Assembly: GCA_029204225.1 (NCBI GenBank)
Contig: CM055112.1
Coordinates: 21,642,578-21,706,577, forward strand
DNA: 64,000 nucleotides
Origin: Diphasiastrum complanatum
Taxonomy: Eukaryota > Streptophyta > Lycopodiopsida > Lycopodiales > Lycopodiaceae
Direction: 5' to 3'
A program made the position numbers and the translations under genes. Under the pieces are notes generated by a model. That model was not told where the DNA came from, did not search any database, and worked only from the letters and a program-made list of their open reading frames with translations. Shown one piece after another: positions 1 to 64,000 of this stretch. How positions within the stretch are numbered: position 1 is the first letter of the stretch; each line of letters opens with the position of its first letter.

Positions 1-708
1 TCAAACCTACTCCTCTTTGTCTTTACCAAACAACGTTAGAGACACTTTGTTCCATTTGCAATAGACTTTGCTTCCTAGTAAAGTTGAGTGAAGGAAGCTT
101 TGAGATTTACAGATGTGAAAAGCTACACAGCATCGACTTTCTCACTCAATTGTCTGGGGAATTGCTATGATATATCCGTCATCAAACCTACTGGTCTTTA
201 CTAAACACACTCGTGACCCCCTTCCCTTAGCAGTACACTGCCTGATTCCAGTCAAATTTGAGGGAAGGAAGTTCGTAATTTGATTGATGTGAACTGCTAG
301 CTGCTAAACGCCATCGACTTTTCAATATAATGCTAGAACGCTGCGGTAAGTTGCAACAAATAACTATTGAAAGAGCATATTCAAATCTTGAAAAACATGA
401 TGTAACTCAATTACAATGTATTTACATCTCCTGAGAGCAAGATTACTACATTTTCAAAAAAACCAGCTGCAAAATCGATCAAAAGCGTGAGAGACAGTAG
501 CTTCAGCGTCCAAGCTTAGAACCTTATAGTGAACAGAATCAAGCAATTTTTTCATCATTGCAATAACATCAACATCCCATATCAGTAATCCATCATCAGA
601 AGTTTTCTGTTTCATATCAGACTTCAAGTTTCAACTACCGCAAGAGTGTCTTAGAGCTCAAAAATAGCTATCTAAGATCACAACTTGGCTAGACTATCAT
701 TTTGCTAA

Positions 709-1374
709 TCATGTTTTCTTGATCAGAGATCTGAGCCGGCTGACATCAGCTGCACTCAGCTGGAGCGACTTCTCTAGTACTGTGTCGTCGATAGGTGGGC
801 TGGAGGTAAAGAGCGCTTTCGCAACTTGTGAAGTGCCTTGATTCTGGCTGTTGAAGGAGGAGAAAGCCAGAGCTGTGCCGTCGCCTGTACTGAGCTGGAA
901 ATGCACGAGGCCCCTGGGGAAGACGAAGAGTTCCCCGGCAGTAATCGTTTGCGCGAAAAGCTTATTCTCTGGCGTGCTAGTGACGAAGCCTACTACCAGC
1001 GTGCCTTGTGAGAGGTAGAGGAGCTCCGTGGCACGCGGGTGAACATGGGGAGGGTTGAGGCCGTTCTTTGCAAAGTCGATGCGAGCTAAGGAGACACCCA
1101 GAGTGTTGAGACCTCCAAAGGTGAGGGCATTGGCAGCTGTGACTGCTACACCCAGTCCATTGGAAGTATTGCCAGGATTCTTTACAACAGTAGATACAAA
1201 TTCTGATGCTTGCACTTGCGCAGGATCTTTGCAAGGAAATCCATTCACGTGAATTTGTTGGGTGGTGTCCTTCACACAGAAGTCCTGCAATGGATCTTCG
1301 TCCGCAGCTAAGCTTCCCTGTGGAATGACCCACATCACCAATAAACTCAGAACCATAATCCACTGCGATGCCAT
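709..1374 (-). CDS. GLP: Germin-like protein, copy 1
   Basis: Single-exon gene for a 221-residue cupin of the germin family; members are secreted, manganese-binding oligomers of the cell wall, some with superoxide dismutase or oxalate oxidase activity. Residues 1-23 form a hydrophobic signal peptide ending SLA. Germin box 1 is QDFCVKD; Cys33 and Cys48 are the expected disulphide pair. Box 2 has His110, His112 and Glu117 (HVHPRATE) and box 3 has His158 (FPRGLVHF), so all four metal ligands are present. N69-T-S is a glycosylation sequon. The start is the ATG at 1374; an upstream TTG in the same frame has no family support. It differs from the 5.4-kb copy at only four residues. Enzymatic activity cannot be read from the sequence. 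Confidence 0.93.
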   Translation of the reverse strand: MASQWIMVLSLLVMWVIPQGSLAADEDPLQDFCVKDTTQQIHVNGFPCKDPAQVQASEFVSTVVKNPGNTSNGLGVAVTAANALTFGGLNTLGVSLARIDFAKNGLNPPHVHPRATELLYLSQGTLVVGFVTSTPENKLFAQTITAGELFVFPRGLVHFQLSTGDGTALAFSSFNSQNQGTSQVAKALFTSSPPIDDTVLEKSLQLSAADVSRLRSLIKKT

Positions 1375-1586
1375 AATTTTAATCTTCACTTTTGTAGCGG
1401 TCTGGTGCACAAGGCAGTCTGCCTTGATCTGCACCGACGCTTGCTCAGCTATCAGCTGGCTAAGCAACGAAGGACAATGTGATTGAAGCTTCTGTCTGAT
1501 CTCTGTATTATGAATTATCCTTTGATTTCTTCCTCCTCACACAAGTATGGCAGCTTCTCTCCATGTCTCATTTTCCTTCCCTCGCG

Positions 1587-1593
1587 ATTTATG
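1587..1593 (-). promoter_or_regulatory. Altered TATA position of GLP copy 1
   Basis: On the minus strand this reads CATAAAT, about 213 bp upstream of the start codon. The aligned position in the other GLP copy reads TATAAAT. The first T of the box has become C here, which would weaken a canonical TATA box. Whether transcription is affected is inference. Confidence 0.5.
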
Positions 1594-1614
1594 CTGAAAG
1601 GATAATACAATGAT

Positions 1615-1616
<2 letters not shown>

Positions 1617-1651
<35 letters not shown>
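1617..1651. repeat. (TC)n microsatellite in GLP copy 1 promoter
   Basis: About 17 TC units just upstream of the TATA-like position. The other GLP promoter has the same tract in GA orientation at 5154-5176 but shorter, so the tract predates the duplication and has changed length since. Confidence 0.85.
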
Positions 1652-1654
<3 letters not shown>

Positions 1655-2170
1655 CCTCCCTTCAGACTTCAGAGGTGTATCGTGCCAGGCACTCTTTTCA
1701 AGCTGAAGGGGGATTGTGGCTTTCAATGCCTGTCATTAGTTGCAACGTGGACATCATGGCAGGTAGGCCTGGCCCCAAAAATAAAGACTTTCAAACATGG
1801 GAGTCGGTATTTACTGGACACCTAATTTTTATATACCTCAAAAGGAGTCAGGGGGGTGAACGTGCATTGTGAAGGAGTCACGGGGTGAATGTGCATTCTG
1901 AGGAGAAAACCATTCCTAATTTAATAGCTCATGAAAAATGAACCCACATCCTACACTTGAAGCAATGTCTTGAAAGGTTGCATAATAGTATACCTGCCCC
2001 ATCATCCATGAAGACTTCTTCACACACTCATGGATGATGGTAAGCTTGACACTCTTGGCTTAACTAGGCCCCTTGGTCCTCCTACAAGTGCATGTGTGGA
2101 CTATGGAGTCATGAGGAGTCATAAAAAGTTAGTGAGTTTACTCATCTTTATCTTCACTTATGTGTTGTAA

Positions 2171-2321
2171 TATCTTCCTTGTAGAAGAAACTTCTTGTTT
2201 CTATTAATAAAAGATGGGAAAACCCATCAGAGTACAAAGGAATGCATGTTGAAAGCGTAAAGGCCATAAGGCGAATTGAGATACTGTACAACTAAAACAA
2301 AGCAACAATCTCGCAGAGTAT
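2171..2321. other. Spacer between GLP arm and RT remnant
   Basis: Low-complexity AT-rich DNA with AATAAAAGATGG near 2205. No gene is seen. It joins the inner end of the GLP arm to the retroelement remnant. Confidence 0.5.
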
Positions 2322-2932
2322 TTACATATAACCTACTGCTTGGTGTAAGTCGCTAGTTAAGACAGTTGGAAGTTTAGGTAGTGCAGGAAGCTGTGAAGCA
2401 GCTGTTCCTGCAACTACGGCACGTCGAAGTATTGCAAGTGCCTGAGTGCATTGTAAAGTCATAGAAACTCGTTGACAATAATAAGCCGTAATGATAGATA
2501 AAGGTGAGGCACCACGTCCTTGGAGTTTCGCTGCAAAACCTGCACAAGATGATAGAAAATCATCGAATTTCTTATGCAGGCACCCATATGTTTCCAAAGC
2601 AAAAGGAATAAAGTCTTCTCCATGAGTGCGAAGTGAATAATCTTGCTCTTTATCTAGAGCTGCATGAGAAGCAGCGGCACCCTAAGTAGTTGAAGCACGA
2701 CGAAGGAGGTCAGGCCGCGAAGGATCAGCAACAACAACATCCCCAAGCGTGCGAATCCCCTCACGCGAAAGAACAAGATCAACTCGACGCCGAGGCGACT
2801 GAGAATCAGACACAGGCAAGATGTGGGTCTGCTCTTGGACAATATGAAAGCCGCACTCATGTGCAATAGATGCCAATACATCATGAATGGAATCCTGAGT
2901 CGCAGTGCGCTCTCTGCCAGAAAAGTCTCAAA
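2322..2932 (-). pseudogene. C-terminal tail of a reverse-transcriptase-type retroelement ORF
   Basis: Read on the minus strand from about 2932 to 2322 in one frame, the translation has the words RRRVDLVLS, GIRTLGDVVVADPSRPDL, SIITAYYCQRVS and LAILRRAV. This pattern is familiar from the region after the RT domain in abundant plant retroelement ORFs. A single in-frame TAG near 2680, most simply a CAG to TAG change, is the only break inside the fragment; an upstream TGA and the lack of RT catalytic motifs show it is a truncated piece. It sits in the spacer between the two GLP arms. The exact element class (LINE or other) is not clear from this fragment. Confidence 0.55.
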
Positions 2933-2941
2933 GGGAGGCAA

Positions 2942-4130
2942 AGAACGTTAGGTTACTCCTAGGTTCACTCATGCATTAGCATAATGCCACTCAAGGATAA
3001 CTAGTTCCTACTATCACCGTGATGCATGCTTGGACCCCAAATGCTCATTGTTGACATGTTTGGAGCATTGTTAGGCTTGTATATCATTGTTTTTAAACCA
3101 CTAGTTCCATTAATGACCTTTTAAAGCCTAATTGTCAATTTAGGGCATGTAAAAGCTTTTTAAGTTGATTTACCCATCGTCAATGAATAGCAATAACATC
3201 TTAGCAGTTCTTTATTGGGTATATGATTGCTTATAAATAGGGTATGTACATTGGTATTAGCCAATCATATATCCATAGTTCTCAATAATGACCAATTCTC
3301 TAAGAACTACATACCTGTAGGACTTTTGATACATGGATTGATAATTGCTAGCTATAACTAACCTTATGCTATACTCACCACTAGTTTAAAGCCTTGTGTT
3401 GTTGGGGCAAGTTTGGCCTAACGTACAATGTTAGTGCATAAAATAGTCCAATACATTTAAAGTGATTTGCCTATGTCAACAAAAAAGGACAACATTGTCT
3501 CCCTATCTTCCATCTATGTTTCTTATCAAACACAAGTACAAAATGCACTATGCCAGCACTAGTCAATCGAGAAGAAGCTTGGGCTACAATTGCCAACAAT
3601 CAATAAGATTAAGGACAACATGTACTTAAGCTTAAATTGAAGCGAATTCCTTCACTATGATACAACCTATATGGTGAATGGATAGGTCATGACCAATTTT
3701 TCATTCTTTCATATTCATTCGAAAGAAGGAAACAAGTCTTAATACGTATTGTGAAAACTCTTGTGCGAGTGTCTACAAAGAAAATAGAGAGAGAGAGAGG
3801 TAACGACGCAGATCTTCTCTGTCTTAACAAATCTATTGCCTCCTAAATAATAAGACAAGGCCTTCACATCCATTATAAGTGTCTCTCCAACTAGATTGAA
3901 CTTCAAATGAGCAATGTAGATCTCATTCTTCTTAAAATGCCTAAGGTAGTGGCCCGGTCCACTGTGCTTGTGGAATGAAGTGGTGTGCTATCTACTTCCA
4001 TAATGGTAGGATTCGTTCTCCTTGACTAGCAAGCAAATACTTGAAAATTGCCAAGTTAGTTGCATGAGTGAACTTAGGAGTAATCCAAAGTGTTGAAATT
4101 TGTTACAATCTATAACTAAGATGTGCCAAT
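2942..4130. other. Intergenic spacer of the GLP inverted duplication
   Basis: About 1.2 kb with no coding region, RNA gene or clear repeat that I can support. Base composition is AT-rich with scattered short GA runs (near 3789). It is the unique centre of the GLP inverted repeat together with the RT remnant. Confidence 0.5.
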
Positions 4131-5104
4131 GCATAAGTGAAGATAAAGGTGAGTGGACTTAGCCAACTCTTTATGATTTCTCATAAATCCATGGTCCATA
4201 CATGCGTTTGGTAGGACTATGACTAAGGGTATAGTAGGAGAGGATGCAAGGTGAGGCTCACCCCGAAGGAGGGTGCAAGGCGAGGCTTAGGGCCTATTCA
4301 CATGTAAATCCATTACCCCTTGGAGCACACCACCTATTCTCACAAATCCACTTCACGTGTCATCACCCATTCTCCATGCAATCCAACCATTTCTACTTGT
4401 TGAACCAGTCTACCATCTGCCATTAGCATGTTGTAACAGGTGTATTAGCCAAAAATTAATTTTTCAAACATTGTACCTGTTGAATGGCTCAGGATGAATG
4501 GAGGCTGGAGGCTGGAGGCTGATCTGTTCTCTCCCAACTTAGGAGAGGCACATGCAGCAAGTTGGAGAGACTGACCCATGCAACGACTGGTCCATTGCAA
4601 GGGCCCATGTGAATGTGCAAAATGACCCGACGACTATGAGCTTGATGTCAAGAACGGGCCGGGTTCTCATTCCAATAAGGACACTCTCACCCGCATCCAA
4701 TAGTAAAGAAATTTCCATCGAGTTGAGTGGATATATAATGAATCATGGCACAACCATCGGGTCAAGTGGATATATCATAAATCATGATGCAACTTTTGGG
4801 ACATTGCTTCAAACTAGATATATTACGAATCATGATGCAAGTTTTTAAACTATTTTTCAAGTGTAAGATGAGAGTTCATTTTTTCATGAACTATTGGATT
4901 AGGCATAGGTTCCTCCCTTGACAATGCACATTCAGCAACTGACTCGTGAGTCAGATGAGGTAGATAAAAATCAGCTATCCATTAAATAATGACACCCCCC
5001 CCCCCTTTTGAACGTCTGTTATTTATGGAGCCAGGGCTACCTGCATTCATATCTACGTGGCAACTTATCAAACCACAATCCCCCGTCAGCTTGAAAAGAG
5101 AGAC

Positions 5105-5130
5105 TGGCAGGTGTACCTGTACACCTGCCA
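5105..5130. promoter_or_regulatory. 26-bp perfect palindrome in GLP copy 2 promoter
   Basis: Two 12-bp arms, TGGCAGGTGTAC and GTACACCTGCCA, flank a CT spacer. Each arm holds an E-box core (CAGGTG/CACCTG). It lies about 60 bp upstream of the TATA box and directly before the GA tract. The aligned region of GLP copy 1 has only a short GTGCC-T-GGCAC. A role as a dimeric factor site or a hairpin is inference. Confidence 0.5.
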
Positions 5131-5141
5131 AAGTTTGAAGG

Positions 5142-5153
<12 letters not shown>

Positions 5154-5176
<23 letters not shown>
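5154..5176. repeat. (GA)n tract in GLP copy 2 promoter
   Basis: About 11 GA units immediately upstream of the TATA box. GA-rich tracts near plant promoters are common and can bind GAGA-binding factors; binding here is not shown. Confidence 0.7.
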
Positions 5177-5177
<1 letters not shown>

Positions 5178-5189
5178 ATTGCTTTTGAG

Positions 5190-5196
5190 TATAAAT
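5190..5196 (+). promoter_or_regulatory. TATA box of GLP copy 2
   Basis: TATAAAT in the context GAGTATAAATGGCG, about 208 bp upstream of the GLP start. A long 5' leader between them is implied. Confidence 0.65.
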
Positions 5197-5403
5197 GGCG
5201 AGGAGGGAAAGAAAGTGAGACATGAGAGAAGCTGTCATCCCTGTGTGAGGAGGAGGAAGCAAGCAAAGGATAATTCATACTACAGGGATCAGACAGAAGC
5301 TTCAATTACAATCGTCTTTCGTTGCTTAGCTAGCAGCTGGTAGCTGAGCAAGAGTCAGTGATCAAGGCAGATTGCATTGTGCACCAGATCTAACGTGAAG
5401 ATC

Positions 5404-6069
5404 ATGGCATCGCAGTGGATTATGGTTTTGAGTTTGTTGGTGATGTGGGTCATTCCACAGGGGAGCTTAGCTGCAGACGAGGATCCATTGCAGGACTTCT
5501 GTGTGAAGGACACCACCCAGCAGATCCATGTGAATGGATTTCCTTGTAAAGATGCCGCGCAAGTGCAAGCATCAGATTTCGTGTCCACTGTTGTAAAGAA
5601 TCCTGGCAATACTTCCAATGGACTGGGTGTAGCAGTTACAGCTGCCAATGCCCTCACATTTGGAGGTCTCAACACTCTGGGTGTCTCCTTAGCTCGCATC
5701 GACTTCGCAAAGAACGGTCTCAACCCTCCCCATGTTCACCCGCGTGCCACCGAGCTTCTCTACCTTTCACAAGGCACGCTTGTAGTAGGCTTCGTCACTA
5801 GCACGCCCGAGAATAAGCTCTTCGCGCAAACGATCACTGCTGGGGAACTCTTCGTCTTCCCCAGAGGCCTCGTGCATTTCCAGCTCAGTACAGGCGACGG
5901 CACAGCTCTGGCTTTCTCCTCCTTCAACAGCCAGAATCAAGGAACTTCGCAAGTTGCGAAAGCGCTCTTTACCTCCAGCCCACCTATCGATGACGCAGTA
6001 CTAGAGAAGTCGTTGCAGCTGAGTGCGGCTGATGTGACCCGGCTTAGATCTCTGATCAAGAAAACATAG
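5404..6069 (+). CDS. GLP: Germin-like protein, copy 2
   Basis: Single-exon 221-residue germin-like cupin, 98% identical to the divergent copy at 709-1374. The four differences are Ala51 for Pro, Asp58 for Glu, an Ala for Thr in the motif DDAVLEK, and a Thr for Ser in AADVTRLR. Signal peptide, cysteine pair, metal ligands His110/His112/Glu117/His158 and the N69 sequon are all kept. The ATG at 5404 follows a TTG codon in frame that I do not use, because the signal peptide begins at MASQ. The gene is headed away from copy 1, with about 4.0 kb between the two start codons. It has the better control signals of the pair: a TATAAAT box and an AATAAA downstream. It is the copy more likely to be expressed, by inference. 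Confidence 0.94.
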   Translation: MASQWIMVLSLLVMWVIPQGSLAADEDPLQDFCVKDTTQQIHVNGFPCKDAAQVQASDFVSTVVKNPGNTSNGLGVAVTAANALTFGGLNTLGVSLARIDFAKNGLNPPHVHPRATELLYLSQGTLVVGFVTSTPENKLFAQTITAGELFVFPRGLVHFQLSTGDGTALAFSSFNSQNQGTSQVAKALFTSSPPIDDAVLEKSLQLSAADVTRLRSLIKKT

Positions 6070-6225
6070 TTTGCAAAATGATAGTCTAGCCAAGTTTTGA
6101 TTTTAGATAGCGATGTTTGAGCTCTGAGACACTCTTGCGGTAGTTGTAGCTTGAAGTCTGACATGAAACAGAAAACTTCTGATAATGGAATACTGATATG
6201 ATATGTTGATGTTATTTCAACAATG

Positions 6226-6231
6226 AATAAA
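6226..6231 (+). terminator. Polyadenylation signal of GLP copy 2
   Basis: AATAAA about 157 bp after the stop codon. The aligned site of copy 1 (around 550, minus strand) reads ATGAAAAAA, so the hexamer is lost there. Confidence 0.6.
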
Positions 6232-6625
6232 ATTGCTTGATTCTGTTCACTACGAGGTTATAAACGTGTACGCAAAGGTTACTGTCTCTAACGCTTTTGA
6301 TCAATTTTGCAGCTGGTTACTTAAGAATGTAGCATTCTAGCTCTCAAAAAGATGTAAATACACTGTCATTGAGTTACATTATGTTTTTAACATCAATGTA
6401 ATTAACACCTTCCTTCCCTCAAATTTGACTGGAATCAGGAAATCTATTGCTAATGGAAGAGGTTTGATGACTGATACATCACACAATTTGTTCGATGCTG
6501 CGCTAATATATTCACATCTGTAAATTTCTAGGCTTTCTTCCCTCAACTTTCATATAAAGCAGGCAGTCTAGTGCAAATGGAAAAGTGTGTAACTGTGTCT
6601 GGTAGAGAGAAGTAGGTTTGATGAC

Positions 6626-7520
6626 TGTCATTACAGCTTGCCAACAGCAGTCAATTCAAGCAAGTAATAGATTCTGAGAGGTGTATCGCAGAAGAGGTAG
6701 GAGTGGGCCAAGTATGGATCAGAGATAGACGGGTCAACTACAGCTGGAAAGAGAAAAGGATAACGTGGGGTGTAGTATACTAGAGTTGTGAAGTCTGACT
6801 CCTGAGGAAGAATCTGGTAGCTGCTGTATAATTGTACTATATTCATGATACATTAGTAGATCAGACCTTTACACCTGTGACCTAGCTTATGTTTTGGTCA
6901 TTTTCAGAACAAAAGCTAACCAGCTGTCTGGTCCATTCTAACTGATAACTGTAACTAAAATGAATGCATTAATATAAAAGATAGATAGGTGAAGTCCTGG
7001 TGGATGCAGGGGTTATCTAACCAAATACTCTAATGCATGTAATACTCTATTATGGGAGAAGGTTCTTTTTAGTGACCTTTGCACCCAACATAACATACTC
7101 TCATGATTAAAGCAACATTGAAGTTTGGTGTAAAATTCACCAAAAAGATTTTTTTGAAGCACAAAGGTGTTGGAGTATGCATGCAAGCTACAGCCTCAGC
7201 AGAGTGCAATTGCTTTCATAAAGGCACTAAAAAGAGTGCACTTGTCCCTTAAGTAGTGAATATTCAAACATCATTCACATATAAGCTCAAAGTAGACATA
7301 ATACCCTTGTCCCATGGTATTAGCCCTTTTGGAGTCAAGTGGATAAAAGGTGGGTGGCTAGGCGGGGTGGGGATGAGATCCCGCCCACGCATGGCCTGCA
7401 CGTGCGCGCGCACAAGGCACCACACACAGTCTACTGGACCAGATTGTTGCCGCTTTCCGCTGTCTATAACAAACTCTGAGAAAAGGATCACAATAACATA
7501 TCGCGCAAATTTTGACATCC
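6626..7520. other. Intergenic DNA without a recognisable gene
   Basis: About 0.9 kb between the GLP arm and the CCGAC cluster. Short open frames exist on both strands, but none has a domain, codon bias or splice structure I can support. Confidence 0.5.
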
Positions 7521-7523
7521 GCG

Positions 7524-7683
7524 TCCGACGTATGCTCGAAAATTTCATAATCTGTCGCAATCCGACACGTCAAGGTCCGACGTCCCAGTAAAAAATCCGA
7601 AAATCAGAGTCCGGCGATCGGGAAATATGGGCGGCAACCAATTTTTCAAAGGCACGTCGGAGTCCGACATGTCGGATTCCGAC
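7524..7683. promoter_or_regulatory. Cluster of TCCGAC motifs with two 13-bp palindromes
   Basis: TCCGAC occurs at 7524, 7561, 7576, 7663 and 7678. The last two are the right halves of GTCGGAGTCCGAC (7656-7668) and GTCGGATTCCGAC (7671-7683), two palindromes 15 bp apart. CCGAC is the core bound by DREB/CBF-type AP2 factors, and ACGT cores lie next to several copies. No gene starts directly beside it, so function is open. Confidence 0.4.
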
Positions 7684-7863
7684 TTGTAGACGTGGATATG
7701 ACCTGTCACAGATTTTAAAAAAAAAAATACGTGTAATCCAACGTGGACGTCTTTTCATAGCTCGTTTTTGTTATAGTCTTGCTAATCCATCTGTATGAGT
7801 CAATATGTAATTCAAAGTTTTTTTGGACCTTTGTATAACATTTTTGTGAGCACAACGTTCATA

Positions 7864-8235
7864 TGAACACGGGGAGGTAGTGACTATAAATAACAATACT
7901 TGTCTTTTACAAGTCTGGTAATTGGAATGAGTACAATCTAAACCCCTTAACGAGGATCCATTGGAGGGCAAGTCTCGTGCCAGCAGCGGCAATAATTCCA
8001 TCTCCAATAGCGTATATCTGAGTCACTTGTAGTTAGAAAGCTTGTAGTTGGATCTTGGGATGGGACGAATGGTCTGCCTCCTTTGGTGTGCACTGGTCGC
8101 TCCATTCTTTTGGTCAAGGACGCACTTCTGGCCTTATTAGCTGGACGCGGAGTCGACGATGTTACTTTGAAAAAATTAGAGTGCTCAAAGCAGGCTTATG
8201 CTCTGAATACATTAGCATGGAATAACGTGATAGAA
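7864..8235 (+). pseudogene. Decayed fragment of nuclear 18S rRNA
   Basis: The stretch is recognisable as the eukaryotic small-subunit rRNA segment from GGGGAGGTAGTGAC through TGGTAATTGGAATGAGTAC, AACGAGGATCCATTGGAGGG, AATTCCATCTCCAATAGCG, GTAGTTGGATCTTGGGATG and TTAGAGTGCTCAAAGCAGG to GAATACATTAGCATGG. It covers about 370 bp of an 18S gene of about 1.8 kb. Many changes disrupt conserved positions, including the universal GTGCCAGCAGC site, where the following CGCGGTAA reads GGCAATAA. It therefore cannot be a working rRNA. No 5.8S or 28S sequence is next to it, so it is an isolated insertion rather than part of an rDNA array. Confidence 0.88.
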
Positions 8236-8286
8236 CTCTGTGATAAAATTCCAGCAAGTTCACATGCATGGGGAATGATCCTAAAG

Positions 8287-9008
8287 TGTGAATGATCTTG
8301 TTAAGCTTTCTGTTTAGCACATAAATTGATTCTAGATTGAATACCAAGATCTAGTACAAGAACTTATGGCCAAAGCACAATCTAGCATGCTAATAATCAA
8401 AGAATGATTGCATTGAAAATCAAAAGAGAAGAAGTACAAGAATTTAACTTTTCAAAGTTCATTAGTCTAAATTTCATTTGAATAAACACTTTTTGAAAGT
8501 GTGGGAAAGATAGAATGCGAGTTTGAGTAGATTCAATTTGAATAAGTTGGGTACATTGAATCTAGACCCAAAATTGGTAGGGTTAGCATTTTGGTGAGAA
8601 AGCCAAGTGGCCAAATAGGATTTGGACCTGTTATAAAAGGATGTAACTCATGGAGAGAGTGATCTTCTCTCTTCTCTATCTCATTTCATGCTTATACATG
8701 GTTCTCTTGGGTTCTACTATCCATTGGTGCACTATACTTGTAATTGCATGCAATTTTATGTGTAGAATGATCTATAATTGCTATTTTCGGATCCACACAT
8801 GTGAAATATAGTAGATTGCTGGTTTTGTAGAAACAACAACAGTACTTTATCATTTCATTCAATTTTGATCAAATTCTATTAGTGTTTGCATCTCATTTTG
8901 TGTGTAGATGCTGATTTTTTCTACATTGGTGAGATTGGTAGTGTATTTCTCTTTCTAAACAAATATCTTTCAAGTTGATTGGATATTAAAGATCTGAAAA
9001 CTTTCACA
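8287..9008 (+). mobile_element. 5' LTR of copia element A
   Basis: Begins TGTGAATGATC and ends TTTCACA directly before a tRNA-iMet primer site. It has a pyrimidine-rich block, then TACATGGTTCTCTTGGG, ATTGGTGCACTATACTTG and the palindromic word CACATGTG. Diverged copies of the same LTR family recur in this window at 26168-26450 and at 45046-47284 on the minus strand. The start coordinate is a judgement from the TG rule and is uncertain by some tens of bases. Confidence 0.65.
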
Positions 9009-9020
9009 TGGTATCAGAGC
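9009..9020 (+). promoter_or_regulatory. Primer binding site of element A
   Basis: TGGTATCAGAGC is the standard plant copia site complementary to the 3' end of initiator Met-tRNA. It follows the LTR end directly. Confidence 0.9.
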
Positions 9021-9640
9021 TTGTGTTTTAGGTTATGAAGGAGAAAATTAGATCTATCAATGATTTGGTGAAGATATCAAGTCTAGAGCATGCTAGAGCA
9101 TGCTAGAGGGGATTCTACACCAAAATTGAGTTTTTTGCTTTTGTAGATTGGATCTTTTGTAGATCAAAACCCTATATAGGTCTATAAACTTGATCAATTC
9201 CAATTTTTGATTTTACAGACTAGATTTGGCCGATTTTTGGATAATTGGATCAGCCTTAGTGGTGGCTATTTGATTGCATAATCAAAATTTCAGCATTTGC
9301 ATGTAGATTTGGAATAGTCAATTTTTTGTGATTTTGTCAAAACCCTAATTTTGATTAATATCTAGATAGTGAGGTTGCTGGACTTCATTTGAGTGTGTTT
9401 CAATCTTAGGAAGTGGCAAAAGTCATTAGATTGAGGATAGATCATAGGTTGATCAAGATTCCATGATTCTATTTGTTGATTTGCTTGGTATAAGTGCTAG
9501 AAGAGAATTTGTGAAATAGTTTCATATCTTGGTGATTTGTTTTGAAAGCATTTGTTGTTGTTCAAAGGAGTGCTTTGTGCATTGAAACAGGTTGAAAAAG
9601 AAGATCAGCTCGTTGCTACGTGGCAACCTCAATTGGAGTC

Positions 9641-10306
9641 ATGTTGGAAGCCAATGATATGCTTACCTCAAGTAACTATTCATTGTGGAAAGTGAGGATG
9701 GAGTCACTTCTTGAGATGAATGATGTTTTGGATATTGTTATAGGCTTGGAGGAGAGACTAGCAACACAACAAGATCAAGTGAGGTATGAAAAGAAAGCCA
9801 AGAAGACTCTACACATGATAAAGATGAATGTTACCAATGAGCATCTCAAGAAAGTTGGTAAGTGCACATCATCTTTGGAAGCTTGGGATTCATTGAAGAA
9901 GCTTTATGAATCCAAGTCTACTTCTAGAGAGTTGATTCTAAGAAGGCAAATCTTTTCTTCTTTGCAAAAGAATGAAGAAAGTCCAAGTATTTTTGTTTTG
10001 AGGATGAAGGCATTGAATGATGAGTTGGCTTGCATTGATGAAAGCATTAAGGAAGGAGAGCTTATTCAAGTAATTCTTAATGGCTTGTTGGATGCTCATG
10101 ATAACATTGTTCAAAGTATTGCTATTCAAAAGACTTTGCCAAGTGGATCTACATCGACACTTCAAGAAGTGGATCTAGATCGACACTTCAAGAGGATGCT
10201 ATGTTCACAAAGGGCAAATTCAAGGGCAAAACCAAAAGTAAGTGGTCTAAAGGGCAAGATCAAGTGGATGCTTTTTTAAGTGGCAAAAAGAAGGATAGAT
10301 CAAAGC
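9641..10306 (+). pseudogene. Truncated copia gag of element A
   Basis: Copia-type Gag (UBN2/Retrotran_gag family), the structural protein of the retrotransposon particle. Diagnostic words are NYSLWKVRMESLL, AWDSLKKLYESKS and LKALNDELA-like spacing through LIQVILNGLL. The open frame stops at 10279, but a second frame (GQDQVDAFL, KKKDRSKLK) continues to about 10306, so there is a frameshift. The sequence ends just where the CCHC zinc knuckle should begin and then joins DNA of the opposite orientation. No start codon in perfect context is visible; the ATG at 9641 is the first in frame. Confidence 0.75.
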
Positions 10307-10307
10307 T

Positions 10308-11264
10308 CAAGTCACCTACAACTTCAATCATTCTCGCACCAAAAGGTTTATCTCTACCTCTCCAACCTGCTTCTTGAGGTTGAGTAGTAGTATCTTGAGA
10401 TGTATCCTCATGTTCATCACTTGGAAAGTCAATTAATGGATTATCATCAGGAGGAATCCTCACTATACCATATTTTCCACTAGATGTGTCTATCTTATCA
10501 ACATCCTCATCTTCATACATGTTGGATTTATCAAAGATAACATCACGGCTTACATGAATTTTGTTTTCCACTGGATCAAAACATCTATAGCCCTTCACAC
10601 GATCATCATATCCTAGGAATATACACTTGATAGCTTTCACATCAAGTTTACGTCTCTCTTCCTTAGGAATGTGTACAAAGGCCTTACATCCAAAGATTCG
10701 CAAGTGATTCACCTTTGGCTTCTTCTTCGTGAATGCCTCCTCAGGTGTTATCTTTGGTATGGCAATGGTAGGACTTCTATTTTGAAGATAGACAACCATA
10801 CTACATGCTTCTGACCAAAAATCTTTTGGTCATTTCATTTCAGCTAGCATAGATTTGGCACTTTCTACAATCGTACGATTCTTGTGTCTAGCTACACCAT
10901 TGAGAGCAGGAGTATGAGCTTGCGTAAATTGTCTTTTGATCCCACATTGGTCAAAAAGATCATTGAAGTCATTAGACTTGTACTTAGCTCCACTATCTGA
11001 TCTTAGAACTTTGATCTTCCTACCTATCTGAATTTTGACCAATGCTTTGAAGCTTTTGACCAATGCATCTGATTTCTTCTTCAAGAAGTAAATCCACATC
11101 TTACATGACATATCATCAATAAAGGTCATTAAATAGAAGGCTATACCTAAGGACATACTCCTCATAGGCTCGCATAAATCTATGTGGATCAAATCCAGGA
11201 TGTTCTTTGCACTTGCAAAACCACCTTTATTGAACTTCTCTCGATGCTATGTATTTGTGATGAG
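10308..11264 (-). pseudogene. Inverted copia integrase and linker fragment
   Basis: Minus-strand translation gives the integrase core and the region leading to RT: FNKGGFASAKN, LIHIDLCEP (first Asp), FIDDMS, VLRSDSGAKY (second Asp), then NGVARHKNRTIVE. Functional relatives have NGVAERKNR, so the catalytic Glu is replaced. The linker follows with PKVNHLRIFGCKAFVH, FLGYDDRVKGYRCFDP and SRDVIFD. A stop separates the two parts near 10829. RT and RNase H are absent. The fragment lies head-on against the element A gag on one side and against the first LTR of element B on the other. Confidence 0.8.
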
Positions 11265-12002
11265 TGTGAAGAATTGAAAAAGATTATCTATGTTAGATAT
11301 AGGGGTCTTATGTTTTTTACATCAAGCATCTAGGTGTAGGATGTTGATAGGAATAAATTTGGCATAGATGGCAAAATTGTGCATTTCCACTTGTAATGCC
11401 ACTATTGAGCCAAAATAGAGTAAGAGGCTAAACACTTGATAATTAGAGTGTAGACAAGTGTAAAGTTTTTGTTTGATGAATTCCAAGAGGTCCAATAGGA
11501 TATAGAGGTGGAACCTTGTGAGGTCCAATAGGAAATTGAGGTGTGCTTGAATATAGTCCAATAGAATTAAGAGGTGCATAGATCAATGATCCAATAGGAT
11601 CAAGAGGTGACAAAATGTGATCCAATCATAGTTAAGCATAGTGGTAGCTCGTGGACCTATTAGTATCATTGTACTCCTCATTTTGATGTTAATTGATTTG
11701 GTGATTTCATGGATTTTGTGAGTTATTGGATTTCTAGCTTTCTCTCTCTACCCGAGAGCTCTTGATGCATTTTCTCTCTCTACCCGAGGAGAGCAGCTTT
11801 TTTTTAATTAGATTATTTTTTGAATACTTCCCACACGTGTGAGTGAGAGTTGGAAGTGATTGAATGCATGTAGTAGTGTGTTTTTGCCATAGGATTCAAG
11901 ATTGATCTTGAATCTCAATATAGTCTTGATCTTGGTGCATCTACACACCTTAGGAGATCACAAGTACATGTAGTGGACAGTCCAGACGTGTGAAATTTAA
12001 CA
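11265..12002 (+). repeat. LTR1 of element B
   Basis: 738 bp, TG...CA ends, two CTCTCTCTACCCGAG boxes near the middle and CACACGTGTG before the end. Looks identical to LTR2 by eye. Confidence 0.9.
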
Positions 12003-12014
12003 TGGTATCAGTGC
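12003..12014 (+). promoter_or_regulatory. Primer binding site of element B, copy 1
   Basis: TGGTATCAGTGC, the initiator Met-tRNA site with one mismatch. The same site is at 17121-17132 in copy 2. After LTR3 the site is absent, as expected for the end of the element. Confidence 0.85.
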
Positions 12015-12779
12015 CTACCTAAGGTTACCATGCATTTTGATCCATCTAAGTGAAAAAATTTTCATCAATCTTGAGCTAGAAGTTGTCAAGGCCCATTTTC
12101 CTAGCTATATTGTTCAATCTTGGATCAAAAGAGATCAAAAGGACATTGATTGGGTCTGACCTGGTACTGTACGGAATCAGGTGCTCAGACACGTGTGAGG
12201 AACATCCAATTTCAGTTTGGAAGTTCTCTCTCATGTTTGATCCATTTATCTTGCTTGATAGCTTGTTTTGAAGCTATTTTTGTCTAGTTTCTGTTGCAAT
12301 CAGTTTCATTCCATTTGGTTGAGCCAATCAAAAGTTATAAGCTTTTGAAGAGGGTTAGGTAGGGCACCTAGACCTGGGTGGACACATTTGGTTTGGTCAA
12401 GAGACTGCTTGGTTGATCCAAAATCACAGTTGTATGCTTGCCAATCTCATCTATATGTGATCTAGGCACTGTTTTGAGATCTTAGCCATTTTGTTTCATG
12501 CAATATCATTGTATTTGAGTCAAATTTGGTTTCTTAGTGTATTTCACACGTGCTAAGAGTGTTAGATCCTAACTTTGCCTATACTCCATCATTTGATGTG
12601 AAATAGATCTTGTTTTAGAGAGATTTGAGTAGCTAGTGAGAATCAATTCACAAATTGTTGTAAGATCTTTCATAGGAGGAGATAGTACTCAATTATTGGA
12701 TCCTATTGAAAGTGTGTAACAACATTTATTGTTCATCATTTGAGTTTTCTTCACTTCAAATGTCTTCAATGGGTTCATC

Positions 12780-13330
12780 CTTGTTGGAACCAAGTGAAAG
12801 ATTTTGGTGATTCCATCAATCAAAATGAGCTAGTTCAAGTCATTCTCAATGGCTTGAGAAGTGAATTTGATAATCTTGTCCAATCCTATGCCATTAAGGA
12901 GTAGCTACCAAGTTTGGAGGCTCTCCAAAGTGTGCTAATTTCAGAAGAATCAAGACAAGAGTACAAGCTCTTGAGGATGGACAAGCTTTCTCTCACTCAT
13001 AATGATGGCAAAGCTCTCTTTGCCAAGGATAAGCACAAAGAGAGGAGCAAGAACCAACATCAACCCCCTCAAGCAAGGACAAAGTCAAATCCAAAGACAA
13101 AGATGAGGAGGAAGATGATTCCTCTAATGCTTCATCATCCAAACTCAAGAAGAAGAAGAAGATCAAGTGCTTTTATTGTGGCAAGAAAGGTCATTATGCC
13201 ACCAATTGCTTCAAAAAGAAGAATCAACTCAAGCAAGCCAATATTACCAATGAGAAGGAAGACACTATTGCAAGTGATGGAGAGGGATCTCTTATGGTCT
13301 CTAGTTTCTCATCTACTCCTTTCAAGAAGG
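12780..13330 (+). pseudogene. Remnant gag of element B, copy 1
   Basis: Only the C-terminal part of Gag remains: SINQNELVQVILNGL, then a TAG at 12902-12904, then LPSLEALQSVLI. A frameshift near the C-run at about 13062 leads into a lysine-rich stretch and the zinc knuckle CFYCGKKGHYATNC (13168-13209). The N-terminal half of Gag is missing; about 750 bp of non-coding leader lies between the primer site and this remnant. The same lesions are in copy 2 at 17898-18448. Confidence 0.75.
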
Positions 13331-14739
13331 ACGGCCTATGATATATTGATAGTGGAGCCTCTTCACATATGTGTAGCTCCAAGGACTCTTTCTCTTCTAT
13401 TGCACCTTATGATGGAGTGAAGAAATCAATATACACTGCAAATAATTTTGAATGTCCTATTGAAGGCATAGGGAACATTCCCTTGAAGCTTGCATCCTCT
13501 AAAGTTTTTTCTCTCTCTAGAGTTCTTTATGTACCTAAGCTTACCAAGAATCTTATTAGTGTTGGCCAATTGCTTGATAATGGCCTTGATGTAAAATTCA
13601 ATGTTGATACTTGCACTATCAAGAAGAATGATGAGATACTTGCATTAGGATCTAGATTTGGTGGCATCTATAAACTAGATCCAAATGAGTATGTGAATGC
13701 TTGTAATGTTGCTCTTGTGAACAAGCTCTCTATGGAGGAATTATGGCATAGGAGGTTGGGACATCCCAACTACAAATCCATGCTCTCTATGATCAAAGAA
13801 TCCAAAGCTATTGGCTTGCCAAAGTCATTCTCCAAGAAGATCAAGCCTTGTGAGGCTTGTGCTATTGCTAAATCTCACAAAAAACCATTTACAAGATCTT
13901 CTATCAAAAGCAAGCATCCTTTGGAGTTAATCCACTCGGATGTGCATTTCTCATCAACTACAAGCAAGGGAGGAGTCACTTGTTTTGTTACTTTCATTGA
14001 TGATTACACAAGATTCACTTGGATATATCTTCTTGCTTCAAAATCTATGGTGTTTGATCATTTCCTTATTTTCAAAGCTTATGTAGAGAAGCAATTCTCA
14101 TTCAAGATTAAAGCTCTTAGAAGTGATGGAGGTGGTGAATATATCTCCAATAAATTTCAAGATTTTTGTGAGCTTGAAGGCATTAAAAGAGAGTTTTCTT
14201 GTGCCTACTCTCCATCTCAAAATGGAGTGGCCGAGAGAAAGAATAGATCTCTATGTGAATGTGCAAAATCTATGAGAATTGAGGCATCTTTGCCCAAAGA
14301 TTTTTGGGGAGAAGCCATTAATTGTGCAAATTATCTTTGCAATAGGCTCCCACATATAGCTCTTGGAGGAAAGTCACCATATGAAATCTTATTTTTGAAG
14401 AAGCCTAAGGTTGATCGCCTTAGAGTTTTTGGATGCTTATGCTTTGTCCATATTCCCTTGGAAACAAGGAAGAAGGAAGATCCTAGTGCATGCAAAGGGA
14501 TCATGGTTGGATACTCATCCACCAAGAAGGCCTATAGAGTCTTTATACTCTCTACTTCTCAAGTTATTGAAAGTAGAGATGTTGTCTTTCATGAAGATCA
14601 ACACTCATCATTTGAAGAGGCCGAGATCAAGAAATCTATGGATGCATCATCAATTATTGATTTTGAAGACAATCATGATGTGATGGGGTCGAGATTTGAA
14701 GAAGACTCTCCTCGGATTTTTTACCAAGAAGATCCATGA
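13330..14739 (+). pseudogene. Protease-integrase region of element B, copy 1
   Basis: Aspartic protease motif YIDSGASSHMC follows a TGA at 13339-13341 in place of the usual Trp codon. The open part (from 13369, 456 residues) has the HHCC zinc-binding region (LWHRRLGHPN, CEACAIAKSHKK), the integrase catalytic residues in LIHSDVHF, LRSDGGGEY and NGVAERKNR, and the linker VFGCLCFVHIPLE. All three integrase acidic residues are kept. The frame is lost at a T6 run (14717-14722): a related minus-strand copy at 46 kb shows the reading frame continuing into the PRRSMR motif, so one extra T explains the shift. Confidence 0.85.
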
Positions 14740-16364
14740 GAGATAGATCCGAGCCTAAGAGGCTCTCATATGTTGACAAAGGCAAACAAGTGGATCTTGA
14801 TTCCACTTATTATGTTTTTTATGTCTCTCATGAAGAGCCAAAGAATGTACAAGAGGCACTCAATACCAAGGAGTGGTATGATGCCATGAAGCAAGAGTAT
14901 GATGCATTGATCACCAACAATACTTGGGAGCTTGTGGATCCTCCTTCCAACAAGCATGTGATTGGTTGCAAGTGGGTATTTCGGATCAAGTTCAATCATG
15001 ATGGCACCATCAACAAGCATAAAGCAAGATTATGTGCCAAAGGATTTGCTCAAATCCATGGTCTTGATTATGAGGAGACCTTTGCACCCGTTGCAAAGAT
15101 GGTGACAATAAGAATTCTTATTTCTCTTGCTTGTTTTTTCAAGTGGAAGGTGTTCCAATTAGATGTATCCAATGCTTTTCTAAATGGTTATCTTGAGGAG
15201 GAGATCTATATGGAACAACCTCAAGGATTCATCAAGGATGAGTCCAAAGTGTGCTTGCTCTTCAAAAGTCTTTATGGACTCAAGCAAGCACCAAGATCAT
15301 GGTATTCAAGACTTAACTCTTTTCTTATCTCACTAGGATTTACTCTTAGTGACTATGATCCTTCCATGTGTCTAAAGTTTGTTGATAGCAATATTGTCAT
15401 TCTTCTAATTTATGTTGATGACATTATTCTTTGTGGAAGTTGTATCAAGCTAGTTGATGAAACCAAACTAGCACTTGGATGTGAGTTTAAAATGCAAGAT
15501 CTAGGAGAGATACATTACATCCTAGGCCTAGAAATTGATTTTTATGAAAATCATGTCTTTATATGCCAATCTAGATATGCTCACTCTATGTTGAAAAAAT
15601 TCCATATGGAAAATTCTAAGAGCATAGATACTCCAATGGGGCAAATTGTAAAAGATTCTAATAAAGGTGATGAAAGATCCTTTGAGGACATCACACTTTT
15701 TAGGAGTCTTGTAGGCTCCTTGATTTGGCTTACCATTACTAGGCCCGATCTTAGTTTTTGTGTGCACAAATTGAGTCAATTTATGCAAGAACCTAAGATC
15801 CATCATTGGAAGATGGCCAAGAGGATTCTAAGATATGTATCTTCATCTTGTGATTATGGTCTACTCTATAAAAGTGAAGATCTATCCATTATTGGCTACT
15901 CGGATTCGGACTTTGCAAGTGACAAGATGGATCGAAAGTCTATTAGTGCATACACTATCTTTCTTGGATCTTGGCTTTCCAAAAAGCAAGATACTATATC
16001 TCTCTCTTCATGTGAGGCCGAGTACAAAGCACTCACTACAACTACCAAAGAAGTGCTTTGGATCAAGAGGTTATTAATGGAACTAAAGTGCATCAAGGAA
16101 GATGATCTACCAATGATCAAGTGTGATAACATCTCGGCCCAAGCTCTTGCCAATAATCCCATATTTCATGCAAGAAGCAAGCACATAGAAGTGGCACACC
16201 ATTTTGTGAGAGAAAAGCTTATTGGAGGAGAAATCTATTTCGAGCATGTCAACTCGTCCTCTTGTATTGCCGATCTACTCACCAAGCCTTTGAGCAAAAG
16301 TGCTTTCATCAAGCATAGATCTAATCTTGGAGTTATATCAAGATCAATGTTCAAATCTTCATAG
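14736..16364 (+). pseudogene. Reverse transcriptase-RNase H region of element B, copy 1
   Basis: 542-residue open frame. Residue positions are approximate: RT entry motif CKWVFRIKFN near 80, catalytic QLDVSNAFLNG near 141, the YVDD box (LIYVDDIILCG) near 224, LGLEI near 265, RNase H residues in GYSDSDFASD near 386 and SSCEAEYKAL near 424, and the C-terminal motif SKHIEVAHHFVRE. All domains look intact. It is cut off from the integrase by the T6 frameshift, so I call the whole pol a pseudogene even though this part is open. Confidence 0.88.
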
Positions 16365-16370
16365 ATAATT

Positions 16371-16382
16371 CTTTAGGAGGAG
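16371..16382 (+). promoter_or_regulatory. Polypurine tract before LTR2 of element B
   Basis: CTTTAGGAGGAG immediately precedes LTR2; AGGAGGAG is the purine run that primes plus-strand synthesis. The same bases precede LTR3 at 21489-21500. Confidence 0.7.
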
Positions 16383-17120
16383 TGTGAAGAATTGAAAAAG
16401 ATTATCTATGTTAGATATAGGGGTCTTATGTTTTTTACATCAAGCATCTAGGTGTAGGATGTTGATAGGAATAAATTTGGCATAGATGGCAAAATTGTGC
16501 ATTTCCACTTGTAATGCCACTATTGAGCCAAAATAGAGTAAGAGGCTAAACACTTGATAATTAGAGTGTAGACAAGTGTAAAGTTTTTGTTTGATGAATT
16601 CCAAGAGGTCCAATAGGATATAGAGGTGGAACCTTGTGAGGTCCAATAGGAAATTGAGGTGTGCTTGAATATAGTCCAATAGAATTAAGAGGTGCATAGA
16701 TCAATGATCCAATAGGATCAAGAGGTGACAAAATGTGATCCAATCATAGTTAAGCATAGTGGTAGCTCGTGGACCTATTAGTATCATTGTACTCCTCATT
16801 TTGATGTTAATTGATTTGGTGATTTCATGGATTTTGTGAGTTATTGGATTTCTAGCTTTCTCTCTCTACCCGAGAGCTCTTGATGCATTTTCTCTCTCTA
16901 CCCGAGGAGAGCAGCTTTTTTTTAATTAGATTATTTTTTGAATACTTCCCACACGTGTGAGTGAGAGTTGGAAGTGATTGAATGCATGTAGTAGTGTGTT
17001 TTTGCCATAGGATTCAAGATTGATCTTGAATCTCAATATAGTCTTGATCTTGGTGCATCTACACACCTTAGGAGATCACAAGTACATGTAGTGGACAGTC
17101 CAGACGTGTGAAATTTAACA
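16383..17120 (+). repeat. LTR2 (middle LTR) of element B
   Basis: 738 bp, indistinguishable from LTR1 by eye and lacking every LTR3-specific base. It serves as 3' LTR of internal 1 and 5' LTR of internal 2. Confidence 0.9.
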
Positions 17121-17897
17121 TGGTATCAGTGCCTACCTAAGGTTACCATGCATTTTGATCCATCTAAGTGAAAAAATTTTCATCAATCTTGAGCTAGAAG
17201 TTGTCAAGGCCCATTTTCCTAGCTATATTGTTCAATCTTGGATCAAAAGAGATCAAAAGGACATTGATTGGGTCTGACCTGGTACTGTACGGAATCAGGT
17301 GCTCAGACACGTGTGAGGAACATCCAATTTCAGTTTGGAAGTTCTCTCTCATGTTTGATCCATTTATCTTGCTTGATAGCTTGTTTTGAAGCTATTTTTG
17401 TCTAGTTTCTGTTGCAATCAGTTTCATTCCATTTGGTTGATCCAATCAAAAGTTATAAGCTTTTGAAGAGGGTTAGGTAGGGCACCTAGACCTGGGTGGA
17501 CACATTTGGTTTGGTCAAGAGACTGCTTGGTTGATCCAAAATCACAGTTGTATGCTTGCCAATCTCATCTATATGTGATCTAGGCACTGTTTTGAGATCT
17601 TAGCCATTTTGTTTCATGCAATATCATTGTATTTGAGTCAAATTTGGTTTCTTAGTGTATTTCACACGTGCTAAGAGTGTTAGATCCTAACTTTGCCTAT
17701 ACTCCATCATTTGATGTGAAATAGATCTTGTTTTAGAGAGATTTGAGTAGCTAGTGAGAATCAATTCACAAATTGTTGTAAGATCTTTCATAGGAGGAGA
17801 TAGTACTCAATTATTGGATCCTATTGAAAGTGTGTAACAACATTTATTGTTCATCATTTGAGTTTTCTTCACTTCAAATGTCTTCAATGGGTTCATC

Positions 17898-18448
17898 CTT
17901 GTTGGAACCAAGTGAAAGATTTTGGTGATTCCATCAATCAAAATGAGCTAGTTCAAGTCATTCTCAATGGCTTGAGAAGTGAATTTGATAATCTTGTCCA
18001 ATCCTATGCCATTAAGGAGTAGCTACCAAGTTTGGAGGCTCTCCAAAGTGTGCTAATTTCAGAAGAATCAAGACAAGAGTACAAGCTCTTGAGGATGGAC
18101 AAGCTTTCTCTCACTCATAATGATGGCAAAGCTCTCTTTGCCAAGGATAAGCACAAAGAGAGGAGCAAGAACCAACATCAACCCCCTCAAGCAAGGACAA
18201 AGTCAAATCCAAAGACAAAGATGAGGAGGAAGATGATTCCTCTAATGCTTCATCATCCAAACTCAAGAAGAAGAAGAAGATCAAGTGCTTTTATTGTGGC
18301 AAGAAAGGTCATTATGCCACCAATTGCTTCAAAAAGAAGAATCAACTCAAGCAAGCCAATATTACCAATGAGAAGGAAGACACTATTGCAAGTGATGGAG
18401 AGGGATCTCTTATGGTCTCTAGTTTCTCATCTACTCCTTTCAAGAAGG
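17898..18448 (+). pseudogene. Remnant gag of element B, copy 2
   Basis: Exact positional equivalent (+5118) of the copy 1 gag remnant, with the same TAG (18020-18022), frameshift and zinc knuckle. Confidence 0.75.
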
Positions 18449-19857
18449 ACGGCCTATGATATATTGATAGTGGAGCCTCTTCACATATGTGTAGCTCCAA
18501 GGACTCTTTCTCTTCTATTGCACCTTATGATGGAGTGAAGAAATCAATATACACTGCAAATAATTTTGAATGTCCTATTGAAGGCATAGGGAACATTCCC
18601 TTGAAGCTTGCATCCTCTAAAGTTTTTTCTCTCTCTAGAGTTCTTTATGTACCTAAGCTTACCAAGAATCTTATTAGTGTTGGCCAATTGCTTGATAATG
18701 GCCTTGATGTAAAATTCAATGTTGATACTTGCACTATCAAGAAGAATGATGAGATACTTGCATTAGGATCTAGATTTGGTGGCATCTATAAACTAGATCC
18801 AAATGAGTATGTGAATGCTTGTAATGTTGCTCTTGTGAACAAGCTCTCTATGGAGGAATTATGGCATAGGAGGTTGGGACATCCCAACTACAAATCCATG
18901 CTCTCTATGATCAAAGAATCCAAAGCTATTGGCTTGCCAAAGTCATTCTCCAAGAAGATCAAGCCTTGTGAGGCTTGTGCTATTGCTAAATCTCACAAAA
19001 AACCATTTACAAGATCTTCTATCAAAAGCAAGCATCCTTTGGAGTTAATCCACTCGGATGTGCATTTCTCATCAACTACAAGCAAGGGAGGAGTCACTTG
19101 TTTTGTTACTTTCATTGATGATTACACAAGATTCACTTGGATATATCTTCTTGCTTCAAAATCTATGGTGTTTGATCATTTCCTTATTTTCAAAGCTTAT
19201 GTAGAGAAGCAATTCTCATTCAAGATTAAAGCTCTTAGAAGTGATGGAGGTGGTGAATATATCTCCAATAAATTTCAAGATTTTTGTGAGCTTGAAGGCA
19301 TTAAAAGAGAGTTTTCTTGTGCCTACTCTCCATCTCAAAATGGAGTGGCCGAGAGAAAGAATAGATCTCTATGTGAATGTGCAAAATCTATGAGAATTGA
19401 GGCATCTTTGCCCAAAGATTTTTGGGGAGAAGCCATTAATTGTGCAAATTATCTTTGCAATAGGCTCCCACATATAGCTCTTGGAGGAAAGTCACCATAT
19501 GAAATCTTATTTTTGAAGAAGCCTAAGGTTGATCGCCTTAGAGTTTTTGGATGCTTATGCTTTGTCCATATTCCCTTGGAAACAAGGAAGAAGGAAGATC
19601 CTAGTGCATGCAAAGGGATCATGGTTGGATACTCATCCACCAAGAAGGCCTATAGAGTCTTTATACTCTCTACTTCTCAAGTTATTGAAAGTAGAGATGT
19701 TGTCTTTCATGAAGATCAACACTCATCATTTGAAGAGGCCGAGATCAAGAAATCTATGGATGCATCATCAATTATTGATTTTGAAGACAATCATGATGTG
19801 ATGGGGTCGAGATTTGAAGAAGACTCTCCTCGGATTTTTTACCAAGAAGATCCATGA
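18448..19857 (+). pseudogene. Protease-integrase region of element B, copy 2
   Basis: Same 456-residue open frame as copy 1 with no amino-acid difference, the same TGA (18457-18459) before the protease motif and the same T6 frameshift (19835-19840). Confidence 0.85.
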
Positions 19858-21482
19858 GAGATAGATCCGAGCCTAAGAGGCTCTCATATGTTGACAAAGG
19901 CAAACAAGTGGATCTTGATTCCACTTATTATGTTTTTTATGTCTCTCATGAAGAGCCAAAGAATGTACAAGAGGCACTCAATACCAAGGAGTGGTATGAT
20001 GCCATGAAGCAAGAGTATGATGCATTGATCACCAACAATACTTGGGAGCTTGTGGATCCTCCTTCCAACAAGCATGTGATTGGTTGCAAGTGGGTATTTC
20101 GGATCAAGTTCAATCATGATGGCACCATCAACAAGCATAAAGCAAGATTATGTGCCAAAGGATTTGCTCAAATCCATGGTCTTGATTATGAGGAGACCTT
20201 TGCACCCGTTGCAAAGATGGTGACAATAAGAATTCTTATTTCTCTTGCTTGTTTTTTCAAGTGGAAGGTGTTCCAATTAGATGTATCCAATGCTTTTCTA
20301 AATGGTTATCTTGAGGAGGAGATCTATATGGAACAACCTCAAGGATTCATCAAGGATGAGTCCAAAGTGTGCTTGCTCTTCAAAAGTCTTTATGGACTCA
20401 AGCAAGCACCAAGATCATGGTATTCAAGACTTAACTCTTTTCTTATCTCACTAGGATTTACTCTTAGTGACTATGATCCTTCCATGTGTCTAAAGTTTGT
20501 TGATAGCAATATTGTCATTCTTCTAATTTATGTTGATGACATTATTCTTTGTGGAAGTTGTATCAAGCTAGTTGATGAAACCAAACTAGCACTTGGATGT
20601 GAGTTTAAAATGCAAGATCTAGGAGAGATACATTACATCCTAGGCCTAGAAATTGATTTTTATGAAAATCATGTCTTTATATGCCAATCTAGATATGCTC
20701 ACTCTATGTTGAAAAAATTCCATATGGAAAATTCTAAGAGCATAGATACTCCAATGGGGCAAATTGTAAAAGATTCTAATAAAGGTGATGAAAGATCCTT
20801 TGAGGACATCACACTTTTTAGGAGTCTTGTAGGCTCCTTGATTTGGCTTACCATTACTAGGCCCGATCTTAGTTTTTGTGTGCACAAATTGAGTCAATTT
20901 ATGCAAGAACCTAAGATCCATCATTGGAAGATGGCCAAGAGGATTCTAAGATATGTATCTTCATCTTGTGATTATGGTCTACTCTATAAAAGTGAAGATC
21001 TATCCATTATTGGCTACTCGGATTCGGACTTTGCAAGTGACAAGATGGATCGAAAGTCTATTAGTGCATACACTATCTTTCTTGGATCTTGGCTTTCCAA
21101 AAAGCAAGATACTATATCTCTCTCTTCATGTGAGGCCGAGTACAAAGCACTCACTACAACTACCAAAGAAGTGCTTTGGATCAAGAGGTTATTAATGGAA
21201 CTAAAGTGCATCAAGGAAGATGATCTACCAATGATCAAGTGTGATAACATCTCGGCCCAAGCTCTTGCCAATAATCCCATATTTCATGCAAGAAGCAAGC
21301 ACATAGAAGTGGCACACCATTTTGTGAGAGAAAAGCTTATTGGAGGAGAAATCTATTTCGAGCATGTCAACTCGTCCTCTTGTATTGCCGATCTACTCAC
21401 CAAGCCTTTGAGCAAAAGTGCTTTCATCAAGCATAGATCTAATCTTGGAGTTATATCAAGATCAATGTTCAAATCTTCATAG
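19854..21482 (+). pseudogene. Reverse transcriptase-RNase H region of element B, copy 2
   Basis: 542-residue frame identical to copy 1, with the YVDD box and RNase H motifs intact. Confidence 0.88.
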
Positions 21483-21500
21483 ATAATTCTTTAGGAGGAG

Positions 21501-22238
21501 TGTGAAGAATTGAAAAAGATTATCTATGTTAGATATAGGGGTCTTATGTTTTTTACATCAAGCATCTAGGTGTAGGATGTTGATAGGAATAAATTTGGCA
21601 TAGATGGCAAAATTATGCATTTCCACTTGTAATGCCACTATTGAGCCAAAATAGAGTAAGAGGCTAAGCACTTGCTAATTAGAGTGTAGACAAGTGTAAA
21701 GTTTTTGTTTGATTAATTCCAAGGGGTCCAATAGGATATAGAGGTGGAACGTTGTGAGGTCCAATAAGAAATTGAGGTGTGCTTGAATATAGTCCAATAG
21801 AATTAAGAGGTGCATAGATCAATGATCCAATAGGACCAACAGATGACAAAATGTGGTCCAATCATAGTTAAGCATAGTGGTAGCTCGTGGACCTACTAGT
21901 ATCATTGTACTCCTCATTTTGATGTTAATTGATTTGGTGATTTCATGGATTTTGTGAGTTATTGGATTTCTAGCTTTCTCTCTCTACCCGAGAGCTCTTG
22001 ATGCATTTTCTCTCTCTACCCGAGGAGAGCAGCTTGTTTTTACTTAGATTATTTTTTGAATACTTCCCACACGTGTGAGTGAGAGTTGGAAGTGATTGAA
22101 TGCATGTAGTAGTGTGTTTTTGCCATAGGATTCAAGATTGATCTTGAATCTCAATCTAGTCTTGATCTTGGTGCATCTACACACCTTAGGAGATCACAAG
22201 TACATGTAGTGGACAGTCCACACGTGTGAAATTTAACA
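21501..22238 (+). repeat. LTR3 of element B, diverged
   Basis: Same length as LTR1 and LTR2 but with about 15 substitutions, the first at 21615 (A for G). Others fall in the words GCTAAGCACTTGCTAATTAG, GATTAATTCCAAGGGG, GACCAACAGATG and CAGCTTGTTTTTACTTAG. That is about 2% divergence from LTR1. Confidence 0.9.
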
Positions 22239-23542
22239 GTGAGTCTTAGTACTCGTGCTTTGTCTGGTTTGCATGATTGCTTGTGATACAAGGAGCTGAT
22301 GGCTCGAGAAGAAACCTTTTCTTTTGAAGGCTGATACCATCAAACAAAGAGAACTACAGAATCTGTGGGGCGGATTTGCATTTCAAGTACTCGCACGTGA
22401 ACGACAACGAAACGACTCAATGTTTGCAAAGGATGGATGGCTAGCCTGTTTCTTGGGTTAGTTTCATTTGCGACAACGCCCACCAGACGCAAGCAGGAAG
22501 TCAAAAGTTGGAAAGGGCAATTTCAGGGGAGATCTTCTATGGAGCAGTTGGTCTTCATTTTGGGACGGCCACCTTCGAAACTGAAACTCACTGAACATGG
22601 GTGATATCCAGTATCAGTTGGGTTTTTCGTCAAAGAGAAAAGACTAGGATCCTCTTCAGAGATTGGCAACAAGTTGGATCGAGCCATAATCCTAGCAGAT
22701 GGGAAGCAAAGTGTTGGAAAGGCTTTTTGTCCAAAGAACTCTACTCTAAGTCTGATCAGCTGATTTTATAAGTGGAGGGGAACTATCACACACACCTCTC
22801 TCTTGGGGCAAATTTTGAATGAAAGTTGACCAAAATGGGGGCAAGTTCAAGGTGACCTAGCCATACTCACACGAGGAGACTGGCGAACTTTGGACCTAAT
22901 AAGTTGACAAGTTTTTGTTGTGGAAAGGAAAGTTTGTTATAGGCTTTCTCTGGACCAGCAATGATGAGGAAACATATGAGTACGCTGGCTTGTGTTACGT
23001 GTAAGGCAGTTGATCAATGAAGGAACTGTGAAAGTTGAGTCTTGCATGAGAGACTTCGTATTTTGAACGGACGCTAAGGGACAGTTCGCGTTGAGATCGG
23101 ACTAGTGCAAACTCTGGGTCATGTGTCTGATTCAAAGAGAGGTACTTGAAGCCAAGCTCGATGTACACTTCTTGTTTTGACTGTGAGGCAACTGACCAGT
23201 GATGGAATTGTGAAAGTCAAGTTTTGCGCGACAGACATGGTGCTTCAAACAAACGCGAAGAGATAGTTCGGATGCGGATCAAACTGGTGCGACCCTTTGG
23301 CTTTCCACGAGGTCAATGGTTACATTTGGGCTGATTCAAAGAGCTACTTTAAGCTAAGTGAGAGGTGCATTGTGGAGTACTCAATCTTTGCCTACCTTAA
23401 AGAGCCAAGATGGAAAAGTATCAAGATCAGGCTGGGACAAGGAGAGAAATCAAGGTGCAGAAGCAACAAGGCACGGAGTGGACCATAAAGTGGGAAATCA
23501 AACGATAAATCCTTTGGCTCAAGGAGCCCTGATACCTGTGCG
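22239..23542. other. Gene-free stretch with a diverged direct repeat
   Basis: About 1.3 kb, richer in GC than its neighbours. Two related segments of about 115 bp start at 23005 and 23187: each has GGCA(A/G)(C/T)TGA followed by GGAA(C/T)TGTGAAAGT and a C-G-rich tail with GACAGTTCG or GATAGTTCG. No coding region is convincing. It may be an old non-coding part of a retroelement, but I do not recognise it. Confidence 0.4.
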
Positions 23543-24398
23543 GACAAAAAATATCCTTCGAAGGGGGGGGGGGGGAGAGGGAGGTGTTGGATTTATCTCC
23601 TCTACTCTCTTAAATCCTATGGTAATCTGCCTCCATTCATGTTGTTGCATTTTTACTCGTGTTGTCGCATAGTCTGCATATTTGAGCTGTCTATCGCTGT
23701 AGTCTGCATTTTTACTCGGGAATTTCCATAGGCGAAAAATGCGACACTGCATTTTTACATGCAATTTATGATAGGAAAAAATGCGACACTGGCCTACAAA
23801 TGTCGACGGTGCCCTTATAAAAAAACGAATATACCTTACAAATGATTTTCTAAGGCATTGGACAGAGTGTCGCAATTTTTGCATTTTCAGCAGCGTGAAT
23901 TTTAGCGAAGCCCGACATCGTGGCCTCCTCACGCTCATTCTATGCACTATGCAATCAGATTTGACAACAGCAGCAGCCACCCACGACCTCCCACAAAAAG
24001 CTCAACCACTTTTGTACCGTCTTCATCTGCACACCTGTAAAATTTATGTATATACTGGATACCATCTGAGTATTTACACAACAAAAGATAGAGAATGAAG
24101 CATGATTCGTAATTCAGAGGCAGACATTGTACATGCCTTCACGCATTGATTCTTTTTTCTAGATAGATTGTCTGTAATAGGTTCATAACCTTTACAAAAT
24201 TGTGATTAGCTTTGTGAAGCACATGGTTATGTCCGCTATTGTTTTGTGCTAACTTGCATTATTGACTCGTATATTTCGTTATACTTAATCTGATTACGGC
24301 TCTGTTTGGTTTTGCATTCAGATTTCTGTCAATACTGCAATGCTTTTCTACATTCTGTCTAGCTATCTAATTGCTTTGTCTGTCTGTTTGCTCTTCTG

Positions 24399-24522
24399 GA
24401 CTAATTATTTGTCTAGCTCTTCGCGACTAATTATTTGTCTAGCTCTTCTCGACTAATTATTTGTCTAGTGAGTCGCGACTAATTACTTGTCTAATGGTCC
24501 GCGACAAATTATTTGTCTGATG
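24399..24522 (+). repeat. Five 26-bp tandem repeats inside LTR of element C
   Basis: GACTAATTATTTGTCTAG plus a variable 8-base tail repeats at 24399, 24425, 24451, 24477 and 24503, an exact 26-bp period. The tails vary (CTCTTCGC, CTCTTCTC, TGAGTCGC, TGGTCCGC). They lie in the U3 part of the LTR, where repeated boxes often bind transcription factors. The mirror copy is at about 37995-38120. Confidence 0.8.
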
Positions 24523-24760
24523 TTTCGATGCTTAATGTTTGGCTACGTAATCACTATAGTACTAATGATTTTAGAGTCAGTTACTATAAGATCGAACGTG
24601 ATTTCTATCACTACTGTTTTTGTTTGAAATTGATAGGAGTAGTCATGCATGAAGAAAGAGGAAGATAGCTTATTCCGCTGCGCACGATAAGTTCTAATTC
24701 TTGTCGTTCAAATATTTTTCATTCGAGTTCGACCTATCTTTCACAGACCTCTTTCCAACA

Positions 24761-24772
24761 TGGTATCAGAGC
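24761..24772 (+). promoter_or_regulatory. Primer binding site of element C
   Basis: TGGTATCAGAGC directly after LTR end CCAACA; perfect initiator Met-tRNA site. Confidence 0.92.
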
Positions 24773-24935
24773 TATTTCTATAGCCTGATAAGCTTCCATA
24801 GAAAGAAGACTCTACTAGCCAATAGAGTATTCTTCTTGTTCTATAATTTAGCACTAGTACTTAAGTCACTGATAGTTACTCCTATCACCTAGACTAATCT
24901 TCCACATAGATTTCCAAGGGAAATCTAGTCCTATC

Positions 24936-25674
24936 ATGGACAAGCTTGATGAAGCTAATTATCATTTGTGGAAATTTAAGATGAGAACTGTGCCAATGGC
25001 TAAGGAGTTGTATGACATTGTTACAGGTGCAGAGGGGATACCCGAAGCTGACGATGCAACAATCTCCAGATGGAAGCTGAAGGATGGCACATCATGCGCT
25101 GATCATCCTCAACATTTCGGATACTCAGATCGGCCATGTGTTCGAAGCACAGACATCCAAATAAGTCTGGGACATCTTGAGCACATTATATGAAGTGCAA
25201 GATATAGCTTCTAAGCTACATTTCAGGAAGAAATTTTACTCCCTCAAGATGGCAAATGATGATTCCTTGCAGAATTACATCAACCAGTTACTGAAGCAAA
25301 TGGCCACTGTCGGATCTGTCATAGACGATCAAGACGCAGTAATGCAACTGCTTACAAGCTTGCCAAGCTCATACAACAGCTGGGTGATGATCATCACGAC
25401 GCATCCAGAGTTGACTCTTTCAAGAGTCATTGTAATGTTGTTGCAAGAAGACACGCGGAGGAATGAAGCCTCTAGTTTCTCAACTGATTCTCATGCCTTG
25501 TACACCAAAAAAGACATGACTAAGCAGAAGAAGAAGAAAGGGCCAAAACAATCAAAGCAAGACCATAAACCAACACAGCACAAAGACAAGTCAAATCTGC
25601 ATACTAAGAAGAAGTTGTTCTGCAGATACTGCAAGAGAAACAACCACGAGATTCAAGACTGCTGGATACTATAA
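24936..25674 (+). pseudogene. Copia gag of element C, left arm
   Basis: Gag with NYHLWKFKMR near the start, RKKFYSLKM and LLTSLPSSYNSWV in the middle, a lysine-rich tail and the zinc knuckle CRYCKRNNHEIQDC. One frameshift lies near 25090, and a TAA interrupts the frame near 25170 (in ATCCAAATAAGTCTGG). Relative to the right-arm copy it lacks three residues (one 9-bp deletion after 25290). No pol follows. Confidence 0.8.
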
Positions 25675-25976
25675 GGAAACAACTCACGAAATTTGTCGCA
25701 AACAATTCGCGAAAGACGAAAATGTCTCGATACTTAATGTTTGGCTATGTAATCACTGTAGTACTAATGATATCAAAGTTAGTTACTATAAGATAGAACG
25801 TGATTTCTATCACTTGTTTTTGTTCGAAGTTGATAGGCATAGTCATGCACGAAGAAAGAGGAAGATAGCTTATTCCGCTGCGCATGATAAGTTCTAATTT
25901 TTGTCATTTAAATATTTTTCATTCGAGTTTGTTTCTTTTTGAGTTTCACCTATCTTTCGCACACCTCTTTCCAACA

Positions 25977-26167
25977 GGGGGGGTCCCTATCTTGACCCCT
26001 CAATGCTTCCGCTGTATGTGAATGAATTTATGTGTTCCTTTTTTTTCGAATTTTGAAGTAAAATTTAATTTCATTTAAGTTGATTCAAGACTTGTATTAT
26101 GTGATTGATAAATCAATAGGCCTATTGGCCTTTAAGATTTTAGGAGAGACTTTCCCTTCGAGTTCAC
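25977..26167. other. Insertion site sequence of element C
   Basis: Poly-G and the words CTTGACCCCTCA and GTGAATGAATTTATGTG. The paralogous sequence is at 42918-43060 (reverse orientation), where it continues without element C. No gene. Confidence 0.6.
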
Positions 26168-28566
26168 ACATTGGTGCACTATATTTGTGATATCTTGCAA
26201 TCTTGTGTGTAGAATGCTCATTTTATGTTATTTTCAGATCCACACGTGCAAAATACAATAGCTTACTATTTTTGTACATGTATCAACTTCATCATATCAT
26301 AAGTTTGATGTTTGATCAGGTTCTTATTGAGTTTGCATCTCTTTCATTGAGTATATGTTGATTTTTCTACATTGGCAACATTGGTAGGATTGATTTCTTT
26401 CTAACCAAAGATCAAGTTATGGATTTGGATAATGATCTGAAATTCTTCACATGGTATCAAAGCTTGTGTTGTAGGTTATGAAAGGATCAGCCACATTAAT
26501 CAAGGATTTGGAGGAGATATCAATGCTAGAGTATGCTAGATTGACTTCCACTCAAAAATTGAGTTTTTTGCATATGTAGAAGATCAAGGGGAGACTTCTT
26601 CAAATGGCAAAAAGAAAGATAGGTCAAAGATAAAGTGTTTCTATTGTGGCATCAAAGGATACTTTGCAAGTGAGTGCTACAAGAAGAAGAGAGGTCAATC
26701 TTACTCATGATGAAGATGTTGTGGACGTTCAAAACTCAATGATGATGCTTTTGTGATGTCTTCATGTATGCTTGCTAATGATGAATATCTAGATTCATGG
26801 TGGATTGATAGTGGTGCAAGCTCACACATGACTTTTCACAAAGAGTACTTCACTTCTTTGTTAGCATATGGAGATGACAAGAAGGTGATCTACACAACCA
26901 ATGATGGTCAGTGTGCAATCAAAGGGATTGGCACAACTCCTATTTCTCTCTCTACAAATAGGACTGTTCACTTGAAGGATGTTTTGTTCATACCTTCCAT
27001 TACCAAGAGTTTACTTAGTGTGAGTCAATTGATAAGTAAGGGTTTCAAAGTTGAGTTTGATGGAGGTTCTTGCATGATCAAAAGGAAGGATGGCTTGATT
27101 GCAAAAGGTAAAAGGCAAGAGAAGTTGTCAAAACTAGATGCTTGTGTTATTGCTAACCAAGTTGGATGCGTGGCAAGTGAGCAAATACCTATTCAAGAGA
27201 TTTGGCATAAAAGGATGGGGCACCTCAACTTGAAGTCATTGGAGGTAATGGCTAAGAATTAAGTTGTGATTGGTCTTCCAAGATACCTAACTAGCATCAA
27301 TCGTGCTTGTGAGACTTGTGCTTTGTCAAAGTCACATAGACTATTGTATACTAGATCTATCGTAGCCTTTTCAAGTTGTACATTCGAATATTCATGGAAT
27401 TACTACAATTAGCAATAGTGGAGCTAAGATGTATGTAACTTTCATTGATGATTTTAGTAGATTTTGTTGGATCTATCTACTTAAGAGCAAAGATGAAGTG
27501 TATGATGTCTTTGTGAAGTTCAAGAATGCAAGGTAGAGCCAATTTTCTACAAGGATCAAATGCGTGAGGAGTGACAATCGTGGTGAGTATATCTCAACCA
27601 AGTTTAAGGCCTTTTGTGATGAGGATGGGATCAAGAGGGAGTACACATCTTCAAGGACACCCACAATAAAATGGAGTGGACGAGAGGAAGAATAGAACTT
27701 TATGTGAAAGTGCCAAAGCCATGAGGTTAGGTGCTAATCTCCCAAAACCATTTTGGGATCAAGCTTTGTTGTGTGCTAACTTTCTATGCAATAGGTGGCC
27801 GAGTGCTATATTGAATGGAAGAACACCTTTTGAGATGCTATTCAAGAGGAGGCCGAGTATCAAATTTCTAAAACTTTTGGATGTACTTGCTATGTCAATA
27901 TAATTCTTGATGATAGGACAAAGGAGGATTCATCTTCAAGAAAAGGTATATTTGTTGGATATAGTGAGGTGAGTAAAGCCTACAAGGTTAACATTCCTAC
28001 TACTAATAAGGTGATTGTTGGTAGCGATGTCATTTTTGCTAAGGGAGATATTCCAAAGGTGTCTTCAAGTAATGATGTTGTGGATGGATCTAGTATTCTT
28101 GATGGTGATGACATGGATCCTACTTTAGAAGGTGATGATGAAGGACCTTCATCAAGTCAAAAGCCAAGGAGAACATCAAGGCAAAAACTAACACCTTCAA
28201 GGCTCACATATGATGAGAAAGGTTAGAAAGTTGTTGGAGGTACACACTTTGATTTTCTAACCTCTTTTGATGAACCTACTTGTGTAGATGAAGCAAGGGA
28301 CAAAGATGAGTGGATCCAAGCAATGGATATTGAGTATCAAGCTCTCTTGAAGAATGATACATGGAGATTGGTTGAGTTACCTAAGGACAAGAAAGCTATT
28401 GGATGTAAATGGAACTTCAAGGTGAAGACAAACCAAGATGGATCTATCAATAATCAGATGGCAAGGTTGGTGGCAAAAGGATATGCTCAAGAACATGGTA
28501 TTGACTATGATGAAACCTTTGCACCCATGGCAAAGATGGTAAGCATTCGGGTCATCATCTCTCTTG
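26168..28566 (+). pseudogene. Decayed copia element D, left arm
   Basis: LTR end of the element A family (ATTGGTGCACTATATTTG onward, to about 26450), primer site TGGTATCAAAGC (26452-26463, one mismatch), then a gag tail with zinc knuckle CFYCGIKGYFASEC, in which Tyr replaces the His. Protease WWIDSGASSHMT is intact. Integrase has HKRMGHLN, CETCALSKSH, FIDDFSRF, CVRSDNRGEY and ERKNRTLCE but is broken by several stops and shifts. The linker SKAYKVNIPTTNKVIVGSD follows. A TAG at 28224-28226 is specific to this arm. RT begins (GCKWNFKVKTNQDG, YDETFAPMAKM) and is cut at about 28566 by the junction with the DUF7869 sequence. Confidence 0.85.
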
Positions 28567-29319
28567 AAATAGTTTGCCCCATGATAATAGAATGCCTAAT
28601 TTATTACATTTGATTTTAAACTGGTGTTGAAAGCTAATATCATTAATATTAGCTATGCATCGCTCTGTTTCGTTGGATGCCTTAACATAATCACGAAAAT
28701 CATATGTGTGTCTGATTAGTGACATGTTTGGCTTTGGCACATATGATTCTTCAACAGTGCTTTGAAACATTGGTAAAGAAAATGCTTTCTTGCGTCTCAA
28801 CCTCTTAGAAAAGCAACTACACATTTGATCAATTTGATCGTGGATATGTCCTACCAACAAAAATCCTATTTTTACTTTTTTGAAAATTGTTTTATTCACT
28901 AGCATGGACAAGTATGCCAAAACAGTTTGGTTTTTATTTTCCCTAGCAGTGTTGTCAAGATGCAAATAAAATATTTCTGGAAGATTTTCACCAAATTCGC
29001 AAATTATCTTACGTACAATGGTGATCATCAAATTTGGATCATTTCGAACATTGGGATAATTAAAAAAGACCTTGGACTCCAAAGTGCCATTAAACACAAG
29101 TGCTCCAACGAGATGAACTTGAATAAAATCTGCCTCGTTCAAATTTTTGGGCACTCTAACAAAATGAGGCAACATTGTTTTCTTCTGATCCATGCCATCA
29201 ATAACAAGGCCCAGATATTTTTGTGGACATTCCAAACATTTCTTTCGATGCTTGGCCAACTTTTGTCTTTCAATTGTTTGTTGGTCTCTGTGCAGTTGAA
29301 GAGCTTTTGCAGCATCCAT
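28555..29319 (-). CDS. DUF7869-type protein, left-arm copy
   Basis: 254-residue open frame, unbroken, with an ATG start preceded by a TGA in frame seven codons upstream. It matches the uncharacterised eukaryotic family DUF7869 as I know it: LVIDGMDQ (Asp41), LPHFVRVPK, YLHLDNTARENKN (Asp122), then FLLVGHIHDQID (His158, Asp164). The family often sits in transposon-rich DNA and the spaced acidic/His motifs resemble an RNase-H-fold nuclease, but its reaction is not established. The C-terminus is truncated: the last few residues come from the abutting copia D sequence. It is identical in all 254 residues to the right-arm copy. Whether it is expressed is unknown. Confidence 0.65.
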   Translation of the reverse strand: MDAAKALQLHRDQQTIERQKLAKHRKKCLECPQKYLGLVIDGMDQKKTMLPHFVRVPKNLNEADFIQVHLVGALVFNGTLESKVFFNYPNVRNDPNLMITIVRKIICEFGENLPEIFYLHLDNTARENKNQTVLAYLSMLVNKTIFKKVKIGFLLVGHIHDQIDQMCSCFSKRLRRKKAFSLPMFQSTVEESYVPKPNMSLIRHTYDFRDYVKASNETERCIANINDISFQHQFKIKCNKLGILLSWGKLFQER

Positions 29320-29364
29320 TGAAAATACAATGATTCACTTATTTAATAGAATAAAGATCATATC

Positions 29365-30008
29365 TGTAGGCTGATATTCCAAGGAATATTCTAGCCATCC
29401 TACGGAACATCTTAAAAAATACAAGCAGGATAGGATTTAAATGTAGAACTTGCCCAACAAGTTTAGGCTTTTACAGTATCCGTACTGGCTTAAGTTATTA
29501 AGTTTTAAGTTTAAATTGCCATAGGCACTGCACATAGATATGTAATTTCAGGTTAAGTAAAAGTTAGTCACAAAGGCCTATTGGGGGTTTGTCCCATGGC
29601 ACCAGTGTGATTCAAAGTTAAGTTAGTCTATGTGGCTTACTTGTCCCACAGTGCATTTTTGGAAGTGACCACCACTCCAAGTATAAATAGGAGTGGAAGA
29701 GTCCATTTTCGAGAAAAACCTCATTTGCAATACATGCTTATCTTTCTCTCTGAGTGTTCTCCCTTGTGTGGTTTCATGTACTGTGTTACTTCACATTGTA
29801 TTGTACTGTATTGATTTTGCAACAAGTTAAGTTAATACAGGTCCTCCATTCTCTAGTAGGGTAAGCCTTAGAGGAGGAGATTTGGTTTAGGGTTTTACCT
29901 TTAAGGTTAAGCCGTCATTTGTTAGAAACTAAGGAGAGAAAAGAGAGAAGAGTGGATCTTACCCATCAAGAATACTCACCACTATGCTCATGACTGTCTT
30001 TCTTGCAT
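29365..30008 (+). mobile_element. Truncated gypsy-like LTR, left arm
   Basis: Begins TGTAGGCTGATATTCC, has a TATAAAT box (29682-29688) followed about 60 bp later by CTTTCTCTCTGAGTG and TTCTCCCTTGTGTGG, as expected for U3-R-U5 order. The copy stops at the inner edge of the inverted repeat, about 104 bp short of the LTR end seen in the right arm. Confidence 0.6.
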
Positions 30009-30515
30009 AGATTCATCATGATAGGATTGTCGGCGATGGAAGATGGATATGTACAATTCTAGGTGCAACGTGTATCTGCAAGAGCTTGGAGTTTCCTAAG
30101 TGGAACCATATGATGTTGATCTTAGAGGATTTTACTAAGTTTCAAGTGCTTGAAATTATGGGTCTTTGTTGTGATCACAAATGAACCTCTCTGGATATAA
30201 TTTGCATGCATGCCTGGGACTCGCACAAGTCAAGATCTTGCCAAAAAATAGGCTATGCGAGTACTAGATAGTTCTGTTTTAGGAGAGATCAAAGATTTTG
30301 CACTTGAAAGTATTTCTACAAGTTTGTTCAAGGTTTTCTTACCTTATTTGGGAGTTTTTTTTTTTTTTTTTCAATGTACTCACCTCCTCTCGGATTCTTG
30401 TAGCTGACAAAAGTCGTTGCAAAAATCAGGAAATGACTCGTATAGTTGTGCGAGTTATTTCGGACCTAGTCAACTCAAATGGACCACAGAGCAAAAAAAT
30501 TACTAGGGACTCGTA

Positions 30516-30915
30516 CAAAAAATGACTCGTGGACGGAAACGGACGACTCGCACAAAAGATGACTAGCGCAAAAAAATAAAAAAATAAAAAAAATAAATAT
30601 ATGTGGACGGAGACGGACGACTCGCACAGAAGATGACTCGTGCAAAAAAATGACTCGTGGACGGAAACAGACGACTCGCACAGAAGATGACTCGCGCAAA
30701 AAAATGACTCGTAGATGACTCGTATAGAAGATGACTCGCAGATGACTCGTGCAAGGGTGGGAGATGACTCGTACTCACAGATGACTAGTGCAGAAGATGA
30801 CTCGCAGATGACTCGTATAAAAGATGACTCGTGCAAAAAAATGACTCGTGGATGGAAACGGACGACTCACATAGGACTTGCACAGAAGATGACTCGCGTA
30901 AAAAAATGACTCATG
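30516..30915 (+). repeat. TGACTCG-rich minisatellite
   Basis: An irregular unit of about 54 bp built from GGACGGAAACGGACGACTCG, CACAGAAGATGACTCG and CGCAAAAAAATGACTCG. TGACTCG or close variants occurs well over a dozen times; TGACTC is the half-site core bound by many bZIP factors. Some units are internally rearranged. Confidence 0.75.
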
Positions 30916-31319
30916 GACGCTTGCACGTGGGAGCTGGCGTACTTGCAGGTGACTCAGAAGGTGACAAAAGAACTGTAAATGGCTATGAACACTAATGAAA
31001 AACGTGTAGTGAAAATCAGCCAGAAACCCACTCAAAATGACTGAAAAAATGGTTGAATTATAGATGGCAAACACCGCTAAAATCTGAAAAACAGTAAGAA
31101 AATCTTGAAAAATCGCTGAAGTCGAAAAATAGCCGAAAAAAACGTGAAACAGGTCTGAAAAATGTTTGAAAAACGCTGAAAAACAGTTGAGGTACTTAAG
31201 AAAAACAAAAAATGTTTTGCTACCAGCTGTAGCTACAGCAGCCCACTCCCTGCACCCTGCTCCTTCAGCCTTCTGAAAAATAGCAGATAAAAATGCTCAA
31301 AAAACGAGACTCATAAACG

Positions 31320-31900
31320 AGGTGTATGCACAAAAAGGAGGGCGTCTAATGGGCGATGGAAGTCACGCTGGTCTGATGGACGGTCTGACTGACGCTGGAG
31401 GTCATGCTGATCTGATGGATGATCTGATGGATGCTGGAGGTCTGATAGCCCACCGTTCGTTGTGTGAGAAGATAGCTCGCTGCTCGTTGTGTGAGAAACC
31501 AGGCTCAGAAACGTTCTATAGAGAACCGAGGCTCAGAAACAGGGTGTATGCACAAAAAGGAGGATGTCTGATGGGCGCTGGAGGTCGTGTTGAGGGCGCA
31601 GCTGTCTGAATTAGGTGAAAGGCGGTCTGATGGGTACTGGAGGTCGTTCTTGAGGGCGCAACTGTCTGAATCAGGTGAACGCAGGTAGCTCAGAGGTGCG
31701 CAGGCAGCTCCAAATCAATTGCAGCTCGGAGGGAGGTGAAACGTAGCTCCAAAACGAGATGGTGGCTCCAAAACGCAGCTCTGAATGGTGAAAACGAGAT
31801 GTAGGTTCGATGGTGGGCTGGCTCAAACTCTGAATGGTGAAAACGAGACGTAGGTGCGATGGTGGGCTGGCTCAAACAGTGCGATGTCTGATCTACCGGG
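31320..31900 (+). repeat. Complex repeat block in the spacer
   Basis: GTGTATGCACAAAAAGGAGG occurs twice (about 31321 and 31544), variants of GGCGCTGGAGGTCGT several times, and a segment of about 50 bp around CTCTGAATGGTGAAAACGAG twice in tandem (about 31778 and 31829). No coding function is supported. Confidence 0.6.
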
Positions 31901-32388
31901 TTGCTGGAACTTCAATGGACATGAAAGAGTAGCCCGTAAACAGATGAACATTTTCAGAGGAGTGACTTCTCAAAACGCGGCTGATAGCGTCTGTCTCGGG
32001 GGACATTTCTACAATAGATAACATATTCTGCTAGCAAGCAGCAAGCCATCCATTCTGCTGCACTAGATTTCTAGAGCAGTTCGAACTTTGAAGATCTATC
32101 TATCCGTGGCACGAATCATGGCACTCCCTTTGAAACCTGAGAAGCTAAGGATGGCCCTAAACCCTAGCAAAGATACTAACCAACAAGAAAAATGGTAAAA
32201 GAACCCGCAAAAAACAAAGATCATGAGAACAACAAGCAAAAAGGATGTTAAAAACAAGTAAGAAGAAGGCACAAAGGATGCGAAAAAAAATAAGCAAGAA
32301 CTAAAAAGATTAGCTAGAAACGTAGAACAAACAAAAACAAATGAAGAGGAGCTAGAAACGTAGAGAGAGCGAGAAAAAGAGCGGCAAC

Positions 32389-32395
32389 GGCGCCA
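32389..32395 (-). promoter_or_regulatory. Gypsy-type primer site after the LTR
   Basis: On the minus strand TGGCGCC follows the LTR end CCAACA and continues GTTGCCG. TGGCGCCGTTGCCG is a common start of the internal region in plant Ty3/gypsy elements of the Tat/Athila type. Confidence 0.6.
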
Positions 32396-33143
32396 TGTTG
32401 GATCTTCGGCATCCACACCGGCTATGGCTCCAACTAGCTTGACTATGGCAGTCTCCCAACTAGTCTACGCTATGGCTTCTCCAACTAGCTTGGATATGGA
32501 TGCAAGAAAGACAGTCATGAGCATAGTGGTGAGTATTCTTGATGGGTAAGATCCACTCTTCTCTCTTTTCTCTCCTTAGTTTCTAACAAATGACGGCTTA
32601 ACCTTAAAGGTAAAACCCTAAACCAAATCTCCTCCTCTAAGGCTTACCCTACTAGAGAATGGACGACCTGTATTAACTTAACTTGTTGCAAAATCAATAC
32701 AGTACAATACAATGTGAAGTAACACAGTACATGAAACCACACAAGGGAGAACACTCAGAGAGAAAGATAAGCATGTATTGCAAATGAGGTTTTTCTCGAA
32801 AATGGACTCTTCCACTCCTATTTATACTTGGAGTGGTGGTCACTTCCAAAAATGCACTGTGGGACAAGTAAGCCACATAGACTAACTTAACTTTGAATCA
32901 CACTGGTGCCATGGGACAAACCCCCAATAGGCCTTTGTGACTAACTTTTACTTAACCTGAAATTACATATCTATGTGCAGTGCCTATGGCAATTTAAACT
33001 TAAAACTTAATAACTTAAGCCAGTACGGATACTGTAAAAGCCTAAACTTGTTGGGCAAGTTCTACATTTAAATCCTATCCTGCTTGTATTTTTTAAGATG
33101 TTCCGTAGGATGGCTAGAATATTCCTTGGAATATCAGCCTACA
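32396..33143 (-). mobile_element. Gypsy-like LTR, right arm, complete
   Basis: About 748 bp from TGTAGGCTG (33143) to CCAACA (32396), with the same TATA box as the left-arm copy. The last 104 bp (32396-32499) lie outside the inverted repeat and contain short repeats of CCAACTAGCTTG-like words. Being complete and joined to its leader, this copy looks like the original one. Confidence 0.6.
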
Positions 33144-33188
33144 GATATGATCTTTATTCTATTAAATAAGTGAATCATTGTATTTTCA

Positions 33189-33953
33189 ATGGATGCTGCA
33201 AAAGCTCTTCAACTGCACAGAGACCAACAAACAATTGAAAGACAAAAGTTGGCCAAGCATCGAAAGAAATGTTTGGAATGTCCACAAAAATATCTGGGCC
33301 TTGTTATTGATGGCATGGATCAGAAGAAAACAATGTTGCCTCATTTTGTTAGAGTGCCCAAAAATTTGAACGAGGCAGATTTTATTCAAGTTCATCTCGT
33401 TGGAGCACTTGTGTTTAATGGCACTTTGGAGTCCAAGGTCTTTTTTAATTATCCCAATGTTCGAAATGATCCAAATTTGATGATCACCATTGTACGTAAG
33501 ATAATTTGCGAATTTGGTGAAAATCTTCCAGAAATATTTTATTTGCATCTTGACAACACTGCTAGGGAAAATAAAAACCAAACTGTTTTGGCATACTTGT
33601 CCATGCTAGTGAATAAAACAATTTTCAAAAAAGTAAAAATAGGATTTTTGTTGGTAGGACATATCCACGATCAAATTGATCAAATGTGTAGTTGCTTTTC
33701 TAAGAGGTTGAGACGCAAGAAAGCATTTTCTTTACCAATGTTTCAAAGCACTGTTGAAGAATCATATGTGCCAAAGCCAAACATGTCACTAATCAGACAC
33801 ACATATGATTTTCGTGATTATGTTAAGGCATCCAACGAAACAGAGCGATGCATAGCTAATATTAATGATATTAGCTTTCAACACCAGTTTAAAATCAAAT
33901 GTAATAAATTAGGCATTCTATTATCATGGGGCAAACTATTTCAAGAGAGATGA
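33189..33953 (+). CDS. DUF7869-type protein, right-arm copy
   Basis: Second 254-residue copy, with no amino-acid change from the left-arm ORF. The motifs are the same: LVIDGMDQ at 38-45, LHLDNTARENKN at 119-130 and GHIHDQID at 157-164. It starts about 45 bp from the gypsy-like LTR start and transcribes away from it, so an LTR-driven antisense or read-out promoter is conceivable. The C-terminal end runs into copia D sequence as in the other arm. The 5' flank has no TATA box that I can support. Confidence 0.65.
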   Translation: MDAAKALQLHRDQQTIERQKLAKHRKKCLECPQKYLGLVIDGMDQKKTMLPHFVRVPKNLNEADFIQVHLVGALVFNGTLESKVFFNYPNVRNDPNLMITIVRKIICEFGENLPEIFYLHLDNTARENKNQTVLAYLSMLVNKTIFKKVKIGFLLVGHIHDQIDQMCSCFSKRLRRKKAFSLPMFQSTVEESYVPKPNMSLIRHTYDFRDYVKASNETERCIANINDISFQHQFKIKCNKLGILLSWGKLFQER

Positions 33954-36345
33954 TGACCCGAATGCTTACCATCTTTGCCATGGGTGCAAAGGTTTCATCA
34001 TAGTCAATACCATGTTCTTGAGCATATCCTTTTGCCACCAACCTTGCCATCTGATTATTGATAGATCCATCTTGGTTTGTCTTCACCTTGAAGTTCCATT
34101 TACATCCAATAGCTTTCTTGTCCTTAGGTAACTCAACCAATCTCCATGTATCATTCTTCAAGAGAGCTTGATACTCAATATCCATTGCTTGGATCCACTC
34201 ATCTTTGTCCCTTGCTTCATCTACACAAGTAGGTTCATCAAAAGAGGTTAGAAAATCAAAGTGTGTACCTCCAACAACTTTCTTACCTTTCTCATCATAT
34301 GTGAGCCTTGAAGGTGTTAGTTTTTGCCTTGATGTTCTCCTTGGCTTTTGACTTGATGAAGGTCCTTCATCATCACCTTCTAAAGTAGGATCCATGTCAT
34401 CACCATCAAGAATACTAGATCCATCCACAACATCATTACTTGAAGACACCTTTGGAATATTTCCCTTAGCAAAAATGACATCGCTACCAACAATCACCTT
34501 ATTAGTAGTAGGAATGTTAACCTTGTAGGCTTTACTCACCTCACTATATCCAACAAATATACCTTTTCTTGAAGATGAATCCTCCTTTGTCCTATCATCA
34601 AGAATTATATTGACATAGCAAGTACATCCAAAAGTTTTAGAAATTTGATACTTGGCCTCCTCTTGAATAGCATCTCAAAAGGTGTTCTTCCATTCAATAT
34701 AGCACTCGGCCACCTATTGCATAGAAAGTTAGCACACAACAAAGCTTGATCCCAAAATGGTTTTGGGAGATTAGCACCTAACCTCATGGCTTTGGCACTT
34801 TCACATAAAGTTCTATTCTTCCTCTCGTCCACTCCATTTTATTGTGGGTGTCCTTGGAGATTTGTACTCCCACTTGATCCCATCCTCATCACAAAAGGCC
34901 TTAAACTTGGTTGAGATATACTCACCACGATTGTCACTCCTTACGCATTTGATCCTTGTAAAAAATTGGCTCTACCTTGCATTCTTGAACTTCACAAAGA
35001 CATCATACACTTCATCTTTGCTCTTAAGTAGATAGATCCAACAAAATCTACTAAAATCATCAATGAAAGTTACATACATCTTAGCTCCACTATTGCTAAT
35101 TGTAGTAATTCCATGAATATTCGAATGTACAACTTGAAAAGGCTACGATAGATCTAGTATACAATAGTCTATGTGACTTTGACAAAGCACAAGTCTCACA
35201 AGCACGATTGATGCTAGTTAGGTATCTTGGAAGACCAATCACAACTTACTTCTTAGCCATTACCTCCAATGACTTCAAGTTGAGGTGCCCCATCCTTTTA
35301 TGCCAAATCTCTTGAATAGGTATTTGCTCACTTGCCACGCATCCAACTTGGTTAGCAATAACACAAGCATCTAGTTTTGACAACTTCTCTTGCCTTTTAC
35401 CTTTTGCAATCAAGCCAGCCTTCCTTTTGATCATGCAAGAACCTCCATCAAACTCAACTTTGAAACCCTTACTTATCAATTGACTCACACTAAGTAAACT
35501 CTTGGTAATGGAAGGTATGAACAAAACATCCTTCAAGTGAACAGTCCTATTTGTAGAGAGAGAAATAGGAATTGTGCCAATCCCTTTGATTGCACACTGA
35601 CCATCATTGGTTGTGTAGATCACCTTCTTGTCATCTCCATATGCTAACAAAGAAGTGAAGTACTCTTTGTGAAAAGTCATGTGTGAGCTTGCACCACTAT
35701 CAATCCACCATGAATCTAGATATCCATCATTAGCAAGCATACATGAAGACATCACAAAAGCATCATCATTGAGTTTTGAACGTCCACAACATCTTCATCA
35801 TGAGTAAGATTGATCTCTCTTCTTCTTGTAGCACTCACTTGCAAAGTATCCTTTGATGCCACAATAGAAACACTTTATCTTTGACCTATCTTTCTTTTTG
35901 CCATTTGAAGAAGTCTCCCCTTGATCTTCTACATATGCAAAAAACTCGATTTTTGAGTGGAAGTCAATCTAGCATACTCTAGCATTGATATCTCCTCCAA
36001 ATCCTTGATTAATGTGGCTGATCCTTTCATAACCTACAACACAAGCTTTGATACCATGTGAAGAATTTCAGATCATTATCCAAATCCATAACTTGATCTT
36101 TGGTTAGAAAGAAATCAATCCTACCAATGTTGCCAATGTAGAAAAATCAACATATACTCAATGAAAGAGATGCAAACTCAATAAGAACCTGATCAAACAT
36201 CAAACTTATGATATGATGAAGTTGATACATGTACAAAAATAGTAAGCTATTGTATTTTGCACGTGTGGATCTGAAAATAACATAAAATGAGCATTCTACA
36301 CACAAGATTGCAAGATATCACAAATATAGTGCACCAATGTGTGAA
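33895..36345 (-). pseudogene. Decayed copia element D, right arm
   Basis: Minus-strand twin of the left-arm pseudogene. Linker and RT start form one open frame of 214 residues (33895-34539) because Lys replaces the left-arm TAG. Protease to integrase start is open at 35246-35755. Arm-specific residues include Gly for Glu in NDGYLD, Ile for Thr in GTIPIS and Ala for Asp in KRKAGL. Integrase is still broken in the middle, so it is not functional. Confidence 0.85.
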
Positions 36346-36531
36346 CTCGAAGGGAAAGTCTCTCCTAAAATCTTAAAGTCCAATAGGCCTATTGATTTAT
36401 CAATCACATAATACAAGTCTTGAATCAACTTAAATGAAATTAAATTTTACTTCAAAATTCGAAAAAAACGGAACACATAAATTCATTCACATACAGTGGA
36501 AGCACTGAGGGGTCAAGATAGGGACCCCCCC

Positions 36532-38941
36532 TGTTGGAAAGAGGTGTGCGAAAGATAGGTGAAACTAAAAAAGAAACAAACTCTAATGAAAAATATTTGA
36601 ATGACAAAAATTAGAACTTATCATGCGCAGCGGAATAAGCTATCTTCCTCTTTCTTCGTGCATGACTATGCCTATCAACTTCGAACAAAAACAAGTGATA
36701 GAAATCACGTTCTATCTTATAGTAACTAACTTTGATATCATTAGTACTACAGTGATTACATAGCCAAACATTAAGTATCGAGACATTTTTGTCTTTCGCG
36801 AATTGTTTGCGACAAATTTCGTGAGTTGTTTCCTTATAGTATCCGGCAGTCTTGAATCTCGTGGTTGTTTCTCTTGCAGTATCTACAGAACAACTTCTTC
36901 TTAGTATGCAGATTTGACTTGTCTTTGTGCTGTGTTGGTTTATGGTCTTGCTTTGATTGTTTTGGCCCTTTCTTCTTCTTCTGCTTAGTCATGTCTTTTT
37001 TGGTGTACAAGGCATGAGAATCAGTTGAGAAACTAGAGGCTTCATTCCTCCGCGTGTCTTCTTGCAACAACATTACAATGACTCTTGAAAGAGTCAACTC
37101 TGGATGCGTCGTGATGATCATCACCCAGCTGTTGTATGAGCTTGGCAAGCTTGTAAGCAGTTGCATTACTGCGTCTTGATCGTCTATGACAGATCCGACA
37201 GTGGCCATTTGCTTCAGTAGGTTCTTGAACTGGTTGATGTAATTCTGCAAGGAATCATCATTTGCCATCTTGAGGGAGTAAAATTTCTTCCTGAAATGTA
37301 GCTTAGAACCTATATCTTGCACTTCATATAATGTGCTCAAGATGTCCCAGACTTATTTGGATGTCTGAGCTTCGAACACATGGCCGATCTGAGTATCCGA
37401 AATGTTGAGGATGATCAGCGCATGATGTGCCATCCTTCAGCTTCCATCTGGAGATTGTTGCATCGTCAGCTTCGGGTATCCCCTCTACACCTGTAACAAT
37501 GTCATACAACTCCTTAGCCATTGGCACAGTTCTCATCTTAAATTTCCACAAATGATAATTAGCTTCATCAAGCTTGTCCATGATAGGACTAGATTTCCCT
37601 TGGAAATCTATGTGGAAGATTAGTCTAGGTGATAGGAGTAACTATCAGTGACTTAAGTACTAGTGCTAAATTATAGAACAAGAAGAATACTCTATTGGCT
37701 AGTAGAGTCTTCTTTCTATGGAAGCTTATCAGGCTATAGAAATAGCTCTGATACCATGTTGGAAAGAGGTCTGTGAAAGATAGGTCGAACTCGAATGAAA
37801 AATATTTGAACGACAAGAATTAGAACTTATCGTGCGCAGCGGAATAAGTTATCTTCCTCTTTCTTCATGCATGACTACTCCTATCAATTTCAAACAAAAA
37901 CAGTAGTGATAGAAATCACGTTCGATCTTATAGTAACTGACTCTAAAATCATTAGTACTATAGTGATTACGTAGCCAAACATTAAGCATCGAAACATCAG
38001 ACAAATAATTTGTCGCGGACCATTAGACAAGTAATTAGTCGCGACTCACTAGACAGATAATTAGTCGAGAAGAGCTAGACAAATAATTAGTCGCGAAGAG
38101 CTAGACAAATAATTAGTCCAGAAGAGCAAACAGACAGACAAAGCAATTAGATAGCTAGACAGAATGTAGAAAAGCATTGCAGTATTGACAGAAATCTGAA
38201 TGCAAAACCAAACAGAGCCGTAATCAAATTAAGTATAACGAAATATACGAGTCAATAATGCAAGTTAGCACAAAACAATAGCGGACATAACCATGTGCTT
38301 CACAAAGCTAATCACAATTTTGTAAAGGTTATGAACCTATTACAGACAATCTATCTAGAAAAAAGAATCAATGCGTGAAGGCATCTACAATGTCTGCCTC
38401 TGAATTACGAATCATGCTTCATTCTCTATCTTTTGTTGTGTAAATACTCAGATGGTATCCAGTATATACATAAATTTTACAGGTGTGCAGATGAAGACGG
38501 TACAAAAGTGGTTGAGCTTTTTGTGGGAGGTCGTGGGTGGCTGCTGCTGTTGTCAAATCTGATTGCATAGTGCATAGAATGAGCGTGAGGAGGCCACGAT
38601 GTCGGGCTTCGCTAAAATTCACGCTGCTGAAAATGCAAAAATTGCGACACTCTGTCCAATGCCTTAGAAAATCATTTGTAAGGTATATTCGTTTTTTTAT
38701 AAGGGCACCGTCGACATTTGTAGGCCAGTGTCGCATTTTTTCCTATCATAAATTGCATGTAAAAATGCAGTGTCGCATTTTTCGCATTTTTCGCCTATGG
38801 AAATTCCCGAGTAAAAATGCAGACTACAGCGACAGACAGCTCAAATATGCAGACTATGCGACAACACGAGTAAAAATGCAACAACATGAATGGAGGCAGA
38901 TTACCATAGGATTTAAGAGAGTAGAGGAGATAAATCCAACA
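36532..38941 (-). mobile_element. Element C: gag-only copia derivative, right arm
   Basis: 5' LTR 38941-37757 (1185 bp), primer site 37756-37745, gag pseudogene 37581-36834 with zinc knuckle CRYCKRNNHEIQDC, and truncated 3' LTR ending at 36532. It has the same frameshift and TAA as the left copy but keeps the three residues (FKN) deleted there. Flanking C-runs mark the insertion point. Confidence 0.82.
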
Positions 38942-39134
38942 CCTCCCTCTCCCCCCCCCCCCCCCCCCCCCCTTCGAAGGATATTTTTTGTCTGGCCTAT
39001 GCCAATTACATATACAATGGATTCCAATAGGGGTCTCAAAAATAGGAACATCAATTTACTTCCTTTCAATGGTCTTAGTTCCATATCTAGCTTATCATAA
39101 GCATAGAAATTTTTTCATAAATCCTAATTCTTCC

Positions 39135-39506
39135 GACATGCAATCATGATAGATCTTAAATACTTGACATGCAATCATGATGGATCTTAGATACATGACA
39201 TGCAATGATGATGGATCATTTATTCTTGACATGAAATCATGATGGATCATAGATTCTTAACATGCTATCATGATGGATCATAGATTCTTGACATGCAATC
39301 ATGATCGATCATAGATTCTTGACATGCAATCATGATAGATCATTTATTCTTGACATGCAATCATGATGGATCATAGATTCTTGAAATGCAATCATGATGG
39401 ATCATAGATTCTTGACATGCAATCATGATGGATATTAGATACTTGACATGCAATCATGATAGATCATAGATTCTTGACATGCAATCATGATGGATCTTAG
39501 CTACTT
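39135..39506 (+). repeat. 31-bp tandem array, 12 units
   Basis: Twelve units of exactly 31 bp, consensus start GACATGCAATCATGATGGAT then a CATAGATTCTT or CTTAGATACTT end. Each unit contains the palindrome ATCATGAT. Two alternating end types suggest an older dimeric unit. Confidence 0.92.
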
Positions 39507-39525
39507 GACATGCAATCGTCTGAAC

Positions 39526-39840
39526 TGACATGCATGGACATTAGGCAAAGCATGGCATGACATGCAAGAGTCTAAACACATGCATGGTCATTAGGCAAAG
39601 GATGGCATGACATGCAAGAGTCTAAACTAACATGCATGGTCATTAGATGATGGATGGCATGACATGCAAGAGTCTATCTAAACTAGCATGCATGGTCATT
39701 AGATGATGGATGGCATGACATGCAAGAGTCTAAACTGACATGCATGATCATTAGGCAATGGATGGCATGACATGCAAGAGTCTAAACTGACATGCGTGGT
39801 CATAGGATATAGTTTCTTATGACATGCATATGGTTCTAAA
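39526..39840 (+). repeat. 52-bp tandem array
   Basis: Five to six units around GACATGCATGGTCATTAGGC and ATGACATGCAAGAGTCTAAA, with small indels between units. It follows the 31-bp array directly. Confidence 0.8.
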
Positions 39841-41036
39841 CAACCATTCATACATATGCACATCAGATTCATGAACGTACCATGGTTTCAAAAGAGGATG
39901 AAAGTGAGAGAGAGTGTGTGTGTGAGAGAGAGAGACTGTGAAAGAGAGTGAGAGATCCAAGAGGGTTTGAGCTTCAAAATCCTCCAATCCACAATTGAGC
40001 ATAGCCTCCTTGAGCCAATGCTTCCATCTTCTGCTCCCAAGCACTTGTACACAAGAACAAACAAGAGGGAAGAGCCTGGATGCAAAATCATTCAATCCCA
40101 TTGGTAGAGGGGCGCATTTCCACTTATATAAAAAGTGGAGAGTCATTCCAAACTGAGTGAGGTGTCAAGTTCAAGTGCATGAGATGTGGGGAAGACTCCA
40201 ATTGGACTTAAGATAAAGTGGAGTGCATGGATGAGGTGTATTAGTAATTAGAGAGGTTGAATGGGTGAGGTGTATTAGCTTGGGAGAGTTATTATGATGA
40301 TTTGGCATAGGAAGTGAGAGTGAAGGAGGGTGCCCCATTCTAGGTGTCGAATAGCCTAGAATGCATGTAGCAAAGTAGGTGGGAGGTAGGTGGCACATGG
40401 TTTAAACTTCACTTTATTTTTCATATAGTTTTTTTCATTGTCACAACTTGGGAATTCACCCAAGTACAATCTTCCTAGTGAAAAGGCCAAAGTATATGCC
40501 CATCTTGTTTTGCATAATAGTCATCTAAGCCCTTTTTTCTAGAGGTTGCCCATCCTCAATTATGGTCATTGGCACTTTTTTCTAGAGGTTTCTCATCCTC
40601 AATCATGGTGGACAAGGATCAATAGGGTGATCAGACCCTTGGCCTTGTCCCATTCTTTATAGACTCCTCTGAGCCTTCATTATAGACTTAGAAATAAGCC
40701 TTCCGTATAGACTCCTATGAGCCTTTGTTATAGACTTAGATAAGTCTTCTTCTTGTAAACAGTCTTTAGCTTTGAAAGCTTCTTCTTCCCGTTCTGGTCC
40801 TTCAAGCACTTTCATGAGTACCTGCACACACCTTCAAAGTAAGTTCAGTTTCCATACCATCAGATATGGCTTACAATAGGTTCTTAGTTCTACAGGTATA
40901 ATACCTGTAGAAAAATTCAATCAATATCCAAAAAGAATAATGGTCATTGGTAGTTTCATGTCATCAAAGTCTATATGGAATTTGAAGCTGGGAAAGTCTT
41001 TATTACTTTGGGGCGATTTGTCTCTACAGATTACAC

Positions 41037-42917
41037 GCCTCCAATGCATAAAGTGTTGTCCTCGACGAATATTTCTCAAATAAAAGTCTTAAATCTTTGG
41101 ATATCCTTTGAAGGAGTGTTTTTTCATTCATCTTGCATCCATAGTCGGATGATTCTTAAAGTTGCGAAGATATAGTTTTTATGCTAATCTCTTTCTTTTA
41201 GATCTAATCTTATACATTAAGATCTGCTTTGATTGAAGAATTTGAATCTATCTAGGATAGTCCAAAATATTTCATTTCATTCTTGGTCTTAGGTATTCTA
41301 GAAGCAAAATCCACAACAAAATGTTTCTTTGGGGATTCAGGAATGGGTAAAGTTTGAAGTGGTCTTAGAGTTTTCAATCCTGGTTCATCCTTAGTATGTT
41401 AGCATACTAAATATGAGTTTACGTAATGTTTGATATGTGTGTGGTAGGCCAATAGAAAAATCTCTTTTTAGCTTCAAGAAAGTTGAAAGTATTTATGTAT
41501 GTTCATCATTCGATTGAATGTGGCGGAAGTGTGGATAAAACTGAAGGGAACCATTAGAAACTCATATAGGCTAGAGTTAGTTCTGGTGGCTGTTTTAATG
41601 GACATCTTCAGACACTACTCAAATATGGTGGTTTTCTTTTCTAGCACTTGCTTATAGGAAAGTGCCAACCTCTTAGATTACTTTTCAATGTGAAATTACT
41701 GTACTTTAGGACCATAAATGGATCTACAAAAGATCCACAAGAGTGATTGGATGCTTGCTTAACAATCTATCAAAAAACTAGACACAAAAAAGTTGATCTA
41801 GATTGGCAATTTAACAAACAACAAGCATTAACAATCAAAATCATTGATAAACATTGAAATCCGAGCCCACACGTGTGTACTACAGGCTGTAGTACGGCCT
41901 TCAACCTGAGAAACAAGTAGAAATTGATTTGGTTTCATTTGGATCACAAAAACTCAATGTACATAGTGAACTAGCTTGAGATTGCCAATGAGCTCCAAAA
42001 ATTTTCTATCTTCTCACTATGGAGAGAGGGAATACATACCAAATTCGACTTCCTTCTTGAAGTTAGGTGGATTTCCAGCATGTAATAAGGAAGTTAACTC
42101 ACTCTCCTTGACCTAAAATGAAACCCTAGTCTATTTCCTAGAGTTATGCTTGTTAGGTAGCTAGTTGGTCAAATTTTCACCTTAAACTTAGGTGTAGGTC
42201 CTATAAAGTAGGGATGACCACCAAATAGACATGACCAACTCTCTTGACTTGACCTAACCTACATTAGGATGGGTTTTCCATGTGGCATCATGGCCTCACA
42301 TGTGCGGGACCCACTTGTGTACACAATTTGCACTATTCTACATGGTTTTTTATCAAGCTAGGTTTGCCAATTTTTGGCAATTCTTCACATTCAAGAGTGA
42401 TCAACTCAATCTTTATTTTCCTTTATGGATCTAAATCCATATCATGAGATAAGACATTTTCAAAATTATACCAAATTTCATCTACTTAACTTATTCATGT
42501 CATGCAAAAGTTCACTTTTATGTATTCAAGTCAAACAAATCTTGATACAATTCTTTCATATTGACAATTCTATTTCATCTTGCTTTTCAAAGCATTCCTA
42601 GATCTTCATTTAGAACAATCCTTTGATTCTAACTAACAATCAGTGTGATTATGAAAAAACTCCTCTTGTTTTACTCGTATGGCCTTCAAAGATTTAATGG
42701 CATTGACTAGTTTTGGGTTGCATGTTCTTGATATGCGTGACCTTCTAGTTCTCCGCAAGTAGGCATCCAGTGTTCGGTGTCTCAGGTTCTACGTCATGCC
42801 GAGCAGGAGTCTTTATCTTATTAATTCTTTCCATGCAGTACTTGCTTCTTGAAGCAAAAGGCCTCTTAAACAACGGATGGAGCTTTATGTTCTTCTGCAT
42901 GCATGAACATACAAGGT
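41037..42917. other. Gene-free DNA with a possible minus-strand LTR remnant
   Basis: No coding region is convincing. On the minus strand a word TGTGAAGAATTG at 42390, identical to the start of the element B LTRs, and CACACGTGTG near 41870 hint at a diverged LTR between about 42390 and 41800. No primer site or second LTR was found, so this is tentative. Confidence 0.35.
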
Positions 42918-43239
42918 CTTTATCATTCACATAATACAAGTCTTGAATCAACTTAAATGAAACAAATTTGACTTCAAAACTCGAAAACAAAGGATCACAT
43001 GAATTCATTCACATACAACGGAAGGACTAAGGCGTCAAGATGAGGACACAACCCCCCCCCCCCCGAAGGATATTTCTTGTCATTATGCAAAACCAATTGG
43101 CCTATGCCAATTACATATACAATGGATTCCAATAGGGGTCTCAAAAATAGGAACATCAACTTACTTCCTTTCAATGGTGTTAGTTCCATATCTAACTTAT
43201 CATAAGCATAGAAATTTCTTCATAAATCTTAATTATTTC

Positions 43240-43580
43240 GATATGCAATCATGAAGGATCTTAGATACTTGACATGTAGTCATGATGGATCATTTATTTT
43301 TGACATGCAATCATGATGAATCATAGATTCTTGACATGCAATCATGGTGGATCTTAGATACTTGACATGCAATCATGATGATTCATAGATTCTTGACATA
43401 CAATCATGATGGATCATTTATTCTTGACATGCAATCATGATGGATCATAGATTTTTTATATGCAATCATGATGGATCATAGATTCTTGACATGCAATCAT
43501 GATGGATCTTAGATACTTGACATGCAATCATGATGGATCATAGATTCTTGACATGCACTCATGATGGATCTTAGATACTT
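43240..43580 (+). repeat. 31-bp tandem array, 11 units
   Basis: Eleven 31-bp units (341 bp), homologous to the array at 39135. One unit fewer than copy 1. Confidence 0.9.
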
Positions 43581-43599
43581 GACATGCAATCGTCTGAAC

Positions 43600-43790
43600 T
43601 GACATGCATGGACATTAGGGAAAGGATGGCATGACATGCAAGAGTCTTAACTGACATGCATGGTCATTAGGCAATAAATGGCATGAGATGCAAGAGTCTA
43701 AACTGACATGCATGGTCATTAGGCAATGGATGACATGACATGCAAGAGTCTAAACTGACATGCATGGTCATAGGATATGGTTTCTTATGA
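43600..43790 (+). repeat. 52-bp tandem array, second copy
   Basis: About three to four units of the same 52-bp family as at 39526. Confidence 0.75.
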
Positions 43791-43872
43791 CATGCATATG
43801 GTTCTAAACAACCATTCATACATATGCACATCAGATTCATGAACGTACCATGGTTTCAAAAGAGGATAAAAG

Positions 43873-43921
43873 TGAGAGTGTGTGTGTGTGTGTGTGTCTG
43901 TGTGTGTGTTTGTGTGTGTGA
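43873..43921. repeat. (TG)n tract
   Basis: Interrupted TG repeat. At the equivalent place in copy 1 (near 39905) the tract is mixed AG/TG and shorter. Confidence 0.75.
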
Positions 43922-45045
43922 GAAAATGTGACAGTGAGTGAGAGATCCAAGAGCGTTTGAGCTTCAAAATCTCTCAATCCACAATTTAGCATAGCCTCCT
44001 TGAGCCAATGCTTCCATCTTCTTCTCCCAAGCACCTGTACACAAGAACAAACAAGAGGGAAGAGCCTGGATGTAAAATCATTCAATCCTCTTGGTAGAGG
44101 GGTGCATTTCCACTTATATAGAGAGTGGAGAGTCATTCCAAACTGAGTGAGGTATCAAGTTCAAGTGCATGAGGTGTGGGGAAGACTCCAATTGGACTTA
44201 AGGTGAAGTGGAGTGCATGGATGAGGTGTATTAGTTAGAGAGGGTGAATGGGTGAGGTATGTTAGTTGGGAGAGTTATTATGATGATTTGGCATAGGAAG
44301 TGAGAGTGAAGGAGGGCGTCCCATTCTAGGTGTTAAATAGCCTAGAATGCATGTAGCAAAGTAGGTGGGAGGTAGGTGGCACATGGTTTAAACTTCACTT
44401 TATTTTTCATATAGTTTTTCATTGTCACAACTTGGGAATTCATCCAAGTACAATCTTCCTAGTGAAAAGGCCAAAGTATATGCCCATCTTGTTTTGCATA
44501 ATAGTCATCAGTTCCTAAGCCCTTTTGTCTAGAGGTTGCCCATCCTTAATCATGGTCATTGGCACTTTTTTCTAGGGGTTGCCCATCCTCAATCATGGTG
44601 GACAAGGATCAATAGGGTGATCAGACCCTTGGCCTTGTCCTGTTCTTTATAAACTCCTCTGAGCCTTCATTATAGACTTAGAAATACGCCTTCCTTATAG
44701 ACTCCTATGAGCCTTCATTATAGACTTAGATAAGCCTTTTTCTTATAAACAGTCTTCAGCTTTGAAAGCTTCTTGTTCATGTTCTGGTCCTTCAGGCACT
44801 TTCATGAGTACCTGCACACACCTTCAAAGTAAGGTCAGTTTCCATACCATCATATATGGCTCACAATAGGTTCTTAGTTCTACAAGTAGTAATACCTGCA
44901 TACTCAAATCATTAGAGCAGAAAATTCATACAATATCCAAAAAGAATAATTGTCATTGGTAGTTTCATGTCATCAAAGTCTATATGGAGTTTGAAGCTGG
45001 GAAAGTCTTTATTACTTTGGGACAATTTGTCTCTACAAATTACAC

Positions 45046-45512
<467 letters not shown>

Positions 45513-45519
45513 ACCCAGT

Positions 45520-46330
45520 TATCCATTAAGAAAAGCATTAGAGACATCAAGTTGAAACATTTTTTACTCGAAGTAGCATGCAATAGAGATGATAATCCTT
45601 ATAGTCACCATCTTTGCAATGGGTGCAAAGGTGTCTTCATAGTCAAGGCCTTGAATTTGAGCATAGGCCTTGGCACATAGCCTTGTTGTGAGCTTGTTGA
45701 TAGAACCATCATTATTGTACTTGATTCTAAACATTCACTTGCATCCAATAATGTGCTTTTTGGTAGGTGGATCCACTAGCTCCCAAGTATTGTTGGTAAT
45801 CAAAGCATCATACTATTGTTCCATAGCTTCATACCACTCATTCGGCTAGAGTGCATCTTGGACACTTCTAGGCTCTTCGTGAGAGATAAAAAATGCATAA
45901 TTGGTGGATTCAACATCCATTTTCTTGCCTTTTGCAATATATGAGAGCCTATTGGGCTCGGATCTCTCTCTCATGGATCTTCTTGGTGTGAATGCTTGAA
46001 GATGCTCCTCCTCGAGCCTCGACCCCATCATATCTTGGTTTTTATCAATATCGATAAAAGAAGATGCATCATGAGATGCTTTGATCTCGGCCCCATCCAA
46101 AATGATCTTTTGGTCTTCATGAAAAATAACATCTCTACTTTCAATAACTTTGTTGGTAGAGAGTATGAAAACTCTATAAGCTTTCTTGGTAGATGAATAT
46201 CCAACCATAACTCCTTTGCTTGAGCTAGAATGATCCTTCTTCCTAGTCTCCAAAGGAACATGAGAAAAGCCAATACATCTAAAGATTCTAAGGTGATCAA
46301 CCTTAGGCTTCTCTTTATGCATTCTACACA
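45520..46330 (-). pseudogene. Copia linker-RT fragment of the element B family
   Basis: Minus-strand reading: PKVDHLRIFRC, GYSSTKKAYRVFILST, ESRDVIFHEDQ, the linker with TPRRSMRERSEPN in one frame, then NEWYEAMEQ, DALITNNTWELVDPP, GLDYEDTFAPIAKM. Stops interrupt it in the RT part. It is the useful outgroup that shows the T6 run in element B is a frameshift. Confidence 0.8.
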
Positions 46331-46650
46331 TAGAATTGCAAGATAGTAGTAGAACCCAAAGAGAACCATGTACAATGATGAAATGAGAGAGAGAAGAGTG
46401 AAGATGTGTATCTCCATGAGTTTTCTCCTTTTATAGCAGGTCCAAATCCTATTCAGCCACTTGGCTTTCCCTCCAATATAAAAACCCTACTATTTTGGGA
46501 CTAGATTCAATTTACCCAAAGCTCAAATTTGAATCTCTCTCAAACCCAACTACCAACTTTTCCACACTTTCAAAAAGTGTTTATTGAATGTATTGTAAAT
46601 AATATAACTTCAAAAAGTTTATCTCAAAGTCTAAATTGAGTTTTGGTAAC
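46331..46650 (-). mobile_element. Partial copia LTR (element A family)
   Basis: Middle part of the same LTR family, minus strand, with the words for CCTTTTATAGCAGGTCC, CCACTTGGCTTTCCC and CACTTTCAAAAAGTG. Both ends are missing. Confidence 0.6.
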
Positions 46651-46830
46651 ATAAGGAAGCTTTCTAGACTTTTCATAAGATCCACCAATCTTATTGATGC
46701 AAAAAGGTAACTTTGGAAAGTTGAGACCAATCCCCTTTTCTATTCCATCCTTTTTGTTAGCCATAACAAAAGCATCGAGCTTGAATGGTATACCTTGTCT
46801 ATTTCCCCTAGCAACCAAGATTTCTTCCAA
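46651..46830 (-). pseudogene. Small copia protease-integrase fragment
   Basis: Minus-strand frame with GNRQGIPFKLDAFVMANK, matching the stretch before the integrase zinc region in copia pol. Wedged between two LTR pieces. Confidence 0.5.
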
Positions 46831-46844
46831 GCATCACCACCAAT

Positions 46845-47283
46845 TTCACACGTGTAGAACCAAAAATAGCAAGAAATGATCATTCTACACATAGACTTGC
46901 AACATAACATCATGAGAGTGCACCAATGAGTAGTAGAACCCAAAGAGAACCATGTATAATGATGAAATGAGAGAGAGAAGAGAGAAGATGTTTCTCTCAT
47001 GAGTTTCCTCCTTTTATAACAAGTCCAAACCCTATTTGGCCACTTGGCTTTCCCTCCAATATAAAAAACCCTACTATTTGGGACTAGATTCAATGTACCC
47101 AAAGTTCAAATTTGAATCTCTCTCAAACTCGACTACCAACTTTCCCACACTTTCAAAAAGTGTTTATTGAATTTATTTTAAACTAATATGACTTCAAAAA
47201 GTTTATCTCTAAGTCTAAAATGAGTTTTGGCCTCATATTGACAATTTACCAAAATATGACTAAACTTGTTGAAATCTCTCACA
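46845..47283 (-). mobile_element. Copia LTR (element A family), larger copy
   Basis: Minus strand, starts TGTGAGAGATTTC at 47283 and runs through the usual blocks to CACACGTGTAGAACC-type sequence near 46850; the last part of the LTR is missing. It is close kin to the piece at 46331-46650. Confidence 0.65.
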
Positions 47284-47520
47284 CAATATCTAAGGGAATA
47301 CTCCCAACTCCTTCAATCCTACACTCACAATCATTTGTAGTATAGATGGATTACTTGACTCCTCCATAAGGCAAAAGAGTAGAAAAATATTCTTTAGTGG
47401 TACACATGTGAGAACTAGATCCACTATCAATATACCACAAACCATCTTTTTTGAAAGGAGAAGAGTTAAAACTAGACACCAAAAGTGATCCCTTTCTATC
47501 ACTCTCATTAGCACCACTCT
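47284..47520 (-). pseudogene. Copia protease fragment
   Basis: Minus-strand translation has DGLWYIDSGSSSHMC, with the Trp codon that is TGA in element B, then YSTLLPYGG-like and GVGSIPL words. One stop follows GGVK. It belongs to the element B family. Confidence 0.75.
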
Positions 47521-47609
47521 CTCTCTCTGATTAGATTTTTTTTTTTTTTTCATTTTGATGTAGAAGCTTGAGAGGAATTCTCCTCCTCTCCATTTTTATC
47601 CTTATCTTT

Positions 47610-47742
47610 GCTTGGCTATCCAAGAAACAAGACACTATTTCACTATCATCTTGTGAGGCCGAGTATAAGGCCCTTGCAACAACAAAAATAGAGATGCTAT
47701 GGATCAAAAGACTATTACTGGAGCTAAAATGCATCACTGGAA
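47610..47742 (+). pseudogene. Copia RNase H fragment in opposite orientation
   Basis: Plus-strand AWLSKKQDTISLSSCEAEY and LWIKRLLLELKC match the RNase H end of element B. It is inverted relative to the protease fragment beside it. Confidence 0.8.
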
Positions 47743-48170
47743 TATGATACTTCCAGTTTTGGTGAGTTTTATCAACACTTAAATGGGTAACTTTGGAGGC
47801 ACATATCTATATCTATAGACCTCAAAATTCATTTTTTTTTATAGGCATGTTTCTATAATCATATAGGATTTTGAGCAGACATGCAAAAAAAAGAATGTAA
47901 AATTCACAATAATGTAGTCCCATATATGAAAATATTGAAGTTTCATCAATACCCCCACATGTTTGACACATCATATCTTACATATAAGTTGCTCAAAACG
48001 AAGGTCTCAAAATTTTTAATTGATAAATCTATACTATGAAGAACACACATGTGAAAGGATTAGATGTGATTTATCATAGTTTATGAGATATAATTTTTGA
48101 GTAAGTGCTTGAAATGCACACTTTTGTGCACATTTTGTGATGATCCCAGTGTTAATATAAATCAATCAAT
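47743..48170. other. AT-rich intergenic DNA
   Basis: No gene, repeat or RNA feature is supported here. Confidence 0.5.
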
Positions 48171-50345
48171 GATCACGATCTCTGAAAATCTATATACCAA
48201 GGCAAAGATGGGCCTCTCCTAAATTTGTCATATCAAATTCATTCAATAACATCCCTTTGACATCTTTCAACATTCGAATGTCATCATTAAAGAGTAATGT
48301 GTCATCAACATATAATGTAATGATATCAAAAGATGAATTCACCAATTTGTAATATACACTACAATCAGCTGAACTTGGTATAAAGCTTTGTTGAATAAAG
48401 AATTTGTTGGTTCGACAAAACCATCACGAGATGACTGTTTAAGCCCATAAAGAGCTTTTCAAAGTTTGCATACCTAATGGATTTTACCCTCCAACTTATA
48501 GCCTTCGGGTTGAGACATACAAATGTCTTCTTCGATAACTCCATGTAAAAATGTAGTTTGCACATCCATCTGGTGAATTTCTAAATCTGCCATTGCTACA
48601 AATGAAAGTAAAAATATGATGAACGAATGTTTGACCATAGGAATAAAAGTTTCTAAATAATCAACATTTAGGATTTAGGAGAATCCTATGACACCTAATC
48701 TTGCCTTCCATCAATCAAATGAACCATCGACTTTGTATTTGATTTGATAAACCCATTTGCAAGAAATGTTCTTGCCATATGGCAAGTTCTTACCATATGT
48801 TCTTACCATCGACTTTCATGTCTGGTCTTTGATAAGAGATTGATACTCTTTTTCCATTGATAATTTTCATTGATTTGCTTCTGGACTAGAAATTGCCTCC
48901 AAATAACTGATTCTCCTCAACAAAGGAACAAGTGGCTATGGCGTTGTCGATAAATCTGTCAGGAGAAAATATGTTTAGATTTGATCTTCGAAGAATTGGC
49001 TTTTTTGACGGATGTTGTTGCTGTTGTGTCAAGTTGTCCACCAAATTATTAATTGGAGTAGAGTCAAGATTCGAACCTAATGTGATATCAGGTACTAATT
49101 CAACATATGTAACTTTCTCTTTTCCCTTGAGATTGACAAAGGAATCTTTGAGAAAGATAACATCTCTACTAAAAGTAATCTTCTTAGTCACTGGATTATA
49201 AATCCTATAAGCTTTATGATTAGAAGAGTATCCAACAGATATAGACTCAGAACTAGTAGTATCTAGCTTCTTACGAAGTTCTGCTAGAATCTATGCAAAG
49301 CGATAAAACCGAAAGTTTGAAGATGCCTTACCAAAAGTTTTGAACCTATCCACACCTCTTCTAGTGTTTTGTCAAATAAGACTTTTGTTGGACGATGATT
49401 ATGATGTTATGCAGCTGTCGAGATGGCTTCTTCCCAAAAGGTCTTCGATAATCCTACATGTAGAATCATACTTTTTGCACTTTTGACAAGTGTACAATTT
49501 TTACATTCAGCCACTCCACTCAATTGTGGAGAATAGCTGGTGGTATACTGCATTATCATGAGCTTTGGAGTGATCTTTAAATTCAGTCGAAATGAATTCG
49601 CCTCTACCATCAGTCCTATTTGCCTTGATTTTCTTGGAAGTTTCATTCTCAAGTTCCTGCGTTCATATTTTTCTTCAGAAAATAGACTATTGTCTTCCTC
49701 GAATAATCGTCGATGAAGGTTAAAAGGTATTTTGCTCCCCCTATTGAGAGAGTCTACATGGGTCCACATATGTCATTGTGCAAAATATCTAACACACCTT
49801 TGGATTTATGTTGTGAATCAGACTTGAAAGGAGTTCTAGCATGCTTGGCTAGAATATAGCTTCGACAAATTGTACGGTCTAAAATATTGTTGCAGTTGAC
49901 ATCTCGAACAATCTTTTTTGTTGACATATTTCGTAGACAAGTAACTTATTGACATGACCCATTTCATAATGCCACAACAAATCTATATCTTCCAAAGTAG
50001 AAGTAGATAGAGCAAACATTCGAAGCATTGCAATGACTGAGCTTATAAAGATTACCTTGCCTCTTTCCAAGCGCAAGTACCTTTCTACTTTTGTCTAATA
50101 TCAAACAAGTAGTAGAATCGAATTCGATTTTATGGCCCAAATCATCGATTCTTCTAATAGAAAGCAAATTTTTGGTAAGATTCAAAACATGAAGAACATT
50201 CGGAATGAAAGTACTACCATCCTGAAATTGCAATTTGATAGTGCTGATACCATCAATATTGTGAGTACTGTTATTGCCCAATGAGAAGTACTTCTGAGTC
50301 GTAGCTATTGTCCACCTGCTATCATCTATTGTCCTTGCTATCATC
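48170..50345 (-). pseudogene. Decayed copia element F
   Basis: Minus strand, from protease-integrase (50345) to RT (48170). Recognisable words: LNLTKNLLSIRRIDDLGHKI, DLLWHYEMGHVN, YSPQLSGVAECKN (Asn-Gly of the usual NGVAERKN lost), MTKKITFSRDVIF, then RT with DVQTTFLHG, QPEGYKLE, ALYGLKQS and a YMLMTHYS stretch where the active-site YVDD box should be. Many stops and shifts. It is a different copia family from A, B and D; no LTR was found. Confidence 0.8.
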
Positions 50346-51241
50346 TATTGTCCACCTGTTGTCATTTCTACAGTCCTGTTATCATCTCTAGTGGTGATAA
50401 AAAAAATTCAATATAGCAGACTTTCTCTCATTTTTTAAAACAATCACATTATTAAATTTTTAAAGTCAGCTACATTATTTTCAAGCACGACAGAATAACA
50501 TTTGTTTAGATTGTAAACCGTTACATGTCTCTTCTTCTTGGTAGATTTGCATAACAATGATTTAGAAAATAACTTCTTCAATGGCAAGAAAAAATTCTAA
50601 TAATATCTTTGAAAACATTTATATTGCTTTAGATGAGAGACATGCAAATTTTGCTAGGAGGATAAGGATATAGTAAGAAATTTGTCAAGGATAGTGACTT
50701 GGAAATAATGTATTCCTATATTATAAAATTTTCACGTTTTCTATGTCGAGAAGTACTATATATTGAAAAAATAGTTTTGGATATAAGCATTTGGCCCATG
50801 AATTGCTAAAAAGCCTTAAAAAAAAATTAATAAGTTTTGTAATAGGTTGAAAAAAAAGTTTTGTGCAAGCTAAGCACTGGTTGAAGAATCAGCCAAGGCT
50901 AACATCCAATCATTAGTTGATTAAAAATTTGATGGGCCAGTTTAATAGTATCACTAAATAAATCATTAGAAAATAAAAGAATCTAAGTTTTCTTAGTCAA
51001 AAGCTTGAGCTGAGGTGAGGAGTCATAATTGGGACGTCCTATGGTCCTTTGGCCGTAGGCGTGCTATAACGGCACGAAAAGTTCTTCAGACTACGACGCC
51101 CCAGGGACACACAACTGCGCTCTCTCTCGCCTGTCAGGCACGGGGCTGTAGTTTTGACGGTTCACTTCATCCCATCCCTTGAAAGCGCTAGCTAGATCTT
51201 CTCCTTCATATTTCGTTGTTGCTGTAAGCTTCGCATAGGGT
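50346..51241. other. Intergenic DNA, GC-richer towards 51.0-51.2 kb
   Basis: No gene in the first 650 bp. From about 51030 the composition changes to a promoter-like GC-richer sequence ahead of the candidate two-exon frame. Confidence 0.45.
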
Positions 51242-52020
51242 ATGTCTTCTTTAGCTTACGATCACATGCACTGCTACAGGTAAGTCTCCGCATGTGTCTG
51301 AGTCTTGTTCACATTCTCACGCTCTTGGTGTCATGTCAATCTGCTCTCCGGCTTCCGCACCCTAAATCTGCTCTTTGCTACTCTACGGTTACCTCGCTTA
51401 CAAGTTACAACTGGCGCTAAGTGCGGAATTTATGGTCTACCCACTCTCCCAAATAAAGCAATTCCAAAACGGTGACAAACCTAACCAAAATTTGTCTATG
51501 ACGCCAGGCGAAGGCGTAATTTGTAAGTTGCAGCACACTCGGAACTACCAGATTGTCACTGATCCAGTTTCTAGTGGCTAGCATATGTATTAAGGGTGTG
51601 GGCAACCTTTGCCCGAAATCAGAATCTGATAAAATTTAATTCCTTCCAAGTTCTATCCGTTTAGTATATATTTAGTAAACTTTGTTCTGCAGAAAGTTCC
51701 ACAGTCTAGAGTCTGTAGTCTAGAGTCTAGGCCATACCGGCTCTCTGCTTCAAGGTTCAGGGACAGTCTAAACGCAGGTCACGACGCACGACTCCGCGAA
51801 TACCGTGAGGTTTTTTTAGTTTTGTACGTCAGGACTTCATGCCGAGTCGAATCTAATTGCAGAGTGGAATCTTATTATTGAAATTTGCAGACCTCCAGGT
51901 GAAAAGCTTATTTGTAATTGTAAAAGCAGATCGAGTGGTAATAGTCATTCGAAACCTTTTATTGCTTATCCTAGTTTGTCGTTTGTTCCTAACTCCCGAC
52001 TCAGTTATAAACTTCTATGA
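51242..52020 (+). CDS. Candidate two-exon small gene of unknown function
   Basis: Exon 1 is 51242-51279 (ATG, 12 codons plus two bases) and ends at CTACAG|GTAAGT, a strong donor. Exon 2 may begin at 51891 after GAAATTTGCAG and stays in frame to TGA at 52018-52020, giving 55 residues. An alternative acceptor near 51691 (TTCTGCAG) gives only about 22 residues. The peptide has KLICNCKSRSSGNSHSK-type basic and polar composition and matches no family I know. It may be the 5' end of a longer gene or a non-coding transcript. It lies tail-to-tail with the XRI1-like gene. Confidence 0.28.
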
Positions 52021-52773
52021 TCAACTCACATCATCTTTACAACTTTGCATTACAATGGTCCACAAGGATCTAAGTTATTGAATCTCATCACCAAGTTTCA
52101 TCAAAAATGACACGCCAAAATGGGCTGTGCAAAGCCCCCGTCGGGCGGATAGGAAATCAACATCAGAAATCAAAATTGACGATTCAGATACAAGTTCCAA
52201 CTTCCAACACAGTTTACAAGTTAGGAATATTATTAGTCTACTAGGAGACACCTCGGTTCCTGAATGATAAAATAACTCATCCATAAATGTTGTCCAACAT
52301 TCCGTACTACGAGCCTTTTCCCGTCGACTATGACCTTCGAGGACAGTATGTTTCGAACAGTGCTGTTGAACAAATTTCAACCCAATCAACCTTACATTGT
52401 GCAATGTATTAGGTAAAAACTAAAACCTTCAACAGTTCGATAAAAAAGGCAAAACATTGAACTTCAAGCCGTATATTTTTATAATAAAGCCATTCTATCT
52501 TTTACATGTAAATATGCTATAAGCTTCGAGAAACTAATGAGTAAATTGCCAATTTCAACAATTAGCATGTAAATTTTCGATTGCAAACACTAATGTCAAG
52601 TTTTCTTGGCGACATTGCAGTAGTAAGCAATTGTTGTCACAATGCTTTTAGGAAGCAATACACTCAAACACGGAGTCTGGTTTAAAATCTTTGATCAATT
52701 TACAGATCAGATTGTCACAAAGGATTGTTAGATACGTCATGAACAGTCTTAGGTCGATCATCTACCAAAAATT

Positions 52774-54710
52774 TTACTCTCTTGTCCGCATTATCGTAAT
52801 TGTCCCTTTTCCTTCTGTATGAATCTTTGTGAGACTGACAATGGACTTTCCGGACAATCCAAATCCCTCTGATGTAACTGATTTGCAAGATTCATCCAAA
52901 TTGCACTTGGATTTACGCAGGTTGTGCGGTTTTGAGATTCTTTGATTGAGATGACGGATGGTTATATTGCCTTCAGCTTCTGAAGGCTTTACAAGTGCGA
53001 ACGGATACGCGACAGACGATTGAGGACTACTTGTCGACATAGCAGCGTTACTTCCTGCAACCACATGATGAGGTTGAATAGATGCATAGAGATGGTCTAC
53101 TAACTTATTCTGATTAAAAAGACAACAGATCCAGCCAAGAAAGGTTTGACATTAGTTTAGTGGGGCGTAACCTCAATATAAATACTTACTGTCAGTCACA
53201 CATGTTCCAGCAAGGATTTGTGACCGTTTCTCTTCTGTAAAAGGTTCAGTACTCTGGATCCACATCCCTGCGAATGTAATTGCAGAGACATTAAAAACAT
53301 GGTCCTCTAATAGCAATTATTAGCTACTTGAAGAATATATTCATGACGAATACCCAGGCTGAATACTACTTCTAAATATAGATTTGGCCACCTGAAGAAT
53401 GATCGTCCAAATGTACCTTCATGTTCCTGTCAACAGTCATCCAACCGTTCATCAGCCTCCATCGACAGTCAGTGACATAGAGAATACTGCTATTGCGTCA
53501 ACAATTGTGGTTAACTGAAGTATGCGAGCTAAATGTTTCAACACGAGCATACCTCTGTTTCCAGCAGTTATCTTGGATTCTTTTATCTGGACAAATCGTT
53601 TCCCATTTGACGCGTTCAAGTTCGAGATTTCTTCTTACCATACAAGAAGGATTACTTACTGCCAAAAGCTCACTGTTAAATGCTTGCAAATCGAGCAGCG
53701 GCAAATCATTAAAAATAGCCCGTCCCAATGCACTTGCTACAATAACATTCTGAAAAGTTTTATTAATAGCCCGTCATACATTTGCCACACAATCTTCCTA
53801 GTGCATACCTGTGTTTATATACTTCATTGCATCCGGCAGCTGGCACGCCGATGGTGTAGAGATATCAGAATCGTTCACATAAGTATGATGCTTTCCATAA
53901 AACTGCAATAGAATGTGACGACTGGTAAAGTGGCGATTTAGGTGTATATGGTAGTGCAATTCGAAATCGTATAATCTAAGCTATCTCAAATGAACCGACA
54001 AAAGCTGATATTCGTCATGACAGACGACAATGTCATGCAATAAATCGTGCAGATTCAATATCTTTTCCTCAATGAACTTCATCCTAAGCTCTAGAAAATT
54101 AATAGGTACCTCTTGGGAATAAACGAAATTCTCAGATTTGCAAACAGAATCAGAGCTGCAAGCCTCTTCGCTCTCACATAACATTAACATTCGGCGTCTC
54201 TTTGCTGATAGCGTCTTCTTGGAGATATCTATACAGATCCATATGTCACATGCCTATCAAGAAATCGAAAGAGTGCCAGAAGAAGAGGCAACTCCAAATC
54301 CGCAGGATATCGCAGCAATTCAAAACTGTTAAACTTGGAATTATTGTCAAACCTTCGTCATCGAGCTCAGGTAGCGAGACTGAATCAAGCTCCATGATGT
54401 CAGCAACAGGAGTCGAAGCAAATATGGACATTGAATTGTCATTCTCTTCAGGAAATTCTTCCCACAATGATGGAGGCAATTCTGTATAACGATGAGGTTA
54501 GTAAATAATAACAACTGGCTCACTGCTCGTTTTGCCTGTCACAACCGAAAAGATAGCAGATTCTCTTGTAGCTAAGCGGTGAACCACCGTAATGCAGTAG
54601 TTCCTAGATCAAATTAGATTTAGCAACATACCTCTTGATACTTGATACTCAAGCGTGAAAGACTCATCGTGCCAATCCCAAGCATCTGTTCCAAGATTTA
54701 AGTCTTCCAT
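52774..54710 (-). CDS. XRI1: XRI1-like (X-ray induced 1) protein
   Basis: Eight exons can be joined with GT-AG introns and matching phases: 54710-54632, 54481-54353, 54228-54110, 53902-53809, 53736-53553, 53486-53392, 53267-53190, 53054-52774, giving 352 residues. The acceptor of exon 6 is uncertain (53456 is also in frame, giving 342). Family marks: acidic, Trp-rich N-terminus (DAWDWHDESF, LPPSLWEEFP), SMSIFASTPV, the KRRRML patch, NGWM, the block SSVAYPFALVKPS, and the C-terminal tail TEGKGTITIMRTRE. XRI1 in Arabidopsis is a nuclear protein needed for normal DNA-break repair and meiosis; the role here is inferred by family. Arabidopsis XRI1 is about 300 residues, so length fits. No break was found, so it is likely a working gene. 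Confidence 0.82.
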
Positions 54711-56780
54711 TTTTACTTCGGTCTACCAGATCTCAGGCGCTGAAACTGCTAAAAGAAATGCTTCAAACAACGGAAGGATGTTTTGAAATCTGATCAGTCA
54801 GTGACTACAAGTAAAGCTGCATCAACTGTCTTTCTCTGCTTGTTCTGAAAGTACAGCCCGCATGATTATTGTCTGCAGCAATTTGCGTTACATTTTCTTG
54901 TAGCCGGACACAATGCGACCGCGTGCGACCGACGGAGAGCATCCGTGGTGAAGGTAACTGATATGCAACATGTAAGCTAAGGTGCAGGTTTACAGCACAA
55001 TAACAACAACATCCACGAAAAAGAGTGGAAAGAAATCTCGAAAATACATTCTACAATCTTGCACTATATCTCTTGAAACCGGCAGAGGCATGTTCTTAGG
55101 AGCAAGAAGCCATTATGACAAAGAAGCAAGGAACAACGAGAAAGGGCGATAAGGAACGGTAAATTGTCATTCTGCAGCTCTCCATCGGCCTGGTAACATC
55201 ACAGCCATAAAAGCCAGTTAAGGCGTTCGTGATACTCGTGGCTCGTAAGTCGTGCATATCCACCAACAATGTATGTATGTGCTGAGCTCCTCTTCCGCTT
55301 GCAAACTGAACCCAAGCGACGGATTGACGTTGGCAGGAGATCGTGAAAAAGCAGTACAAAATCTCCTGCAAATGCTTTCTTTGTTTCTTTTGCTCTTTCT
55401 GGAGTCCGATCAGGCATCATCAGCGGCTACCCAAGGCAAGGGATGGAGGCGAGTGTAGGTCAGCACGACCACCATGACTGCCACATGCCGGTGATGAGGT
55501 ACTCTTTGTTGGCTGCCCGTGGGCACAGAACCGTGCAATGGTGATTGGGTCATTCATTTTGGGCGGCCCAAAACAGCCTGAGCCGACAATCTGGATTTTC
55601 GAGACTGACCGTATAAATCACTTTAACAAAGTAATTAAGAATTTGAAAGCTAAGAGGCCTAACACAAGTTAACATTTCCAAGAGACTAGAGTCAATGCAA
55701 GGTTACAACTAGATTTGGAGCTTTTGTTTCTGCAATTAAGTACTACATACCTATTTATGAACAAGATGTACACAATCAAGCTCTCAAGAAGAAGACTTGA
55801 GTCTTGGGCCCAAGGGAATGGACTCCCTTCAATAAATTCTAAGCCATTCTTGGCATTAAGGTACAAATGACACACATAGGAGGTGGGCTATGCTACAAAA
55901 TACTTAGGAGGTCCCTAGTCCCTACATATAGCTATGTTGAGGGTGGACTTCAATGCAACCTTCATCTCCTTGCAAGGGCAATGGACGCAAGTGCAACCTC
56001 AAACTCAGACCTAATACTATCTAAAAGACTACTACTCACACCAGTGCTCGAGAAAATCGGCAAAGTATCGGAATGGGATTGGCAAGTTTTTAAACAATCG
56101 ATATCATAAAATATCTGACGATTTTTTATACAATTATATATACCTTTTCATGAGTAAAAGTCTTAAGAAAACCGAGAAATTCTCTAGAATGCAGGATTTT
56201 TGAGGATAACTCCAAGGAGGTTTCCCGAGCACTGACTCACATTCTTATGACTCACGAGTTGAGTAATGGGTAGAGAAGGTAGGGAGTTTGCAAATGAGTT
56301 TGCAAGTAGCTCTGACAACCAACTCAAGGTAGCATATAACTCCACCCCTCCCTATGTTGACAATAACAAAAGGTGTGATTATAGACCCATTTATCAAAAC
56401 TACTTGACCACCATGAAAAGCTTTTGATGAGATGACTTCATTTGTATCCAAGAAGATTACCCTTGCATGAGTGTCTACCAAGAAAATTGTTTGTTGTAAC
56501 AAAATGGTCTAGTTCAACGGCTTGGGAGCATACAATGCAAAGAGAGGCGGACCAAAGTGCACACCAAAGGTTAGCATGACAGTGCAACGGTTTGGGAGCA
56601 TGCAATGGGAAGAAAGGACCAAAGTTCACACCAAAGACTAGCATGATTTTTTAAAGTTATGTGAGTCATCATGAATGGAGTGGTTGGTCTCAAGGGAGAG
56701 GAATTAAGAAATTATCTACAAAAGCAACTCACACACTTAGGAGGGTAGGATGAAACACGTCTTATAGTACCGAAGCAAAA
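54711..56780. other. Upstream region of the XRI1-like gene and gene-free DNA
   Basis: The first few hundred bases should hold the XRI1-like 5' leader and promoter; no TATA box in clear position was identified. From about 55560 the sequence becomes AT-rich with many short broken frames. Nothing else is supported. Confidence 0.4.
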
Positions 56781-58003
56781 AATCAAAGTCACATTAGCGT
56801 AATCTTTAATCCTACAAGTAGAGTGAGAGCCCTGAACATTGTCAAAGAATTCTCATACATTTGTGAGCAAGAGCATATGTAGCGCAGGCATCCCAAAGGG
56901 AGCCGGGAACCACGACTTGGCTTCCCAGCCTTCAACACTTGCCATCCAAACCCACTTGACATACAAGCAGCCAACTCACCAACAACGATCAGACTTAACC
57001 AACTTGAAGTTCCGAAAACCAACATTGAGATCCAACCTGGCGCCATGCCAGATCGGGGGTCCCGATGTGGGTGACTTCCCTCCAAGCAAGTCGCCCGACA
57101 TACATCAAACTTGACCAACTCGAAGCTTCGTTACAAACGAGCAACATCCATTCCAAGCAAGCAGTCTGACTTACATCAGACTTAACCAACTGAAAGCTTC
57201 GTCACGAGCACTGGAAGCCAACCTGGCACCACGCCAGACCGGACAGCCATAAACAGGTAACTTCCACCCAAGCAAGCCATCCAACTCAACCGACAGGTTA
57301 GAGCCCGTCCCCCAAGAGCTTAACCCATTCACGTTCATGCAAGGAACACTCAGAACCACAAGCCGCGACAGATATGGAAACAACCAATTCCTGGGCCAAA
57401 TGGTCCCGACAGCATACCGCTGGCGCCACTGACCGAATGGTCCCGACGGCATACCGCTGGCGTCCCGAGATACGACCCTCAGCTATGTGCCAACTTCAAA
57501 ATTTGGAAGCGGCCTTACAACTGGCGCTTTTACCGAACACTGAAACCCAAAAGGTAATCAGAGTCAGTTTGAGGAAAATCCCACTTTATTGATATATCTG
57601 AGAAGGTAACATTTCAAGTGTGTGACTGACCCTAGTCTCCGGGGCGCTAGCATGCCAAGGCGAGAGCCATGACAACATTCCAGCAAGGGAAGCTGAGACT
57701 TGGTTGGAGCTCGCCCTGAGTCGCAACCCACACTCCCCTATAGTATTCGTGTGATTCGGCACACCCCCCTCCCCTCATACCAAGCACTCTACCCAAGCTG
57801 GTAAAGCACGTTTTGTTCTCTCTCTAGGATTTTCTCTTTCTAGAAAGTCATTTTCTCTTTCTAGAAAGTCATTTTCTCTCTCTAGGTTTTATTGATCCCC
57901 AAGCTTTCTTTAATCATGCCTAGATCGTGTGAGGTGATTGCACATCGATCTGAGCTCTCTGGACTTCGCTAGAACCGATCAAAGACTTTCAGCCATAGGA
58001 ACT
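56781..58003 (+). mobile_element. Possible gypsy-type LTR remnant
   Basis: CAAGCAAG-, CAACCTGGC- and TCGAAGCTTCGT-type words recur with a loose period of roughly 100-200 bp between 56950 and 57270. Further right, three TTCTCTTTCTAGAAAGTCAT-like units (57830-57885) precede the TGGCGCC site. The layout fits a decayed LTR ending at about 58003, but no second LTR or coding domain supports it. Confidence 0.35.
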
Positions 58004-58110
58004 TGGCGCCGGCTGGATCCTGGTCACAGTGGCGCCGGGAGCAGCAGGGACGCTGCTGGCGCCGGGGACAACAGGGACGCTGCTGGCGCCGGGAACAATG
58101 CTGGCGCCAG
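58004..58110 (+). repeat. Tandem TGGCGCC-containing repeat after a primer-site-like start
   Basis: AACTTGGCGCCGGCTGG resembles the ACTTGGCGCCGTCTG junction of many plant gypsy elements. TGGCGCC then recurs at 58030, 58057, 58084 and 58102: two full 27-bp units (with CGGGAACAACAGGGACGCTGC-like filler) and a shortened one. GGCGCC is itself a palindrome. Confidence 0.6.
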
Positions 58111-58490
58111 TGGTGTCGGAAGTAAAGCTTATGAAGATAGCTTTACATCAGCATACAAGCCCCAAAGATTGTGGTGGCAATTTTGGAGGGGAGAAATTCT
58201 CTAATGCCATGAGAGATGAGATGAAAGAATACTGATCATTAGATGCAAAAAAAAAAATAGTATTGCCAATGTCATTGATGCAGTTAAAAAGGACCACCTT
58301 TTTGGCAAGTACAAGGTGGTCATAGACAAATGGAGGATAATTAATGAAATGAATTGTGGAGAACCAAATGGAAGCTTGAAGAGGGGATCTAGTAAGGGTC
58401 CTCCAAGTAAGACAGAAGATGAACTCACAAAGAAGAGAGCACAACCGCTTGAAAAAAAGGGAGCTGCAAAAAATATACTTGCACCATAAT
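58111..58490 (+). pseudogene. Decayed ORF of unknown family
   Basis: After the repeat a frame reads DCGGNFGGEKFSNAMRDEMK to a TGA at 58233-58235, then past an A11 run a shifted frame reads IANVIDAVKKDHLFGKYKVV, VIDKWRIINEMN and KTEDELTKKRAQPLEKKG to TAA near 58488. The composition is protein-like, with one stop and one homopolymer frameshift. I do not recognise the family; gag of the putative gypsy element or a captured gene are both possible. Confidence 0.4.
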
Positions 58491-60493
<2,003 letters not shown>

Positions 60494-60893
60494 TTGTTGG
60501 ATATAGTGAGGTGAGTAAAGCCTACAATGTTTACATTCCAACTACTAACAAAGTGATTGTTGGTAGAGATGTCATTTTTTATGAGGGGAACATTCCAAAA
60601 GTATCTTCAAGTATTATTGATGGTGATGTGGATGGATCTAACATTCTTGATGTTGATGTAAATGATCCTACTTTAGATGGTGATGATAAAGGACCTGATT
60701 GGATTTCTCCAGATTCACTGTAAAGTCAAAAGCCAAGGAGAACATCAACGAAAAGACAAATGCCTTCAAGGCTCACTTATGATGAGAAAGGTTAGCAAGT
60801 AGTTGCTAGAGATTACTTTGCTTTCCTAGCCTCTTTTGATGAACCTACATGTGTAGATGAAGCAAGGAACAAAGAGGGGTGGATCCAAACTTT
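60494..60893 (+). pseudogene. Copia element D family fragment (integrase-RT linker)
   Basis: SKAYNVYIPTTNKVIVGRD, VIFYEGNIPKVSSS and DEPTCVDEARNKEGWIQ match the linker of element D at 27969-28325. It has an extra stop near 60721 and at GEKG-stop as in the left-arm copy. No other part of the element is present. Confidence 0.82.
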
Positions 60894-61530
60894 TAAACAA
60901 GGATGCATATATACTATTTGACAATAATGTTATCAAATGAGTTAATTCTAAAGAAATGAAAGCACTCGGAGGATTAGTATGGCATCCTCACAGGAAAATA
61001 CATCTACGATCATCTAGGTATGACTTCACGCAACAAAACTCAAGTTGTGCATAAACGAATTACGTTTCTATTCATATTAAGGGGAGGATGCTATTGTTCT
61101 GAAAGCATAATCATTTCTCTACAACTAGTAAAGACTTTGTATGCTTATCATCTACCGGTCCACAACCAGTTTAATACTCCGATAATGAAGATTAATAAGT
61201 TGTCCATTGACAAGATTTTCATTAAATGATCTTAGACATCATGGATATGTGTAAGATACATGGTTCTTACTAAAGGATTAGAATGGCCTGGATCTGCCCT
61301 GATACCTTTTTAAAACCACGAAGACCTCATCAATAATATATAACCTATCCATAATAATGTCCTAAGTACCATAGGTTGAAAGTGTAATTATGATAAACGA
61401 AACTTTACTTGGAAATCATGGATATGCTCAGGAGTATGGACAACAGTGCGTGACTGGTTTCTCAAAAGAGCAGTCACATGGGTTAGAATGGCATGGATTT
61501 TTTCTAACACCAGCACACGTGTCATATCTG
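60894..61530. other. Gene-free DNA
   Basis: No supported feature; short frames only. Confidence 0.45.
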
Positions 61531-61534
61531 ATAC

Positions 61535-62784
61535 CTAGTTGAAATATTTATGGTTAAAAGCTATTCTTACTTTTGCTCAAAACAACATAAACTGATATGG
61601 ACCAATGCCCATAAACCATTAGAGGAGTTCCAAAATTAAAAAAAGACCTTTTGTAAAGATACTTTTATTTTTTTTCTCTAGTTTCGACCTCCAGCTGGCT
61701 TAATGAAAATGCTCAAATTTGAAATCTACGTAACATAGCTCAAATAAATTAAAAAATAAAATATATTACACCAAACTTTGAAAGTTGCAATGAAATTTGT
61801 TAACTAGACTAATTATAGTTATAGAAATATAGTATGCACAGTTGCTAAAAATATAGTATGCACAGTAACTGTGACTACTATGGCATTCGCATGAGATTAA
61901 GTGTGATACGAAAAATTGAAGTTAGTATCATATCATAGAGATTTTTGGCGCCGAAGCTTTGAAATAGCAATGGCAAGGAGACCAAGATCTACAATCGAGT
62001 CTATGATTCTTTACAATGAGAAAGATGACACTGATAACTGGAAGCCAACAAAATATACGAAGAATTCATGGGTGTTGTAGCATCAATCATCAAAGGGCAA
62101 TTTTCGACAGAAGAAAAGGGAAAAGATGACATACAAATCTTATTGGAAAGCAAAGATTTTGGAGTTTAAGACAACTCCCAGAGGTCACTATATGTCAGAA
62201 GTTTTAGTACAACATGTGTATATGCATTTAGAAATAAAAGTACAAGACATCAATCCTCATGATCATCGAAAATGTAACTGTAAGTATATCAAAATGTATG
62301 CACTATATTGTAATCATAGGTGTTTTTGATTGATGCTCTCTAGATTACGATTTAAATATTTCAACGTTTTTCTTCTTTCAGATTTATATCCATCAAACAT
62401 AAGTGAATGGGAGCAGCACAATCACTTGCAGGAATATTGGATGTGATTTCCTTTGATGTTGGAAAACTGCAATACAGAGAAAGAAGTTCAAAGGAACTTG
62501 CAAATAGTGGTATATAATTTTATGAAGCTTCATATATACCACAAACGGATGGAGGTTTTGGCAAGCTTGAAATAATTCCATTGCCAAGTTTTCAGAGTGA
62601 TAAGTGGCCTATTTCTGACAGTATTGTTTCTGAATCATTCAGATGCAAGCTACTCTTGGATGTTAGAAATGCCATGAAGAAAAGTACGAAATTTGTTTGC
62701 AAGGATTTATCATATGAGACTTTGTCAGATCTCATGGATCAATGCTGGGATAGTAAAACAAATAAACCAGCACATGTGATCTGA
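61535..62784 (+). pseudogene. Decayed intron-containing gene of unknown family, copy 1
   Basis: Promoter-side flank 61535-61969, then ATG at 61970 (MARRPRSTIESMILYNEK). TAG at 62078-62080 breaks the frame; the second copy has TTG there. The frame continues with YWKAKILEFKTTPRG and INPHDHRKCN up to a donor AACT|GTAAGTAT (about 62281). A pyrimidine-rich acceptor TTTCTTCTTTCAG (62380) keeps the frame into LYPSNISEW. After one shift the words DVISFDVGKLQYRERSS, IPQTDGGFGKLEIIPLPS and KFVCKDLSYETLSDLMDQ follow, ending near 62784. The protein family is not one I recognise. Confidence 0.45.
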
Positions 62785-63750
62785 TAGCCAGTTAGAATAT
62801 TTATGGTTAAAAACTAATATTGACCAATGCCCATAAACCATTAGAGCAGTTCCAAAATAAAAACCTTTTGTAAAGATAATTTTTTTTTTCTAGTTTCGAC
62901 CTCCAGTTGGCCCAATGAAAAATGCTCAAATTTGAAATCCACGTAACGTGGCTCAAATAAACTAAAAAATAAAAATATAGTACAACAAACTTTGAAACTG
63001 CATCGGGCAGCATGGACGTATCCCATTGGTTCCCTCTTTCTACTCGACACATGCTACACGTGCTAATCTGCCCGATGTCAATACCTCAAGTTAAATTTAT
63101 TTAACTATGTTGTTTGTTAGCTAGGCTAGTTACAATTATAGAAATATACTATGCACAGTTGCTAGAAATACAGTATGCACAGTAACTGTGACTACTATGG
63201 CATTCTCATGAGATTAAATGTGATACAAAAAATTGAATTTAGTATCATATCAGAGAGATTTTTGGTGCCTAGGCTTTGAAAATAGCAATGGCAAGGAGAC
63301 CAAGATCTACAATTGAGTTTATGATTTTTTACAATGAGAAAGATGACACTGATAACTGGAAGCCAACAAAATATACGAAGAATTCATGGGTGTTGTTGCA
63401 TCCATCATCAAAGGGCAATTTTTGACATAAGAAAAGGATAAAGATAACATACAAATCTTATTGGAAAGTTGGCATTTAAGACAACTCTCAGAGGTCACTC
63501 TATATAAGAAGTTTTAGTACAACATGTTTATATGCATTCAGAAATAAAAGTACAAGATATCAATCCTCATGATCATAAAAAATGTAACTGTAAGTATATC
63601 AAAACGTATGCACTCTACTATCTCATGGATCAAGGCTGGGATAGTAAAACAAATAATGATATAGAATGTAGGATAAAAAGGTCGACAATGATCTTTAGTT
63701 TTCATATCGGAAAACAAATGCTCAGTCTCACATTTAGCAACCAAATTTGA
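62785..63750 (+). pseudogene. Decayed intron-containing gene of unknown family, copy 2
   Basis: Direct repeat of copy 1: the flank words CCAATGCCCATAAACCATTA, GTTTCGACCTCCAG and CAGTAACTGTGACTACTATG recur, and the ATG is at 63288. Here TGA at 63423-63425 breaks the frame where copy 1 has CGA. The middle exon is missing: sequence jumps from KTYALYY directly to LMDQGWDSKTNN, then CRIKRSTMIFSFHIGKQ. The repeat period is about 1.3 kb. Confidence 0.45.
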
Positions 63751-64000
63751 CTAAGATCTTGTTGATCCATCAAGTATGTTTTGGATTTGACTTTTTCATC
63801 AAAGGTGCCTCGAAGCATAGTTAGAGAATAACATGGCATAGCTTAGATAGGAAATGTAAAACATGTGAAAGTCAAATTGCAAAAATAAATAAAAGTATTT
63901 TAACTTAGACTCTTAAGTTTAGAAATGAGCCAATATTTTTATGCCATCTGATTGGACCCAACTAGTTCTCCAACTTCATTTGTGTAATACAAGAGCTGTG
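63751..64000. other. Right end of the window
   Basis: AT-rich, no feature supported. Confidence 0.5.

Follow-up and report, generated by a model that had tools for sequence, protein, structure and literature searches.

In maize, the Mu killer locus offers an example of a plant inverted duplication of transposon sequence carrying two terminal promoter regions. As described for this locus, the duplicated part of a DNA transposon gene measures about 1.3 kb, and the target of silencing is MuDR (PMC3440606). Palindromes are also found on the W chromosome of Salix purpurea, in the sex-determining region. Their gene-containing arms measure about 20 kb or more, are on average more than 99% alike and are separated by a spacer of a few kb; evidence for arm-to-arm conversion has been presented in this system (PMC7023750). 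With respect to the possible origins of such structures, inverted triplications have been discussed in terms of MMBIR/FoSTeS and ODIRA, models in which opposed copies have breakpoints unrelated to element borders (PMC4689423).

The locus considered here lies in a stretch of 64,000 nucleotides of Diphasiastrum complanatum DNA, hereafter called the window, and consists of two opposed arms around a spacer. It resembles Mu killer by the inverted duplication of transposon sequence and by its two putative terminal promoter regions, but its arms are 6.5-kb copia mosaics that are not known to be active. As in S. purpurea, the arms are more than 99% alike and the spacer measures a few kb, whereas the size is about one third of that of the W palindromes and the content is retroelement debris. 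Finally, opposed copies and breakpoints unrelated to element borders recall the products of the replication-based models, but this single case has two arms instead of three, no microhomology at the outer edges and no short inverted repeat at the spacer ends. Overall, the structure looks like retrotransposon debris that was recently duplicated on the spot in inverted orientation, a type of event that is already known. It would provide a clear single example of broken retrotransposons copied in reverse in plant genomes.

Geometry and content of the arms

Comparison of the window with itself using BLASTN aligned positions 23543-30008 with the reverse of positions 38992-32500, over 6493 columns, with 99.076% identity, 33 mismatches and 3 gap openings. 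The assembled sequence does contain the palindrome. The arms, junctions and outer edges had been delimited exactly in the first-pass annotation, and the self-comparison that it recommended does recover both arms. Arm A (23543-30008, forward strand), the presumed copy, has a left flank unlike the outer flank of arm B. Arm B (32500-38992, reverse strand), the presumed resident copy, runs on at its outer edge into an element that we call E1. The 2491-bp spacer (30009-32499) contains short internal tandem repeats. When 22239-46000 was compared with the window by BLASTN (E ≤ 1e-3, rows of at least 40 bp kept), the spacer matched only itself, and no Pfam match was found in its five ORFs of at least 90 amino acids. 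The next longest inverted pair in the self-comparison, 391-1986 with 6388-4832, is only 83.6% alike, so that a match of the arms by chance is out of the question. Near-identical opposed arms flank a spacer, as in segmental palindromes, and the breakpoints lie away from transposon ends, the outer edges being outside the LTR start and the inner edges in non-copia sequence.

In a global alignment, the arms differ by 33 substitutions (20 transitions and 13 transversions) over 6466 aligned columns, and by three indels. Each indel is of 9 bp and arm B is always the longer. The first one corresponds to a G run (13 in arm A and 22 in arm B), the second to a repeated 9-mer within the LTR, and the third to three codons within gag. 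Exact runs of at least 100 bp make up 88% of the alignment, the longest reaching 1619 bp, and 88.3% of the 24-mers of arm A are found exactly in arm B.

Both arms are mosaics in which Ty1/copia debris is joined to an antisense DUF7869 gene fragment. The copia parts comprise a polypurine tract, an LTR, a primer-binding site, gag, a protease/integrase region and a truncated reverse transcriptase (RT). Arm A begins with a 20-bp tail (23543-23562) belonging to the 3′ internal end of a retroelement. A polypurine-tract-like G-rich run, 13 G then purines, follows just before the LTR (23563-23584, forward strand); in arm B, the corresponding run has 22 G then purines (38942-38972, reverse strand). The LTR of arm A (23585-24760, forward strand, 1176 bp, TGTTGGA...TCCAACA) faces the spacer and has a TATA-like stretch at 23816. 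That of arm B (37757-38941, reverse strand, 1185 bp) also faces the spacer and has the counterpart TATA-like stretch. Directly 3′ of the LTR of arm A is the primer-binding-site-like sequence TGGTATCAGAGC (24761-24772, forward strand), which we take to be of the initiator-Met tRNA type; arm B also has a primer-binding-site-like sequence (37745-37756, reverse strand).

Pieces of copia gag follow, at 24936-25674 on the forward strand in arm A, from the first ATG (Retrotran_gag_2, E 2.3e-19 on 25165-25674), and at 36834-37581 on the reverse strand in arm B (Retrotran_gag_2, E 9.5e-23 on 36834-37352). Inside gag, arm A carries a second copy of the 3′ part of the LTR, 85% alike (25722-25979), then a piece resembling 43047-42919 (25983-26112) and another resembling 8722-9147 (26169-26580). 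The protease/integrase/RT region, with Pol_BBD, SH3_retrovirus and RVT_2 matches, occupies 26714-28566 on the forward strand in arm A, as several broken ORFs, and 33942-35794 on the reverse strand in arm B; RT is truncated in both. The integrase core is visible only as nucleotide homology at 27434-27795, and the one frame tried across it has 18 stops. The Pfam match to RVT_2 covers positions 1-73 of 244 only in either arm, and nucleotide homology to the other copia pol sequences of the window stops at 28566. Thus, the arms have the Ty1/copia hallmarks, with gag, the integrase side before RT, a TG...CA LTR, and sequences resembling a primer-binding site and a polypurine tract. In contrast with a complete copia element, each arm has one full LTR, an RT cut after 73 of the 244 profile positions and extra fragments inside gag. 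Since the inner junctions of the mosaic are common to both arms, they predate the duplication.

At about 28566, the truncated RT is fused to the DUF7869 segment. The corresponding ORF (254 amino acids; 28555-29319, reverse strand, in arm A) matches PF25273 with E 3.7e-47, over profile positions 1-178 of 192. The arm B copy (33189-33953, forward strand, 254 amino acids) is identical. The end of the ORF runs into the copia junction. As its final codons are on the copia side of this junction, the ORF is a fragment by structure. No nucleotide copy of it was found by BLASTN in the window outside both arms, and nothing was seen in the window to show that the arm unit moved as a whole. Searches for relatives of the ORF gave no pattern match in viral_contigs, and 17 stretches fitting a pattern in genome_contigs, of which none was confirmed; for the copia SH3/RT piece, three stretches fitted a pattern in viral_contigs, again with none confirmed. 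PDB sequences gave no match to the ORF at E up to 5, its single-sequence AlphaFold2 model had a mean pLDDT of 32.3, and a literature search on DUF7869 found no paper. The earlier suggestion that the palindrome is a vehicle amplifying this ORF finds no support in a fragment fused to a truncated RT and having no further copy in the window. The ORF would rather be a passenger fragment.

Edges, differences between arms and origin of the second arm

The two outer edges do not have the same history. They are located 42 bp (arm A, the 20-bp tail and the polypurine run together) and 51 bp (arm B) outside the LTR start. Arm B is continuous with E1 (38993-41036, reverse strand), the 3′ internal part of an element, as seen by BLASTN and by alignment with a relative, E2 (43052-45045, reverse strand; 87% alike over 39220-41036). 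E2 passes through the equivalent of the arm B edge into the same 18-bp motif, with one mismatch, and then into a G run. As E2 is related to the locus on either side of the equivalent point, the outer flank of arm B represents the older order, and comparison with E2 indicates that, at this outer edge, arm B is the resident copy. The outer edge of arm A abuts unrelated DNA (22239-23542), and this junction is, on the same comparison, the new one. The outer flanks of the two arms share 0 bp at the edge. Beyond E2's G run, the sequence differs from the arm LTR. Over 38961-45045, the related E1 and E2 pieces, of 2 kb, contain 31-bp and 52-bp tandem arrays in different copy numbers.

In the E1/E2 alignment, E1 is without 16 bp present in E2, exactly at 38992/38993. 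Nine other indels occur within 38993-41036, giving 14 edges in 2044 positions; by our own count, the chance of an exact coincidence of an indel with the arm edge is about 0.7% if edges fall evenly. The 16-bp gap is suggestive, and reads as the scar of a break where copying of arm B ended. It could instead correspond to a gain in E2, just E1 and E2 being compared. The 22-G run lies 20 bp inside the outer edge of arm B and may have stalled replication. The 16 bp by which E1 and E2 differ at the donor edge, next to this run, would hint at where copying stopped.

The differences between arms are unevenly distributed. The few indels noted in the first-pass annotation are indeed there, but the substitutions that it called scattered are not evenly so: 32 of the 33 are at or before arm A position 28224 and the last one is at 29844, with no arm difference over the 1619 bp in between. 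A spacing of at least 1620 columns without substitution has P = 0.0025 (33 random differences, 20,000 permutations). If the arm is split at the copia/DUF7869 junction, 1 substitution is found in the inner 1442 bp versus 32 in the 5024 outside (hypergeometric P = 0.0025). These two values concern a pattern that was noticed before being tested. Selection on the DUF7869 ORF could explain the ORF's share of the inner identity. In the non-coding inner 689 bp, the outer rate predicts about 4 differences and 1 is observed, a tendency in the same direction that is weak alone. The simplest reading that fits the inner identity, with one genome compared, would be arm-to-arm gene conversion near the centre. 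Recombination between the arms may also flip the spacer.

Fifteen of the 33 substitutions could be compared with a paralogue in the window. Twelve were polarised and three were uninformative. Three polarised sites are derived in arm A and nine in arm B, three of the 12 resting on an alignment with 66% identity. We considered error-prone copying that would have loaded arm A with mutations, but the 3 versus 9 distribution points the other way.

The divergence of the arms is 33/6466, or 0.51%. Using the rice retrotransposon rate of 1.3e-8, the duplication would be about 0.2 million years old. Using the poplar rate of 2.5e-9 per site and year, as quoted in the study of Salix palindromes (PMC7023750), it would date back about 1 million years. 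Both figures would be too young if arm-to-arm conversion acted.

Considering these data, we favour, as the probable though by no means assured origin, replication-based repair that duplicated nested retrotransposon debris locally in inverted orientation, followed later by conversion of the inner part. The common internal mosaic, with the LTR 3′ fragment in gag and the RT/DUF7869 fusion, indicates that the arms derive from one duplication, not from two insertions. In the proposed mechanism, a break or a stalled fork would occur at the outer edge of arm B. The nascent strand coming from the spacer side would fold back or switch template into arm B, and would copy it outward until it stopped where the template was broken. 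The new arm A end would then be joined to the left flank, and the break in arm B would heal with the loss of 16 bp. Later, arm-to-arm gene conversion would keep the inner 1.6 kb identical. The view of the first-pass annotation that the duplication is recent and is not a retroelement product is borne out by the common mosaic junctions, by the lack of any arm edge at an LTR border and by the absence of a target-site duplication beyond the 3-bp TGG flanking arm B. Its proposal of fold-back or template switching is, by inference, the best fit. A template switch at the outer edge has no microhomology in its favour, the flanks sharing 0 bp. No short inverted repeat marks the turn, since the longest inverted match between the 200-bp ends of the spacer is 6 bp, shuffles averaging 7.4. 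A 9-bp inverted match links the left 200 bp of the spacer with the inner 200 bp of arm B and may be fortuitous. We also considered that the left flank and the spacer were once contiguous. Their GC contents are close (0.449 versus 0.439), but their 3-mer distance (0.243) is no smaller than for several other stretches, and no BLAST match was better than E 0.5.

A first alternative is that the second arm was made by an assembly or read artefact, either through a read folded back on itself or through two copies or haplotypes joined in error. Between the arms there are 33 substitutions and three indels, all of 9 bp and none of 1-2 bp, whereas typical long-read consensus error is expected to show 1-2 bp indels. 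Moreover, the outer flanks differ, which is not expected of a folded read, since such a read carries its own sequence twice. These two observations bear on a folded read, not on a false join. The assembly also separates the 5118-bp units of a tandem repeat that have only two differences, a sign of accurate long reads, although this repeat could be doubted as well. Fold-back artefacts do exist in long reads, one example read having about 2 kb between its mapped segments, but virtually none occurred in the PacBio HiFi sample of the same report (PMC12870357). Amplified DNA, for its part, gives many palindromic reads (PMC6218980). Altogether, we consider an artefact unlikely, and less likely than a real duplication.

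A break-fusion event or an extrachromosomal inverted dimer, as in ODIRA, would also give inverted arms around a centre, from a larger palindrome later trimmed at the centre and at the edges. Such a route is discussed alongside MMBIR/FoSTeS, but ODIRA, as presented there, begins at short interrupted inverted repeats and its product is an inverted triplication (PMC4689423). Here, the window contains two copies only, and the spacer ends lack short inverted repeats, with no inverted match above 6 bp between its 200-bp ends. We find this origin rather improbable. Lastly, two independent opposed insertions of the same chimeric retroelement are very hard to believe, even though the arms are largely copia, other copia elements crowd the window and a 3-bp direct repeat, TGG, flanks arm B on both sides, because arm A starts 42 bp before the LTR and shows, at its other end, no similarity to copia sequence of the window, each arm has one full LTR, and no target-site duplication or other direct repeat surrounds arm A, nor is there a target-site duplication around the whole palindrome.

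Possible transcripts of the palindrome and other features of the window

In vivo, a cruciform is unlikely when the spacer is as long as 2.49 kb, and the cruciform envisaged in the first-pass annotation is not expected here. The RNA level calls for a separate discussion, as a hairpin RNA would be a consequence of the structure, compatible with other origins. Both LTRs, each with its TATA-like stretch, face the spacer. A transcript starting from either predicted LTR promoter would cross one arm, the spacer and then the other arm in antisense. Since the LTRs point inward, long hairpins might be formed from read-through transcripts, and the high proportion of 24-mers of arm A found exactly in arm B would favour pairing. 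It may be imagined that the inward LTR promoters produce a hairpin RNA and then small RNAs directed against the copia family, in a manner akin to Mu killer, a partial inverted transposon duplication proposed to act via a hairpin RNA (PMC3440606). However, the LTRs of the arms may be silent. In addition, as reported for the plants in which Mu killer silences, two short antisense transcripts are found and a long hairpin is only a possible minor part (PMC3440606). We regard such a locus as improbable. Should the palindrome be transcribed, it would parallel Mu killer, but with a retrotransposon that brings its own promoters. A bolder version, which we hold to be a little less probable still, would make the palindrome a natural hairpin locus against the copia family, with a duplex of up to about 6 kb giving small RNAs that silence the family, and with conversion near the turn keeping the pairing. 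Within the duplication that we favour, any hairpin RNA would be a by-product.

Several other features were observed in the window. Pfam searches found many Ty1/copia pieces across it. Positions 11259-22238 hold a tandem copia arrangement, LTR-int-LTR-int-LTR, in which the two units of 5118 bp show 2 differences. There is 1 difference between LTR1 and LTR2, and there are 16 in 744 between LTR2 and LTR3. This organization fits either a very recent unequal LTR recombination in an older insertion or an assembly duplication. Regarding base composition, the observed/expected CpG ratio is 0.98 in the arm LTR (23585-24760), and 0.91 without its 26-bp repeats, so that CpG is hardly depleted in this LTR. 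Elsewhere it is depleted, with ratios of 0.32 in the internal region of the arm, 0.13 in E1, 0.09 in E2 and 0.16 in the tandem copia.

The 83.6% inverted pair (391-1986 and 4832-6388) carries two cupin ORFs on opposite strands, at 712-1536 and 5362-6066, the latter having been searched as 5377-6069. Both are presumably germin-like. A match to the eukaryotic 18S rRNA family at 7821-8402 reaches both ends of the model in only 582 bp, and would thus be a degenerate 18S piece with a large internal loss. Finally, direct repeats are present in 61589-63617; they align over 197 and 513 columns, are 87-91% alike and lie at a distance of about 1.2-1.3 kb.
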